From a virus: DNA of 50,672 bases. The translations under genes were made by a program, and so were the position numbers. The stretch is taken from IMG/VR virus record IMGVR_UViG_3300034026_000012, positions 1 through 50,672 of that record. The stretch is one strand, 5' to 3'. Under the pieces are notes generated by a model. That model worked only from the letters and a program-made list of their open reading frames with translations. It did no database searches and was not told the origin of the DNA. Position 1 is the stretch's first letter, and each line of letters opens with the position of its first letter. Below, piece after piece: positions 1 to 50,672 of this stretch.

Positions 1-1263
1 AACCGCGCCCCAGTTCCGCAGGAGCGTAAGCAGCTCCTTGATCGCCTCCGTGTTCGACTCGACCGTCGCCTCCGGGTCGGCAATCTTGTAACCCTGGGCG
101 CCGACGACCTGCGTGCCGTTGACCTTGAAGGCCGTCGCGTTGACGGCGCCGCCGGAGTCGCGCTCGGCGATGGTGGCGGCCGTGGCCGACGTGGTCGCGG
201 TCGTGCGCGCGTTCGGGAGCGTGCCCGCGACCTCCGCCGTCGCCAGGTCTACGGCGTTGCTGGTGCTGCCGCTGCCGACAAGGTTGGTGGCGTTCGTCGC
301 GCTGGTGGCCGTCGTCGCCGTCGTGGCCGTCGTGGCCGTCGCGGCGTTACCGTTAAGTGTCCCGGTGATCGTCCCCCCGGAGACAGTCATGCCCCCGAGC
401 ACGTTCATGGGGCCTGCGGCCGTGAGCGTCGTGCCTGACTGACTCAGCGCGGAATTGACGAAGGCGGCCCCGTTCCAATACGGGTGATTACCGGCCGCGA
501 TGCCGGGAAAGATCGCCGCCGGGGTCAGCGCCGCCGCGACAGCGCCGACCAATGCGTCCACCTCGGCCTTTGAGGCAAAGGTGAACTGCGCGGCGAGATT
601 CCCGTTGGTGACGCGCCGCCCCGCGAGGGAGATCGCCGTCGTGGCCGCTGGTATGTTGTAGACGCCGAGGAACTGATTGTTTTTGGTGACGGCGTCTTCA
701 AACCAGACCTGGTAGAAGAGAATGGGTGAGACGGCCTGCGAGGGATAGAGTGAAACGTCGCACTGGCCCGCGGAGCTGAGCTGGCAGGTGACGCTTGCCT
801 TCGCCGGAATGATCCCGCTAGGCGAGGAGACGACCTCAGACAGGAAGAAGCTGACCTTCCCCTGCATCGCCGTCCCGTCCGGGGCCGTGAAGGAGTGAAG
901 GACGCGGGTCTTCGCGTTCGTCACCGTGAGCGTGACCGTGGCGGCCGCCGTCGTGTCTCCGCCGCTCGCGACGGTGTAGGTGAAGGAGTCCGCGCCGGAG
1001 TAGTCGGCCGCGGGCGTGTAGATGAGCGCCCCGGTCCCCGTGTTCAGGTTCGAGAGCGTGCCGTGCGACGGGGAAGAAACGGTCGCGTACGTCAGCGCCG
1101 TCCCGTCCGCGTCGGAGCCCTGGAGCTGGATGACGGTCTGCGCGTTGACGGCGACGGCCGTCGAGAAGGAAGTCGCGACGGGCGCGACGAAAGCGAGGGC
1201 CGTGAGAGGCAGCGCCGCCACGAAGAGCAGAAGCGAGAGGGCGTAGCAGATAGTCTTCCTCAT
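1..1263 (-). CDS. Tail fibre-like protein with signal peptide and Ig-like domain (partial)
   Basis: The frame is open from the ATG at 1263 to base 1, giving 421 residues without a stop. The last residues (LLTLLRNWGAV, preceded by a VVGAQ motif) resemble the usual end of phage tail-fibre proteins, so the stop probably lies just outside the window. The N-terminus is a clear Sec signal peptide: Arg-Lys, a hydrophobic core, then a likely cut after ALA near residue 24. Residues about 30-105 look like a tandem-95/Big_9 (cadherin-like) Ig domain, with the motifs GSDADGTALTY, YTPAADYSGADSFTYTV. The rest is Ala/Thr/Gly-rich with NATNLVGSG-type repeats typical of trimeric fibres. It is the last visible gene of the leftward tail operon. 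A host-adhesin-like secreted protein is an alternative, but its position and C-terminus favour a fibre. Confidence 0.7.
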   Translation of the reverse strand, partial: MRKTICYALSLLLFVAALPLTALAFVAPVATSFSTAVAVNAQTVIQLQGSDADGTALTYATVSSPSHGTLSNLNTGTGALIYTPAADYSGADSFTYTVASGGDTTAAATVTLTVTNAKTRVLHSFTAPDGTAMQGKVSFFLSEVVSSPSGIIPAKASVTCQLSSAGQCDVSLYPSQAVSPILFYQVWFEDAVTKNNQFLGVYNIPAATTAISLAGRRVTNGNLAAQFTFASKAEVDALVGAVAAALTPAAIFPGIAAGNHPYWNGAAFVNSALSQSGTTLTAAGPMNVLGGMTVSGGTITGTLNGNAATATTATTATTATSATNATNLVGSGSTSNAVDLATAEVAGTLPNARTTATTSATAATIAERDSGGAVNATAFKVNGTQVVGAQGYKIADPEATVESNTEAIKELLTLLRNWGAV

Positions 1264-1278
1264 CGAAATAATCCTTTC

Positions 1279-2775
1279 CTAATTACCGATTTTGACTAAA
1301 GAGAATTCGGCTCCGAAGTTACCGCTGGCCGTGACGTTCAGGCTCACGCCGGCGTTTTGGAACCCGAAACATCTGACGTAGTCGCCCGCCGCGAGCTGGT
1401 AGACGGCCGTGACATTGAGGGTCGTCGAGTCGCCGTTCGTCGCGTTCTGCGCGTTGGCGGCGATGATGGTCCCGCCCGCGTTCAGGCGTATCGTGAGGGA
1501 GCGGAAGCCGGTCGCGTTGGAAGCGATCTCGCCCTGACAGGTCGCCGAGTAATACCCGGCTGTGGGGGCGGTCAGCCTGTCTGTGTTCGAGGCGGTGTCG
1601 TGCAGCGCCGCGGTGTCGAATCGCTCGCTGTTGAAGACGAGCGCCGTCGGCGTGGCGCTCGTCAGCGCCTGCGTCGCCGAGTGGTAGACGCGCGCGCCGA
1701 CGAGCGCGAGCGGGTCGGCGTACGCCTGGTCGCCGCGCAGGAAGGTCGAGGAGGAAGCCGTGCCCGAGCCGAGCCGGGCGGTCGGCACCGTCCCCGATGT
1801 GAGGTCGGTTCCGGAGTGCGAGTGCGAGGGCAGGTCGCCGGACGTCAGGGTCGTCCCCGTGGTGACCCGGCCCTTCGCGTCGGTCGTAACTTTGGTGTAG
1901 GTGCCGGGCGTGCCGGCGTTCGCCAGTGTCGTCGCCACCGTCCCGGCGCCCGTCGTCACGTCGCCCGTGAGTGCCGGCATCTGGGTCGCCGCCACCGAGC
2001 CGGAGAGGTCGGAGAACGCGGGCTGCGCCGCGCCGAAGACGCCCTGCGCCGACATCGAGGTTAGGAACTGATTCGAGACCGCCGCCTTCGCCTGCGCCGC
2101 CGTGGAGTTGGCGTCCGGGATGTTGACCGTGCGCGTCTGGCCGGTGCCGACATTCGACACGTCGAACCTAGCTTGCTTCGTGGTATCGGTCGCGTCCTGG
2201 AGGGTGAACAGACTCCCTTTGAAGTTGGCCGTGTTCGTGTTGTCGAAGGTCTTCGAGCTGAGCGTCGGGGGCAGGTCGGCGTTGACCATCGCCCTGAAGG
2301 CGGGCGCGGCCGCACCGCCGGAGGTGGGGCCGAAGAGTCCCGTGTTGGCCGCCTGCGTGGCGCGCGTGACCGTGATCGTGCCGGAGCCGGTGACGGGCGA
2401 GCCCGAGACGCCGAACTCGGAAGGCATCGAGAGGCCGACGCTCGTCACGGTGCCGCACGGCGAGCCCAGCGTGGCTAGGTTGCCGGAAGCGTCGAACTTC
2501 GCGCAGTCGTTCGTCGAGGAGGAGCCGGTGAAGAGCTGGAACTTCGCGCCGTCGCCGTGCCTGTTGGCCGGCAGGATGAAGGAGGGCGTTAGCACCCCAA
2601 AGAAGTTCAGCACGGTCGTCTTCTTCGTGGCCGGCGTCCCCGCCGGGTCTGCCACGTAGGGGACGACGTCGGTTGTGGCGGGCGTGCCCGACGGCAGCGC
2701 CGAGATTTTCGTCTGCGCGTTGGCGGCCGTGCAGAGTGCCAGCGCGAAAATAAGCATCAACAGCAGGGGTCTCAT
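1279..2775 (-). CDS. Tail fibre / receptor-binding protein with C1q-like tip
   Basis: 498 residues. It starts with a hydrophobic signal-like segment ending in ANA (about residue 20), then the motif KISALPSGTPATTDVVP, which is common at the head of phage fibres. A GTVTSVGLSMP motif and long Gly/Thr/Ser-rich repeats follow. The last 140 residues (from about LVGARVYHS) have the pattern of a C1q/TNF-like jelly-roll: FNSERFDT, then a TAGYY strand, then YVRCFGFQNAG. Such domains form trimeric receptor-binding tips. The gene follows the 257-residue minor tail gene by about 10 bases. Presence of a signal peptide is unusual for a virion protein and is shared with the next gene downstream. Confidence 0.75.
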   Translation of the reverse strand: MRPLLLMLIFALALCTAANAQTKISALPSGTPATTDVVPYVADPAGTPATKKTTVLNFFGVLTPSFILPANRHGDGAKFQLFTGSSSTNDCAKFDASGNLATLGSPCGTVTSVGLSMPSEFGVSGSPVTGSGTITVTRATQAANTGLFGPTSGGAAAPAFRAMVNADLPPTLSSKTFDNTNTANFKGSLFTLQDATDTTKQARFDVSNVGTGQTRTVNIPDANSTAAQAKAAVSNQFLTSMSAQGVFGAAQPAFSDLSGSVAATQMPALTGDVTTGAGTVATTLANAGTPGTYTKVTTDAKGRVTTGTTLTSGDLPSHSHSGTDLTSGTVPTARLGSGTASSSTFLRGDQAYADPLALVGARVYHSATQALTSATPTALVFNSERFDTAALHDTASNTDRLTAPTAGYYSATCQGEIASNATGFRSLTIRLNAGGTIIAANAQNATNGDSTTLNVTAVYQLAAGDYVRCFGFQNAGVSLNVTASGNFGAEFSLVKIGN

Positions 2776-2785
2776 CTTCTACTCC

Positions 2786-3559
2786 TCAGAACGTATCCAG
2801 ATTGATTAAGTCGCGCGGCGTCGGGTCGAACTCTCCGGCCGAGCCGCCCGTGCCGTCGCCGGCCGCGAAGGTCACTTCTAAAATGTTCGACTCCGGCGTC
2901 CACACCGCGCCGCCCGAGTGGGCCACGGTGACATACACCGTGCGCGGGAGGGCTGCGAGCGAGTCCTCGGCCGAGAGCTGCGAGCCGTCTTCGGCCAACA
3001 GCTCCGAGCCCCCCTCGGTCGTGAGCAGCCCGGCCTCGCGCGAGAGCGTGAAGTAGCGGGGCAGTTCGCGAGAGGCGTAATCGTCTGAGTCGAACAGAAC
3101 CACGAGGTTGGGGCCGCTCATGTCGGCGTTCGTCGAAACCGTGACGCGGCGCTGGCGCGCGAAGATGGTGAAGCCCGTAATACCGATCTCGACCGAGCCG
3201 GGAGTTGCCGGCGCGTTCTGTCCGATGGCGCACGCGTCCGTCTCACGCACGAAGGGCACATCGGCGGTCTGCGCGTCGGCGAGCAGTGAGACGCTACGGA
3301 CGCCCCTGGGCGAGACGGAGCGCGCGATCAAAACGCGGGGGCGATCCTTGACTGGGTTGTACTCGGCGGTGCCGGCGACGCCCGGCGCGAAGACCCCGAC
3401 CAGCGTCGCGCTCTCGACCGGCTCGTCGGCAAAGCGCACAAGCACCTCGACCGCCGCGGCCGGGGCGGTCGGTTCGGGGTAGCCGCGCGGCCGCCCCTCC
3501 TCGCGCGCGACGAGCGCGACGCTGGTGTTGTCTCTGGCGAGGAAACCGTAATCACTCAT
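2786..3559 (-). CDS. Putative minor tail protein
   Basis: 257 residues, no domain that I recognise with certainty. It starts at an ATG overlapping the stop of the upstream 93-residue gene by four bases, so the two are translationally coupled. The sequence is beta-rich, with a short duplicated segment near residue 185 (LLTTEGGSELLAEDGSQL) and an Asp/Gly-rich end. It sits between the distal tail hub gene and the fibre genes, the usual place for a tail-tip or fibre-adaptor protein. Function is inferred from position only. Confidence 0.55.
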   Translation of the reverse strand: MSDYGFLARDNTSVALVAREEGRPRGYPEPTAPAAAVEVLVRFADEPVESATLVGVFAPGVAGTAEYNPVKDRPRVLIARSVSPRGVRSVSLLADAQTADVPFVRETDACAIGQNAPATPGSVEIGITGFTIFARQRRVTVSTNADMSGPNLVVLFDSDDYASRELPRYFTLSREAGLLTTEGGSELLAEDGSQLSAEDSLAALPRTVYVTVAHSGGAVWTPESNILEVTFAAGDGTGGSAGEFDPTPRDLINLDTF

Positions 3560-3837
3560 ACTGCGACCGTCGTCCTGAGCGCGGTGCCCGACCTGCCGTC
3601 GGATTCACGCTTCCAGGTGAAGCGCAGCAAGCGCCCGACGGCGACGCCGGCCAACGTGGTGGTGGGGATGACGCCGCTGCCGTCCGCGACGATGTCGTCG
3701 AGGCGGATCGCCCCGGCGCCCGTCACGGGGTCGGCGTCGGTCACGTCCCTGACCTCGACCGTCGCGCCCGGCACGGGGGTCGTGCTGATGTCGTCGTCGG
3801 TGTACTTCACCTCTAAGCCTGTGACCTTTGAAGCCAT
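3556..3837 (-). CDS. Small tail-associated protein
   Basis: 93 residues, probably a single beta-sandwich (YTDDDISTTPVPGATVEV, then VPTTTLAGV-like strands) resembling carboxypeptidase-regulatory or Ig-like accessory domains. Its ATG (CAT at 3835-3837) overlaps the stop of the upstream hub gene and its own stop overlaps the next start, so it is a coupled member of the tail-tip operon. Function unknown. Confidence 0.55.
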   Translation of the reverse strand: MASKVTGLEVKYTDDDISTTPVPGATVEVRDVTDADPVTGAGAIRLDDIVADGSGVIPTTTLAGVAVGRLLRFTWKRESDGRSGTALRTTVAV

Positions 3838-6065
3838 TAGAAGGTGCTCTCCGCGAGCCTGAAGTGGATGCGGTCGAACGTCGTCGAAACTTCCGCGAAC
3901 CCTATCGGCTCGGGCAGTCCGTCGCCCGGCCCGCCGGGGTTAGGGTCGAGGCCGGGCGCGGGCCGCTCCGGCGCCTGCTCGACGTCTTCGAGGTGCTCGT
4001 AATAGTCGGGCCTGTAGAGAACGCCGCGCACCCCGACCGTCAGGTCCGTCTCGTTGTCGAGCGTCTGCACGCGCCAGTAGAGATAGGGGCGCCCGTCGTC
4101 GTCGTAGTAGAGCGTCGGGCGCCCATCCTGTCCGTCGAACTTTTCCCGGAGGCTCAGGAGCTTCCACGAAATGACCTTGATGACCCTGTGCGGGTGCAGG
4201 TCAATCGTCTCCAACCACGACGCCTGGAAGTTCGCCTCGCGGTTATTCTTCAGGCCGCCGGAATCGAACTCGCCGAGGTCGAGTATGCGGTTGCCGCAGC
4301 GTACGGCTTGGCCGAAGTCCGTCACCCCGAAGAGCGTCACCTCGTCGCGGATGCGGCGGACGGACTTGTCGCCGCCCGCGGCGGCCGCCGCCTGCTGGGC
4401 GCGCTCGTCCTGGAAGACGAGCGGCCGCTTGATGTGGTCGTGAGCGGCGTCGAAGAAGTTGACGGTGAGGTAGTTGGTCAGCTCGCCCTCCGGCCTCACC
4501 TTCTTCGTGCGCAGCGTCGAGCCAGCGCCGTCGAAGAGGATGGGGCGCACGTTCGGGTCCGCCGCGATCAAGTCGAGGTCGTCGGTGAAGGTGGGTACGT
4601 CCGTCAAATCCTCCTTGCGCAGGGGGACGATGCGCTCGTAGCCCCCGTAGGGGAAGGGCAGCGAGAGGAAGCTGTCGCGGCAGGCGTCCTTGATGATCTG
4701 CTGCGTCGTGCGCTCAAGGATTTCGGCGGAGAAGGTCGCGCGGGTGGAGCTGTACTGGACGCCGGAGGCGTCGAGGAAACCGGCGGGCTGTGCCTGCCAC
4801 GCGTCGGCGTCTATCCAGTCCTGGATGACGTAACGCTCGACGTCGCGCGCGTCGCCGAATTGCAGGTTGGTCAGCAGCTCCAGAATCCAGAAGGCCGGGC
4901 TGACGCTGTACTGCAACGTGAAAGTCGTCGGGCTCGTGTAGACGTGAACTTCGCGGAAGCCCCTGACCTTCACCGAGCCGCGGAAACTTTGCGCCGTCGC
5001 GTTGCGGAAGTCGCCCTGGACGACTGCGTTGACGTGGGCGCGCAGCGAATAGTTGCTGACGTGCGCGCTGAAGAACGAGGCCGGCTGGCGGTATTCGCCG
5101 CGCCGCACGTTGAGGTGCATCGGCTGGATGTAGGCGTCGTTGACCTGCACCAGGCTCAGCCCCTCGTCAGGCCCCTCGCCGACCTGAAGGAGTACGTGCG
5201 CGCTGCCCTGCTCCGGGTGCCTCGTGTTCGGCTCGACGAGGTAGGCGAGGACTTGCAGGTTGCGCGCCGTCCACTCGCCCGCGTGGACTGGTATCGTCTG
5301 CGTCAACTGCGACTCGTTGCCCCTGCTCGTCGCCTGACGCGCCGGCCCCTGCGTCTGCCCGACGGTGATCGTGTCCGTGGCCGTGTCGCCGCCGCCGTAT
5401 TCGAGCGTGTCGCCGATCCGCGCCTGACACCCCTCGCGCGTGTGCGGGCAGGACGTGAAGGGGTTGCCGTCACCGTCGAGCAGGCCGTGCACGCCATCGA
5501 GCTGGCGGTCGTAGCGGCAGCCGTTGCGTGCGAGAACTGCGGGGTCGAAGATCGTGCCGCCGAACATGAACGTACAGCCGGCGCCCGACGGCCGGCTGGG
5601 CAGAGAGAGCTGCGGCGAGCGGAATCCGAAGGAGGCGGGCACGGGCGTGACGCTGCCGCCGACCTCGGCCGGCGCGCCGAGATGGCCGAACCAGCCGCGC
5701 TTAATCAGCAGGTCTACGTCCGGGTAGTAGTGCCAGAGTTCGACGCGCACGCCCTCGCCGTGCAGCTCGCAGAGCCGCGCGATCTCGCCGTCGTCGTCAA
5801 CGAACTGGAGCGTGATCTGCGAGTCGGCGACCGAGGAGGAAATCTGGAAGGGTTGAAACTGCGGCTCGGCGAAGCGCGCCTCGATCCGCCCGCCGTCGGG
5901 CAGCGTGAGCCCCTCGTACTCGGGCAGCTCGTCGTACTGCATCCGGCCGTAGAAGACCGTCCCCATAGGCGCGGGCCAGTACACCGCGACCAGCTCGCCG
6001 ACCTGGAGGCCGGAGAGCCGCCGCGCGGCGTTGACCTTTTCTTGTTCGACGGACGGGAGCTGCAT
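3837..6065 (-). CDS. Distal tail / baseplate hub-like protein
   Basis: 742 residues. The N-terminal third resembles tail-tip attachment proteins. A cysteine pair region near residues 180-225 (GCRYDRQ, then FTSCPHTREGCQAR) matches the pattern of the phage_BR0599/DUF2163 family, where a CP...C motif is followed by a Gly-rich loop; here it is EYGGGDT. The C-terminal part has the features of a hub protein (VPLRKEDLTD, TLYYDDDGRPYLYWRV). The order tape measure, 161-residue protein, this protein, fibres is that of siphovirus tail tips. Family assignment is by motif pattern only; the tail-tip role is more secure. Confidence 0.6.
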   Translation of the reverse strand: MQLPSVEQEKVNAARRLSGLQVGELVAVYWPAPMGTVFYGRMQYDELPEYEGLTLPDGGRIEARFAEPQFQPFQISSSVADSQITLQFVDDDGEIARLCELHGEGVRVELWHYYPDVDLLIKRGWFGHLGAPAEVGGSVTPVPASFGFRSPQLSLPSRPSGAGCTFMFGGTIFDPAVLARNGCRYDRQLDGVHGLLDGDGNPFTSCPHTREGCQARIGDTLEYGGGDTATDTITVGQTQGPARQATSRGNESQLTQTIPVHAGEWTARNLQVLAYLVEPNTRHPEQGSAHVLLQVGEGPDEGLSLVQVNDAYIQPMHLNVRRGEYRQPASFFSAHVSNYSLRAHVNAVVQGDFRNATAQSFRGSVKVRGFREVHVYTSPTTFTLQYSVSPAFWILELLTNLQFGDARDVERYVIQDWIDADAWQAQPAGFLDASGVQYSSTRATFSAEILERTTQQIIKDACRDSFLSLPFPYGGYERIVPLRKEDLTDVPTFTDDLDLIAADPNVRPILFDGAGSTLRTKKVRPEGELTNYLTVNFFDAAHDHIKRPLVFQDERAQQAAAAAGGDKSVRRIRDEVTLFGVTDFGQAVRCGNRILDLGEFDSGGLKNNREANFQASWLETIDLHPHRVIKVISWKLLSLREKFDGQDGRPTLYYDDDGRPYLYWRVQTLDNETDLTVGVRGVLYRPDYYEHLEDVEQAPERPAPGLDPNPGGPGDGLPEPIGFAEVSTTFDRIHFRLAESTF

Positions 6066-6067
6066 CG

Positions 6068-6553
6068 TTAAATGTTCGCGTTGTTGGAGTCGTTGTCGTG
6101 CGAGCCGTCGGGCAGCGTGTTGAAGCCCGGCACGCGCGCGAACACGAGCTTGAGCTGCGAGGTGTAGAGCTTCACCATGAACATGGTTCGCTCCATCGAG
6201 TGGTCTGCGAACCGCGCGAGGAACTTCTTCCCCGTCGAGATGTCGGTGAGGACGAAGGGGCGATCCACCTCGACGTACCCGGTCTTATGGCGGTGGAAGA
6301 ACTCCCAGAGGTAGATCGCCTGCGCCTGCAAGTCTCCGCTCGGCAGCGTGACGGGCGAATTCATCGTGTCGCGCAGCGTCCTGTACGTGAGCGTCCAGTA
6401 GCGGTTGCCCGAGCGCGTGCCCGTCAGGACGGAGCGGTAGAACCCGCCGCCGAGCTGGTGCGTCAACATCTCCAAGCCGAGGCCCTCGACGAGGCCGAAG
6501 TCGCCGCGTAGCCGCAACTCCTCATAAGGCCGATTTGCCGGTAGCAAGTTCAT
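6068..6553 (-). CDS. Minor tail protein next to tape measure
   Basis: 161 residues, starting at an ATG 9 bases after the tape measure stop. It resembles the small tail-tip proteins (DUF2460 or gpM-like) found directly after tape measure genes: a mixed alpha/beta protein with GNRYWTLTYRTL and AIYLWEFFHRHKTGYVEV, which read as a compact beta domain. No catalytic motif. The role is inferred from gene order. Confidence 0.55.
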   Translation of the reverse strand: MNLLPANRPYEELRLRGDFGLVEGLGLEMLTHQLGGGFYRSVLTGTRSGNRYWTLTYRTLRDTMNSPVTLPSGDLQAQAIYLWEFFHRHKTGYVEVDRPFVLTDISTGKKFLARFADHSMERTMFMVKLYTSQLKLVFARVPGFNTLPDGSHDNDSNNANI

Positions 6554-6561
6554 GCGTCACC

Positions 6562-9500
6562 CTAGAGGCCGAGATTCTTTTGCAGGGACTCGCGGCCGTG
6601 CCCCTGCGTCGCCGACGCGTTGACCGCGTCCATCGCCGAGCGCGGCCTCTTCTTCAGGCCGCGCTCGACCACCGACCCCTCGTCGGCAGTGCGGAAGGTG
6701 CCCATGACTTCGTTGTTCTCTTCGAGCGCCGCCGTCAGCCGGGCGAGCATCGCCTTGACTTCGGGGTCACCCCCGCCCGACGAGGACGAGGCGCGCGGCG
6801 CAGGCGCCGGGCTCGAAGGCGAGGACTCCGCCGACCGCGACATCTGCTCGCGCAGCCGGGCCATCGCGCGCGCGAGCGGCGTCCTGCCCGCGATGACCGC
6901 GCGGCCCGCCCGCAGCTCGTCGAACGCGGAGTGGCCGCCGTTGCGCGCGACCGTCCCGCTGTCAATCATGTGCTCGCCGCCGTCCGCCAGGACGGGCACA
7001 TGGTCGAAGCCGCGCGTCAGGCCGGGGATGGGGCCGCCGTCAATGCGGCGGACGAAGTTGTTCGCCGCGTTCGAGGGGTCAGCAAGCTGGCGGTCGGCGA
7101 GCAGTTTCGATTGCTGGCCCGTCTGCTCGGCGTATGCCGCGATCATCTCCTTCGCCTGGTCGAGCCGCACAGTTTCGAGGAGATGCTTCGACACCTGCCC
7201 TTTGCCAAACGCCTGCTCGCCGAGCTGCTTGACGGCGGAGAGGGTCTGCATGTCCTTGACGTTGACCTGATACTCCTGCTGTATCGTCGAGCGCAGCTTC
7301 TTCTCCGTCCCGTGGCTGAAGTGTTTCCACAACGCGAACCCGGTCAGCGCCGCGGCGGCTATGCCGATAGTCCACGGGTTGGTCATGAAGGCGCCCATCG
7401 AGCCCATCATCGAACCGCTGGACGCGCCGCCCGCCGCCGCGCCCCCGCCCGCCGCCGCGCCGCCACCCACCAGCGCAGGGGCCGCGCCGAAATCCGCGGC
7501 GAAGGTCACGGGATTGACCCACGGGCCAGCAGCGGCAGTCGCGCCCTTTGCCGTCGCCGCCGAGCCACCGAGGCCGAAGAGAGACTTGATGCCGGCTTTA
7601 AACCCGCCCTGACGGAAGGCATTGATGACGCCGCCCGAGTTGGAAGCCGACGGTACGAACGGAGGCGTACCCCCTCCGCCGCCGCCGAGGTTGAGCAGTT
7701 TCGTCGGGCTGAACCCGCCGCCGGGCGCACCGCCCCCTTCGCCCTTCTGCTCGGGGAAGAGCGCGTCGAGGAATTTCTTGAAAACCCTGTTCTCCAACTG
7801 GTGCGCGAAGTTCTGAAGCAGGCTCGTCGCCAGCCCGATGCCGCCCGTGAGCTTCGCGATCCCGCGGTCTATGGCGCCGGTGATCTGGTCGAAGCTGGAA
7901 ATCAGGCCGTCCGACCAGGCGCTCGTCGCGTCGCCCGACTCGGCGAGGTGGCGCAGGACGCGAGCGCGCACCTGCTCGGTATGCACAGTCGCCGCATCCT
8001 CCAGGCGCACCTGAGCGCGAGCCTGCTCCTCAATGGCCTGCGCGTCCTCGCGGCGGATAGCGACCAGCTCTTCCCACGTCGCAACCTGAGTACGCAGACC
8101 GAGATTGGCGAAAGAGTTCGCATACTCGTCCTGAAGTGTCGTGAGGCGCTGCGTCAGGCTAACCTCTTCACCCTTCGCGGAGAGAAGCCGGCGCTGTGCC
8201 GAGAGTTGGTCATCCGCCGCCTGCCGTCTGAGTTCAGAAAGCTCTTGCTCCATGCCGCCGAGGTCTATTTGTATCGTCTTCTCGCGGGTGAAGTAGTCCT
8301 TTGCGACCTCTCGCCTGCGCCCATCAACGTATTGAGCTAAGAAGACCTGCTGACCCGCGGCCTCCTCTTCCTGGCGTATCAGCTCGCGGTAATACTCAGA
8401 GATTTCCTCCTGCGATTTGCTCTGCTCGAAGCCGAGGCCGCTATCAAGGGCAATGCCGCCCGAGTTCGCGTCCAGCGTCGAGCCTTCAATAGCCCCACGC
8501 CCGGCGTCGAGCGGACGGTTGCGGTTAGCCTCAAGCATCGCCGCGATCCGGTCCTGCATGCCGGCGAACTTCTCGGGCGTGAGCTGCACGAGCTGGCCGC
8601 CCAGCGGGGACTTAGACAGGTCGTCGCGCCCGGTAACGAGGTCCTGCTGGAACTGCCCGCCGAGCACGAGTTGGGAGAACTCTTTATCCGATGAAGCCCG
8701 GCTGCCGCCGCCCTCGTAGTCGAAGCGCTTGATGTCGCGGAGGTAGGCGCGCCCCTTCGGGCCGATGACGCCTGCTCCGCGCGCCGCGCGCTGCACGTCA
8801 GCCCGCCCGCCTTCCGTCTTCGTGAGCGTCTTGACGAGTCTGTCTACCGTACCCTCGCCCTGATGGTAGGCGAGCACGGCCAAGTCCCAATCGCCGTAGC
8901 GCCCGAACAGGAAGCTCATGTACTTGCCCCACGCCGTCAGGTTCTTCTTCGGATCACGGAGGTCGCTCGGCGTGAAGCCGTAGCGCGCGCCCGTACCCGG
9001 CATGATCTGACCGAGGCCGATGGCGCCTTGCGGACTCACGGCCTTCGTGCTGAAGCTGGACTCGGTGTGGAGCTGCGCGAAGGCGAGGCCCTGCGGGATG
9101 TTGAACCGCTCGGCCGCTTGGCTGATGAGCGCAGCGAGCGCCGGGTCGGAGGGACGCGGCGCCCTCAGACTGCGAGACACCGCGTTGATGACCTCGTTGT
9201 CCTCCCGGTCCGAAGCCGAAAGCTTTGTGCGCGAGCCCCCGCCGCTTTCTTTTGAAAGGCCGAACCCCTGCTCAATAGCTTTCTGTGCCTGCCCGGCCAG
9301 CTTCTCCTGCTGTATGTCCGTGCTGACCTGCGGCATGTACTTGGCAGCGTATTCGCGCGAGAGCTGCGCGGCCTGCTCTGGCGTCAGCTTCAGCGCGACG
9401 GCGTTCTGAGTCATCCACGAGACGTAATCCTTAACTCGCTTCTGCCTCTCCGAGGCTGCCGCGCCCGCGCTCTTACCGAAGTTGTCGAGCGTGTTATTAA

Positions 9501-11598
9501 GGTTCTGGAGCGACGACGCCTGCTGGTCGAAGGCCCGCGCCGCATCCCGGGCTGCCTGCGTGCCCTTGTCCTGCGCGCCCGTCGCGGCATCGACCTTCGG
9601 CGTCATCGCGTCGTAGTGGATGAGGAGAAGACGTATCTGGTCGTCAGTACGCCCCGCCGCCCGCTCATACTCGATGAACTGGTCGCGCGTGAGCCCTATC
9701 GTCTGTGCGACGCGCGCCTGCATCTCGGCGCTGTGCTGGAGCTGGGGGTTGAGCCCGCTCTTAATCTCGTCAGAGAGCGTGGAGATGCGCCCCGACAGCG
9801 AGGCGGTGACGTGCTCGACCTCGGAAGCGGAGGCGGCTCCCGTTTTCAGCTTCAGCTTCCACTCGTCAATGATGGAATTCAGTTGGCCGATCTTCAGGCG
9901 CTTCGCCTCTATCTGAGCGCCCGTCTCGATGATGGCCGCCGAGGTCGTCAGCAACTGCGCCTTCAGCTCGACCTGGGAGCGGCCGGCGAGGTCATCCACC
10001 GCCTGCTTCACCGCGTCGATTTTCTTGCGCTCGTCGGCGATGGTCTCGATGTAGGCGCGCGTCTCCGGGTTCAAGGTGCGCAGGATTTCTTCGAGCTGCT
10101 GGTGTTTCTCGGCGCTCGACCCCACGGAATCGCCGAGTTGCGCGACGAGTCCCTGCGCGCGCGCGGCCTCGTCCGATTGCTTCTTTAGCGCGGCGACAGA
10201 ATCCGTAGTGATGGAGGCCGCACGCTCCGACGCGGTCGTCCAGTCAATCATCGCGGCGACGGCCACGCCCGCAGCTACGACCAGGAGCCCCCACCCGGCG
10301 GTGACGGCGACGAGTTCGGTGGCGGTCATGGCGGCGGCGTACCGCACTAGCCCCATGAGCTGGATCGTTTGCTTGAGGCCGGCGAGCAGCGACGGGATGT
10401 TGGTCAAGGCGCTGGCTACGAGCTGCGTGTTCAGGAGCTGGTGCGCGGCGGCCAGGCTGAGGACGGCGAGAGCCGCCGCGGCGAAGGCTGCCGGGTATTT
10501 GTTGACCAGAGACAACACGCCCGTCAGCATGGGCTCGGCGAAGAGGAAGGTCTTTATCAAACCCTTCTCGACCATCACCCGCGCCGCCTCGGCCTGGGAG
10601 GCGAGCGACTCCTTCTGCTTCTGGAAAGCCTCCTCGACCGTGCCCGACGCGGCTGCGATTCCGCGCAAGTCTGCCGCAAACTGCTGAGAGTTCGCGCCCG
10701 TCAGCTTCAGCACGACGTTCAGTCCCTGCACGTCGCCGAAGAGAATCGCGAGCTTGTCAATGTCGCCCTGCGTTGCCTCCGACACCTCATTGAGGAACTG
10801 TGCGAAGCCCTTCGACCTGAGCGCACTGGCGCTGAACTCCAGCCCCAACTCCCCGGCCAGCTTTTTGGCGTCCTCGCTGGGCTTGACGATGTTCGCCAGG
10901 GCGGTGCGCAGCCCCTCAATCACCTGTGCCGGCCTGGTCGTGCGGGAGCCTGTGGCAATCGCCGCAAACATCTCGTCCAGCGTGACACCGGCCTCCGCGG
11001 CAAAGCTCGACACCTGACCGATGTTCTGCGCGAGCTGCGGGAATTCCACCTTCCCGCGCTTCACGGTCTCGAAAGCCTTGTCGTAGATTTCCGTGAGGTC
11101 TTTGCCCTGGAGGTTGTAGCTCGCCATCACGGATGTCCCCATGTCCACCGTCTCGAAGGTGGAGGCGAGGCCGGCGCGCGCGGCCTTCGCCGAGACCGTG
11201 ATGGCGTCGAGGGAATCTTCCGCGGCCACGCCCGAACTCAAAGCCTGGTACATCCCGCGCGCCAGCTCGCTCGTGTGGCCGAGGGCCGGGTCGAGGTCGA
11301 GCAGGCCGTTGCGCAAGGAGGGGAGCGCGGAAGAGTCGTCGAGGAGCGTGTTGAGGTTAGCGAGTTCTCTGCCGAACTGGAGGTACTCGCGGGCGGCGTC
11401 CACGGCCTCGCGCGTCAACGTCGCTATGGCGCGCGAGGCCAAGTCCGCCTGGATGAAGACGCTGCGCAGGCCGCCCGTGCTCGTCTTCTCCGCCGTGTCG
11501 TCGAGCTGGCTGAAGGCGGACGTCAGCCCCTTGACGACCTGCATGGCGGCCGCCCCGTCCGCGGAAAAAACGATTGGTACGAATCTGGGGCCGCCCAT
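6562..11598 (-). CDS. Tape measure protein with lytic transglycosylase domain (TMP1)
   Basis: 1678 residues, the largest gene. It sets tail length and usually passes through the cell wall during DNA entry. Residues about 60-350 match the TP901/PhageMin_Tail core (Ala-rich, with TRPAQVIEGLRTALANIVKPS). Membrane-like helices follow near 360-460. Residues about 816-940 are a soluble lytic transglycosylase fold, with probable catalytic Glu846 in HTESSF and the usual AIGLGQIMPGTG motif. The C-terminal third (about 1320-1678) contains NPWTIGIAAAA, a membrane segment, and is homologous to the end of the second tape-measure-like protein at 24664-28893. The ATG lies 11 bases after the chaperone GT stop. 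Confidence 0.92.
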   Translation of the reverse strand: MGGPRFVPIVFSADGAAAMQVVKGLTSAFSQLDDTAEKTSTGGLRSVFIQADLASRAIATLTREAVDAAREYLQFGRELANLNTLLDDSSALPSLRNGLLDLDPALGHTSELARGMYQALSSGVAAEDSLDAITVSAKAARAGLASTFETVDMGTSVMASYNLQGKDLTEIYDKAFETVKRGKVEFPQLAQNIGQVSSFAAEAGVTLDEMFAAIATGSRTTRPAQVIEGLRTALANIVKPSEDAKKLAGELGLEFSASALRSKGFAQFLNEVSEATQGDIDKLAILFGDVQGLNVVLKLTGANSQQFAADLRGIAAASGTVEEAFQKQKESLASQAEAARVMVEKGLIKTFLFAEPMLTGVLSLVNKYPAAFAAAALAVLSLAAAHQLLNTQLVASALTNIPSLLAGLKQTIQLMGLVRYAAAMTATELVAVTAGWGLLVVAAGVAVAAMIDWTTASERAASITTDSVAALKKQSDEAARAQGLVAQLGDSVGSSAEKHQQLEEILRTLNPETRAYIETIADERKKIDAVKQAVDDLAGRSQVELKAQLLTTSAAIIETGAQIEAKRLKIGQLNSIIDEWKLKLKTGAASASEVEHVTASLSGRISTLSDEIKSGLNPQLQHSAEMQARVAQTIGLTRDQFIEYERAAGRTDDQIRLLLIHYDAMTPKVDAATGAQDKGTQAARDAARAFDQQASSLQNLNNTLDNFGKSAGAAASERQKRVKDYVSWMTQNAVALKLTPEQAAQLSREYAAKYMPQVSTDIQQEKLAGQAQKAIEQGFGLSKESGGGSRTKLSASDREDNEVINAVSRSLRAPRPSDPALAALISQAAERFNIPQGLAFAQLHTESSFSTKAVSPQGAIGLGQIMPGTGARYGFTPSDLRDPKKNLTAWGKYMSFLFGRYGDWDLAVLAYHQGEGTVDRLVKTLTKTEGGRADVQRAARGAGVIGPKGRAYLRDIKRFDYEGGGSRASSDKEFSQLVLGGQFQQDLVTGRDDLSKSPLGGQLVQLTPEKFAGMQDRIAAMLEANRNRPLDAGRGAIEGSTLDANSGGIALDSGLGFEQSKSQEEISEYYRELIRQEEEAAGQQVFLAQYVDGRRREVAKDYFTREKTIQIDLGGMEQELSELRRQAADDQLSAQRRLLSAKGEEVSLTQRLTTLQDEYANSFANLGLRTQVATWEELVAIRREDAQAIEEQARAQVRLEDAATVHTEQVRARVLRHLAESGDATSAWSDGLISSFDQITGAIDRGIAKLTGGIGLATSLLQNFAHQLENRVFKKFLDALFPEQKGEGGGAPGGGFSPTKLLNLGGGGGGTPPFVPSASNSGGVINAFRQGGFKAGIKSLFGLGGSAATAKGATAAAGPWVNPVTFAADFGAAPALVGGGAAAGGGAAAGGASSGSMMGSMGAFMTNPWTIGIAAAALTGFALWKHFSHGTEKKLRSTIQQEYQVNVKDMQTLSAVKQLGEQAFGKGQVSKHLLETVRLDQAKEMIAAYAEQTGQQSKLLADRQLADPSNAANNFVRRIDGGPIPGLTRGFDHVPVLADGGEHMIDSGTVARNGGHSAFDELRAGRAVIAGRTPLARAMARLREQMSRSAESSPSSPAPAPRASSSSGGGDPEVKAMLARLTAALEENNEVMGTFRTADEGSVVERGLKKRPRSAMDAVNASATQGHGRESLQKNLGL

Positions 11599-11608
11599 GA
11601 GTCCTAAC

Positions 11609-12717
11609 TCAACCCTTCGAGGCGAAGAACGCGGTCAGTAGCTCGAACATCTGACCGGCCTTCGCCTTTGATTGCCGCTCGCGCCTCTCGACCTCGTCGT
11701 CCCAGCACGCGATGCAATCGCGCGCGAGCGGCGAAAGCCGGAGCGCATCAAACCGCGGGTCGCGTGAGTCACGCAGCCGCACCAGGCGCTTGATCTCGTC
11801 AAGGAATTCCTGGTCGTCGCGGGAGACCGCCGTCGGCTTCGTCGGGAGAAGAGGGCAAAGCGTGCATGCGTTCGCCCTCTTCTCCTCGGTCGTTACGCCG
11901 TAGGCGCTGGCGAAGTCGCCGCACCGCCGCTCCCCTGGGCATCGCTCGCCGCCGCCGTCGCCCCACTCCCTTGCGACCCGCTCGGCGATGGCTGGGGCAA
12001 GGCGGTCGAGTTTCCCGCGTGCTGCTTCTGGAGCTGGCGGAAGTGGAACTGCACCACGGCCATCTTGTGGTGCTTCGGGATGCGCCCCGCGTAGTTCTCG
12101 TGGCTGACATGGATCAAGTCGTAGAGCGCGGCCAGGCGGTTCATGCGCGAGGGGATGCGCTGGTCGGTCTCGCCGAAGCGGGTGCCGCGCACGAGCAGCG
12201 CGCGGCTCATGATCTGCTGGTACGCCTCGAAGTCGTCCGGGTTGTCGCGGATGACGTGCGTCGTGACGCACTCCTGCCCGCCGAAGAGGCAGCGCAGGTT
12301 GTACGTCAGCGGCTCGTCGTCGTCGGGGCACGGCCCCGAGGCCGTCGAGGTCTTAGGGGCGATGACCTCCACGGCGAGCAGGAGGTTGTGCACCGCGTAG
12401 GACTTGTCCTTGTCCGCCACCTTGCCCGCGTAGTTCTCGCCGCGCGCGCCCGAGCTGTTCCAGTAATCGACGGCGATGACGACGGCCGACGAGCTGTTGA
12501 TAGCCCTGGCGTCGTCGTCGTCCGTCTCCGTGGCGTCAGCGTCGGTGAGCCGCACGTCACGCGCGCGATCCATCTCGATGAGCAGCTCGTCGTTGACGCC
12601 GCCGAAGATGTGCGCGACCGGGTAGAACAGATTCCCGCGGCGGGTCTGAAACTCGTATCGCTGCTCCGCGTCGGCGTCGAAGACTACCGGCGTGGGTGTG
12701 GGGGTTGTGGGTGCCAT
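11609..12717 (-). CDS. Tail assembly chaperone, frameshift product (gpGT-like)
   Basis: A -1 shift at the heptamer 12010-12016 joins the first 236 residues of the short form to an open frame running from 12010 to 11609 (133 residues, total about 369). The extension begins LDRLAPAIAERVAREWG and contains two cysteine pairs (ACTLCP, CIAC) and a helical end that runs right up to the tape measure start. This is the lambda G/GT arrangement, in which the longer form recruits tape measure and tube subunits. Everything upstream of 12010 in the second frame is Arg/Pro-rich shadow. Confidence 0.8.
11893..12717 (-). CDS. Tail assembly chaperone, short form (gpG-like)
   Basis: 274 residues. It lies between the tail tube gene and the tape measure gene, the conserved place for tail chaperones. 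A good Shine-Dalgarno (GGAGG) precedes the ATG. The body is hydrophilic, with a PCPDDDEP loop and a C-terminal region RMNRLAALYDLIHVSHENY that looks helical; the last 35 residues are low-complexity Ser/Gly/Ala, as often seen when a frameshift makes the real extension. A slippery heptamer inside codon 235-236 links it to a second frame (see GT product). Confidence 0.75.
   Translation of the reverse strand: MAPTTPTPTPVVFDADAEQRYEFQTRRGNLFYPVAHIFGGVNDELLIEMDRARDVRLTDADATETDDDDARAINSSSAVVIAVDYWNSSGARGENYAGKVADKDKSYAVHNLLLAVEVIAPKTSTASGPCPDDDEPLTYNLRCLFGGQECVTTHVIRDNPDDFEAYQQIMSRALLVRGTRFGETDQRIPSRMNRLAALYDLIHVSHENYAGRIPKHHKMAVVQFHFRQLQKQHAGNSTALPQPSPSGSQGSGATAAASDAQGSGGAATSPAPTA
12010..12016 (-). 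other. Programmed -1 frameshift site GGGAAAC
   Basis: On the minus strand the bases read GCG GGA AAC TCG in the G frame, so the heptamer G GGA AAC fits the X XXY YYZ rule exactly. The second frame is -1 relative to the first and is open from here to 11609. Position, frame and motif all agree. Confidence 0.88.
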
Positions 12718-12759
12718 CTGTCGTTCCTCCGAATCTCAGTTGTTTTGTCAGGTGCCGGC

Positions 12760-12789
12760 GCCGGGCGGGGCCGTGTGACCCCGCCTGGC
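12760..12789 (-). other. Hairpin between tail tube and chaperone genes
   Basis: Two 11-base arms (one G-T mismatch) with an 8-base loop, in the 80-base gap after the tail tube gene. There is no T-run, so it may slow transcription or protect the tube mRNA rather than terminate. Confidence 0.5.
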
Positions 12790-12797
12790 GTTGATGG

Positions 12798-13892
12798 TTA
12801 CGCGGTGTAAGAAAGAACGGTGTTCGTCAACTCGACGCTCGCCGGAAGCTCCTGGGTCAGGTCGAACATGACGAGCCCTTTGATCTGCACCTGGACGACC
12901 TTGTCCTTCGAGGTCAGATCGACCATCTCGTAGACGAAGCGCGGCACGATGACGGCGAGCTTGTGCTTGATGGCGCCGCCGATGACCGGCCCCGTCAGGC
13001 CAAGCAGGATGTCGATCTCCTTGCCCGCCTCCAGGTGCGCGATCTCCTCCGACTGCGCCGCGAAGCGCGCGCTATAGTCGAACTCGAACTCCTGAGACTC
13101 CACGAGCAGCTCGGAGCGAACCATCCCCGTCTTCGAGTCGCCCGCCGTCTGGAACAGCTCCGCGCCGGGGACGTAGCCCTGCTCGGCCAGCAGGTTGTTC
13201 TTCACGCGGAAGGCCCACTGTTCGAGGCGGTTGGCCGCGCCGAGCGTCTGCGGGTTGAGCTGCGTCCCCGTGTCCGAGCGGGTCAGCTTCACCATCGAGT
13301 TGGTGAAGTAGCGCAGCCCCGCGAGCTTGGCGATGTCCGAGGCGCTGATGCCGCTCGGCGTGATCTTCCTGCCGGAGCCGCGGTAGGAGGCGGAAGCGGA
13401 GACGTGCCCCGAGCCGGAGCCCTTCAGCTCGTAGCTCTCCGTCACCATCGAGGGGAAGGAGCGGTTCAGCCCCGGCCCGTCGATCTCGACGAAGGTGCGC
13501 GACGGGAGCTGCTTCGAGACGGCGATGTCGAGTGGGGTGAACTTGTGCTTGCGGGCGGCGGCCGCGTTGACCGCGTCGGGCGTCGTGACGGTGACGGAGC
13601 CGAAGGCGTCGAGCAGGTCGCGCCCGGCCTCTTCCGAGCAGACGCGAATCTCGTGCGAAACCTCGGCCTCGTTCTCCGTGACGTAGCGCTCGGTCGCGTG
13701 ATTAGTCCCCGTGGCGTCGCCCTTATTCGTCTCGAACTTGGGCGTCCACTTCGTGAAGTTGGAGTCCTTCACGGGGAAGTCGATGCGGTTGGCGGCGTCG
13801 GTCATGTCGGTCGGCGTCTGGTAGTCGGCCTGCGGCAGTTTGCTGCGCGAGTACCTCCGCTGCTGTTCGTGCGCCGGGTTGGATGAAGGCAT
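12798..13892 (-). CDS. Major tail tube protein
   Basis: 364 residues, with a strong Shine-Dalgarno (GAGGAG) before the ATG. It is an abundant-type structural protein: no Cys-rich or catalytic motif apart from one Cys, regular beta strands and long loops. It is placed directly before the frameshifted chaperones and after the head-tail completion genes, as tail tube genes are. It is longer than the roughly 180-250 residues of many siphovirus tubes, so it may carry an extra Ig-like domain. Assignment from order and size. Confidence 0.65.
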   Translation of the reverse strand: MPSSNPAHEQQRRYSRSKLPQADYQTPTDMTDAANRIDFPVKDSNFTKWTPKFETNKGDATGTNHATERYVTENEAEVSHEIRVCSEEAGRDLLDAFGSVTVTTPDAVNAAAARKHKFTPLDIAVSKQLPSRTFVEIDGPGLNRSFPSMVTESYELKGSGSGHVSASASYRGSGRKITPSGISASDIAKLAGLRYFTNSMVKLTRSDTGTQLNPQTLGAANRLEQWAFRVKNNLLAEQGYVPGAELFQTAGDSKTGMVRSELLVESQEFEFDYSARFAAQSEEIAHLEAGKEIDILLGLTGPVIGGAIKHKLAVIVPRFVYEMVDLTSKDKVVQVQIKGLVMFDLTQELPASVELTNTVLSYTA

Positions 13893-13944
13893 TTTCTTTC
13901 TCCTCGTTTAAATGGTTGGTGCCGACCGCACTACTGCGGAAGTT

Positions 13945-14259
13945 CTATTTGTCGGCCGCCCGCTGGCGGGGCCGCCGCACGACCGCGCCGGAGGCGTCGC
14001 CCTGCTCGGTCTGCTGAAGACCCTCCTGCTGCTCGGACCGCTGACCCTCCTGCCGCTGCTCCGGGGTGGCCTCCTCGATGACCTCGAACAGGCCCGTCCG
14101 CTTGAGCATCGGCCACTCGTCGGACGTCACCTCGAACGGCTCTTCTTTGGCCTCGAACACCCGGCGGTAGTCGCCGTTCGCCACCTCGACGCGTTCCTGA
14201 GTAAAGCGGCGCTCGCCGCCCTCGGTCTTCTCGACTTCCTCTTTGAACCGAAGCTCCAT
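13945..14259 (-). CDS. Small acidic structural-region protein
   Basis: 104 residues from the ATG at 14259, which has an AAAGGTG Shine-Dalgarno seven bases upstream; a GTG at 14268 is possible but poorer. The second half is Glu/Gln-rich and likely disordered. Between tail completion protein and tail tube. Unknown function. Confidence 0.5.
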   Translation of the reverse strand: MELRFKEEVEKTEGGERRFTQERVEVANGDYRRVFEAKEEPFEVTSDEWPMLKRTGLFEVIEEATPEQRQEGQRSEQQEGLQQTEQGDASGAVVRRPRQRAADK

Positions 14260-14264
14260 CACAA

Positions 14265-14720
14265 TCACCTTTCGTCATCGAGTAACTGCCCCGTGCCGTT
14301 GACGACCAGCGGGACGATAGCGAGGGCGAACACGTCGCCGCCCTGGTCGGTGTAGCCGCGGACGCAGCGGCGCACCAGCACGTCGTTCACCCGGCCACCC
14401 ATCGTCGTGTTGTCGAAGAAGAGTGCGGCCACGGCGAGCATCAGCTCGCGGGCCTTGTTTCGGGCCGCCTTCCGGTCTGACTTGTCCTCGCCCGCGATGC
14501 GCGCGAAGCAAAAGAGGGAAAGCTCCGCGTCGAACTCTTGCATGCCTTCGCCGCCGGGCAACGGCGCCACGTCCGACTCGCAGTCGCCGATCTGCACGCC
14601 GCGCTCCTGCTTCGACGTGTAGAGGGTGTCGTGAAGCTCGATGCCGAAGAGTGCGGAGCCCTCCTCGGCGGCCACAACCGCCTCGGCGATGAACTCGTGA
14701 GTAGCGTCTTCGACGGTCAC
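14265..14720 (-). CDS. Head-tail/tail completion protein
   Basis: 151 residues; GTG start overlapping the stop of the upstream gene (GTGA). The pattern of a short beta-alpha protein with FDAELSLFCFARI and ELMLAVAALFF fits tail terminator or minor tail proteins of about this length. It follows the HK97 gp10-like gene, the usual order. No specific motif. Confidence 0.5.
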   Translation of the reverse strand: MTVEDATHEFIAEAVVAAEEGSALFGIELHDTLYTSKQERGVQIGDCESDVAPLPGGEGMQEFDAELSLFCFARIAGEDKSDRKAARNKARELMLAVAALFFDNTTMGGRVNDVLVRRCVRGYTDQGGDVFALAIVPLVVNGTGQLLDDER

Positions 14721-15313
14721 GGCCGCCCTCCTACGAAATCGCTGACGGCGCGGTCGAAGATCGGCGGCGCCTCTCTCTCCAGTCGCGCCCCCGCGCGCTC
14801 GTGATACGGGTTGGGCTTAATGCCCTTGATGTAACGCCGCATCACGTAGACCTGACCGTCGGCGACGATGTACGGCTCGCCGCTCGGCGCGCTGCTCACC
14901 GGAACGAGCAGCGCCCTGGCTTTCCTCGGCCGGATGACCGGCCGGGGGCCGAAGACGCCGCCGGTCGAGTAGACGCCCGTCCCTTCGGCGACCGCCTGCG
15001 GGTAGTTGAAGGCGGGGACGGCGCGCAGCGTGACCTTCTTCGTCTTGCCGCCGGGGCGGTGGAGTACGCCTTCACGCCGCCCCTGCCGGCCCGTCCTGGC
15101 CGTGATGACGATCTCGCCGCGTATCTGGCCGCGGACGACCTTCACGTCGGACGAGACGCCCTGGATGAGGTTGCGCGTCCGCTTGGGCGCCTCCTCACGC
15201 ACGAGTTGCTCGCCGCGCTCGGCCAGCCGGCGCGAGCCCACCTCGGCCGCCCGCCCGTACTCGTCGCCGAGGCGCATGACCTGCCCGATGTCTGCCGTGA
15301 CCTTGAAACTCAT
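14717..15313 (-). CDS. HK97 gp10-like / virion morphogenesis protein
   Basis: 198 residues, basic. It begins with a helical segment (EYGRAAEVGSRRLAERGEQLV) and then beta strands with PYIVADGQVYVMRRYIKGIKPNPY, ending HERAGARLEREAPPIFD. The phrase PNPYHERA near the C-terminus is the hallmark of the gp10-like family, in which a final amphipathic helix follows a P-(F/Y)-x-R-x-A motif. These proteins connect head and tail. Four-base overlap with the next gene. Confidence 0.7.
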   Translation of the reverse strand: MSFKVTADIGQVMRLGDEYGRAAEVGSRRLAERGEQLVREEAPKRTRNLIQGVSSDVKVVRGQIRGEIVITARTGRQGRREGVLHRPGGKTKKVTLRAVPAFNYPQAVAEGTGVYSTGGVFGPRPVIRPRKARALLVPVSSAPSGEPYIVADGQVYVMRRYIKGIKPNPYHERAGARLEREAPPIFDRAVSDFVGGRP

Positions 15314-15318
15314 GCGTC

Positions 15319-15753
15319 CTATCCGAGCACCACCACGACCTCGGCCTCGGGCGTGCCGTCGGCGAGCGCGTAGGGGCGCGCTATCTCCTCGGCCAACTCA
15401 AGGTAACCTTGCGAGAGCTGCCTGACCTCGGCGGGCGTGAGGTAGGTCGTCTGGATGTTGGCGTTCTGCGACCCCACCTCCTTGCGAGACTTCAGCACGC
15501 CGCTCAGGGTCAATTCCGTGTTCAGCCCCAGCATGGCGAAGTGCATCGCAAGCGCCGCCTCCGCGTTCTTCAGGTCTTCTGCGCGGTCGGCGTCCTGGGG
15601 CGCCTCGGCGACCGCGTCCGCGTAAACCGCGTCGCCGACCCACTTTTTCAGACGTCGAGCGGCGGCGCCGATGTGCGGCGTCAGTCGGGAGTCCTTTATG
15701 TCCGCGTTGATCTTGAAATACTCGCGGAACTTAGCGGCGTTGATGAGCGGCAT
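15319..15753 (-). CDS. Head-tail connector (gp6-like / gp36-like)
   Basis: 144 residues, mostly helical, starting MPLINAAKFREYF. A run of paired helices with a middle basic patch (RRLKKWVGDAVY) and a C-terminal helix resemble the DNA-packaging or connector adaptor proteins (Mu gp36/HK97 gp6 class) that follow capsid genes. Assigned by size, helical content and position. Confidence 0.55.
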   Translation of the reverse strand: MPLINAAKFREYFKINADIKDSRLTPHIGAAARRLKKWVGDAVYADAVAEAPQDADRAEDLKNAEAALAMHFAMLGLNTELTLSGVLKSRKEVGSQNANIQTTYLTPAEVRQLSQGYLELAEEIARPYALADGTPEAEVVVVLG

Positions 15754-15765
15754 CGCTAGACCTGG

Positions 15766-15797
15766 TTAAAAATTTGGGGGCGAAGTGCGCCGCCCCC
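15766..15797 (-). terminator. Partial terminator after major capsid gene
   Basis: On the minus strand a 7-base GC stem (GGGGGCG/CGCCCCC, 8-base loop) is followed by AAATTTTTAA, about 50 bases after the capsid stop. A second small GC hairpin (CGCAGGG/CCCTGCG) lies just upstream. It probably lowers readthrough so that capsid mRNA exceeds downstream mRNA. Confidence 0.6.
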
Positions 15798-15848
15798 GTG
15801 CGCCGCAGGGCGCGACCCCTGCGCCGTCGCGGTTAAATGCCGTGACGC

Positions 15849-17057
15849 TTAATCTTCGTAGGGCGACATCCAGCTCGGGAAGCCGTAAGCCTCGAAGTTC
15901 AGCGTGCGATCCATGCGGATGCTCGCGTTGCGCTGGAGCTTGGCGAAGCCGGTGAAGGTCGAGGCCACGGAACCCGTGATCCCCTTCATGACCATGCGCT
16001 CGGCCTCGACCATCAGGGGCTGCGCCGTGAGCTTCAGGAGCGAGACGGCGTTGTCCTGAATCGCGACCTGGTCTTCGGGCACCTTGTGGCTCGCGTAGAG
16101 GTCGTTCGGCGTCTGCACGCCGCCCTTGAGCCTGACGGCCATCAGCGGGCTCCCGGCGAACTGCTTATCCTTGACCTCCTGGAGGTCGAGGTAGTCGAGC
16201 GCGACGTCCTCGCCCGCGAACGCCTGGAGGCCGGCGCGCCCCAACTGGTTGAAGCGGATGCCGACGCGCAGGAAGTCGCGGAACTGGAAGCCCTTCGTCG
16301 TGTCGGACACGCCGATGACGGCCGACGCCTCCGAGCCGCCGGCCACGTCGCCGTTGACGATGACGTTGACCGCGTCGCCGTTGAGCAGCAGGCCGAGGAC
16401 GCGCCCGTAGTCAACGAAGAAGATGGAGAGCAGGCTGAGCGAGTTGAAGAGCACGGACTCGTCCGTGATCTCCAGCGCCCGCTTGCGCTTCTTGATCTCC
16501 ACTTTCTTGTGGCCGTGTGAGACCGTGCCGACCTCGGCCGTCGCACCCTCCGAGGTCTCCTCGGGCGAGGCGTCGCTCAGCTTGATGTTGGGGATGTTGA
16601 CGCTGTCGGAGGCGACGGGCTCGTCCTTGACGATGAGGTCGCTCCAGTAGGCGGCCTGCACCGCGCCGCTCATGATCGGGTCGAGCCACACCTCGGGGCT
16701 GATGTAGCGCGCCCCGCCGTTCGCCTCGCTCAGGATCGGGGACGACTGCGAGACGATGGCGCGGCGGGCCATCTCGACGGCCTGCTGGCGCGAGATGCCC
16801 ATGCCGAACTGGATACCCTGGCGCACGGCCTCGGGGATCAGCCACTTCTTGTCTTCGTCCTGCTGAAGGTCAACGACGCGGGTGAAGTGGGGGTCGACGC
16901 CCAGCTCCGAGAACATGTGGTCGGGCGTCACCTGGTACTGTTCCGCGAGGTGCTCGCGGAGGCTCACGTCGCGCGGCCTCAGCGGGTTCGTGCGGAGCGC
17001 GTTCAGCTCCTTCATGAGCTTGGCGACGTTGCCTTTGAATCCGTGGGTGGAACTCAT
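15849..17057 (-). CDS. Major capsid protein (HK97 fold)
   Basis: 402 residues. It has an N-terminal helical arm (KLMKELNALRTNPL), then the expected E-loop and P-domain style (SPEVWLDPIMSGAVQAAYW; SVNIPNIKLSD) and a long A-domain. The sequence TSEGATAEVGT with a following Lys-rich strand resembles capsids of transposable siphophages. It follows the cement gene and precedes the connector genes. Length fits a capsid not requiring a cleaved delta domain, since a separate protease/scaffold gene is upstream. Confidence 0.8.
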   Translation of the reverse strand: MSSTHGFKGNVAKLMKELNALRTNPLRPRDVSLREHLAEQYQVTPDHMFSELGVDPHFTRVVDLQQDEDKKWLIPEAVRQGIQFGMGISRQQAVEMARRAIVSQSSPILSEANGGARYISPEVWLDPIMSGAVQAAYWSDLIVKDEPVASDSVNIPNIKLSDASPEETSEGATAEVGTVSHGHKKVEIKKRKRALEITDESVLFNSLSLLSIFFVDYGRVLGLLLNGDAVNVIVNGDVAGGSEASAVIGVSDTTKGFQFRDFLRVGIRFNQLGRAGLQAFAGEDVALDYLDLQEVKDKQFAGSPLMAVRLKGGVQTPNDLYASHKVPEDQVAIQDNAVSLLKLTAQPLMVEAERMVMKGITGSVASTFTGFAKLQRNASIRMDRTLNFEAYGFPSWMSPYED

Positions 17058-17127
17058 CTTCTTTTACCTTCCTTCGGGTCTTTGGTTCTTCTGGTTCAGA
17101 GCCGGTGACTTGTCGCCCTCGGACTCG

Positions 17128-17529
17128 CTAGTAGGTCAACACCTCGACGTCCGCGGCGTCCGCGCCGCCGACGAGGCAGACGCCGAGCAGCGTGTCGGGC
17201 GTGTCACCCGCGACGAGGTCGGTCTGCGAGACCCACTTCTTCACGCGCTGTATGCCGTCGCCGTCCGCGGCGGCCATCTTCACGCGGTCGCCCGCCGCGA
17301 TGGCGCCGTCGGCCTTGATGGCGATCCGCTCCTTGAAGCGGGTCTCGACCGTCCCCGTGCCGTTCGCCTCGCGCGCGGGCTTCAGCAGCCGGCCGAGCAC
17401 GACAGCGCCCGCCCCCGCCTTGTTGACCGTCTTATTGCCGGTGATCGCGACCAGCGTGTTCTGCTCCAGCACCGCGGCGACAACCACCGGGATCGCCAGC
17501 CCGTGAACAAAAGCTTTGAGTTTCATCAT
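17128..17529 (-). CDS. Capsid decoration/cement protein (DUF2190-like)
   Basis: 133 residues with a hydrophobic start (HGLAIPVVVAAVL) and the pattern of DUF2190 proteins: repeated Gly-rich beta turns (AIAAGDRVKMAAADG, DTLLGVCLVGG). Such proteins bind between capsomers. Placed between head protease and major capsid genes. ATG at 17529 or the next ATG at 17526 both have a GGAG upstream. Confidence 0.65.
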   Translation of the reverse strand: MMKLKAFVHGLAIPVVVAAVLEQNTLVAITGNKTVNKAGAGAVVLGRLLKPAREANGTGTVETRFKERIAIKADGAIAAGDRVKMAAADGDGIQRVKKWVSQTDLVAGDTPDTLLGVCLVGGADAADVEVLTY

Positions 17530-17601
17530 TCTTCTCCGTCGTGGTTGAAGGTCGCGGCGCGCCCTTCAAAGTAAGTGTCCGAAGCGGTCTGACAGGGCCG
17601 C

Positions 17602-18882
17602 CTAGAAAATCGTGCTCGACGTGGAGGGGGCGGGCGGCTTGTTACCCGCCGCCGGCTGACCCAGCGTGTCCTCGACCGACGAGCGAATCGTGAGCCCGGC
17701 GGTGTGGCACTGCGGGCACGTCGCGCCGAAGCGCGCGGTCGCCTGCTCCGAGTACATCGTGATGAGCCCTTCGAGCGTCTCGCCCGAAGCGCCGTCTATG
17801 AGCGTCGCCAGCGGCGCGGCGAGCTGGCCTTCGGCGCTGCCGAGCGTCGCGAGCGTCGCGAGGCGCTTGCACTCGGCGCGGCGCCCGTCGAGCAGGACGC
17901 GCCCGGCGGCGGCCTGCGAAACGAGGCCGTCAACGATGGCGAGCACCTGCTCGTCGGGAATGTTGTTGCCCTCGGCCGTGATGCCCAGAGCCGTCTTGCG
18001 TTCGTTGCTAACTATCACTGTCGTTCTCCCTTCCCTCTGTTGCTCTGGGCTCGCGCCCAACCTCTCCCTGTCCCTCCGGCCCATGTCAGCGTCGGCGTCC
18101 GTGACCCCGGCGTCGCCCGCGCCGGCCGGCGCGGGTATCTGCTTGTTCTCTTCCTGTGCGCCCTGGAAGACGAACGAGATTTCCCAGAAGCCCAAAATCG
18201 CCGTCACGACCAGGCGCACGATCTGGCCGCCGACCTCCTCGCCGAGGAGCTGCCAGAAGCGCCCCTCCTCGACGAGGTCGGGGTGCGAGAACTCGAACTC
18301 GAAGAGCACTGTGACGGAGCATGAGTGAACCGCGGGCGGTTCCATCGCCACGCCGCGCACGAGCATCGGGTCTTTCTTCGAGTCGAGCTTGAGCGTGGCG
18401 TTGATGCCGGGGACGCCCTTGCCGGCCTCGTCACCCCCGTCCCACTTGGCGTCTTCGACCACGCCGACCCAGTTGTGAACCGAGTAGTAGTAGTGGTCGG
18501 TGTAGACCGTCTGCCCCTTGAGCATGCCGACGGCCTTCTCCAGGACGCCGGCCGTCGAGAAGTCGAGGCCGTAGCATGGGGCGAGCGTGGCGCTGAGGGC
18601 GCGGTAGTCTTTGCGGTAGTAGTCCTCGGGCTTGGGCAGCAGCTCGTTGACCGTGTCGAAGTCAATGCGGGCGGGCTGTGCGCCGTACTGCGAGGCCAAG
18701 CCGACGCCGAGACTCTCGGTCTGTCTGCCGGGCTCGGCGGCCGCCAGCGCTATCTGCGCGAGAACCTCCTCGCGCATCAGCGCGTCCATCGAGAGGGGGC
18801 CGCCGCCGAAGGGGAGCATCAGCGTGAACTGCGCCTTGCCACCCTGCTTCGTCAGGCTCTTGAAAAGAAATTTATGTTTCAC
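17602..18882 (-). CDS. Putative head maturation protease with scaffold-like C-terminus
   Basis: 426 residues from a GTG at 18882, chosen because AAGGGGTGA lies at good distance upstream; an in-frame ATG at 18963 would add 27 residues. The centre has the pattern TDHYYYSVHNWVGVVE, GINATLKLD, then PPAVHSCSVTVLFEFE. The last motif (a His and a Ser in strands) fits phage prohead proteases of the S78 type. The end is Gln/Ala/Gly-rich with a CPQC pair, as in fused scaffolds. It is the first gene of the capsid block, in the right place for the Mu gpI equivalent. The family call rests on motif pattern and order. Confidence 0.6.
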   Translation of the reverse strand: MKHKFLFKSLTKQGGKAQFTLMLPFGGGPLSMDALMREEVLAQIALAAAEPGRQTESLGVGLASQYGAQPARIDFDTVNELLPKPEDYYRKDYRALSATLAPCYGLDFSTAGVLEKAVGMLKGQTVYTDHYYYSVHNWVGVVEDAKWDGGDEAGKGVPGINATLKLDSKKDPMLVRGVAMEPPAVHSCSVTVLFEFEFSHPDLVEEGRFWQLLGEEVGGQIVRLVVTAILGFWEISFVFQGAQEENKQIPAPAGAGDAGVTDADADMGRRDRERLGASPEQQREGRTTVIVSNERKTALGITAEGNNIPDEQVLAIVDGLVSQAAAGRVLLDGRRAECKRLATLATLGSAEGQLAAPLATLIDGASGETLEGLITMYSEQATARFGATCPQCHTAGLTIRSSVEDTLGQPAAGNKPPAPSTSSTIF

Positions 18883-19402
18883 GTCTCGATCACCCCTTCG
18901 ACCCTGCATCTGCAACGTGGGTGGTATGGCTCGCGCGAACCCACTACGAGCGCGTTTACACATTAGGGCAGCTATGAAAGAAGTGTGAGAGAGGCTTTCG
19001 AGAGCTTTTAGACTTTTTAGATTTTTTAGATTTTTGAGGCTGGCAGTTAGAGAGGGGTTAGAACTATGCGCTTCGCGCGGCGCGTGAGAAAGCCGCGCCA
19101 GTTACGACCGCGCTGGAAAACGCGCGGGATTAGTAGGCGTCGGCCTCCGGCCTCCGCTTCTGTTTGAAATTATTTTCAGACCCTTCCCCTTCACTTCATC
19201 GTCGCACGGGCACTCGCTCGCGCAACGGCTCCGCCGCGCTCCGCTTCGCTCCGCCCCTCCGGGTGCGCTCTCTCCTTAACCCGTGCGCCTCTTTCGTTAC
19301 GGGGTAGACCCTCTGCGCTTCGCGTGCCGGGTGGGGCGCATCCTTTCGGGGCTGGCCGATGTCGGGCGAGTCTCGCGCGGGTAAAGATTCCTTTACATCT
19401 AT
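18883..19402 (-). promoter_or_regulatory. Intergenic region before the head protease
   Basis: About 500 bases without a convincing gene. It holds four T-tracts at 19006-19035 (A-tracts on the minus strand, spaced about 8-9 bases), an imperfect palindrome near 19161-19182 (GTTTGAAA/TTTTCAGAC) and, at its right edge, one copy of the 16-bp palindrome (19381-19396). A leftward promoter for the capsid genes may lie here, but I cannot see good -35/-10 boxes. Confidence 0.4.
19381..19396. promoter_or_regulatory. Palindrome GTAAAGATTCCTTTAC (copy 1)
   Basis: 16 bp with 6-bp arms GTAAAG/CTTTAC. It differs by one base from the two other copies (24047 and 37552). It sits between the HNH gene and the long gap before the head protease. 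Probable operator shared with the TPR-regulator promoter. Confidence 0.55.
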
Positions 19403-20338
19403 CTAGGCCGCCGCCGTGAAGTCTGAGAGCGAGAGCGCGTCCGGCATCTTCGAGCCTTTCTTGAGGTTGCACCGCTGGCAAAGCAGTTGAAGGTTTTCGG
19501 GGTAGTTTGTGCCGCCTTTGGAAATTGGGTGTATGTGGTCTATGTGGCAGCCGCCGCTTATATCGGCCGAGCAGTAGTTACACCTTGCCGCCTGCTTCGC
19601 ATAAAGTGACCGTACAACGTCAGCGGTAATAGTGCCGGGCGCACCTTTTAACTTGGCGTTTCGTGATTTGGCTTTTGCTAGATACTTCTCTTTATGCTTC
19701 GGGTAGTTACGCTGCCACTTGGCTTTCTCAAGCTCCCGAACGTGTTCGGGGTTTCTCTCTCTATAAGCCTTTTGGGCTGCGCGCGTGCAGAACTTACATG
19801 AGGCCGTAAGTCCATCCCAACGGGCGCGGGAGACAGTGAAGTCAGCGAGAGGCTTAAACTGCTTGCAGCGGGTGCATTTCTTCTCAGTCCGCGTCGCAAG
19901 CAGTTCCGCGTACCTTTTAGCGCGCAGGCAGCCGCAGCTTTGAATCCTCCCCCTTTTGAGGTGCTGAGAGAAGACCTCTTTAACGTTCCCGCACTCACAC
20001 CGGCACGACCAATAGACATCAACGCCGGGGTTGTGGCTGCGGCCGTTCGGATTCCTGGGGACTTTCTTGGCGACGCCGAGCGCGGTTAGAAGGCCGAACG
20101 TCTGCCCCGTCAAATCATGGTGTAAGACCTTGCCACGGCTATTTTCAGCGAGCGTGCGCTTGATGAGGCAGCCGCAACTTCTAACGCCGCCATTTCTCAG
20201 GCGGTAGGTCGGCGCAGAGGTTGAATTTCCACAGTCACACGCACAAAGCCAGAAATTAGCTTGGGGGGTGCGCCGGTCTATGCGGAGAGCAACCAGCATC
20301 CCGAATCTTTGCCCTGTGATGTCGAGGCTTCGCGGCAT
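19403..20338 (-). CDS. HNH endonuclease with zinc-ribbon repeats
   Basis: About 311 residues from the ATG at 20338. Two N-terminal repeats each read GQxFGxL followed by C-x-CGN and SCGCL (from about residues 5-50 and 75-130); this tandem module precedes nuclease domains in many phage homing-type HNH proteins. Next is a CTRCKQFKPLADF zinc pair, then a helical linker, and finally the HNH core CNYC ... HIDHIHPISKGGTNYPENLQLLC ... C (about residues 255-300). It is the outermost gene of the accessory block beside the head protease. No Shine-Dalgarno is obvious at this ATG. Such genes are often mobile. Confidence 0.8.
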   Translation of the reverse strand: MPRSLDITGQRFGMLVALRIDRRTPQANFWLCACDCGNSTSAPTYRLRNGGVRSCGCLIKRTLAENSRGKVLHHDLTGQTFGLLTALGVAKKVPRNPNGRSHNPGVDVYWSCRCECGNVKEVFSQHLKRGRIQSCGCLRAKRYAELLATRTEKKCTRCKQFKPLADFTVSRARWDGLTASCKFCTRAAQKAYRERNPEHVRELEKAKWQRNYPKHKEKYLAKAKSRNAKLKGAPGTITADVVRSLYAKQAARCNYCSADISGGCHIDHIHPISKGGTNYPENLQLLCQRCNLKKGSKMPDALSLSDFTAAA

Positions 20339-20394
20339 GATTACAGTTGAAAGGTGTGCGGGGCGCGTCAGCGGGAACGCGCCCCGGCTTTTGC

Positions 20395-20661
20395 CTACTC
20401 GTTCGCGGCGATGAGCGCCGCGTGTTCGTCCCAATCAAGCCCGCCGACTAAAGGCTGCTCGCCCTTCGCCAGCTTTAGCTCGTCCACGTCGCCCAACGCC
20501 GCGCACAGAAGCCGCGCGGCGTCCTCATACTTCAAGAGGCCGTATGAGCCGTCTTCGAGGATAGCGAGCGCGACGTGTATGCGGACGTTGAGGCGTGAGA
20601 GCGCGTCAGACCTGAAAGGCGAGACGTTCGGCCGCTCGTCTCTGTTCTCTGTCGAGTCCAC
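20395..20661 (-). CDS. Hypothetical protein, accessory block
   Basis: 88 residues, GTG start overlapping the previous stop by one base. Mainly helical, with an acidic end. No recognised domain. Co-transcribed with the five neighbours that point left. Confidence 0.5.
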   Translation of the reverse strand: MDSTENRDERPNVSPFRSDALSRLNVRIHVALAILEDGSYGLLKYEDAARLLCAALGDVDELKLAKGEQPLVGGLDWDEHAALIAANE

Positions 20662-20969
20662 TACTCGCGCCCCCCTTTCGCGGCAAGCTTGCCGATGTCG
20701 AGCCGCCGCCCCTGTTCGCAGAAGCGGTCAACCGCCTCGCCGTGCGTGTTCGTGTTACCGAACGCGCCGAGCGCGACGAAGTAAACGGCATCTTGAGCCG
20801 TGGCGCACGACTGTCTAGCCGCGACGCCCGCCACAAGCCGAATCAGCGCGAGCGCGGTTTCGTCGGCCGAGTAGACGGGTTGGGTGTCGGCCGAGTAGAC
20901 GATGATTGAGGCGAGCAGGCGGATTTCTTCATCCGTCAGGGGTTTGGGTTCGGTTCTGCCTTTCACCAC
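20661..20969 (-). CDS. Hypothetical protein, accessory block
   Basis: 102 residues, overlapping the genes on both sides. Alternate GTG starts at 20969 and 20966. Contains a helical region rich in Ala and a repeated YSADT/YSADE. No recognised domain. Confidence 0.5.
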   Translation of the reverse strand: MVKGRTEPKPLTDEEIRLLASIIVYSADTQPVYSADETALALIRLVAGVAARQSCATAQDAVYFVALGAFGNTNTHGEAVDRFCEQGRRLDIGKLAAKGGRE

Positions 20970-21271
20970 GCACCCCCTTCCCTTAGCGTCGAGTGATAGA
21001 CCCCGAGGACTTCAACCTCCGCAGCCAGATAGCGCCTCACGGGGCATTCAGGGTGCGCGCCTCTCAACACCACCTCACGGAACGCGGCAACAACGAAACC
21101 CCCGTCCGGCGTCATAACGAATACGAGGTCGCCGTCCTGATACCTCTTAGACCGGCGAAACATGAGACGGGAGTGCGCGGGAATGCCGATGTCAACGAGG
21201 GAGTCATCAGACATTCGCACGGTAAACGTCCGGCCGAGTGCGCGCCGCCCCTTCGGTGAATCTTTGCTCAT
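20963..21271 (-). CDS. Stand-alone S24/LexA-like domain protein
   Basis: 102 residues. The pattern FTVRMSDDSLVDIGIPA, then DGDLVFVMTPDGGFVV, then VVLRGAHPECP and LGVYH matches the S24 (LexA/UmuD/CI C-terminal) fold: the Ser of DDS, an IPAxS loop, a DGD strand, and a final LGV strand. There is no helix-turn-helix domain. Where S24 proteases carry a catalytic Lys (xVKR), this protein reads VVAAF, so it probably cannot self-cleave. It could act as a partner of a repressor or as a decoy. ATG start; overlaps the 102-residue gene downstream. Confidence 0.6.
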   Translation of the reverse strand: MSKDSPKGRRALGRTFTVRMSDDSLVDIGIPAHSRLMFRRSKRYQDGDLVFVMTPDGGFVVAAFREVVLRGAHPECPVRRYLAAEVEVLGVYHSTLREGGAW

Positions 21272-21489
21272 CGCGCGCCGCCCCCTTCCCGCTGTCTGCG
21301 CGTGACGTTAATGTGAAGCTCCAAAACGTCAATCTCGCCCATGCGCGGCAAGACGCCCCGGCGGAATAACCGGGGCAGCATCCTTTTAAGCTCATCCTCG
21401 GGGAGAGGTAGCGTGAGCCGGACGACGTGTGTGCTGTGCTGAAACGGAGATGCCCCCGCGCTCGCGGGGGTGGTAGGATTGTTCTGCAT
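21268..21489 (-). CDS. Hypothetical protein, accessory block
   Basis: 73 residues from the ATG at 21489, which has AAGGGAAAGG upstream; a longer reading from 21552 lacks this. Body is a small alpha/beta protein (VVRLTLPLPEDELKRML, DVLELHINVTR). Overlaps the S24-like gene start by four bases. Unknown. Confidence 0.5.
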   Translation of the reverse strand: MQNNPTTPASAGASPFQHSTHVVRLTLPLPEDELKRMLPRLFRRGVLPRMGEIDVLELHINVTRRQREGGGAR

Positions 21490-21570
21490 TGACCTTTCCC
21501 TTCTAAGGTGGGTTGATGCCGAAGGCGGGCGGGGCGTCCCTTCTAAAGTCACCCCGCCCGCCCGTTGTGT

Positions 21571-21744
21571 TTAGCTCCACCAATCGGCCATGCGCGCGTT
21601 TAGCGCCTGCCGCTGCGCCGTCGTCATCAGGTCAACGTCCTCAACTTCGTCCGTGTCAAGAAACTCGGGGTCAAGGGCGTCGGCCATGCTGAAATCCTGC
21701 CCGATGTTGCTCCTGTATTCGGCGGCGGCGTCGGCGGTTGTCAT
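21571..21744 (-). CDS. Small acidic protein, first gene of accessory block
   Basis: 57 residues, starting MTTADAAAEY, acidic with Trp-Trp near the end. It has a strong Shine-Dalgarno (GAAGGAG) eight bases before the ATG and a good promoter (see 21785-21813) just upstream, so it is probably real although short. Unknown function. Confidence 0.6.
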   Translation of the reverse strand: MTTADAAAEYRSNIGQDFSMADALDPEFLDTDEVEDVDLMTTAQRQALNARMADWWS

Positions 21745-21784
21745 CTATCTTTTCTCCTTCGTTTGGTGTGCCCCAACGAAGGAA

Positions 21785-21813
21785 ATTCTACTACCCCTAG
21801 CAGAATTAGTCAA
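21785..21813 (-). promoter_or_regulatory. Leftward sigma70-type promoter
   Basis: Minus strand TTGACT (21813-21808), 17-base spacer, TAGAAT (21790-21785). Drives the small leftward genes from 21744. Its -35 box lies inside the loop of the palindrome 21799-21825, so binding there should repress it. Confidence 0.65.
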
Positions 21814-21835
21814 GATAATTCTGCTACCCCTAGCA
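21791..21835. promoter_or_regulatory. Composite operator between divergent accessory genes
   Basis: A perfect inverted repeat AGCAGAATTA/TAATTCTGCT (7-base spacer, 21799-21825) nested in two direct copies of CTACCCCTAGCA (21791-21802 and 21824-21835; 33 bases apart). It lies between the leftward gene at 21744 and the rightward gene at 21881. Confidence 0.65.
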
Positions 21836-21880
21836 TGTTTTTCTTGTCTTTTTTTTCGGGGTGTGGCAACATCTCCCGCC

Positions 21881-22117
21881 ATGAGCGATGAATTGACCAT
21901 CACGCAGGCAACGGAGCAGCTTCAAGCCAGAGGGATTAAGGCGTCGCGGCGAACAGTGGCGTCATGGGTTGAGCAGGATTTATTCAAAACAAAGCGATGG
22001 ATTAACGCGCCGACGGGGGGCTTTTGGGTAGTCTCCGCGCGCGAGGTCGCCACGTTTGAGAAGCCGACAGTGGGTAGACCTTCAACGAAGGCGAGCAAGA
22101 AAGGCGGTAAGAAGTGA
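21881..22117 (+). CDS. Excisionase/MerR-like small DNA-binding protein
   Basis: 78 residues, first of a rightward block. It reads SDELTITQATEQLQARG, then SRRTVASWVEQDLF, then GFWVVSAREVATFEKP: the layout of helix-turn-helix domains of the excisionase/MerR class, with a following wing. The end KASKKGGKK is encoded by a 27-base sequence that recurs at 22904. Stop overlaps the next start (GTGA). It could bind the operator just upstream and control both directions. Confidence 0.65.
   Translation: MSDELTITQATEQLQARGIKASRRTVASWVEQDLFKTKRWINAPTGGFWVVSAREVATFEKPTVGRPSTKASKKGGKK
22087..22113 (+). repeat. 27-bp repeat, copy 1
   Basis: Identical to 22904-22930. Copy 1 codes for the end KASKKGGKK, and its AAGGCGG is the ribosome site of the next gene; copy 2 is read as GEQERR in another frame. 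A partial third copy (about 22627-22645) precedes the GTG at 22646. Confidence 0.75.
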
Positions 22118-22653
22118 TAAGTAAATCCTCAAAGAAGAGAGCGCCTAAACTTCGTATCGCTACACTTGTTCAAGCCGAAAATTCCAGAGTTTCCATTGCC
22201 ACGCTGGTTAATAAGAGACCGGTTCGCAACTCAAACACACCTGTCGGTCACAGAAGAATACCCTGCCTGCCTAACCCTTTCCCGACGGATATTCAAAGCC
22301 TCATTGAAACTGCCATTCTCGTTAGTGGTCTAGCGCCCTTTGCTTTTAAGGTCATCGCCTTATGGGTCGAAGACCGGAAGGCGCGTAAGGTGCGAGTCGT
22401 AATCGGTGAGCATGAAATCAGGATTGAAACGGAAGGTCAGCCAAGCTGGAAGGAGATTGAGCGTATATGCAAGGAGGCGAGAAAGCTGGCGAAGGGAAAA
22501 GACGCGAACGACCTGAAAGTCATCTTGCCGCGTGGCGTTGACCCTTCGATTCCTGTCGAGATGTTGAGAGAGGTCAGTCGAAAGAAGGATACACCGAAGG
22601 CTAAGGCCGAAGCTTCAACTAAGGTGGGTAAGAAAGGCGGGAAGGGTGCCTAA
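22114..22653 (+). CDS. Membrane-linked protein, EACC1-like (tentative)
   Basis: 179 residues, GTG start. A hydrophobic helix (IETAILVSGLAPFAFKVIALWV) near residues 63-84 is followed by DRKARKVRVVIGEHEIRIE and a helix. This order, a membrane helix then a short beta hairpin of the RVVIGEHEIRI type, resembles the effector-associated constant component EACC1 of bacterial conflict systems; I cannot confirm it. Lys-rich ends. The stop of this gene overlaps the next start. Lower GC than the phage core. Confidence 0.4.
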   Translation: MISKSSKKRAPKLRIATLVQAENSRVSIATLVNKRPVRNSNTPVGHRRIPCLPNPFPTDIQSLIETAILVSGLAPFAFKVIALWVEDRKARKVRVVIGEHEIRIETEGQPSWKEIERICKEARKLAKGKDANDLKVILPRGVDPSIPVEMLREVSRKKDTPKAKAEASTKVGKKGGKGA

Positions 22654-22927
22654 CCCAACGCCCGATAGCGTAGAACTGGCGAGGTCAATCCTCGACGCGG
22701 ACGAAAACCCGCTCGTTAATTATCTGGCGCTAACCATTGGCCAAGTGATGAGGCTTAACTATGAAGGACTCGCGGAAATCTTCGATGACCGCCGCGGAGA
22801 GTTTGAGGCGTGCGGGGCTGGGGACTTATTAGCTAAGATTCAGTCCGATGTTGACGGCCTCTTTTCGGGATTCATTAACGTGGAAAAAGAACAGGCGGGT
22901 GATGAAGGCGAGCAAGAAAGGCGGTAA
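22646..22927 (+). CDS. Hypothetical protein, rightward accessory block
   Basis: 93 residues, GTG start inside the end of the previous gene; the Shine-Dalgarno is the AAAGGCGGG of the previous gene's Lys-Gly-rich tail. Helical, acidic end encoded by a copy of the 27-base repeat read in another frame. No recognised domain. Confidence 0.5.
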   Translation: MPNPTPDSVELARSILDADENPLVNYLALTIGQVMRLNYEGLAEIFDDRRGEFEACGAGDLLAKIQSDVDGLFSGFINVEKEQAGDEGEQERR

Positions 22928-22930
22928 GAA
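22904..22930 (+). repeat. 27-bp repeat, copy 2
   Basis: Identical to 22087-22113 but read in a different frame. Directly followed by the ATG of the 143-residue gene. Confidence 0.75.
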
Positions 22931-23362
22931 ATGACCACGAGTAGAGAATGGCTGGCCGCCCTGTCAGAAAAAGTGCGGCTGAAGAATGAACGGGTGCGGC
23001 GGCTAGAGGGCAACGGGGAGAAGGCCGTTGACGAGTTGAGGGCTGCGGTCGAAAAGGATGTCGAATATATCAACCGGGAGGTCTACTTACACGAAGACCC
23101 GCTACAGGTTCACGCCGACTCGGCATTCGGCTTTCGCGTCACCAACACCAATACTCAAGAAATGTCGCTCGTAGAATTAAGGCCGAAGGATGAGACGCTG
23201 TACGTGGACACACCCCGCAGGCGGCCTCTGATACTTTTCGCGGATTCGGGCGGCTCCGGTGACGTGCTTTTCTCGACAGACAGCGAGCGCCGGGTTAGCG
23301 CGGAGGAACTTTCTCGGTTGATTCTAGAGCCGCTGGTTAAATCGGAGTACGGCTTAGATTGA
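22931..23362 (+). CDS. Hypothetical protein, rightward accessory block
   Basis: 143 residues, ATG right after the repeat that supplies its AAAGGCGG ribosome site. A helical start (RLKNERVRRLEGNGEK region) and a beta-rich end (FGFRVTNTNTQ, LFSTDSERRVSAEE). No recognised domain. Confidence 0.5.
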   Translation: MTTSREWLAALSEKVRLKNERVRRLEGNGEKAVDELRAAVEKDVEYINREVYLHEDPLQVHADSAFGFRVTNTNTQEMSLVELRPKDETLYVDTPRRRPLILFADSGGSGDVLFSTDSERRVSAEELSRLILEPLVKSEYGLD

Positions 23363-23375
23363 AAGGTGGGAATAG

Positions 23376-23945
23376 ATGAGTGACGACAGGGTGATAATGA
23401 ACTTGGCGCGGACTCTTTTCCTATCGCTTTTGTGTCTGGTCGTCTCTGCCACCGCAAGGCCGCGAGCGCCACAGAGCGGCGACGTTTTCAGTGACGAGGC
23501 GCTTGCTAAAGAATCGAAGACGTTAAGTCAACTCAAACGGCCTGCGAGGCTGAAGCTCAAACGTGCTCTTGACCTTCTTCAAGAGGCGCACACAACCGCG
23601 TCCGTTTCATCTGATTTCGAGCAGGTGGCGGCAATCTCGCGGCGTGCGGACGACGCCGTTGACCTTGCCGCTGAGGTGATTCCTGACGGCGTGTTGAAGG
23701 GCACGCTTATATCCTGCAAAAAAGCTTTGGGGCATTCCTTCATTTTGCGCTTAGTGCAAAAGGGCGCTTTAAACCCGTCAGAACCTCCGACCTCTGAAGC
23801 TATGGAAGATATAACGCGCAGGTATCAACTGGCGGGCGTGCCGGAATACGAACGACCGGCAAAGGTTTTGGATTTCGCTAAAGCACACTTACTTATCGCT
23901 AGTAAGATTTGTTCTGGGGCTGGCATAATCCGCTCGGGGCGGTGA
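23376..23945 (+). CDS. Exported protein, last gene of rightward accessory block
   Basis: 189 residues. A signal peptide is clear near residues 8-27 (NLARTLFLSLLCLVVSATA). The mature part is helical with no membrane segment, possibly a periplasmic protein. No family recognised. It ends about 100 bases before a palindrome copy and about 140 before a terminator. A moron-type exclusion or surface function is possible but not shown. Confidence 0.55.
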   Translation: MSDDRVIMNLARTLFLSLLCLVVSATARPRAPQSGDVFSDEALAKESKTLSQLKRPARLKLKRALDLLQEAHTTASVSSDFEQVAAISRRADDAVDLAAEVIPDGVLKGTLISCKKALGHSFILRLVQKGALNPSEPPTSEAMEDITRRYQLAGVPEYERPAKVLDFAKAHLLIASKICSGAGIIRSGR

Positions 23946-24046
23946 CGCCTTCGGGCGTGTGGGAGGCAGCCAGAGCAGAGCTTGAGCACCCGACCCCTCC
24001 CGCTGCCGCGCGAGCGGACACCGCCGCTCAAACTTGCCCCAATGAT

Positions 24047-24062
24047 GTAAAGAAATCTTTAC
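24047..24062. promoter_or_regulatory. Palindrome GTAAAGAAATCTTTAC (copy 2)
   Basis: Perfect palindrome arms GTAAAG/CTTTAC with centre AAAT. The reverse strand reads GTAAAGATTTCTTTAC, exactly the copy at 37552. It lies at the end of the rightward accessory block, before the terminator. Confidence 0.6.
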
Positions 24063-24086
24063 TCAGAAATCGCCCCCAGTTGCCCC

Positions 24087-24122
24087 CGCCCCTCGGAAAG
24101 TGCAAACGGGGCGTTTTTCTTT
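24087..24122 (+). terminator. Rho-independent terminator of the rightward accessory block
   Basis: 6-base GC stem CGCCCC/GGGGCG around a 15-base loop, followed by TTTTTCTTT. It ends the transcript of the genes 21881-23945, where they meet the leftward gene at 24185. Confidence 0.7.
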
Positions 24123-24170
24123 CCTGACCCGCCTCTGGGACGCTCTGGGACGGCCTAGCCGGCTTATTAG
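24107..24170. repeat. 64-bp direct repeat, left copy
   Basis: Matches 31921-31984 at 56 of 64 bases. It directly follows, on the minus strand, the stop of the 132-residue gene. The pair brackets the block from portal to second tape measure. It includes CTGGGACGCTCTGGGAC. Confidence 0.7.
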
Positions 24171-24184
24171 AGCCGCCCCGCCGC

Positions 24185-24654
24185 CTAGTGTTCGGCGTCC
24201 TCGCCCGTCACATGATGCTTGTACCACGCCCACGCCTCATCATCCGACAGGCCGAAGGGCATCGCATCCCCCTCGAAACGCTCGCGGAGCGCCGCCGTAA
24301 ACTGCCCGAGCTTTAAGCGGAGTATGTCGAGCATTTGGGCGTGCAGGTCGGAGACTGAATCAATGATTTCAGTCCAACTCGAAACGACGGGGAAGATGTC
24401 GCGCCCTATCTTCGCCGTGTCTATCGCGGGGAAGGACTCAAGCGCGGAGATGAAAGGCAGGATGCCGTCATTGATGAGGGCCGCGAGCGCGAAGTCAATG
24501 GCCTTGTCGCACTCAGACTCGGCCGCGCCGTGCTCCCTCGCGTGCGGAAGGCAAAGCGGGCGTGGACGCATTGGATAGTCCAAACGTCATCACAGCCCGC
24601 CGCCCCACACTTAGCCGAGAGTGAACGCAAAAGCCTTGCTCTAGGGTCTTCCAT
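24185..24654 (-). pseudogene. Small gene after TMP2, apparently frameshifted
   Basis: An ATG at 24654, ten bases after the second tape measure stop, opens a frame with protein-like content (KCGAAGCDDVWTIQCVHARFAF) that becomes shadow after about 24545. From there a frame shifted by -1 runs to 24185 (REHGAAESECDKAIDFALAALI, then DEAWAWYKHHVTGED). The joined product would be about 156 residues. I see no slippery heptamer at the join, so an indel or sequencing error is likelier than programmed shifting. Alternatively the real gene starts at the TTG 24583 or ATG 24571, which would give 128-132 residues. Confidence 0.5.
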
Positions 24655-24663
24655 GAGGCCGGA

Positions 24664-27600
24664 TTATAACCCTATTAGCTTCTGTAACTTCTCCCTGTTG
24701 TGCCCCCCTTCTAAGGACGTGACCACCGCGTCAAAAGCCACACGCGGCTTCTCCTTCGCGCCCGCCGCGAACACGTCGCCGGGCCTTGTCGCCTGCACCT
24801 TAGAGTTAAATTCCCTGACGGCGCCCGCCAACTCTTTCTGCGTTTCCGCCAACTCCTTCTGTGTGGCCTGTACCTCTTTCAGCGCCGCCGCCATCTCGGC
24901 CGACTTGTCATCGCCGCCCGAGCCGGACGCGCGGTTGTTAGTCGGCGCGGAGGCTGACCGCCCGCGCTCCTCCTGTTCCTTCTGTTGCCGCTCGCGCATC
25001 TTCGCCATCACGCGAGCCAGCGGGGTCTTACCTCGCGGCGTGATGTCAGCCTGACCCGCGCGCAGCGCGTCAAAGGCCGCGTGCCCGCCGTTGCGCGCCA
25101 CGCTTTGCGAATCAATCACATGCTCGCCGCCGTCGAGCAGGGCGCGCACATGGTCGAAGCCGCGCGTCATGCCGGGGACGGCGCCGCCGTCAATGCGCCG
25201 GATGAAGCTGTTAGCCGGGCTGGATGCGTCCGCCAGTTCTTTGTTGGCGAGTAGCTTTGATGCGGTCTGCCCCGTCTGCTCGGCGTAGCCTGTGAGCAGT
25301 TCCTTAACCGGGTCGAGCCTCACAGTTTCCAACAGGTGGTTTTTAACCTGCCCCTTCCCGAACGCGGACTCACCTATTTGCTTGGCGGCCGTTAGAGTCT
25401 TCAGGTCTTTAACGTCGAGCGCGTATTCCGATTTGATGACCGGCTTTAAAGCCTTCTCGTCGCGGTGTGAAAAATGCTTCCACAACAGCAGCCCGCCCAC
25501 GGCGGCGGCGGCAATTCCAATCGTCCACGGGTTAGTCATCAGGGCTAACATGCCGCCCGACGAAGCGCCCGCGCCCGCACCGGCCGCCGCGCCCCCACCC
25601 GCCGCAGAACCGGAAGCCGTACCAGCGCCGACGCCCACCATTGCGGGAGCCGCGCCGAACTCTGCCGCGAACTTCGCAGGGTTAACCCACGGGCCAGCCG
25701 CCGCGCCTTTGGACGCCGCCGCGCCACCGAAGCCGAAAAGAGACTTGATGCCGGCCTTAAACCCTCCGGCCTTGAAAGCGTTGACGACGCCGCCGGCGTT
25801 GCCGAGGCTGAGGCCGCCGCCCCCGCCGCCGGACGCGATACTGTCCGCGCTCAGACTGGCTTTAGGACTGAGAACGTTATAAATCTTCTGCTGTACCTTC
25901 TCTTTGGCGAGCCGGACAAGGAAGTCTTTGGCGTCATCAAGGATGCCCTCAAACAACCCTTGCCAGTCGCGCCGGATGGCCGCGTTCAGAGCGCCGCCGA
26001 AGTAGCCAGCAATAACGCCGCTGATTTTCTTCGCGCGCTTTTCCGCTTCATCGGTAGAGGCTTTGATGAGCGGCAGCACTTCCTGAAAAGCGCCCTTCGT
26101 CTCCTGTGCTACCAACTTCACGTTGGCGAGGGCTTGGGGCGCCACGCGCTGCGCGATGATGCCCGCCTGTTGCTCAATCGGACTCGTCTCGCGCTCGTAC
26201 CAATCAACCGCCAGCGCCCGCCGCGCGTCCTCGGGGGTGAACAGTTTCGAGCCGGGGCGGAAGCTGCCGCCGTCCGCCGCCGCCTGCGCCGCCGCTTGCG
26301 CCCGCTGCGCTTCTATCAGCGTCGCAACGTGCCCTTGAGCCAGCCGGACGAAGTTGCTAGAGACTTGCAGTTCTTCGGCCATCAGCTTCACGCGGAGCGC
26401 GTATTCGCTCTGCGCCTGCACGGACGTGCGCTCACTCGCGGCGGCGGCCTTCTCGACTTGGAACAGCCATTCGAGGAAAGCCCTCTGATTGCCCGCGCCT
26501 ACGAAGCGGCCGACGCCGCCGCGCAAGTCGCCCGACGCCGGGGTGTCGGAGCCGAGCGCGCGTTGCTCCATCTCGGGCGCGAATGGGGTGCCGGGGAAGC
26601 CCGAGAAGTCGGGCGCCTTGACGATGGCGACGGGGACGGGGGTTTGAGTAGAGACGGACAAGGAGCCTGCGCCGCCAGTCGCGCGCGTGTAGTCGCGCAA
26701 TATGGTATTGACGTATTCGGGCGTTTGTCCGTTCTGAGGTATCCCCTGCGCGCGTTGGGCAGCTTCTTCACTGACTGTCCAGCGGCGGCCGGAGCCGCCG
26801 ACGTAAGAATTAACGTCCGGTCGGTTCGGTAGATGAGCAAGCACCGCGCCCTCGCCCGCGTTATAGGCAGCCAGCGCAAGGCGCACGTCCCCCTTGAACA
26901 TCTTGAGCAATCCGGCAAGATACTTTGTGCCGCCCATGATGTTCTGCTCAGGGTCGAAGATGTCTTTGACGCCGAGACTAGCCGCCGTCGCGGGCATCAA
27001 CTGCATCAACCCGCGAGCGCCCATAGGCGAGACGGCCTTGCTGTGATAGTTGGACTCCTTTTTGATGACGGCTTTAATTAAGTCAGGGTCAACTTTGAAT
27101 CGCTCTGCCGCTTTCCTCACGAACTCGTCTATCCGCTCGCGGCTGTTCCCCTGACCCTGTAGCAGACCGCGATTAAATCCCTGCACCGCGCTAAAGCTCG
27201 CTTCAAAACCCAACTTGTCAAAGACGCGCGACGGTGAGTGCTGGTCAAGCTCGTCGCGCCAGCCCTGCTCAAGTTGCCCGGCCGCCCCCGCCCCCGCCTC
27301 GTACAGCTTCGGCCCCGTCTGCTTAACGCTATCCGCCGCGCCGCTGAAAGCCTCCGCGCCGAGCTTCGGCAGACTCACGCCGAGCGCCCGCAAGCCATCC
27401 TCAACCGCCGACAGCGCCGAGTCCGTGCCCGCGCTGACGTAGCCCGCGAGCCGTTCGGCCGCGCCGCCTTGTAAACCCTGATTAAGAGCCTTCTGGCCGA
27501 CGAGCTTGTGTCTGAACAGAGACTCGGTAGCCTTCCCCATAATCACGCTCATATTGTCTTCGGTCATCGCCTCCTGACCGACGAGCGTGTTCAGGTTGAT

Positions 27601-28893
27601 GTCCTTGCCCGTACCGCCGAACTCCTTTTGCAGCCCGCGCACGATGGCGTTAATAGCCGCGTTCGCGTCAAGGCGGTTGTGCTCTGCCATGTCGCGCGCG
27701 ACGGCTATGGCCTGCTCCTCTGAGAGCCGCGACAGCTTAGGGTATTGACTCTGTAATTCCTCCGCGATGTAGCGCCAGCCGTTGACGCCCGACTCTTGAA
27801 GCTGGCGCGACATCTCCTCCGCATTCACGCGCTGCTTGCCCTTGATGTCCGCGAGCGCTTTTGTGATGGAGATAACCTTTTGCTCTGCTTCTTCACCGAC
27901 CAAACCCATACCCGCCGCCGCGTCGCCCGCCGTGCGCAGTAGCGGGATAATCTCATCACGCTTGAAGTTGAGCGCGAGCAGGCGGTTAGCCTGCCCCGTC
28001 GCCTGCGGAATCTTGAGGGGAGATTCGACCTGCGCGAACTGTGCGACCTCATCAAAGAAGCGTCCGGCCTGCGCGTCGCCGCCGAGCTTGCGCCGAAGCC
28101 CGAGCATGGTCGCCTCTTTGAGCCGGTTGAAGTCCATGCCCGCAGAGATGCCCTGTTGCACCTGTTCGACCGCGCCCGTGATTACGCCCGAGATGATGTT
28201 GCCCGTCGCCACGCTCAGAGCGTTGCCGACGAAGCCGCCGCCAGCGCCCCCGCCGCCCGACACCCCGAACGCGCGCTTGAAGCCGTCAGACGCGCCCTTG
28301 CCGAGCCTGCTAAAGAAACCCGCGCCGAGTTCTTTTTCGTAGTCCTTCGCCGCCGCCCGCGCCGTCGCCTGCGCGGTCTTTAGCTTCTCGCGCTCCTGCT
28401 TCTGGAACTCGCGCGTTGCGAGTGAGGCCGTGCGAATCTCGGCCTGCTTCATGCGCTCGACTTCTACGAACCGTTGACGGTCAAGGCGCATCTCGGCAGA
28501 CGTGGCGGCAGTCACAGACCTGACGTGCTGCTGATTGAAGGTTTCTATGTTGCGGTAGGTGGATTGAAAGTCGCGCGACAGGTCTAACATGTGGCGGTCT
28601 ATGACCGCGAAGCTTTGAAGGAATTGGCCCTGAAAACTTCTGTTGAAGGCCGCCGCGTCCGCCAACATCTGGCGGTGCAGGTCAAGCATCGCGTTACGCA
28701 TCCCGCCGCCCCGACGCGATGACCTGTCCATCTCGGCAAAGGGGTTAGTAAAGCCGCTCATGTCCAGCGGCTTTCCATCCCTGCCCGCGACGACGGCGCG
28801 GAAGTTCTTGGCCTTCGCCGCTACGCGGTCGAAAGTCTGTTCGGCCTGCTTACCGTCGGCCGTAATCTCTATGTGAACCCTGCGCTCTCCCAC
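24664..28893 (-). CDS. Second tape-measure-like protein with lytic transglycosylase domain (TMP2)
   Basis: 1409 residues. The start (VHIEITADGKQAEQTFDRVAAKAK) and the region RLKEATMLGLRRKLGG ... LKIPQATGQANRLLALNFKRDEI are a typical tape measure N-terminal domain. A transglycosylase-like domain spans about residues 581-690, with probable catalytic Glu613 in KKESNY and GARGLMQLMPAT. The C-terminal part (about 1032-1409) is homologous to TMP1, for example NPWTIGIAAAA, WKHFSH, HLLETVRLD, RRIDGG and VARNGGH. There is no chaperone pair upstream: small DNA-binding-type genes and the MuF-like gene lie there instead. It could be an alternative tail measure, or an ejected wall-degrading protein. Confidence 0.85.
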   Translation of the reverse strand: MGERRVHIEITADGKQAEQTFDRVAAKAKNFRAVVAGRDGKPLDMSGFTNPFAEMDRSSRRGGGMRNAMLDLHRQMLADAAAFNRSFQGQFLQSFAVIDRHMLDLSRDFQSTYRNIETFNQQHVRSVTAATSAEMRLDRQRFVEVERMKQAEIRTASLATREFQKQEREKLKTAQATARAAAKDYEKELGAGFFSRLGKGASDGFKRAFGVSGGGGAGGGFVGNALSVATGNIISGVITGAVEQVQQGISAGMDFNRLKEATMLGLRRKLGGDAQAGRFFDEVAQFAQVESPLKIPQATGQANRLLALNFKRDEIIPLLRTAGDAAAGMGLVGEEAEQKVISITKALADIKGKQRVNAEEMSRQLQESGVNGWRYIAEELQSQYPKLSRLSEEQAIAVARDMAEHNRLDANAAINAIVRGLQKEFGGTGKDINLNTLVGQEAMTEDNMSVIMGKATESLFRHKLVGQKALNQGLQGGAAERLAGYVSAGTDSALSAVEDGLRALGVSLPKLGAEAFSGAADSVKQTGPKLYEAGAGAAGQLEQGWRDELDQHSPSRVFDKLGFEASFSAVQGFNRGLLQGQGNSRERIDEFVRKAAERFKVDPDLIKAVIKKESNYHSKAVSPMGARGLMQLMPATAASLGVKDIFDPEQNIMGGTKYLAGLLKMFKGDVRLALAAYNAGEGAVLAHLPNRPDVNSYVGGSGRRWTVSEEAAQRAQGIPQNGQTPEYVNTILRDYTRATGGAGSLSVSTQTPVPVAIVKAPDFSGFPGTPFAPEMEQRALGSDTPASGDLRGGVGRFVGAGNQRAFLEWLFQVEKAAAASERTSVQAQSEYALRVKLMAEELQVSSNFVRLAQGHVATLIEAQRAQAAAQAAADGGSFRPGSKLFTPEDARRALAVDWYERETSPIEQQAGIIAQRVAPQALANVKLVAQETKGAFQEVLPLIKASTDEAEKRAKKISGVIAGYFGGALNAAIRRDWQGLFEGILDDAKDFLVRLAKEKVQQKIYNVLSPKASLSADSIASGGGGGGLSLGNAGGVVNAFKAGGFKAGIKSLFGFGGAAASKGAAAGPWVNPAKFAAEFGAAPAMVGVGAGTASGSAAGGGAAAGAGAGASSGGMLALMTNPWTIGIAAAAVGGLLLWKHFSHRDEKALKPVIKSEYALDVKDLKTLTAAKQIGESAFGKGQVKNHLLETVRLDPVKELLTGYAEQTGQTASKLLANKELADASSPANSFIRRIDGGAVPGMTRGFDHVRALLDGGEHVIDSQSVARNGGHAAFDALRAGQADITPRGKTPLARVMAKMRERQQKEQEERGRSASAPTNNRASGSGGDDKSAEMAAALKEVQATQKELAETQKELAGAVREFNSKVQATRPGDVFAAGAKEKPRVAFDAVVTSLEGGHNREKLQKLIGL

Positions 28894-28902
28894 GGTGTAC
28901 CC

Positions 28903-29133
28903 CTAACGCTTCATGCCTTCGGGCGGGATGAGTGCGGCGATGATTTTACGCCTGCCGCAGCGGTCGCAAATTTCCGTGGGGGCTGTGTCGCTGTTGGCTT
29001 CGGAGAGTGAAGCGTAAGAGCGAGTTTCCGCGCCGTGCCTGCACAGCCCGGCCTTCTTCGCGCCCCTCAAAAGAGCGCGGCGCGCGGCCCTCGTGTTGCG
29101 GCCGTCAACGGGTCTGCCGGTCTGTTGTGCCAT
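28903..29133 (-). CDS. Small zinc-finger protein
   Basis: 76 residues from the ATG at 29133, close behind the previous stop. Basic start (RAARRALLRGAKKAGLC), then CDRCGRRK near the end. Co-transcribed with TMP2. Unknown function. Confidence 0.5.
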   Translation of the reverse strand: MAQQTGRPVDGRNTRAARRALLRGAKKAGLCRHGAETRSYASLSEANSDTAPTEICDRCGRRKIIAALIPPEGMKR

Positions 29134-29138
29134 CGGTG

Positions 29139-29417
29139 TTAGCCGTTCGCCGCCAGCCTGAGTTTGGGCCTGCGCGCGATGGTCTGGATTTGGAATTGCG
29201 GCTGGAAGCCGCGAACCCACGCGACGAACGAGCGCCGATAGACCATGTAGCCCATTGAAGTTTTCATGCCCTCAAGGGTGCCATCCTCTATCAAGCCGAC
29301 GAGCGTCGGGCGCGAAGGAACCGGGTCAAATATCTCCTGCGCGCGGAGTATTTCTTCGACCCGCTGAAGGCGCATGAGAGTTTCCGTCTTGAAGTCGAAG
29401 TTAAAAACCTTTCTCAT
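29139..29417 (-). CDS. Small DNA-binding-type protein, paralog of 35444-35710
   Basis: 92 residues. It shares with the 88-residue protein at 35444-35710 the line P(V/I)PSRPTL followed by IEDGTLEG, GY and SF.AW. This looks like a winged helix-turn-helix of the excisionase type (a helical start, SRxTLxxxIEDGTL as turn and recognition helix, then a beta wing with GYxV). The two copies sit upstream of the two leftward blocks, TMP2 and terminase. Confidence 0.6.
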   Translation of the reverse strand: MRKVFNFDFKTETLMRLQRVEEILRAQEIFDPVPSRPTLVGLIEDGTLEGMKTSMGYMVYRRSFVAWVRGFQPQFQIQTIARRPKLRLAANG

Positions 29418-29421
29418 GTAC

Positions 29422-30372
29422 TCACTCCGATTTATTAACTTGAAGCGCCCGAACGTAACAGCCGCAACCTACGTGGTATGGCGGGAAGCCGCGCCCCTCG
29501 GCGACTAAGTCGTCGTCAATGTGCGTGTCTGTGTGCCTGTCCTTGACGTAGCCGACCGGGTCGCTCGCGAACGCGCGGCCGAGGTCTGACTTGTAAAGCT
29601 CCAGCGCGTAATCGCCCGGCTCAAGCTGAGAAAGTCGCCCCACGGCGGCCGCGGCCACCGACACCTTGACGAGCTTGCCGTCGAGCGTGGGGCAGATGTT
29701 GGTCGTGCATTTGCCGTCCTCGATGACGACGATGCGCGCGTACTCGACCTCTGCCTGCGCGAGCGACCCGAAGTGTGCGTAGTTGCGAATGCGCTGCACG
29801 CTCGACTGCACGATGGTCTCGACGTTGAAGTCCGAGAGGTTGTCGAGCTTGCCCGCGGCCGCCTTCCGAAAATCGTCAAGCTCCTCACTCGTCCCGCGCC
29901 CGAAGAGCGCCGCGCCCTTCTCCAGATACTCGTCGCGGATGAACGTCTTGAGTTCGTCGCGCCGGTTGTTGACGAAGGTCGAAAAGTAAAAGTGGTCGAG
30001 CTTGCTGAAGAATTTGACCGCGCGCGTGTCGGCGCCGCCGAAGCGCATCGTGACGGGAGGGTCATGGCCTCCGAAGGGGCTGTTATCGCGGAGGCGGTAA
30101 AACCTGTAGACCTGCTCGGTCGTGCGCTTGACGGCGGCGCGGGCTCGCGGCGAAGAAAACTGAGCGCGGTAGGCGTCGGCGATTTCGTCAACGACGGCGT
30201 CGCCGAAGTCCTCGGCTGAAGCGAAGTCGTCAGTTGAAGAGCGCTCAAGCAGAGCGCGAATGCGCTCCAGAGCAGCGTCACGCGCGCGCGCGGCGACGGG
30301 GCCGGCGAGCCTGACGTAGTTAGCAATGAACTTGTCGAGTAGCGCATTGATCTCCTCTTCGCTCAGGCGGCC
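29422..30372 (-). CDS. MuF-like minor head protein (frameshift-dependent)
   Basis: About 316 residues as an extension of the portal frame. A frame open from 30372 carries the whole domain: LSEEEINALLDKFI at the start, then YRFYRLRDNSPFGGHD, and the family motif DGKCTTNICPTLDGK followed by PPYHVGCGCY, the usual MuF/SPP1 gp7 ending. No ATG, GTG or TTG occurs in this frame before the ATG at 30048, which would remove the first third of the domain. A -1 shift at the A-tract in the last portal codons enters this frame exactly. A shorter protein from ATG 30048 (208 residues) is the alternative. Confidence 0.75.
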   Translation of the reverse strand, partial: GRLSEEEINALLDKFIANYVRLAGPVAARARDAALERIRALLERSSTDDFASAEDFGDAVVDEIADAYRAQFSSPRARAAVKRTTEQVYRFYRLRDNSPFGGHDPPVTMRFGGADTRAVKFFSKLDHFYFSTFVNNRRDELKTFIRDEYLEKGAALFGRGTSEELDDFRKAAAGKLDNLSDFNVETIVQSSVQRIRNYAHFGSLAQAEVEYARIVVIEDGKCTTNICPTLDGKLVKVSVAAAAVGRLSQLEPGDYALELYKSDLGRAFASDPVGYVKDRHTDTHIDDDLVAEGRGFPPYHVGCGCYVRALQVNKSE

Positions 30373-31862
30373 TTTTTTTTTAGGGCGAACTTATGGACGG
30401 GGACGTAGGTGTCCACCTCGACAGGGGCGCCGCTCAGCTCTACCCGCTGGGGGATGTGCCGGTACTTCTGCGCGCCCCTGTCGAAGTGGAAGGTGGCGGA
30501 AAAGCTCTCGCGCCCAGCCCCCACGCCCATGCGCCTGAGCGAGCCCGCCAACTCCGGGTTGTCGGAGAGCAGTTCCGGGTCGAAGGCCGACCCGTAGCCC
30601 ATCTCCTGCGCCGCCTGGTCGGGCGAGATGATCCCCGCCCGCGCCTTCGTCAGCGCGCGCCTCTCGTTGATCTCCGCGGCCTGCGCCTCTTCGAGCGGCT
30701 TGAGTGCGTGTGCGCGGTTGAACTGGAAGGAGACGCCGCCCACCTCGACGCCGCCGAGGCGTAGGTCGAGCCGGTAGGTCGCCTCGCGCCGTCGCTTGAC
30801 GAGGCGCTGCACCCCTGCGGCCTGCGCCTGCATGAACTGGTAGACCACCCAGGCGTAAGTCTCAGTCGTCGAGTCCGTGCGGCCGAAGAATGCGGGGAAT
30901 CCGTTGAAGCCCGAGATGGCCTGCTGCTCGTTGAGCGAGAAGAGGGCGTCGAACCCCCGCGCGTCACCCGTGACGGAAGACGCGGTGACCTTCTGGTCAT
31001 TCCAGTGGACTAAGAGCCCGTCCTTCAGGAAGGGCTTGATCGTCTCGCCGACCGCCTTCAGGTAAGTCCGCCTGTCGGTCCTGAATTCCGCCTCCGACTG
31101 CCCCGGCTTTTTCGTCGGCGGCGTGCAGGCGTAGGAGATGAGCCCGAGCAGACCAAACTTCTGGGCGACGTACTTGAAGTTGTCGAGCATGTCCTTCTGA
31201 GGCCCCGTGATCGCCCCGACGGCGGCGGTCGCGATGGGCTTCGCGTACGGACTGTTCTCGACGCGCTGGTGCGCGTAGTAGTGGTAGGTGTGCTCGTTGA
31301 GCGGGATGAGGCCGAGCGCCGAACGCTGCAAGCCGAGCATGGATGTCGGTTGCTGGTGCGGGACGTATTTGCCCTCGATAAGCCGGAAGCGAATCTGCTC
31401 CACGGGGACGAGCACGACGCGCTCGACGCGCCGGCCGGCGAGGTCAACAACGTCCTCGGAAGAGAGCGCCCCCGACCAGGCGATCTGAGCCAGCTCGTCG
31501 TTGACGAGGCCGTCCACGCCCGCGCCCAGATCGTAGAGCCGTGACGCGGCCTCGTTGAGGCGCGCGGCGGCGGCCTCGGCTCGCTGCGCCGTCGGCGCGT
31601 CCACCACCAACTTGTGGCCCGTGTTGGCGAGGTTGACGACGTTGGCGACAAACTGCGAAAAATCGGGGTTATGAATCCAGAGGTGCTTGAGGCACCGCAG
31701 CATCTCGAAGTCGATGACGGGTGAGACCGAGCCGTAGAAGGAGAGCGCGCCGCCGATCTGGTCGGCGAGCGTGCCCTCGACGGACGAGCGCCCGCCCTCC
31801 GGCAGCTCCGAGAAGCCGCCGGTGAGCAGGGTCGCTATCCGCCATTTAAGTCGCTCGAACAT
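30363..31862 (-). CDS. Portal protein
   Basis: 499 residues from the ATG at 31862 (a TTG at 31871 is in frame). It has the portal pattern: an N-terminal segment, the crown and wing region with VHWNDQKVTASSVTGDARGFDALFSLNEQQAISGFNGFPAFFGRTDSTTETYAWVVYQF, then a C-terminal DUF-type barrel with basic end KFALKKKAA. It forms the ring through which DNA is packed. It lies next to the large terminase gene, as usual. It ends in the A-tract of the frameshift site. Confidence 0.85.
   Translation of the reverse strand: MFERLKWRIATLLTGGFSELPEGGRSSVEGTLADQIGGALSFYGSVSPVIDFEMLRCLKHLWIHNPDFSQFVANVVNLANTGHKLVVDAPTAQRAEAAAARLNEAASRLYDLGAGVDGLVNDELAQIAWSGALSSEDVVDLAGRRVERVVLVPVEQIRFRLIEGKYVPHQQPTSMLGLQRSALGLIPLNEHTYHYYAHQRVENSPYAKPIATAAVGAITGPQKDMLDNFKYVAQKFGLLGLISYACTPPTKKPGQSEAEFRTDRRTYLKAVGETIKPFLKDGLLVHWNDQKVTASSVTGDARGFDALFSLNEQQAISGFNGFPAFFGRTDSTTETYAWVVYQFMQAQAAGVQRLVKRRREATYRLDLRLGGVEVGGVSFQFNRAHALKPLEEAQAAEINERRALTKARAGIISPDQAAQEMGYGSAFDPELLSDNPELAGSLRRMGVGAGRESFSATFHFDRGAQKYRHIPQRVELSGAPVEVDTYVPVHKFALKKKAA
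30372..30378 (-). other. Candidate -1 frameshift site A AAA AAG at portal end
   Basis: The last portal codons read CTA AAA AAA AAG GCC GCC TGA. The heptamer A AAA AAG (the dnaX type) lies in the correct frame and at the end of a run of nine A. A -1 slip gives GGC CGC CTG AGC and continues into the MuF frame. A miscounted homopolymer would have the same effect. Confidence 0.6.
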
Positions 31863-31901
31863 CGTTTTCAAACTTCGCGTTTAAATCGGCTCTGTTGAGG
31901 C

Positions 31902-31936
31902 CGCCCCTCGAAATATGCAGCGGGGCGTTTTTCTTT
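31902..31936 (+). terminator. Rightward-type terminator copy in the portal-TerL gap
   Basis: CGCCCC/GGGGCG stem followed by TTTTTCTTT on the plus strand, like 24087-24122. No rightward gene precedes it here, so it may be a relic that came with the repeat, or may stop antisense transcripts. On the minus strand there is no T-run, so late mRNA should pass. Confidence 0.4.
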
Positions 31937-31984
31937 CCCGGCCCGCCCCTGGGACGCTCTGGGACACCCTAGCCGGCCCGTTAG
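31921..31984. repeat. 64-bp direct repeat, right copy
   Basis: Partner of 24107-24170 (56 of 64 identical). It directly follows the large terminase stop on the minus strand, and lies before the portal. Confidence 0.7.
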
Positions 31985-32008
31985 AGGGGAGCCCCGACCT
32001 CTCCCCGG

Positions 32009-33793
32009 TCAGCGCGCGAAGCCCACCTCCGGCATGTCGCCCACGAACCCCGTGAAACTCCCCATCTCCATCCGTAGCACGTAGGCACCAATCGCCAGCG
32101 CCATGAACAGGTCATCCTCGTAACCTGGCAGCGCGGCGAATGAGCCGCTGTCGTTCCAGACAACCGTCAACGCTTGGTCACAAAACGCTTGGCTCGAAAG
32201 GCCAAGTTCGCGCTTGCGCACCATCTCTTCGAGGGCAAGCCCTGCCAGCGGCTTGTTCTGCGCGTCGGTGGGGAAGCCGTACTGAGCTTTCTCGTATGCC
32301 TCATTGAGCGCGAGCTTGTTCTGTTCGAGCGCGCGGCGGGTCGGGGCGTCGAGGTGCTTATAGATGCGCTCGCCGTAGCCGAGCGCCTTGAGGGTGACGA
32401 TGGTCGCGTAGCCGGTGTTGTTGCGCTCCGGCACGATGCGGCCGCCGTTGTAAAGGTCGCTGACTTCGCCGACTCGGTAGGCGAGCAGGTCGGGCGGGAG
32501 TTTCAGCTTCTCCTCGAAGACCTGTCCCATCTGCCAGATGTCAATCACCTGGATTGCCGCCGGGTTGCCGCGCTCAGTGCCGGCACTGGTGTCAACGATC
32601 ACGAGGTATTCGTGCCCCTCTAGTGGCTCCGAGGGGTCGCAAGTGACCTTGAGATAGTCGGCACGGATGACGGGACGGCCGGTCTGCTCGAAGCAGTCTT
32701 TGTCGTTCTCCGGGTACTCGACGAGGAAGGTCTTCTCGCTGCGCTGCTCGATTTTGAAGCGACGCCAGGCGATGTACTCGGCGACCTCGGGCGCGTACCA
32801 TTTCGCTCCCCGCCGGATGTAGCCGCGCCGGATGAGGTGCAGGAGGATGCGCGCGGCGACCTTACGCTCCGCGCTGGTGACGGGCTCAAGGTTTCTCTTC
32901 GCGTCAGGCTCGGCCGGGTCGAAGATGACCCATTCGCCACCCACGCGCAGGAAGCCCGCGCCGGCACTCCGGCAACTGCGCCTCCACCACCATTCGTAGA
33001 AGTGTGCCGACCAGCCGCCCCGCCTGTGCTTTCCCTCCTGAAAGATGCTGTGAAAGACCTCGATGCCCTTAGCAGTTGACTCGACATCAACCTCGGCGTC
33101 CGTCGCACACGCCTCCATGATGGCCGTGAGGGCGAGCCGCACGTCGCCGCGCATCGACGGCATCTCCGTGATGAGCACGTCGGTGACGGTGTCGCCGCGC
33201 GCGGAGTCCTCGAAGCCGGGCTGCACGCCGTAGACGATAATGACGCTATCGACCGTGCCCTTCTCGGCGTCTTGGAACTCCAGCCCGCCTGTGTCGGTCT
33301 TCTGAGACTTGGGCTTCAGGTGCGGCGGGAGCATCCGGTACATCGTGCGCACATCCCTGCGGAACTTGGCTTCCGTCTTCGGGTTGTGCGCCACGATGTG
33401 GACGGTGCGGCCCGGCATTACCACGGCGTTGGCGACCTTGATCGCCAAGTGGATGGATGACGAGCCGCCCTTGCGCATCTTGAGAACGACGTTCTGACGG
33501 GTGCGCCTCCCGTAGTAGTCGTCCTGCATGTCATTGAACTTCAGCAGGACGAGCTTCTTCTGGTCGTTCTCGTCGCGGATGTAGATGAAGTTTTCAATGA
33601 ACAGTCGGCGGATGGCCGGGTCGTGCCATCTCTCGCGCCACTCCGAGAGCGGCGCATGCCGGAAATCCCATTCGTCTTCGCCCGACGTGCGGCCCTTCTT
33701 ATCGAGCTTCGACTGCGCGCGCGCGGCGGCGGCGCGCGCCCTTTCAAGACTGTCAGCCGCGGTCGGCTTTGGCTCTGTCGTCCTTCTCGCCAT
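32009..33793 (-). CDS. Terminase large subunit
   Basis: 594 residues. The ATPase part includes LLKFNDMQDDYYGRR, then a variant P-loop LKMRKGGSSS near residue 105 (no Lys directly before Ser, but a Lys and Arg ahead, as in other KARQxG-type terminases) and a Walker B-like strand VLITEMPSM. The nuclease half has LVIVDTSAGTERGNPAA (first Asp), RNNTGYATIVTLKALGY, and EDDLFMALAIG (last acidic pair). It cuts and pumps DNA into the head. Its start lies within the small subunit gene end (41-base overlap). Confidence 0.85.
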   Translation of the reverse strand: MARRTTEPKPTAADSLERARAAAARAQSKLDKKGRTSGEDEWDFRHAPLSEWRERWHDPAIRRLFIENFIYIRDENDQKKLVLLKFNDMQDDYYGRRTRQNVVLKMRKGGSSSIHLAIKVANAVVMPGRTVHIVAHNPKTEAKFRRDVRTMYRMLPPHLKPKSQKTDTGGLEFQDAEKGTVDSVIIVYGVQPGFEDSARGDTVTDVLITEMPSMRGDVRLALTAIMEACATDAEVDVESTAKGIEVFHSIFQEGKHRRGGWSAHFYEWWWRRSCRSAGAGFLRVGGEWVIFDPAEPDAKRNLEPVTSAERKVAARILLHLIRRGYIRRGAKWYAPEVAEYIAWRRFKIEQRSEKTFLVEYPENDKDCFEQTGRPVIRADYLKVTCDPSEPLEGHEYLVIVDTSAGTERGNPAAIQVIDIWQMGQVFEEKLKLPPDLLAYRVGEVSDLYNGGRIVPERNNTGYATIVTLKALGYGERIYKHLDAPTRRALEQNKLALNEAYEKAQYGFPTDAQNKPLAGLALEEMVRKRELGLSSQAFCDQALTVVWNDSGSFAALPGYEDDLFMALAIGAYVLRMEMGSFTGFVGDMPEVGFAR

Positions 33794-34322
33794 ACTCGAC
33801 CGCTGCCCTTTCGAGAATCTGCTCGGCGACCTTCAGTAGCTCGCGCGCGGCGCGCTCGTTCATCTCGGGCAGCCAGTCCAGCAAGCGCTCCCAGAAGGCG
33901 ACGAACCCGCCGAGCGTGTCGCGCCGGGTCTCCAGCTTCGTGCGCGCCTCGATGAGCAGCTTGGCGAGGTCGCGGAACTGGTACATCAGGTCGCGATCAA
34001 CCGCCGCCCCCTTCGCGTCGAGCACGCCCTCGACCTGCGCCAGCCTCTTTTCGATGGAGCGTACGAGCTTCTCGTCGGCGTTGAGGCCCACGCTCTCGGA
34101 AGAGAGCGCGAGCTTCAGCTCCAGCGCTTTCTCCCAGCCGAATTTGTCAATCCAACCTATCTTCAGGTCGGAGCCTTTACCGCGCGTGTAAAGATTCTGC
34201 TTGGACCAGCTCGGCCACTTTTTCCGCATCTCGGCCTGGACGCGGTCGTGCTGCTGGCCGTTGAAGAGCAGGTAAAGGCGCTCGCACTCCCTTACAGCCT
34301 CCTCGTTGTAACTAGCTGGCAT
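33753..34322 (-). CDS. Terminase small subunit
   Basis: 189 residues. An N-terminal helix-turn-helix is visible (EAVRECERLYLLFNGQQHDRVQAEM, then WSKQNLYTRG, DKFGWEKALEL), followed by a long coiled-coil or multi-helix region. This is the pattern of DUF1804/DUF3486-type small subunits of transposable phages. It directly precedes, with an overlap, the large subunit gene. Confidence 0.7.
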   Translation of the reverse strand: MPASYNEEAVRECERLYLLFNGQQHDRVQAEMRKKWPSWSKQNLYTRGKGSDLKIGWIDKFGWEKALELKLALSSESVGLNADEKLVRSIEKRLAQVEGVLDAKGAAVDRDLMYQFRDLAKLLIEARTKLETRRDTLGGFVAFWERLLDWLPEMNERAARELLKVAEQILERAAVEYGEKDDRAKADRG

Positions 34323-34569
34323 CGCCCTTCAGCCCCGCCGGCTCGCGCCCGGCCCTGATTGCGCGAGCGCGGCGGCGCTCGCGGCGGCGTTCGAGGTAGA
34401 GCTTGAAGAGGACGTCCACCGCCTTGCCGAGCATGGCGACGAGGAACATCACCAGCACGCGGACAACGAGGTCGAGGAGCGCCTGGCCGCCGACCGTGAA
34501 CGACGAGAGGAAGGACAGCACCGCGACGGAGCCGTTGCCGATACCGGTCATTTTTAAATCCCCGTTCAT
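34312..34569 (-). CDS. Small membrane protein, holin-like
   Basis: 85 residues with one long hydrophobic segment (ALLDLVVRVLVMFLVAMLGKAVDVLF) and a very basic C-terminal tail (ERRRERRRARAIR). The start is overlapped by the previous gene's end only slightly (the stop overlaps the terminase start). Size, hydrophobic centre and charged tail fit a holin, and position before the terminase fits transposable siphophages. No lysin is nearby. Confidence 0.5.
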   Translation of the reverse strand: MNGDLKMTGIGNGSVAVLSFLSSFTVGGQALLDLVVRVLVMFLVAMLGKAVDVLFKLYLERRRERRRARAIRAGREPAGLKGDAS

Positions 34570-34660
34570 GGCGCGGACTTACAGGTCAGCTCGTGACGAA
34601 AAGGAGGGACAGGCAGAGGGCGAGCACGGCTAAGAGCGCCCCGAGGGACACCCTTCCGCT

Positions 34661-34858
34661 CTACCCCCCGCCTGCCTGCGGAGGGATCGTGCGCGGGCGG
34701 CGCTTGGCGGCCCGCGGGGTGAATGCGTCGGCCAGCTTGCCGGCGACGATGATGTAAGGCAGCCACTTCAGCGGCAGCACCTCGGCGCAGCTCATCAGCG
34801 CGGCCGTAAGGGTCGTGACGTAGATGCAGATTGCCGTGAAGTCGAACTTCAGCTTCAT
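34661..34858 (-). CDS. Small membrane protein, second holin-like gene
   Basis: 65 residues with two short hydrophobic segments (FTAICIYVTTLTAALMSCA and LPYIIVAGKLADAF) and a basic end. Together with the gene at 34312 it may form a holin pair. ATG at 34858. Confidence 0.45.
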   Translation of the reverse strand: MKLKFDFTAICIYVTTLTAALMSCAEVLPLKWLPYIIVAGKLADAFTPRAAKRRPRTIPPQAGGG

Positions 34859-34863
34859 GGGCC

Positions 34864-35352
34864 TTACAGCTCCTTGATGGTGACGCCGTGCGTCAGCCTG
34901 GTCGTGGCGTGTTCGTCGAGGCGGGCGGCGCCGAGCAGCTTCTCGGCCTTGCCGACGAGGACGTTGAAACAGCCCCAGAAGCAGCCGTCCCTCTGTGCGG
35001 GGGAGAACAGGTCGTAGAAGAGGCGGGGGTCTAGCTCGCGGCGGCTGGAGGTGGACAGCTCGGCAACGGCCGAGTCGGAAGCGACGCGGGTGAATCTGTG
35101 TGCGCCGTTCTTGTCGGTCGCGCCGAGCACCGCCGCCCTAATCGCGTCTTCGAGCTGGCGTATGTCGCCGTCGGCGGCGGACAGTTGGGGGGCGTATTTC
35201 GCAAGAACGGGCGCGCTCTGGCGCTCGAACGCATCGCGTAAAGGAATAAGTTCCTTAGCCTGAGCGGCCTCGATACGCGCCCTCTTGCGTCGCAGCGATG
35301 CCCAACGCGTGAGCGCCGCCGTGATGCCCGCCTTTGTCCTCTCGACTTCCAC
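34864..35352 (-). CDS. Coiled-coil protein, Gam-like (tentative)
   Basis: 162 residues; GTG start. The N-terminal half is a basic, then acidic, coiled coil (RRKRARIEAAQAKELIPLRDAFERQ), and the second half has FYDLFSPAQRDGCFWGCFN. The helix-loop-helix layout recalls host-nuclease inhibitor proteins of the Mu Gam class, but here it is transcribed with the late genes, which does not fit an early function. Family unproven. Confidence 0.3.
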   Translation of the reverse strand: MEVERTKAGITAALTRWASLRRKRARIEAAQAKELIPLRDAFERQSAPVLAKYAPQLSAADGDIRQLEDAIRAAVLGATDKNGAHRFTRVASDSAVAELSTSSRRELDPRLFYDLFSPAQRDGCFWGCFNVLVGKAEKLLGAARLDEHATTRLTHGVTIKEL

Positions 35353-35443
35353 GCGGGCACACTACGACGACTCCTGCTCGGCCCGTGAGCCGGTGTGGCA
35401 AGAGTTGTCGCGTGTGTCCGGTGTGTCCGAAGTGTCTGGTGTT

Positions 35444-35710
35444 TTAACGATGTAGGGCACGCGTCGGCTGGGCGCCGATTAGCGCGTAGTCCTCGGGGTG
35501 GAGCGAAAGTAGCCACGCCTTGAAGGAGTCCTCAAAGACGTAGTAGCCGTATTCGCTTTTGTAGCCTTCAAGGGTGCCGTCCTCGATCCTTCTAATCAAG
35601 GTGCGGCGCGAAGGGATGGGGTTTATGACGCGGGTAGCCCGCAGGATGGCTTCAACGTGGGATAGGCGCAAGCGGGGGCGCGCCTTTGTTCCAAAGTCGT
35701 AATTCTTCAC
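35444..35710 (-). CDS. Small DNA-binding-type protein, paralog of 29139-29417
   Basis: 88 residues. Shares PIPSRRTL, IEDGTLEG, YGYYV and SFKAW with the 92-residue protein at 29139. Winged helix-turn-helix of excisionase type is likely. It is the first gene of the terminase block. Confidence 0.6.
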   Translation of the reverse strand: MKNYDFGTKARPRLRLSHVEAILRATRVINPIPSRRTLIRRIEDGTLEGYKSEYGYYVFEDSFKAWLLSLHPEDYALIGAQPTRALHR

Positions 35711-35823
35711 GGGGGATGATCTCCGGGGCCAACTGTGGGGGCTGGCACGAGAGACGCAAAACGCTTGCGCTCATGAGTCGGAGATTACAAGAAGGAAGAT
35801 GTGATAGGCAAGGTGAAAGATGA

Positions 35824-36255
35824 TTACCTGATTTCGATGCTCGTTATGGAAAGGTCGGATCGGCCCCCCGCGCCACAAGCATACGCCCTTATCCGGTATC
35901 TTTTTCCCTTCACTAAAAACGCTTCAAAATGTGCCTGGTCTGCCTGCGAAAGGCACGCCGGAAAATCCTCATCATGGAACCAGACATCGAAGCGTCGGGT
36001 ACTAGGGAGTTTCAAAGTTAGGCCAGCCATATCAGAGGTGTCTTCGTGATATTGAATCGCAACCAAGCTCACATCGAATGTCTTCACTTGGCATGATGCA
36101 TCACGTTTGAGATATGAATTAAAGTTTATTACACCGGCCATTCGACCGCCGCGATACTGAACAGCAGGGCAGCTATCTATATTTTGCTGGGCAGTGACAG
36201 GTAGCATTAGAACACCCCCCATCACAGCTATGAGATAAACCCGTACTACACGCAT
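35824..36255 (-). CDS. Exported protein of control region
   Basis: 143 residues from the ATG at 36255, with GGAG ten bases upstream. Signal peptide MRVVRVYLIAVMGGVLMLPVTAQ (likely cut near AQQ). The mature part is beta-rich with three Cys and no membrane segment. It follows the TPR gene, with about 28 bases between. A possible envelope or exclusion factor; unknown. Confidence 0.6.
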   Translation of the reverse strand: MRVVRVYLIAVMGGVLMLPVTAQQNIDSCPAVQYRGGRMAGVINFNSYLKRDASCQVKTFDVSLVAIQYHEDTSDMAGLTLKLPSTRRFDVWFHDEDFPACLSQADQAHFEAFLVKGKRYRIRAYACGAGGRSDLSITSIEIR

Positions 36256-36283
36256 GGCTGTCATCTCCACTGATTCTCTCGAA

Positions 36284-37528
36284 TTATTCCCCGCGCTGGA
36301 GTGTTGGGTGTCGAAACTTTAATTTGTAATTCAGATTTTGCTTCGTTACCCCTAGTTTCATGGCCGCTTCAGTAACCCTGTCCGATGTAGTATGGAGCGC
36401 GTTCCGGATTACCTGTTTTTCCAGGCGCAACATGGCATCGTCGAGCGGCAGCTCGAACTCACTAAATACAGGGGCAAGCAATTCCTCAGTCACCACGTTG
36501 CCAACTTCGATGGCTTTTTTACTGCCGAGAAATTCCAACGCTACTGCCCGCGCACGGATAAAGGTTGAGAGAGAGTCATCCCAACGCCATAGTCGCGCTA
36601 AGGCCCGCCCCAACGTAATCAGATTCTCGAACAGTAGTGCCGTGTCGTCACCGGCCTCTGTCAACACTACCGCCTCTCGGGCTGTACGTTCAGCGGCTTC
36701 ATATTGCTCCTCCGCTATGAATACGCGCGCGCGGGTCTCCAGTGCTCTGCTCGCCTCATTCCTTTGGCCTAGTGAGATGAACAAATCCTCCGCGCGGCGG
36801 AGGTGCTCGTGAGCTTCAGCATATTGAGCAGCTACCAAATACATCGCCCCGAGGTTGCCCTCTAGGTAGGCCAAATATCTATAGTTCTCTGCCTTTTCAA
36901 GATGAAAGCGACATGCCACATACGCTGATAGGGCGCGCCTCAGCCGCCCCGCGTTTTTGTAGAACAAAAATAACTCGTTATGAAAGCGAGCCTTCAAAGA
37001 ATGGTTCTCGCTCGCTTCGATCATTGAGGCCACACCGGTAAGGAGGACATACGCTTTACGATGATGCCCGTCCGATCTCTCGACCATCGCTAAATTAACA
37101 ATGCCCGTCAACCTCAACTCGTCGTCGGATTGAAGCCGAGCGACCGACTGCTTCAGGTGTATTCTTGCCTCATCAAAAGCCCCTTCGCGGAAATAACAAA
37201 CACCTAAGCCGTGCTCAGCTTCAGCCACTTTACGAAGGTCGCCCGTTCTCCCGTACATTGTTATGGCTTCACAGAGCAAATCCTTCGCGGCGTCCTGGGA
37301 CCCTTCAGCGGCGCGCGCGTTCCCCAGATAGCTTGATAATCGCCCGGCCCGTAACAGCGCCTCGGCCGCAGCTTCACAACCCAACCCCTCTACATTCGGG
37401 CGCCCGCCCACGCCATTCCATAAATCACCCAAGACCAGACAGGCGCCTGTGTAGTCGCCAGCCTCCTCCAAAGTTCGCGCTTTTTCACACCGCGCCAACG
37501 CCTCAGCATCCCTTGTATCTAAAGCCAT
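36284..37528 (-). CDS. TPR regulator with C-terminal Fis-type helix-turn-helix
   Basis: 414 residues from the ATG at 37528, chosen because the longer start at 37591 would place the palindrome and a promoter inside the gene. At least seven TPR-like helix pairs span residues about 5-330 (for example AEAEHGLGVCYFREGAFDEA, then the AYLEGNLGAMYLVAAQYAEA unit). The last 45 residues are a Fis/HTH_8 domain (LEKQVIRNALHTTSDRV, then AAMKLGVTKQNLNYKL). Such proteins sense a ligand or peptide through the TPR part and bind DNA as dimers. Position between repressor and late genes suggests a late-gene activator. Confidence 0.7.
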   Translation of the reverse strand: MALDTRDAEALARCEKARTLEEAGDYTGACLVLGDLWNGVGGRPNVEGLGCEAAAEALLRAGRLSSYLGNARAAEGSQDAAKDLLCEAITMYGRTGDLRKVAEAEHGLGVCYFREGAFDEARIHLKQSVARLQSDDELRLTGIVNLAMVERSDGHHRKAYVLLTGVASMIEASENHSLKARFHNELFLFYKNAGRLRRALSAYVACRFHLEKAENYRYLAYLEGNLGAMYLVAAQYAEAHEHLRRAEDLFISLGQRNEASRALETRARVFIAEEQYEAAERTAREAVVLTEAGDDTALLFENLITLGRALARLWRWDDSLSTFIRARAVALEFLGSKKAIEVGNVVTEELLAPVFSEFELPLDDAMLRLEKQVIRNALHTTSDRVTEAAMKLGVTKQNLNYKLKFRHPTLQRGE

Positions 37529-37551
37529 AGTTTCACGTACGTTCGGACGGA

Positions 37552-37567
37552 GTAAAGATTTCTTTAC
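37552..37567. promoter_or_regulatory. Palindrome GTAAAGATTTCTTTAC (copy 3)
   Basis: Lies 24 bases before the TPR gene ATG and overlaps the -35 box (TTTACA) of the opposite promoter at 37563. Identical to the copy at 24047 on the other strand. Likely binding site of the TPR regulator or another dimeric factor. Confidence 0.65.
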
Positions 37568-37591
37568 AACACATTTTTCAGGGCATATCAT
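37563..37591 (+). promoter_or_regulatory. Promoter of the secreted peptide gene
   Basis: TTTACA (37563-37568), 17-base spacer, TATCAT (37586-37591): a good sigma70-type promoter about 60 bases before the peptide ATG. The palindrome covers its -35 box, so a protein bound there would repress or, by contact, activate. Confidence 0.65.
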
Positions 37592-37649
37592 GCCCCACTT
37601 GTCCTGTCAGCTAACCCACAACCATCAACCATCAACCAGGAGATACTTC

Positions 37650-37895
37650 ATGAAGAACGTCACACGTACACTGCGCAATCTGCTGTTCTTGAGCCTCTTG
37701 ATCGCGGCGTCGGCGAACCAATCTAACGCCGGAGATTACCCGATGCCGGGCGCACCTACACCACCGCCCCCACCGGCCGCGCCTATGAGTACGGGGGAAG
37801 ATGCCTCGGAAACGACCGACGGGACGAGCTTGATGACTACCATCGTCGTGCAGCTCGCCGGTTCAGCTCAGACCGTTCTAAACATCCTGCTGTAA
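37650..37895 (+). CDS. Small secreted peptide precursor
   Basis: 81 residues, ATG at 37650 with AGGAG in good position. Clear Sec signal peptide (residues 1-27: MKNVTRTLRN, then a hydrophobic core, cut after SNA). The rest is short: a Pro-rich stretch (residues 31-46, with five Pro in a row), an acidic Thr/Ser linker, then a hydrophobic end (about 61-81: LMTTIVVQLAGSAQTVLNILL minus its first residues). It could be cut to release a signalling peptide from the end. It is divergent from the TPR regulator and has its own terminator, so it is transcribed as a single gene. Confidence 0.7.
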   Translation: MKNVTRTLRNLLFLSLLIAASANQSNAGDYPMPGAPTPPPPPAAPMSTGEDASETTDGTSLMTTIVVQLAGSAQTVLNILL

Positions 37896-37914
37896 GTCTG
37901 GATATGAGTTAAAG

Positions 37915-37956
37915 AGTTGGGCCTCGCTCGGGCAGGGCGGGGCTCAACTTTTTCTT
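37915..37956 (+). terminator. Strong terminator after the peptide gene
   Basis: 13-base-pair stem (AGTTGGGCCTCGC with GCGGGGCTCAACT, two wobble pairs), 9-base loop, then TTTTTCTTT. It closes a one-gene transcript. Confidence 0.85.
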
Positions 37957-37987
37957 TACGTGTAGGGAGTGAATTGCGTTGGTAAGC

Positions 37988-38473
37988 TTACCTAGATGCC
38001 TGCAACCGTGAAGATGTATTTTGTTGGGCAGCTCCTTTCTCCTCGTCGATAACTAGGCTGTATAAGAGGGTCAGCTCTCGCAGATTCTCAGCCGATAGAT
38101 CGTAGAAATGTGCGAACATCTCGGAGCCTCGCGTGAACAGCGCTTCGCGCACAAGTCTGTGCAACATCTCCTCAAAATCTTTCCCCAAACTTTCAGCTAG
38201 TTTTGAGATTAGCTTTCGCTCTGGCTCAGTTAAAACTATGCCGGGAATATCAGAAACTAACTGAGGGCCTTCACCAGTAAGCAACCAATCGATGGAATGT
38301 TTTGTAGAATTCCTAAAGTTCCTCAAGTGATCGAAACTTAGCTCCGTCTCACCCTTAATAACCTTGTAAACGGCCTTATCCGTCTTAAATCCGAGCTTTT
38401 CAGCAATAAATTTCTTGCTATCGGTACCGCATGCCTTCTTAAAAGCTGCTAACAGTCTAGTCCCTATGTCCAC
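37988..38473 (-). CDS. CI-like repressor (no protease domain)
   Basis: 161 residues from a GTG at 38473, giving VDIGTRLLAAFKKAC, SKKFIAEKLGF, TDKAVYKVIKGE and SIDWLLTGEGP: the helix-turn-helix pattern of Phage_CI_repr proteins. The rest is helical (LISKLAESLGKDFEEMLHRL) with no S24 domain, so control is probably not by RecA. Start choice: a strong rightward promoter lies at 38501-38529 and the palindrome 38475-38495 precedes this GTG; longer readings (ATG 38560 or ATG 38653) would run through that promoter. The start lacks a Shine-Dalgarno, so it may be leaderless. Confidence 0.65.
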   Translation of the reverse strand: MDIGTRLLAAFKKACGTDSKKFIAEKLGFKTDKAVYKVIKGETELSFDHLRNFRNSTKHSIDWLLTGEGPQLVSDIPGIVLTEPERKLISKLAESLGKDFEEMLHRLVREALFTRGSEMFAHFYDLSAENLRELTLLYSLVIDEEKGAAQQNTSSRLQASR

Positions 38474-38474
38474 G

Positions 38475-38495
38475 TTTTCTATAATTTGTAGAAAA
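38475..38495. promoter_or_regulatory. Immunity operator TTTTCTA-N7-TAGAAAA
   Basis: Perfect inverted repeat with 7-base arms and 7-base spacer, directly before the repressor start and just upstream of the early promoter. A similar half-site (TTCTACATTTTCT) overlaps the -10 region of that promoter. Confidence 0.6.
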
Positions 38496-38500
38496 TCAGA

Positions 38501-38529
38501 TTGACACTCTTCTACATTTTCTCTAACAT
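38501..38529 (+). promoter_or_regulatory. Early rightward promoter
   Basis: TTGACA (38501-38506), 17-base spacer, TAACAT (38524-38529). Transcription would start about 38536, then AGGAGG at 38549 and TTG at 38562. A textbook promoter facing the early genes. Confidence 0.8.
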
Positions 38530-38561
38530 CCTGTTTCGGACGAAACACAGGAGGGCACATC

Positions 38562-38804
38562 TTGTCATCCCCATACATAGAAATCAAGACTTGGATGCTC
38601 CGTGAGCGGCTGAACTTCACCAGCTTAGCTGCCCAGCTAACAGACGCCGGCACGCCGTGCCGGCGTCAAGAACTCTCGATGATGGCTCGTCAGGTGCGTG
38701 AGTATCCGCATTTACAACAGGCCGTCGCCGAACTCATGGGGAAGTCAAGGGTCAGGTTGTTCGGGCCGTCGCGACAGAGAACGCGACGACACCGCGCAGC
38801 CTAA
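38562..38804 (+). CDS. Early regulator, Ner/Cro-like (TTG start)
   Basis: 80 residues. TTG start with a perfect AGGAGG seven bases upstream; the ATG at 38595 lacks one. Contains a helix-turn-helix-type run LNFTSLAAQLTDAGTPCRRQEL and a basic end RRHRAA. First gene after the early promoter and opposite the repressor, the place of Ner in Mu or Cro in lambda. Confidence 0.65.
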   Translation: MSSPYIEIKTWMLRERLNFTSLAAQLTDAGTPCRRQELSMMARQVREYPHLQQAVAELMGKSRVRLFGPSRQRTRRHRAA

Positions 38805-38853
38805 TTTTTTTGCCCTCAGTTGGGAAGGATTTTTTTCAGAGGTTTCAATCACG

Positions 38854-39324
38854 ATGACACTCCGCACAGCTCAACTGCCGAAGCCGCACGAGATCATGCG
38901 CCGGGTCTTTAACACGCCTGAGAAGGTCAAGGCGTACGCGCTCGAAGCTGGTGTCTCCACCAACCACGTCCACAAGTGGCTGCGCGGCGGCGAGTCCGGG
39001 GCGCCCTCCGACCTCGACCGCCTGTGTAGCGCGATCTTCCTCGCCACGACGTTCGGTCCCGAAGGCGTCAGGGGCGCCGGGTTACTGGCTGACTACGTCC
39101 GTGAGTACATGCTCACCATCGTCGAACAGAGCGCATCGCCCTATGCCGACGAAGAGGAGCGACGTCACGACGCGATGTCGCTCTTCGGCGAAGCTAAGGA
39201 CGCCGTCGAGGCGCTCACGCTCGGCAAACCCACTCCCGAGACCATCAGGGAACTCGTCGCGCTCCGCGATGCTGCGGAGCATGCCATCAACCGCCTGTGC
39301 GTCACAGAGGAGGTGCTACGGTGA
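38854..39324 (+). CDS. CII/CP76-like phage regulator
   Basis: 156 residues from ATG 38854 (AGAGG upstream). The start has a helix-turn-helix (EKVKAYALEAGVSTNHVHKWLRG) followed by helices, the outline of phage regulatory proteins of the CII/CP76 class. Stop overlaps the next start (GTGA). Second early gene. Confidence 0.6.
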   Translation: MTLRTAQLPKPHEIMRRVFNTPEKVKAYALEAGVSTNHVHKWLRGGESGAPSDLDRLCSAIFLATTFGPEGVRGAGLLADYVREYMLTIVEQSASPYADEEERRHDAMSLFGEAKDAVEALTLGKPTPETIRELVALRDAAEHAINRLCVTEEVLR

Positions 39325-39734
39325 GCGCTACCGCTGCCAAGTCCCTCCAGCAGGTGAAGTGTATTTTCGGCCTCGCCAAGCAGAGGGGGCTCGACGACGC
39401 AGACCTGCACGCGCTGGTCGAAGACGCGACGGGACAGCCGTCCATCCGCGCGCTCTCATACGTACAGGCCGACCGCGTCATCGAGCGCCTCGGCGGCGAG
39501 CCCTTCGCCGCGCGCCGCACCGTTCAGCACAGACGGCAGAAGGCGGGCGTCCCGCAGATCGCGCAGCCCTCACACCTCCAGCTCATGTACGACCTCGCGA
39601 GCCGCCGCAACATGAGTGATGAAGGACTCGCGCAGCTCGCCGGGCGCATGCGCGTCCCTTTCCCGCCGCGCACGACCGGAGGGACAAACAAGATCGTCGA
39701 GGCTTTGAAGGCAATGAACCGGAGGGCTGCGTAA
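39321..39734 (+). CDS. GemA-like protein (DUF1018)
   Basis: 137 residues, GTG start with GGAGG upstream. Pattern of the Mu gp16/GemA family: KCIFGLAKQRGLDDADLHALVEDATG with QPSI, then SYVQADRVIERLGG, a linker, then LASRRNMSDEGLAQL and a final basic helix with ALKAMNRRAA. In Mu, GemA modulates host gene expression. A marker of transposable phages. Confidence 0.7.
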   Translation: MSATAAKSLQQVKCIFGLAKQRGLDDADLHALVEDATGQPSIRALSYVQADRVIERLGGEPFAARRTVQHRRQKAGVPQIAQPSHLQLMYDLASRRNMSDEGLAQLAGRMRVPFPPRTTGGTNKIVEALKAMNRRAA

Positions 39735-39735
39735 C

Positions 39736-40303
39736 GTGGGCGTCGCCAGTCCTAACGTGTGGCTCCGCAGCTTGCTCGCGCAAGCCTGCCCCGACTGCCT
39801 CGACACGACGGTCGGGATGGGACTGTACGGGCCGGAGCCCTGCACCCGCTGCCTCACTTCAGGCAAGCGCGTGAAGCCCGCCACTATCAGGCTCGCGGAC
39901 TACGTGTGGAACCACGCTACGGACTGGAAGAAGGAGGACACCGAGACGCTCGTCGTCGCGCGCATCTTCCACCACGCGAGCGCGGCACTCCCCATCACCG
40001 GCCCCGTCATCAGCGCTCACCTCGGCATCAACACGCGCACGCTTAAAGGCTACGTCGAGACGATTCGCCGCGACTGGCGCCTGCCCCTCATCTCGCAGCG
40101 CAAGCAAGGCCGGCGGCGGCTACTGGTACGCGGAGACGCCCGACCAGTTCCTCGAATGGTTCCGCACGATGCGCAGCCAGGCGGTCAACGAACTCGCCAC
40201 CGCCCACGGGATGATGCGCTCCAACTACCCGGCACTCGTCGGCCAGGACAATCTCGACTTCATCAAGAGTTTTTCCGAGGAGCTACAGGAGGCTTTGCGA
40301 TGA
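39736..40303 (+). pseudogene. Winged-helix-type early protein with an internal frameshift
   Basis: GTG start after GGAGG. The first 120 residues (two CxxC pairs: ACPDCL, CTRC; then ITGPVISAHLGINTRTLKGYVETIRRDW, a helix-turn-helix) are in frame 1. The conserved-looking end GGGYWYAETPDQFLEW ... ELQEALR is in frame 2. The join lies near 40105-40113, in CAAGGCCGGCGGCGGC. A single extra base would explain it. Frame 1 continues as a shadow into the next gene, which makes the long reading 39736-40623 misleading. Confidence 0.6.
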
Positions 40304-40623
40304 CCGTACGCGGGACACGCGACGAGAGTCAGTACGCCTTAGACACCGGCCTGCGCCTGCTGAAGGTGCTCGAAGCCCTCGAAGGCACGAACTTCGAGCC
40401 GATCTCCATCGAGCGCGTGCAGCAACGCACGGGCTTCTCATACGACTTCTGTCGCCGGGCACTCATCACGCTGAAGCTCGCCGGCTTCGCCGCTGAGCAA
40501 AACCGGAAGTGGATGCCGGGGCCGAAGATCGTACGCTTCGGCACGAACTTCAACGCTCTTTGTCTCGCCTCGATGGAGCGCAGGAGTTCCGATGAATCGG
40601 AACTCAAAACGGCGAGCCTGTAA
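40300..40623 (+). CDS. IclR-type winged-helix protein, N-terminal domain only
   Basis: 107 residues from ATG 40300, overlapping the stop before it (ATGA) and with CAGGAGG upstream. Reads TGLRLLKVLEALEGTNF, SIERVQQRTGFSYDFCRRALITLKLAGFAAEQ, the IclR-type wHTH, without the effector domain. A regulator likely binding near the palindromes at its own 3' end (40584 and 40661). Confidence 0.65.
   Translation: MTVRGTRDESQYALDTGLRLLKVLEALEGTNFEPISIERVQQRTGFSYDFCRRALITLKLAGFAAEQNRKWMPGPKIVRFGTNFNALCLASMERRSSDESELKTASL
40584..40605. promoter_or_regulatory. 22-bp palindrome, copy 1
   Basis: Arms GAGTTCCGA and TCGGAACTC around a 4-base centre, inside the end of the previous gene. Confidence 0.7.
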
Positions 40624-40660
40624 GCAATTTCCTAGATATTTTGAATTTTCGGCCCTGAAA

Positions 40661-40682
40661 GAGTTCCGAAAGTTCGGAACTC
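40661..40682. promoter_or_regulatory. 22-bp palindrome, copy 2
   Basis: Arms GAGTTCCGAA and TTCGGAACTC, 77 bases after copy 1 and 13 bases before the ATG of the 274-residue gene. No others seen in the window. Confidence 0.75.
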
Positions 40683-40694
40683 GAAAGGAGACTT

Positions 40695-41519
40695 ATGACG
40701 AAGAAAAACGGGGAATTGGTAGAGAGAGGGTTGCACGCCGTAGAGGCCCAGACCGCCACCGAGCTTGCGGCGACCCAGGGGCAAGAACTTCTCATCCAGG
40801 CGGCGCAGGTACTCGGGGCCGTGAAGGTCACGCGTTCCCTGGCGACTGTCATCTCCTCTCAGAGCTTCCGCGCTCTCATGCAATTTCGTGACGAGAAGAT
40901 GTATGAGGCTTTCAACTTTACCCGCTTCGATGACTTCCTCAACGACTCTCCTCACTCCCCGATGACGAAGAGTCAGTTCTACGAACGCTTGAACACCATT
41001 GACCGAGAGGGGGATGGCGCCTTCGATGCTCTTAACGCCCTCAACGTCCCTTTTTCAGCGCGTAAGGCTTTACCAGCCGGTGCGGTGCAACTCGAAGGCG
41101 ACACGCTCGTCGTTGGCGAGGAGCGCGTGCCGCTGAATGACCGCCGCCGTGTCATACAGGCGATCAAGACGCTGGCTGAGGCGAACGAGCAGCAGGCTCT
41201 CAAGATAGAGAAGGGCACCGAGCAGAACAAGAAGCTCAAGAAGAAGCTCGACGACCAGAAGCAGGCTGGCAACGGCGCGGCTCTATCCGATTACGACCAG
41301 GCGCTCCTCAACCTACTCGGAGCCTACTCCAACCTCGTCAGCCTCGCCTTCGAGCTGAAAGACCCGGAACGCCTGGAGAAGCGCGAGTACACCTTCGCCC
41401 GCCTCGCCGACCAGCGACTCCAGCTCGAAGAGGCGCTCGGCGTCCACGCGCCCTCGAACGGCAACGGCGCCTACGACCTCGGCGAGGGCGAGCTTGACGA
41501 ACTCGCCGACCAGATGTGA
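40695..41519 (+). CDS. Early coiled-coil protein, function unknown
   Basis: 274 residues, ATG with AAAGGAG upstream. The middle is helical and highly charged, with a coiled coil (EANEQQALKIEKGTEQNKK, then KLDDQKQ) between about residues 155-195. FDDFLNDSPHSPMTKSQFYERLN could be DNA-contacting. It follows the two palindromes, so it is likely autoregulated or controlled by the IclR-type neighbour. Unknown family; a plasmid-like partition or replication factor is one idea only. Confidence 0.45.
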   Translation: MTKKNGELVERGLHAVEAQTATELAATQGQELLIQAAQVLGAVKVTRSLATVISSQSFRALMQFRDEKMYEAFNFTRFDDFLNDSPHSPMTKSQFYERLNTIDREGDGAFDALNALNVPFSARKALPAGAVQLEGDTLVVGEERVPLNDRRRVIQAIKTLAEANEQQALKIEKGTEQNKKLKKKLDDQKQAGNGAALSDYDQALLNLLGAYSNLVSLAFELKDPERLEKREYTFARLADQRLQLEEALGVHAPSNGNGAYDLGEGELDELADQM

Positions 41520-41526
41520 GGGGCTG

Positions 41527-41793
41527 ATGAAAGACACTTTCTACACACTCGCCTTCGTCGGCACGCTCGCTCTCGCGGCGTTCTTATACGTCCGCTCGAT
41601 GAGCCGCTACCTCGCCTCGCGCGGGGGTAACGTGCTGACCTCGGATGACGACTGCGACGAAGGCCGCGCGCGCGTCGTCGCCGCGGGCGCCGCCCTGCCA
41701 GGGGGGCAACGGGGTGGCGCCCGCCTACCAATTTCACGCTCGGCCAACTTAGGGAAAGGAGGGCCAACGGGGAGAACCAAAAGAAGGATTTAA
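41527..41793 (+). CDS. Small membrane protein, early region
   Basis: 88 residues, ATG at 41527. One N-terminal hydrophobic helix (FYTLAFVGTLALAAFLYV) and a basic tail. Unknown function. Eight bases after the previous stop. Confidence 0.5.
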   Translation: MKDTFYTLAFVGTLALAAFLYVRSMSRYLASRGGNVLTSDDDCDEGRARVVAAGAALPGGQRGGARLPISRSANLGKGGPTGRTKRRI

Positions 41794-41803
41794 AACGTGC
41801 ACC

Positions 41804-41849
41804 GGCCCGGCCAGCGGGGAAGCGTATCAAGCGCGCCGCCGGCCGGGCC
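41804..41849 (+). other. Hairpin before the 249-residue gene
   Basis: Perfect 9-base arms GGCCCGGCC/GGCCGGGCC with a few more pairs below, and a 28-base loop, no T-run. Between the genes at 41793 and 41886. May limit translation or transcription of the downstream gene. Confidence 0.5.
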
Positions 41850-41885
41850 ACAACCTTCAACACCGCTCGATTCCACGGAGGCATT

Positions 41886-42635
41886 ATGTCGGCAGCAGAA
41901 AGAGCACTGGCAGCTAACGCAACCACAGGGGGGCCGCCCCCGGTTGAGACGCCCGTCAGCAAGCGGGCACGTCAGCTCACGATCCCGCAAGAGGCGGTCG
42001 TCAACGAGTGGGTCAAAGCCTACGGGCTTCAACCCGAACAGATTTACTTCGACGGCGAGAGCACGCTGCCCTACTTCGACTTCGAGGGGCTCGCGCTCGT
42101 CGCCGACAAGCTCGCGGACATCCCCGCGATCAACGTCGAGTACGACGGCTTCGACCCGGCAACGGGGCTCGTCACGACGACCTGCGTCCTGACGCTCAAC
42201 GGCAACCGCTCGCGCACCATCCCCGCCTGCGCACAGATCGGGGAGACGATGCCCGGCGGCGAGCAGATTGCGACCGTCCACCAGGGGCTCAACGTCGCCA
42301 GCTCGCGCGCGCTCAGGCGCGGCCTGCGCATGGTCGGCTTCGACCCCGTCCGCGCGCACGAGGCGCGCAAGAACGGCGAGGACTTGCCCCTGACCTTCAG
42401 GAAGGAGGACGACCCGCGAAAACAGATGCTCGCCGAGGCGCACCTGCTCGGCGAGGAACTCGGCTTCATCGTCGGCACGGAAAAGATTAGGTGGCGCGAG
42501 GTGCTCGGCATGTGGACGCACGGCGCGGTCACGTCGGCCGCCGATCTGGACGAACGCGAACTCGGTCACTTCGTCGTCTACCTCCGCTCGCTCCGCAACG
42601 CTCGCGGTCGCGGCGCGGGCGCCGGCCAGAGCTAA
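41886..42635 (+). CDS. Early protein, possible single-strand-annealing type (tentative)
   Basis: 249 residues, ATG with GGAGG upstream. The line QEAVVNEWVKAYGLQPEQIYFDG, then ADIPAINVEYDGFDPATGLV, ATVHQGLNVASSRALRRGLRMVGFD recalls the Rad52/RecT-type folds, in which a beta hairpin is followed by SRAxRRALRxxG. The C-terminal end is Gly/Ala-rich. It precedes the transposase, so a role in replication by transposition is possible. I would not name it on this evidence. Confidence 0.4.
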   Translation: MSAAERALAANATTGGPPPVETPVSKRARQLTIPQEAVVNEWVKAYGLQPEQIYFDGESTLPYFDFEGLALVADKLADIPAINVEYDGFDPATGLVTTTCVLTLNGNRSRTIPACAQIGETMPGGEQIATVHQGLNVASSRALRRGLRMVGFDPVRAHEARKNGEDLPLTFRKEDDPRKQMLAEAHLLGEELGFIVGTEKIRWREVLGMWTHGAVTSAADLDERELGHFVVYLRSLRNARGRGAGAGQS

Positions 42636-42645
42636 ACAAACGAAG

Positions 42646-42678
42646 GCGGCGGCCGACTTTGACGGAGTCGGCCGCCGC
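42646..42678 (+). other. Hairpin before the transposase gene
   Basis: Perfect 13-base arms (GCGGCGGCCGACT and its complement) with a 7-base loop. No T-run. About 22 bases before the transposase start; it could attenuate transposase expression. Confidence 0.6.
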
Positions 42679-42699
42679 TACCTGGCACCAGTTGAGGAC

Positions 42700-44388
42700 G
42701 TGAACCTCGTGTCCAAGAATAGCACACTCGGCGATTTAGCCTTACTAGAAATCCGCACGGCCATGTGGGGGCTGAAGGGCGCGCGCGCGCGCGCCGAAGC
42801 CCAGCAACTCGCCGAGCGGTTCGGCTGCTCAGCCTCGCGCATCTACGACGTCACGCGCGACCTGCGCCCCGCGCGCGCGCCGCGCGCCGACAAGGGGCGG
42901 CGCCGCAGAGACCTGCTCGCCGACGGGGGGCTGAACCGCGTCGCGCGCCTCGTGGTCGAGCACAAGCTCGACCCCGACCTGGCAATGGAGCAGGCGCGCG
43001 CCGAGGGGCACGAGATCGACGTCTCGCTCGGCACTCTCCGCCGCTACCTGCGCGAGCGCGGCCTGCACCGCCGCGCGCGCCGCACGAACGTCCGCGCCTT
43101 CCGCCGCTGGGAAGCCTCGGCCCCCGGCGAGCTGTTCCAGTTCGACATCTCCGGGGTCAAGCTGCGCTGGGTTGATGTGGAGACGCGGCGCATCCTTCAC
43201 GTCCCCGTGACCGAGGTCTCGAAGAACCACCCGAACAAGAACCCCGGCCGCGTGCCCCTCTGGAAGTTCACCCTCGTCGACGACCATTCCCGCCTGAAGT
43301 ACGTCCGCTTCGTCGCCTGCGACAAGCCGACATCCCACCACGTCCTGGACTACCTGCTCGAAGCCTTCCGATCTTTAGGCGTCCCCCTCACGCTCTACTC
43401 GGACAACGACGCCGTCATCGTCAGCCGCCGGATGAAGCGGGCCGCCTCTATCCTCGACCGGGCCTTCGCCGACTCCGGCGGCTTCCGCCTCTTACAGCAC
43501 CTGCCCGGCAACGCGCAGGCGTCGGGCAAGGTCGAGAACGCGCACCAGGCCGTCGAGAAGTTCGAGAAGTTGATCGGGCTCAAACGGCAGACGCCGACGC
43601 TCGATGCGCTGAATGTGTTCACCGAGCGGGTCTGCGCAAAGCTCAACTGGCGCGAGCACCGCACGACGGGCGAGAAGCCGGCGATCCGCTGGCAGTCGAA
43701 GGCTACGGTCATCCGTGTGCCCCCGCCCCAGCTCCTCGACTCCGCCTTCAAGGCCGACGAGTTCACGCGCAAACTCGGCGCCGACCTCACCATCAGCTTC
43801 CAGCGCCAGCGCCTCCAGCTCCCGCGCAAGAGTCCCTTCGTGAACTGGATCGGCCAGACGCTCACCTTCGTCATGCCGCCCGACGCGGACTTCTTCGTCG
43901 TCGTCGGCCTCGACGGCTTCGAGTACGAGATCACGCGCACCCCTGCAACGCAGGATGCAGCGGGGGATTTCAAGGCGGCTGCGGAGTCCACGGCGCGGCA
44001 GACGGCGAAGGCGCTCGCGGCCGCCGGCAAGGAGCTGCGCGACGCGGAGAGCGGGTTGCCCGTGCTCGGCCTCGACGTGGATTTCGAGCACGAGGAACAC
44101 CCCGCGATGTTCCCCAAACAGCGCGACGAGCTGACCCCGGAGCGCCTCGCGGCGGCCGTGGGCGGCGTCGTCCCCCCTTCGTTGGGCGGGCGCCTCCTCA
44201 CCTACTGGCGCGCGCTCGAACTCTTCATTGACGAGGGGCTACTCACCAGCTCCGACGCAGACCGCGCCTGGCTGAAGGTCATCTTCCGCGGGCGCGAGGA
44301 GGTCACGGACACGGAACTGCGCGGGGAGATCGCGGCGCGACCCCCGCAAACATCAACCGAAGTCATCGAGTTACAGAGAAGGGCTTAA
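42700..44388 (+). CDS. DDE transposase, MuA/TniA-like
   Basis: 562 residues, GTG start (a second GTG at 42709 is in frame and spaces better from the GAGG). N-terminal helix-turn-helix segments (residues about 20-130) bind the phage ends. The rve-type catalytic core has Asp149 in FQFDIS, Asp235 in YSDNDA and Glu279 in GKVENAHQ. A C-terminal Mu-type beta barrel and helical tail follow (FVMPPDADFFVVVGLDG, then the AAA-ATPase contact region). It joins phage ends to target DNA, for integration and for replicative transposition. Followed by its ATPase partner with a 3-base gap. Confidence 0.92.
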   Translation: MNLVSKNSTLGDLALLEIRTAMWGLKGARARAEAQQLAERFGCSASRIYDVTRDLRPARAPRADKGRRRRDLLADGGLNRVARLVVEHKLDPDLAMEQARAEGHEIDVSLGTLRRYLRERGLHRRARRTNVRAFRRWEASAPGELFQFDISGVKLRWVDVETRRILHVPVTEVSKNHPNKNPGRVPLWKFTLVDDHSRLKYVRFVACDKPTSHHVLDYLLEAFRSLGVPLTLYSDNDAVIVSRRMKRAASILDRAFADSGGFRLLQHLPGNAQASGKVENAHQAVEKFEKLIGLKRQTPTLDALNVFTERVCAKLNWREHRTTGEKPAIRWQSKATVIRVPPPQLLDSAFKADEFTRKLGADLTISFQRQRLQLPRKSPFVNWIGQTLTFVMPPDADFFVVVGLDGFEYEITRTPATQDAAGDFKAAAESTARQTAKALAAAGKELRDAESGLPVLGLDVDFEHEEHPAMFPKQRDELTPERLAAAVGGVVPPSLGGRLLTYWRALELFIDEGLLTSSDADRAWLKVIFRGREEVTDTELRGEIAARPPQTSTEVIELQRRA

Positions 44389-44391
44389 CTC

Positions 44392-45861
44392 ATGAACCCA
44401 TCACCATACTTGAAGCCGGTGGGGCACGAGCCCGACCTGGTCCAGTTCGGCAAAGCGTTGTCGGACTTCTGCAAGCTGCACAACCTTTCCTGGCGCGAGC
44501 TGGAGAGGATTTGCGGGGGGGCGTCGGCCGTCTCTAAGAGCACGCTTCAGCGCATGGCCTCGGGCTCGGTCACGCGGAAAACGACGGCGACGCTACAGCC
44601 GCTCATCCTCGACAAGCTGCGCCAGTACCTGCGCGACAAGCACTACCCCACGAACAAGATCAACGGCCAGCTCACCTACCTCTGCGTACCCGTCTCGCCG
44701 CGTGCGGAGGGGGAGCAGGCCGACTACTCCGGGCTGGGCTCGTGGGGGCTCCGGCTCGAAGCTTTCCGCGTGCAGCACGGCCTCAGCTTCAACAAGCTCT
44801 GGGGCGCGTGCGGCGGGAAGCTCGTGTCCTCGCTCAACACCCTCAAAGGCGCGTGCGAAGGCGGGAATGTCTACCAGGAGCAGCGGCTGAAGACCGAAAT
44901 CCCCAAACACCTGCGCCGCTTCCTGGAGCTGCGCGGGAAGACGCCCGAGGAGGCGAAGGCCGAGGTCGAGAAAATTTTCGGAGAGATGGAGGACGACATG
45001 ATCGCACAGCGCGCCACACTGCCCGCCGAAATCCAGCGCCACTTTGGCCTGAAGCGCGACCCCTTCACGGGCGACCCGCTGTCGAAGGCCGAGGTCTTCA
45101 CCACGCCGCAGCTCGACCGCGTCGCGGCGAAGGTCGAGGACGCCATCAACTACGCGGGGTTCCTCGTCGTCACCGGCGAGATCGGCTCGGGGAAGACGAT
45201 GCTGAAGCGCCGCGTGGTGGACACGGTCGCGCGCACGGACGGCCGCCTGCGCCTCCTCTGGCCCGAGTTCTTCAACATGGATCGCGTCCACTCGGGCTCC
45301 ATCGTCACGTTCCTCCTCGCCTCCTTCAACCAGACCGTCCCGGGCGACCTGGTCGCGCGTGCCGCCAAGCTGAAGCGCGTGCTGGCGGACGCCAACGGGC
45401 GGGGCGAGCGCGTCGCCATCGGCTTCGACGAGTGTCACCACCTGGACGACCGGCTCCTGACGGCGCTCAAGAACTTCTGGGAGTTGGGCGAGGGCTACGA
45501 CCGCTTCGTCGGCGTCGTGCTCTTCGGCCAGCCGCAGTTCGAGGGACGTCTCCGCGACGCCAAATTCCGCGAGATCGTCGAGCGCATCGAGGTCGTGCAG
45601 ATGCCCACCTTCGAGAAAGTCGCGTGGGACTACGTCGCGCACCGCGTGAGGGTAGCCGGGGGCGACGCCGAGAAGCTCTTCGAGCGCGAGACCGTGCGGC
45701 TCCTGGCTAAGCACGCGAAGACGCCGCTGGCGCTCGGCAACGTCTGCAACTCGGCGCTCCTTAAGGCGCACAAGCTGGGCCTCCGCAAGGTGCCAGCCGA
45801 AATCCTCGACCTCAAGGACCACGGCGAGCCGCAGGTGCGCGCCGTGCGCAAGGTGAGCTGA
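44392..45861 (+). CDS. Transposition target ATPase, MuB/TniB-like
   Basis: 489 residues. Two N-terminal helix-turn-helix repeats (NLSWRELERICGGASAVSKSTL, and LSFNKLWGACGGKLVSSLNTL, residues about 30-170). AAA+ core with Walker A GEIGSGKT at 262-269 and Walker B GFDECHH at 344-350, and FWELGEGYDRFVGVVLFGQP as sensor 1 region. It should bind target DNA, stimulate the transposase and give target immunity. Pairing with the transposase gene is a strong mark of a transposable phage. Confidence 0.88.
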   Translation: MNPSPYLKPVGHEPDLVQFGKALSDFCKLHNLSWRELERICGGASAVSKSTLQRMASGSVTRKTTATLQPLILDKLRQYLRDKHYPTNKINGQLTYLCVPVSPRAEGEQADYSGLGSWGLRLEAFRVQHGLSFNKLWGACGGKLVSSLNTLKGACEGGNVYQEQRLKTEIPKHLRRFLELRGKTPEEAKAEVEKIFGEMEDDMIAQRATLPAEIQRHFGLKRDPFTGDPLSKAEVFTTPQLDRVAAKVEDAINYAGFLVVTGEIGSGKTMLKRRVVDTVARTDGRLRLLWPEFFNMDRVHSGSIVTFLLASFNQTVPGDLVARAAKLKRVLADANGRGERVAIGFDECHHLDDRLLTALKNFWELGEGYDRFVGVVLFGQPQFEGRLRDAKFREIVERIEVVQMPTFEKVAWDYVAHRVRVAGGDAEKLFERETVRLLAKHAKTPLALGNVCNSALLKAHKLGLRKVPAEILDLKDHGEPQVRAVRKVS

Positions 45862-45890
45862 TAAGGGGGAGTCACAATCGAGGTGCTGTA

Positions 45891-46127
45891 ATGCAAATAC
45901 TCAAAATCAAAACGACCCGCACGCGCGACGGCTTCAGGGCTTGGCTCGTGGACGACCCCGACGTCAAGGCCAGCTCGACGAGCAGCGAGCACATGGCGGC
46001 TCAGAATCTCGCGCTCCGCGTCTTCGTCGGCCACAACCACATGGCGCAAATCAGCGAAGAGATGCTGAGCAAGATCGAGGTCAAGCGCGTGGGCGGCGGC
46101 ACCTTCCGCGCGATCCACGACAAGTAG
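45891..46127 (+). CDS. Small early protein
   Basis: 78 residues, ATG at 45891 with GAGGTG upstream. Alpha/beta (ILKIKTTRTRDGFRAWLVDD). Unknown family. Start of a run of tightly packed small genes. Confidence 0.5.
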   Translation: MQILKIKTTRTRDGFRAWLVDDPDVKASSTSSEHMAAQNLALRVFVGHNHMAQISEEMLSKIEVKRVGGGTFRAIHDK

Positions 46128-46136
46128 GAGGTAATC

Positions 46137-46502
46137 ATGACCGTGACTGCAACGAGTGAAGCGATAGACAAAGAGCTTGCGGGCTTCCGCGCCAAGCCCA
46201 CACGCGCTGAGCGGATTTTCGCGCGCCAGTCGGAGCGCATCGAGAACCTCGAATACGAGGCCGACGAGGCGGGGCTCGCGAGGGACAAGGCGCTCTACTG
46301 GCTTTTCCGCTTCTGCGAGGCCGTCGAGCGCGGGCAGATCGCCCTCGTCGGCGACGAGCTGAAGGAGGTCAACGAGAACGCTCTCAACGTCCTCTTCGAC
46401 AACAACATCTTCGTCGGCCTCGACGAACCCGACGCCGCGATCCTGCGCCTGATGGAGATCATCGAGCGCGACAAGGAGGGGCACGAGCATGTTGACGGTT
46501 AG
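46137..46502 (+). CDS. Small helical protein
   Basis: 121 residues, perfect AGGAGG before the ATG. Helical throughout with coiled-coil-like charge pattern (ERIFARQSERIENLEYEADEAG). Overlaps the next start by 14 bases. Unknown. Confidence 0.5.
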   Translation: MTVTATSEAIDKELAGFRAKPTRAERIFARQSERIENLEYEADEAGLARDKALYWLFRFCEAVERGQIALVGDELKEVNENALNVLFDNNIFVGLDEPDAAILRLMEIIERDKEGHEHVDG

Positions 46503-46785
46503 ATTTCCTGACGGCTTCTCCGTCACGTACAACCAGGCGACGAAGGCCCAGTTCGGGTCGGCCTACCACACCCTCCTCAATTCAAAGGGCGAGTGGGTCG
46601 CCATCGTGCCCTCAAGCTGCATCATCGAAGCAGGCTCGCCCTGTAATTTCTCAAACCCCAACCGGCAGCCCTCGGCGATGGTCAGCTACGTCCTAGCTCA
46701 TCTCCGCGAGATGCCTCTCAGCAGCCTCCGACACCTGAAGCGGGAGCTGCAAGATTTCGACTCGACGAAAGGAAGGTGGAAGTAA
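46489..46785 (+). CDS. Small protein
   Basis: 98 residues, starting with a beta hairpin (LTVRFPDGFSVTYNQATKAQF) and VAIVPSSCIIEAGSPC. Unknown. Confidence 0.5.
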   Translation: MLTVRFPDGFSVTYNQATKAQFGSAYHTLLNSKGEWVAIVPSSCIIEAGSPCNFSNPNRQPSAMVSYVLAHLREMPLSSLRHLKRELQDFDSTKGRWK

Positions 46786-46787
46786 CC

Positions 46788-47027
46788 ATGCCAGGGCCAG
46801 TCTCAGACAGCTACGACCCAGAATTCGGAACAGGCGCAAACGCCGCGGACGTTGCCGAGGCTATTCAAGGCGTGATCGACCGCGCCACCGAGGTGCTCGG
46901 CGAGGACCGGAAATACATCGTCGAGGTCGCGCAGGGAGAGCCCGGCAGAATCATCGAGGCCACCTTGACCGAGCGCGACTGGCGCATCGTTCGCTTCGGC
47001 CTGACGCGCGCGCTGGAGACGATCTAG
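46788..47027 (+). CDS. Small protein
   Basis: 79 residues from ATG 46788 (GGAAGG upstream; GTG 46776 is possible). Acidic helical protein. Unknown. Confidence 0.5.
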   Translation: MPGPVSDSYDPEFGTGANAADVAEAIQGVIDRATEVLGEDRKYIVEVAQGEPGRIIEATLTERDWRIVRFGLTRALETI

Positions 47028-47029
47028 CG

Positions 47030-47401
47030 ATGCCGATTGACTACACGCGCTACCCCTATAACTGGCACGAGTTCAGCGTGCAGATTCGCATCGGGCGCGC
47101 GCAGAACAGGTGCGAATGGTGCACGGCTGAGAATCACCAGCCGCATCCGGAGACTGGCTCGAAGGTGGTTCTCACGGTCGCACACTTGGACGCCAAAGAT
47201 GGTGTTTGTAAATGCGAGGGGGAGACCGGCAAGAAGTGCGCGAAGCCTGAGCACGTCGTTGCTCTCTGCCAACGGTGCCACCTGACCTATGACGTGGAGC
47301 GCCACAAGTTCAACTCACGGCGCACGCGTGCGACGCGGACAGGCCAACTATGGCTCGGCGATATTGAGCACAGGTATGGGCTGCGCGCAGAGGATCAATG
47401 A
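47030..47401 (+). CDS. HNH-like zinc nuclease-type protein
   Basis: 123 residues. Pairs CEWC near residue 28 and CQRC near 82 frame a LTVAHLDAKDGV region and a CHLTYD, the HNH pattern with the usual H in AHLD and a final H. Similar small HNH-like proteins occur beside phage transposases or terminases. Not clearly catalytic. Start two bases after the previous stop. Confidence 0.6.
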   Translation: MPIDYTRYPYNWHEFSVQIRIGRAQNRCEWCTAENHQPHPETGSKVVLTVAHLDAKDGVCKCEGETGKKCAKPEHVVALCQRCHLTYDVERHKFNSRRTRATRTGQLWLGDIEHRYGLRAEDQ

Positions 47402-47634
47402 TTGAAATCGCCCAGCTCACGGAGGAAGACATCGGCCGGCGCGTCCTCTACGAAGTAGCCCCCGGCATCGAGAACCCCGCGCAGCTCGGCTCCTGGACGG
47501 ACGCGACGCTCGTCCTCTTCATCCCGACGACAGAGCACAAGGGGTTACACCCGGTCTTCGACCTAGACCCCGCCCATGTGAGGTGGGCCGACAAACTTTC
47601 CAGGACAGAGCAAACCAACGGAGGTTTTAGATGA
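47398..47634 (+). CDS. Small protein
   Basis: 78 residues, overlapping the previous stop. Beta-rich. Unknown. Confidence 0.45.
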   Translation: MIEIAQLTEEDIGRRVLYEVAPGIENPAQLGSWTDATLVLFIPTTEHKGLHPVFDLDPAHVRWADKLSRTEQTNGGFR

Positions 47635-47765
47635 CACAGGAAAATCCGAACGGGACTCCGCGACGGCCGTTCCTCGTCAACGTGGCCGGATGCCTCAGCA
47701 TCGTCATCATCGTCTTACTCATCATCATCGCCGTCCTCGCGGCAAGCAGGCAGAGCACCGTATGA
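47631..47765 (+). CDS. Single-pass membrane minigene
   Basis: 44 residues; ATG overlaps the previous stop and has GGAGG upstream. Contains a hydrophobic helix (CLSIVIIVLLIIIAVLAA). Its stop overlaps the next ATG. Short but well framed by overlaps, so probably real. Confidence 0.6.
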   Translation: MTQENPNGTPRRPFLVNVAGCLSIVIIVLLIIIAVLAASRQSTV

Positions 47766-48070
47766 AAGAAGAAACGGTCAAGGCTTTCGACCAACTCCGG
47801 CGCGCCCTTGCCACGCACCTCGGCGTAGACCCGAGTGAGTTGACGTTGATGGTCTCTCGCCCGCACGACGAGCTGCCAAACGTCAACGCCTTCTGCACCC
47901 GCTGCCGGGAGCTTTACTACGACGAGTCCGGCTGCGACCCCTGTCCGCACTGCGGCGCGTCTTACTTCGACCAAATCTTCCCCGGCTGGTTTCGCATCCC
48001 GCGCCTGCCTCGTCTCAAGAGGCGTCGCCGCGCAGCCCGCCGGGCAGCACTCAAACGGAGAGCACATTGA
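47762..48070 (+). CDS. Zinc-ribbon protein
   Basis: 102 residues. FCTRCRELYYDESGC then CPHCG form a zinc ribbon near residues 45-65. Basic tail (RLKRRRRAARRAALKRRAH). Unknown; possible DNA or RNA binding. Confidence 0.55.
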   Translation: MKEETVKAFDQLRRALATHLGVDPSELTLMVSRPHDELPNVNAFCTRCRELYYDESGCDPCPHCGASYFDQIFPGWFRIPRLPRLKRRRRAARRAALKRRAH

Positions 48071-48216
48071 TAAGCAGACTGTTGGTTTGCTTCGTGTTCA
48101 TAACAGCGTCGGCGATCTGCTGCCGTTATGCGAGCGGCTCGCTGCTGTGGGGATGGACTCTTCACTTCGCGTTAAGCAGTCTTGTCATAGCCATCCTGAG
48201 AGGTTCAAAGGAATGA
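48067..48216 (+). CDS. Two-helix membrane minigene (TTG start)
   Basis: 49 residues. TTG overlaps the previous stop (TTGA) with GGAG six bases upstream, and its own stop overlaps the methyltransferase ATG (ATGA). Two hydrophobic segments (LLVCFVFITASAICC and LHFALSSLVIAIL). Holin-like in shape, but in the early region. The tight double overlap supports it. Confidence 0.55.
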   Translation: MISRLLVCFVFITASAICCRYASGSLLWGWTLHFALSSLVIAILRGSKE

Positions 48217-49508
48217 CCTGGGAAGTCATCTGCGGCGATATGAGGATAGCGGTTCCCATGCTGGAACCGGGCTTCGACGCGTGCGTCACCGACTGCCCGT
48301 ATGAACTCGGCTTCATGGGTAAGAGCTGGGACAAGTCGGGAATCTCCTTCCAGGTCGGGACGTGGCGCGCGGTCTACGAGGCTCTGAAGCCGGGCGCCCA
48401 CCTGCTCGCCTTCGGCGGGACGCGGACTGTGCACCGCATCGCCTGCGCGATTGAGGACGCGGGATTTGAAATCCGCGATCAAATCCAGTGGCTCTACGGC
48501 TCGGGCTTCCCGAAGTCCCTGGACGTGTCGACGGCGATTGATAAGGCGGCGGGGGCGGAGAGAGAGACGCTCGGGCCGCGCACCTACGCAGACGGCACGG
48601 TGGGCCACTGGGGAGTGGGCTCGACCTACGCCGACGATACTCACACGAGCAGTCTGAAAGCCGCGCGCGCCACAAAGCTTGATACAGCCCCCGCAACGCC
48701 AGAGGCCGAGGCTTGGCAAGGCTGGGGTACGGCCTTAAAGCCCGCGAACGAGCCGATAATCGTCGCCCGCAAGCCCCTCTCGGAATCCACTGTCGCCGCC
48801 AACGTCCTCAGGTACGGGACGGGCGCAATCAACGTGGACGGGTGCCGGATTCGGATTGAGGACGGCGACGACATATACGCGAAGAATCCCCACACCGTAA
48901 ATCAAGCGAGTAACGAAATCTACGGGGCGTTCAAAGCGGGAAGCGAGTACCGCGTCCCGTCCGGCCGCTGGCCGAGTAACGTCATCCTCGGCTGCGCCTG
49001 TGAAGTCGAGCACGGCGAGGGGTGCGCCGTCCGGCTGCTCGACGAGCAGAGTGGTCACCTGCACGGCGCAGGGTACGCGCAAGGCCCGCAAGAGAAGTGG
49101 GCCTACGACCTGTCCGAAACTAATACCTACGGCGACGGGTTCGTCCGTGCGGCAGGGGCGCGTTTCGGCGACTCGGGCGGCGCCTCCCGCTTCTTCTACT
49201 GCGCCAAAGCCAGCAAAGAAGAGAGGCGCGGCGGCAACCACCCGACCGTTAAACCCGTGGCCCTCATGCGGCACCTCGTTCGTCTCGTCACCCCGCCGGG
49301 CGGTCGCGTCTTAGACCCGTTCGCGGGCACGTTCAAGACGGGAGAGGCGTGCGTCTTCGAGGGCTTCGACTTCGTCGGCATAGACCTGGACGAGGCGAAC
49401 TGTGAGACGGGGAGGCTGCGGCTCTCGCGGGCGAGCGGCAAGCCGGCGGAGCTGCCGAGGCCAAAGAGGCGGGAGAAAGAGACGCCGCTTTTCCCGGGCG
49501 CCGAATGA
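48213..49508 (+). CDS. DNA methyltransferase (N6-adenine/N4-cytosine, beta-type order)
   Basis: 431 residues from ATG 48213, whose A of ATGA overlaps the previous stop. Motif IV appears as VTDCPYELGFMGKSWD (DCPY rather than the usual DPPY), early in the protein, and the AdoMet site as LDPFAGTFKTGEACVFEGFDFVGIDLDE near the end, so the order is the beta class. The middle has KPANEPIIVARKPLS. It may protect phage DNA from host restriction. No partner restriction gene is seen. Confidence 0.75.
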   Translation: MTWEVICGDMRIAVPMLEPGFDACVTDCPYELGFMGKSWDKSGISFQVGTWRAVYEALKPGAHLLAFGGTRTVHRIACAIEDAGFEIRDQIQWLYGSGFPKSLDVSTAIDKAAGAERETLGPRTYADGTVGHWGVGSTYADDTHTSSLKAARATKLDTAPATPEAEAWQGWGTALKPANEPIIVARKPLSESTVAANVLRYGTGAINVDGCRIRIEDGDDIYAKNPHTVNQASNEIYGAFKAGSEYRVPSGRWPSNVILGCACEVEHGEGCAVRLLDEQSGHLHGAGYAQGPQEKWAYDLSETNTYGDGFVRAAGARFGDSGGASRFFYCAKASKEERRGGNHPTVKPVALMRHLVRLVTPPGGRVLDPFAGTFKTGEACVFEGFDFVGIDLDEANCETGRLRLSRASGKPAELPRPKRREKETPLFPGAE

Positions 49509-49568
49509 GTACGCCAGTGAACCCTCCGCGCCCTTGAAGGGCGTGGCTTCTAGTGCGAGGTAACAACG

Positions 49569-49988
49569 ATGCCTCATTGTAAGCGGCACGATATTCGGCG
49601 CGGGTTCGGCTTGTGTATTTACTGCGGCGACGAACTCAAGACGGCGATTTACTGCGAACGGTGCGCGAGAAAGTCACAGGCACACTCTGAAAAGAGTCAC
49701 AGGCGGACAATGCGCCGCGGCCTCTGCCGCCTGTGTCGGAACCCGCGTGGTAAACACGGAACCAAAAGTTATTGCCGTCCCTGCGCGAACAAACGCGCGG
49801 AGTACACGCGAGAGTGGCGGGCGCAGCGCGCAGCAAAACACCTCTGCCCCACATGTGGTACAGAGACGAAACGATTCAAGTATTGCTTCAACTGTCGGTC
49901 GCGGAGGTCGGAAGTGTTCACGGAGGGCGCTTCCTCACCCGGCATAAATGCTGGGGTCTCCGCGCCGGTAGCGGAGGGTTTGGGATGA
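49569..49988 (+). CDS. Multi-zinc-finger protein
   Basis: 139 residues with six CxxC-type pairs (CIYC, CERC, CRLC, CRPC, CPTC, CFNC), basic between them. ATG at 49569 with GAGG upstream. Likely nucleic-acid binding. Unknown. Confidence 0.6.
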   Translation: MPHCKRHDIRRGFGLCIYCGDELKTAIYCERCARKSQAHSEKSHRRTMRRGLCRLCRNPRGKHGTKSYCRPCANKRAEYTREWRAQRAAKHLCPTCGTETKRFKYCFNCRSRRSEVFTEGASSPGINAGVSAPVAEGLG

Positions 49989-50003
49989 AGGAAAGGAGAC
50001 CTA

Positions 50004-50672
50004 ATGTCTGAACCACTTATCGCCTACCACGGCGACGCCGCCATCAAGAGGAAGTACCTGCGCCGCGTCCGCGCGCACTGCAAGGCCGACGAACTGGTCA
50101 AGGGCACCTACTGGCAGAACGGCAAAGGCTGCGCGGTGGGCTGCACGATCCACAGCAGCAACCACGCTCAGTACGAGGTTGCGCTGGGCATCCCGCGGCA
50201 GCTCGCTTACCTAGAAGACCGGCTCTTCGAGAATCTGCCGAACGGCAAGGCGCAGGCTTGGCCGGAGGCATTCCTGGAGGCGATCCCGGTCGGCGCTGAC
50301 CTGCTCGTTGCCTTCCACCAGTTCATCGTGTGGCTGTTGGTTGACGCCGAGGAGGGTGTCATAAAGTTCGCGCGAACGGAGCGGACGCGCGAGGCGATCC
50401 GGGCGGTCGCGGCCTTGTACGAGCGGCTGTTGGCTGGTGGAGAGGTTTCGCGGGAAGAGTGGCGGAACGCTGCCTCCGCTGCCTACGCTGCCTACGCTGC
50501 CTACGCTGCCTACGCTGCCTCCGCTGCCTACGCTGCCGACGCTGCCTACGCTGCCTCCGCTGCCTACGCGTCGTCGCGTGAGGCAGCCTACATCCGGCAG
50601 AGCGAGAAGCTCCTTGAACTCCTCAAGCTCGCTCCGGCCGCGTCGTCCGCTCCGGCAGCGTCGGCAGCGTAG
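50004..50672 (+). CDS. Protein with Ala-Tyr repeat tail
   Basis: 222 residues; the stop TAG is exactly the last base of the window. ATG with AAAGGAG upstream. The N-terminal part (AYHGDAAIKRKYLRRVRAHCKADELVKGTYW, CAVGCTIHSS) looks like a compact domain. At about residues 156-190 comes a run of ASAAYAAY-type repeats, encoded by 9-base units (GCTGCCTAC or GCTGCCTCC, about 50466-50568). The tail is EAAYIRQSEKLLELLKLAP and again Ala-rich. Similar repeats occur in other phage proteins of unknown role. Confidence 0.6.
   Translation: MSEPLIAYHGDAAIKRKYLRRVRAHCKADELVKGTYWQNGKGCAVGCTIHSSNHAQYEVALGIPRQLAYLEDRLFENLPNGKAQAWPEAFLEAIPVGADLLVAFHQFIVWLLVDAEEGVIKFARTERTREAIRAVAALYERLLAGGEVSREEWRNAASAAYAAYAAYAAYAASAAYAADAAYAASAAYASSREAAYIRQSEKLLELLKLAPAASSAPAASAA
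50466..50568 (+). repeat. 9-bp tandem repeat in coding sequence
   Basis: Eleven or so copies of GCTGCCTAC and its variant GCTGCCTCC/GCTGCCGAC, all in frame, encoding Ala-Ala-Tyr/Ser/Asp. Likely unstable in length. Confidence 0.75.

Follow-up and report, generated by a model that had tools for sequence, protein, structure and literature searches.

A gene for a TPR protein ending in a Fis-type helix-turn-helix (HTH) and a divergent gene for an 81-residue secreted-type protein were found side by side in a virus contig of 50,672 bases (the window), next to the gene for a CI-type repressor. A 16-bp palindrome, which recurs elsewhere in the window, lies in their shared promoter region, and the pair occupies the slot where related phages carry peptidase genes. 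We propose as the probable explanation that the pair is an accessory regulatory module: the TPR protein would bind the palindrome, regulate the divergent genes and sense a signal through its TPR domain.

The window encodes a GemA-like protein, an AAA ATPase, a putative transposase with weak similarity to phage transposases, and a terminase and a portal protein that are conserved among related phages; judged by these genes, it belongs to a Mu-like temperate phage. An Acidobacteriota-like host is a guess suggested by similar proteins. Early genes run rightward from about 38.7 kb and late genes leftward from about 35.7 kb. While the GC content of the contig is 64%, that of the stretch from 36 to 39 kb is 50-55%. 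The repressor gene (37988-38653, minus strand; phrog_8, E 5e-6) is convergent with the small secreted-protein gene, and it was also identified by direct comparison with four related phages (L002, L017, L026 and L021). The left border of the slot is a gene for a small excisionase-like protein (35444-35710, minus strand), which is conserved in relatives. Between this gene and the TPR gene, a 148-residue protein of secreted type, as read from its sequence, is encoded 13 bp downstream of the TPR gene (35824-36270, minus strand) and probably shares an operon with it; profile searches gave no family match for it.

The TPR regulator and the divergent secreted-type protein

The TPR gene lies on the minus strand, and its start is ambiguous: the open reading frame (36284-37591) encodes 435 residues from the first ATG and 414 residues (36284-37528) from the ATG at 37528. 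The TPR_12 family matched the protein in three stretches (E 2.4e-13), and a weak match to TPR_MalT was also found (E 7e-5). The HTH_8 domain, at 36317-36424 on the minus strand, scored 25 bits in a six-frame search, above the curated cut-off of 22, and 21.6, just below it, in a scan of the whole protein. The original prediction of a 414-residue TPR protein with a Fis-type HTH at its end was thus borne out. In the 435-residue form the TPR matches cover residues 87-351 and HTH_8 covers residues 390-425, an order which, as predicted, is unlike that of RRNPP receptors. In a comparison with solved structures, ZraR (1ojl) gave the best match to the HTH (E 0.005); Fis matched as well, whereas TyrR did not. 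The nearest plasmid matches to the HTH were sigma-54 regulators of Azospirillum, with 46-50% identity. No AAA+ sigma-54 interaction domain was found in the protein with Pfam, and the NCBIfam regulator matches spanned the HTH segment only. NCBIfam, which includes an AimR model, gave generic TPR matches and no receptor match. A structure prediction from the single sequence was mostly helical and of poor confidence (mean pLDDT 51).

The divergent gene (37650-37895, plus strand) encodes a protein with a signal peptide, a Pro-rich middle, an acidic linker and a hydrophobic, uncharged C-terminus. An AGGAG ribosome site lies a few bases 5' of its ATG. The signal peptide is Sec-like, with cleavage after SNA as judged by eye, which leaves a predicted mature part of about 54 residues with a charge of -5; the last 18 residues are hydrophobic (mean 0.51, moment 0.31). 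These features agree with what had been predicted for this gene. With its size and with signal features recognised by eye, it corresponds to the neighbouring reading frame for a secreted propeptide, 10-100 residues long, that is sought in RRNPP systems. The composition of the mature product would suit a short pheromone no better than it suits an effector or a peptide that seeks membranes.

The gene had also been predicted to possess its own promoter and terminator. The terminator is strong: an intrinsic hairpin with a U-tract at 37911-37953 on the plus strand has 19 pairs including the A-U edges, with -33.5 kcal/mol for the folded stretch and a z score of -5.4. The promoter was less well supported. 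A promoter-like site, TTTACA-17-TATCAT, is present at 37563-37591 on the plus strand with a score of 10/12, a score within chance, as 2.3 equal sites are expected in the 3.3 kb scanned; taken alone, this match is weak. It is very improbable that the 81-codon frame is not a gene at all, as its chance-level promoter score and the lack of a homologue in any search would suggest, since the ribosome site, the signal peptide and the strong terminator directly after the stop argue against it.

No relative of the TPR protein or of the peptide was confirmed in viral contigs, phages or plasmids. A scan of genome contigs with six exact 8-residue patterns, which detect close relatives only, returned only sigma-54-type regulators that share the HTH, and 398 genomes from the phylum of such a regulator, an unlikely host group, contained no relative of the pair. 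Two degenerate HTH patterns matched no viral contig; they were derived from the motif of a putative family, A..LG[IV][ST]...L...L..RH..L, which is a lead only.

A recurrent palindrome at the shared promoter region

As had been predicted, a 16-bp palindrome, GTAAAGATTTCTTTAC, lies between the two genes over the -35 box of the peptide promoter (37552-37567; GTAAAGA-TT-TCTTTAC), and we regard it as a candidate operator. If the TPR protein has 435 residues, the palindrome falls within its reading frame; if it has 414, the palindrome precedes its ATG by 23 bases. The window holds 64 perfect palindromes with 7-base arms and a spacer of 0 to 6 bases, and one such palindrome by itself is weak evidence. 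The recurrence is more telling. With up to three mismatches, four sites were found versus 0.49 expected, and none of 100 shuffles reached four; two of these sites are exact in the arms and one has a single mismatch. An exact copy of the 16-mer is found in a 3' region at 24047-24062 (minus strand), and another with one mismatch follows closely on the stop codon of a gene for an HNH endonuclease (19381-19396, plus strand). The peptide VKKSLLR is common to two open reading frames spanning the palindrome because the DNA repeat underlies both.

The box recognised by TyrR has the form TGTAAA-N6-TTTACA. Allowing up to two mismatches, this form was found at four sites versus 0.11 expected, three of them with one mismatch. 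Since TyrR carries a C-terminal HTH, a protein with a Fis-type HTH is a plausible binder of such a TyrR-box-like palindrome. In Azospirillum the TyrR box is reported as TGTAACG-N4-CTTTACA (PMC6375630).

Among 18 related phage records, which are possibly fragments, no copy of the palindrome with 0-1 mismatch was found, and matches with two mismatches stayed at the level of a reversed-pattern control. TPR_12 had no match in the same records either. By this comparison the palindrome appears to be tied to the accessory content of the window, which does not in itself prove the identity of the binder. The palindrome was also considered as an operator of the core repressor and rejected: the repressor is retained in relatives in which no copy with 0-1 mismatch was found, although their operators may have diverged. 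In viral contigs, the palindrome plus its flank gave two unrelated matches. One of them lies in an unrelated prophage (L088:3736-3754), where the identical stretch of 19 bases is flanked by two small HTH genes and surrounded by GATGTAAAG repeats; it is probably an operator sequence that arose by convergence.

An insertion of about 10.5 kb (18964-29504) houses two of the three palindromes. It separates a MuF-like gene (29505-30347) from a head gene (17602-18963); in L002 the counterparts of these two genes are neighbours. The insertion also contains a second excisionase-like gene, the HNH endonuclease gene and a gene for a tape-measure-like protein with a lytic-transglycosylase-like segment, as read from the sequence (24664-28893); another tape-measure-like gene is at 6562-11598. 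In L015, an HNH relative is found at the same junction of MuF-like and head genes. The idea that the block 19381-24062 is a transposon whose terminal repeats are the palindromes was rejected, as no target duplication was seen by eye. Within the insertion, two copies of a TTCTRCTACCCCTAGCA-like repeat occupy intergenic DNA at 21785-21840, upstream of a plus-strand operon; they look like operators of another regulator.

The palindrome could instead belong to a regulator of the host or to a different protein of the phage, or be a signal of element borders or 3' ends; its position at the promoter of the TPR and peptide genes would then be a coincidence. Two of the three copies do lie at 3' ends on either side of a low-GC block. 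However, one copy lies exactly within the divergent promoter region, and the palindrome is missing from relatives along with the TPR protein; we consider this reading unlikely.

The slot beside the repressor

Relatives of the phage were found through the terminase. In seven of them a CI-type HTH repressor is encoded at the corresponding place; four (L002, L017, L026 and L021) match the repressor of the window directly, and the repressor profile was built from all eight repressors and is therefore not an independent test. The next gene downstream of the repressor encodes a separate Peptidase_S24 protein in six relatives (E 1e-13 to 1e-22). In L021 it is replaced by an M78/ImmA-like peptidase (L021:4942-5367, E 3e-8) shortly downstream of the repressor, with one small open reading frame between. 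Several relatives have unrelated secreted or accessory genes next, ahead of the excisionase-like gene. The closest relative also carries a GroES-like gene in its early region (L002:1003-1320).

No S24 gene was found in the slot after the repressor of the window. Its only S24-like open reading frame is 17 kb away and encodes a small protein (20963-21271; E 4e-4, or 4e-8 with a local profile). In the alignment this protein has Ala at the lysine position common to the S24 proteins of relatives, and it is possibly inactive. Since relatives have an S24 or M78 peptidase after the repressor and the window has none there, the TPR/peptide module stands in the place of the peptidase module. The predicted placement next to the repressor was correct, and in relatives this place is taken by S24 or ImmA-like modules. 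The S24 and M78 proteins may be read as induction modules, by analogy with what LexA-like and ImmA proteins are known to do. The absence of the TPR/peptide pair from related phages indicates an accessory insertion, GC-poor by its composition, rather than a core switch shared by the phage group. Independently of whether the pair is a sensor, the comparison shows that putative induction modules (S24, ImmA-like and here TPR/peptide) are exchanged beside the repressor in this phage group, which makes this slot a concrete site at which to seek new ones.

Proposed function and relation to known systems

In the proposed mechanism, the TPR protein would bind the TyrR-box-like palindrome as a dimer via its C-terminal HTH and would repress or tune the divergent secreted-protein promoter, and probably its own gene too. 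Its TPR domain would sense something that alters DNA binding, and the module may thus serve as an alternative induction sensor. The role of the TPR protein as binder, the direction of control, the dimerisation and the binding of a ligand by the TPR domain are inferred. In favour of the mechanism are the combination of TPR and HTH_8, the palindrome over the peptide -35 box with its two further copies, its likeness to the TyrR box, the joint absence of palindrome and TPR protein from the 18 related records, and the S24 or M78 modules that fill the slot in relatives. Against this mechanism, the two other palindromes are at the 3' ends of genes, away from recognisable promoters, and no homologue was found that could show co-conservation of regulator, peptide and site. 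The ligand may derive from the 81-residue product, which is possible but less likely than not, or it may be a host protein or another molecule.

As a special case of this mechanism, the 81-residue product would be exported, processed and taken up again to bind the TPR domain and shift operator binding, so that the peptide level would inform the lysogeny decision. The divergent arrangement of the regulator and the secreted gene around a common palindrome fits such a switch. So does the slot, which in relatives houses putative induction modules including an ImmA-like peptidase; in ICEBs1, the ImmA protease acts downstream of RapI (PMC9956884). However, the predicted peptide is long and acidic with an uncharged hydrophobic end, whereas the usual pheromones have 4-10 residues (PMC10075063), no importer or protease was identified, and no homologues were found for an analysis of co-evolution. 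RRNPP systems, moreover, are described from Gram-positive Firmicutes. We regard this special case as doubtful. Alternatively, the 81- and 148-residue proteins could be effectors of a lysogenic-conversion moron, acting in envelope modification, superinfection exclusion or as a membrane-active peptide, with the TPR protein as a co-acquired local regulator and no cell-cell signalling. The unrelated secreted and accessory proteins in the same slot of relatives, the GC content of about 50-55% versus 64% for the phage and the possibly membrane-seeking C-terminus make this a serious contender, with a little less than an even chance, although it explains neither the absent S24 partner at the repressor nor the extra palindrome copies.

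The broadest claim of the original prediction was a separate class of phage peptide-communication switch. In this form, with an inverted TPR/HTH architecture that replaces the S24 module and makes induction depend on a secreted peptide encoded by the phage, it appears quite improbable. The predicted control of lysogeny or late genes by the pair is likewise conjectural. If the pair is a sensor, it would extend peptide-responsive control of lysogeny to phages beyond the known Firmicutes systems, and would be a system missed by the published RRNPP detector owing to its N-terminal TPR.

The likeness of the module to arbitrium (AimR/AimP) and other RRNPP systems is that a TPR transcription regulator adjoins a gene for a small secreted protein, and to arbitrium also that it belongs to a temperate phage and lies beside lysogeny control. 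By the published definition, however, the TPR protein is not an RRNPP member because its TPR domain is N-terminal and its HTH, of Fis type, is C-terminal; RRNPP_detector discards clusters with an N-terminal TPR (PMC10075063). In RRNPP systems, a short mature peptide from the C-terminus is taken up again and bound by the TPR domain; no homologues of the phage peptide were found in which a conserved end could be recognised. The TPR protein may still work in an RRNPP-like manner despite the inverted domain order. The literature, covered in part, contained no report linking RRNPP with Acidobacteria and none describing an architecture of N-terminal TPR and C-terminal Fis-type HTH. The module resembles ImmR/ImmA/RapI-PhrI of ICEBs1 in that a CI-like repressor has a neighbouring signal-relay module, and the L021 slot has its ImmA-like M78 peptidase. 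Unlike in ICEBs1, no peptidase lies beside the repressor of the window, and Rap-type receptors have no DNA-binding domain (PMC10075063).

With regulators of the TyrR and NtrC type, the phage protein shares the C-terminal Fis-type HTH, and its candidate operator is close to TGTAAA-N6-TTTACA. It differs from them in having no AAA+ domain and in having TPR in place of their sensor domains, and the resemblance to TyrR itself is limited to the box. MalT has an NTPase domain and an HTH of LuxR type. A TPR-like sensor followed by a C-terminal HTH relates the phage protein to regulators of this type as well, but it has no NTPase domain and its HTH is of Fis type.
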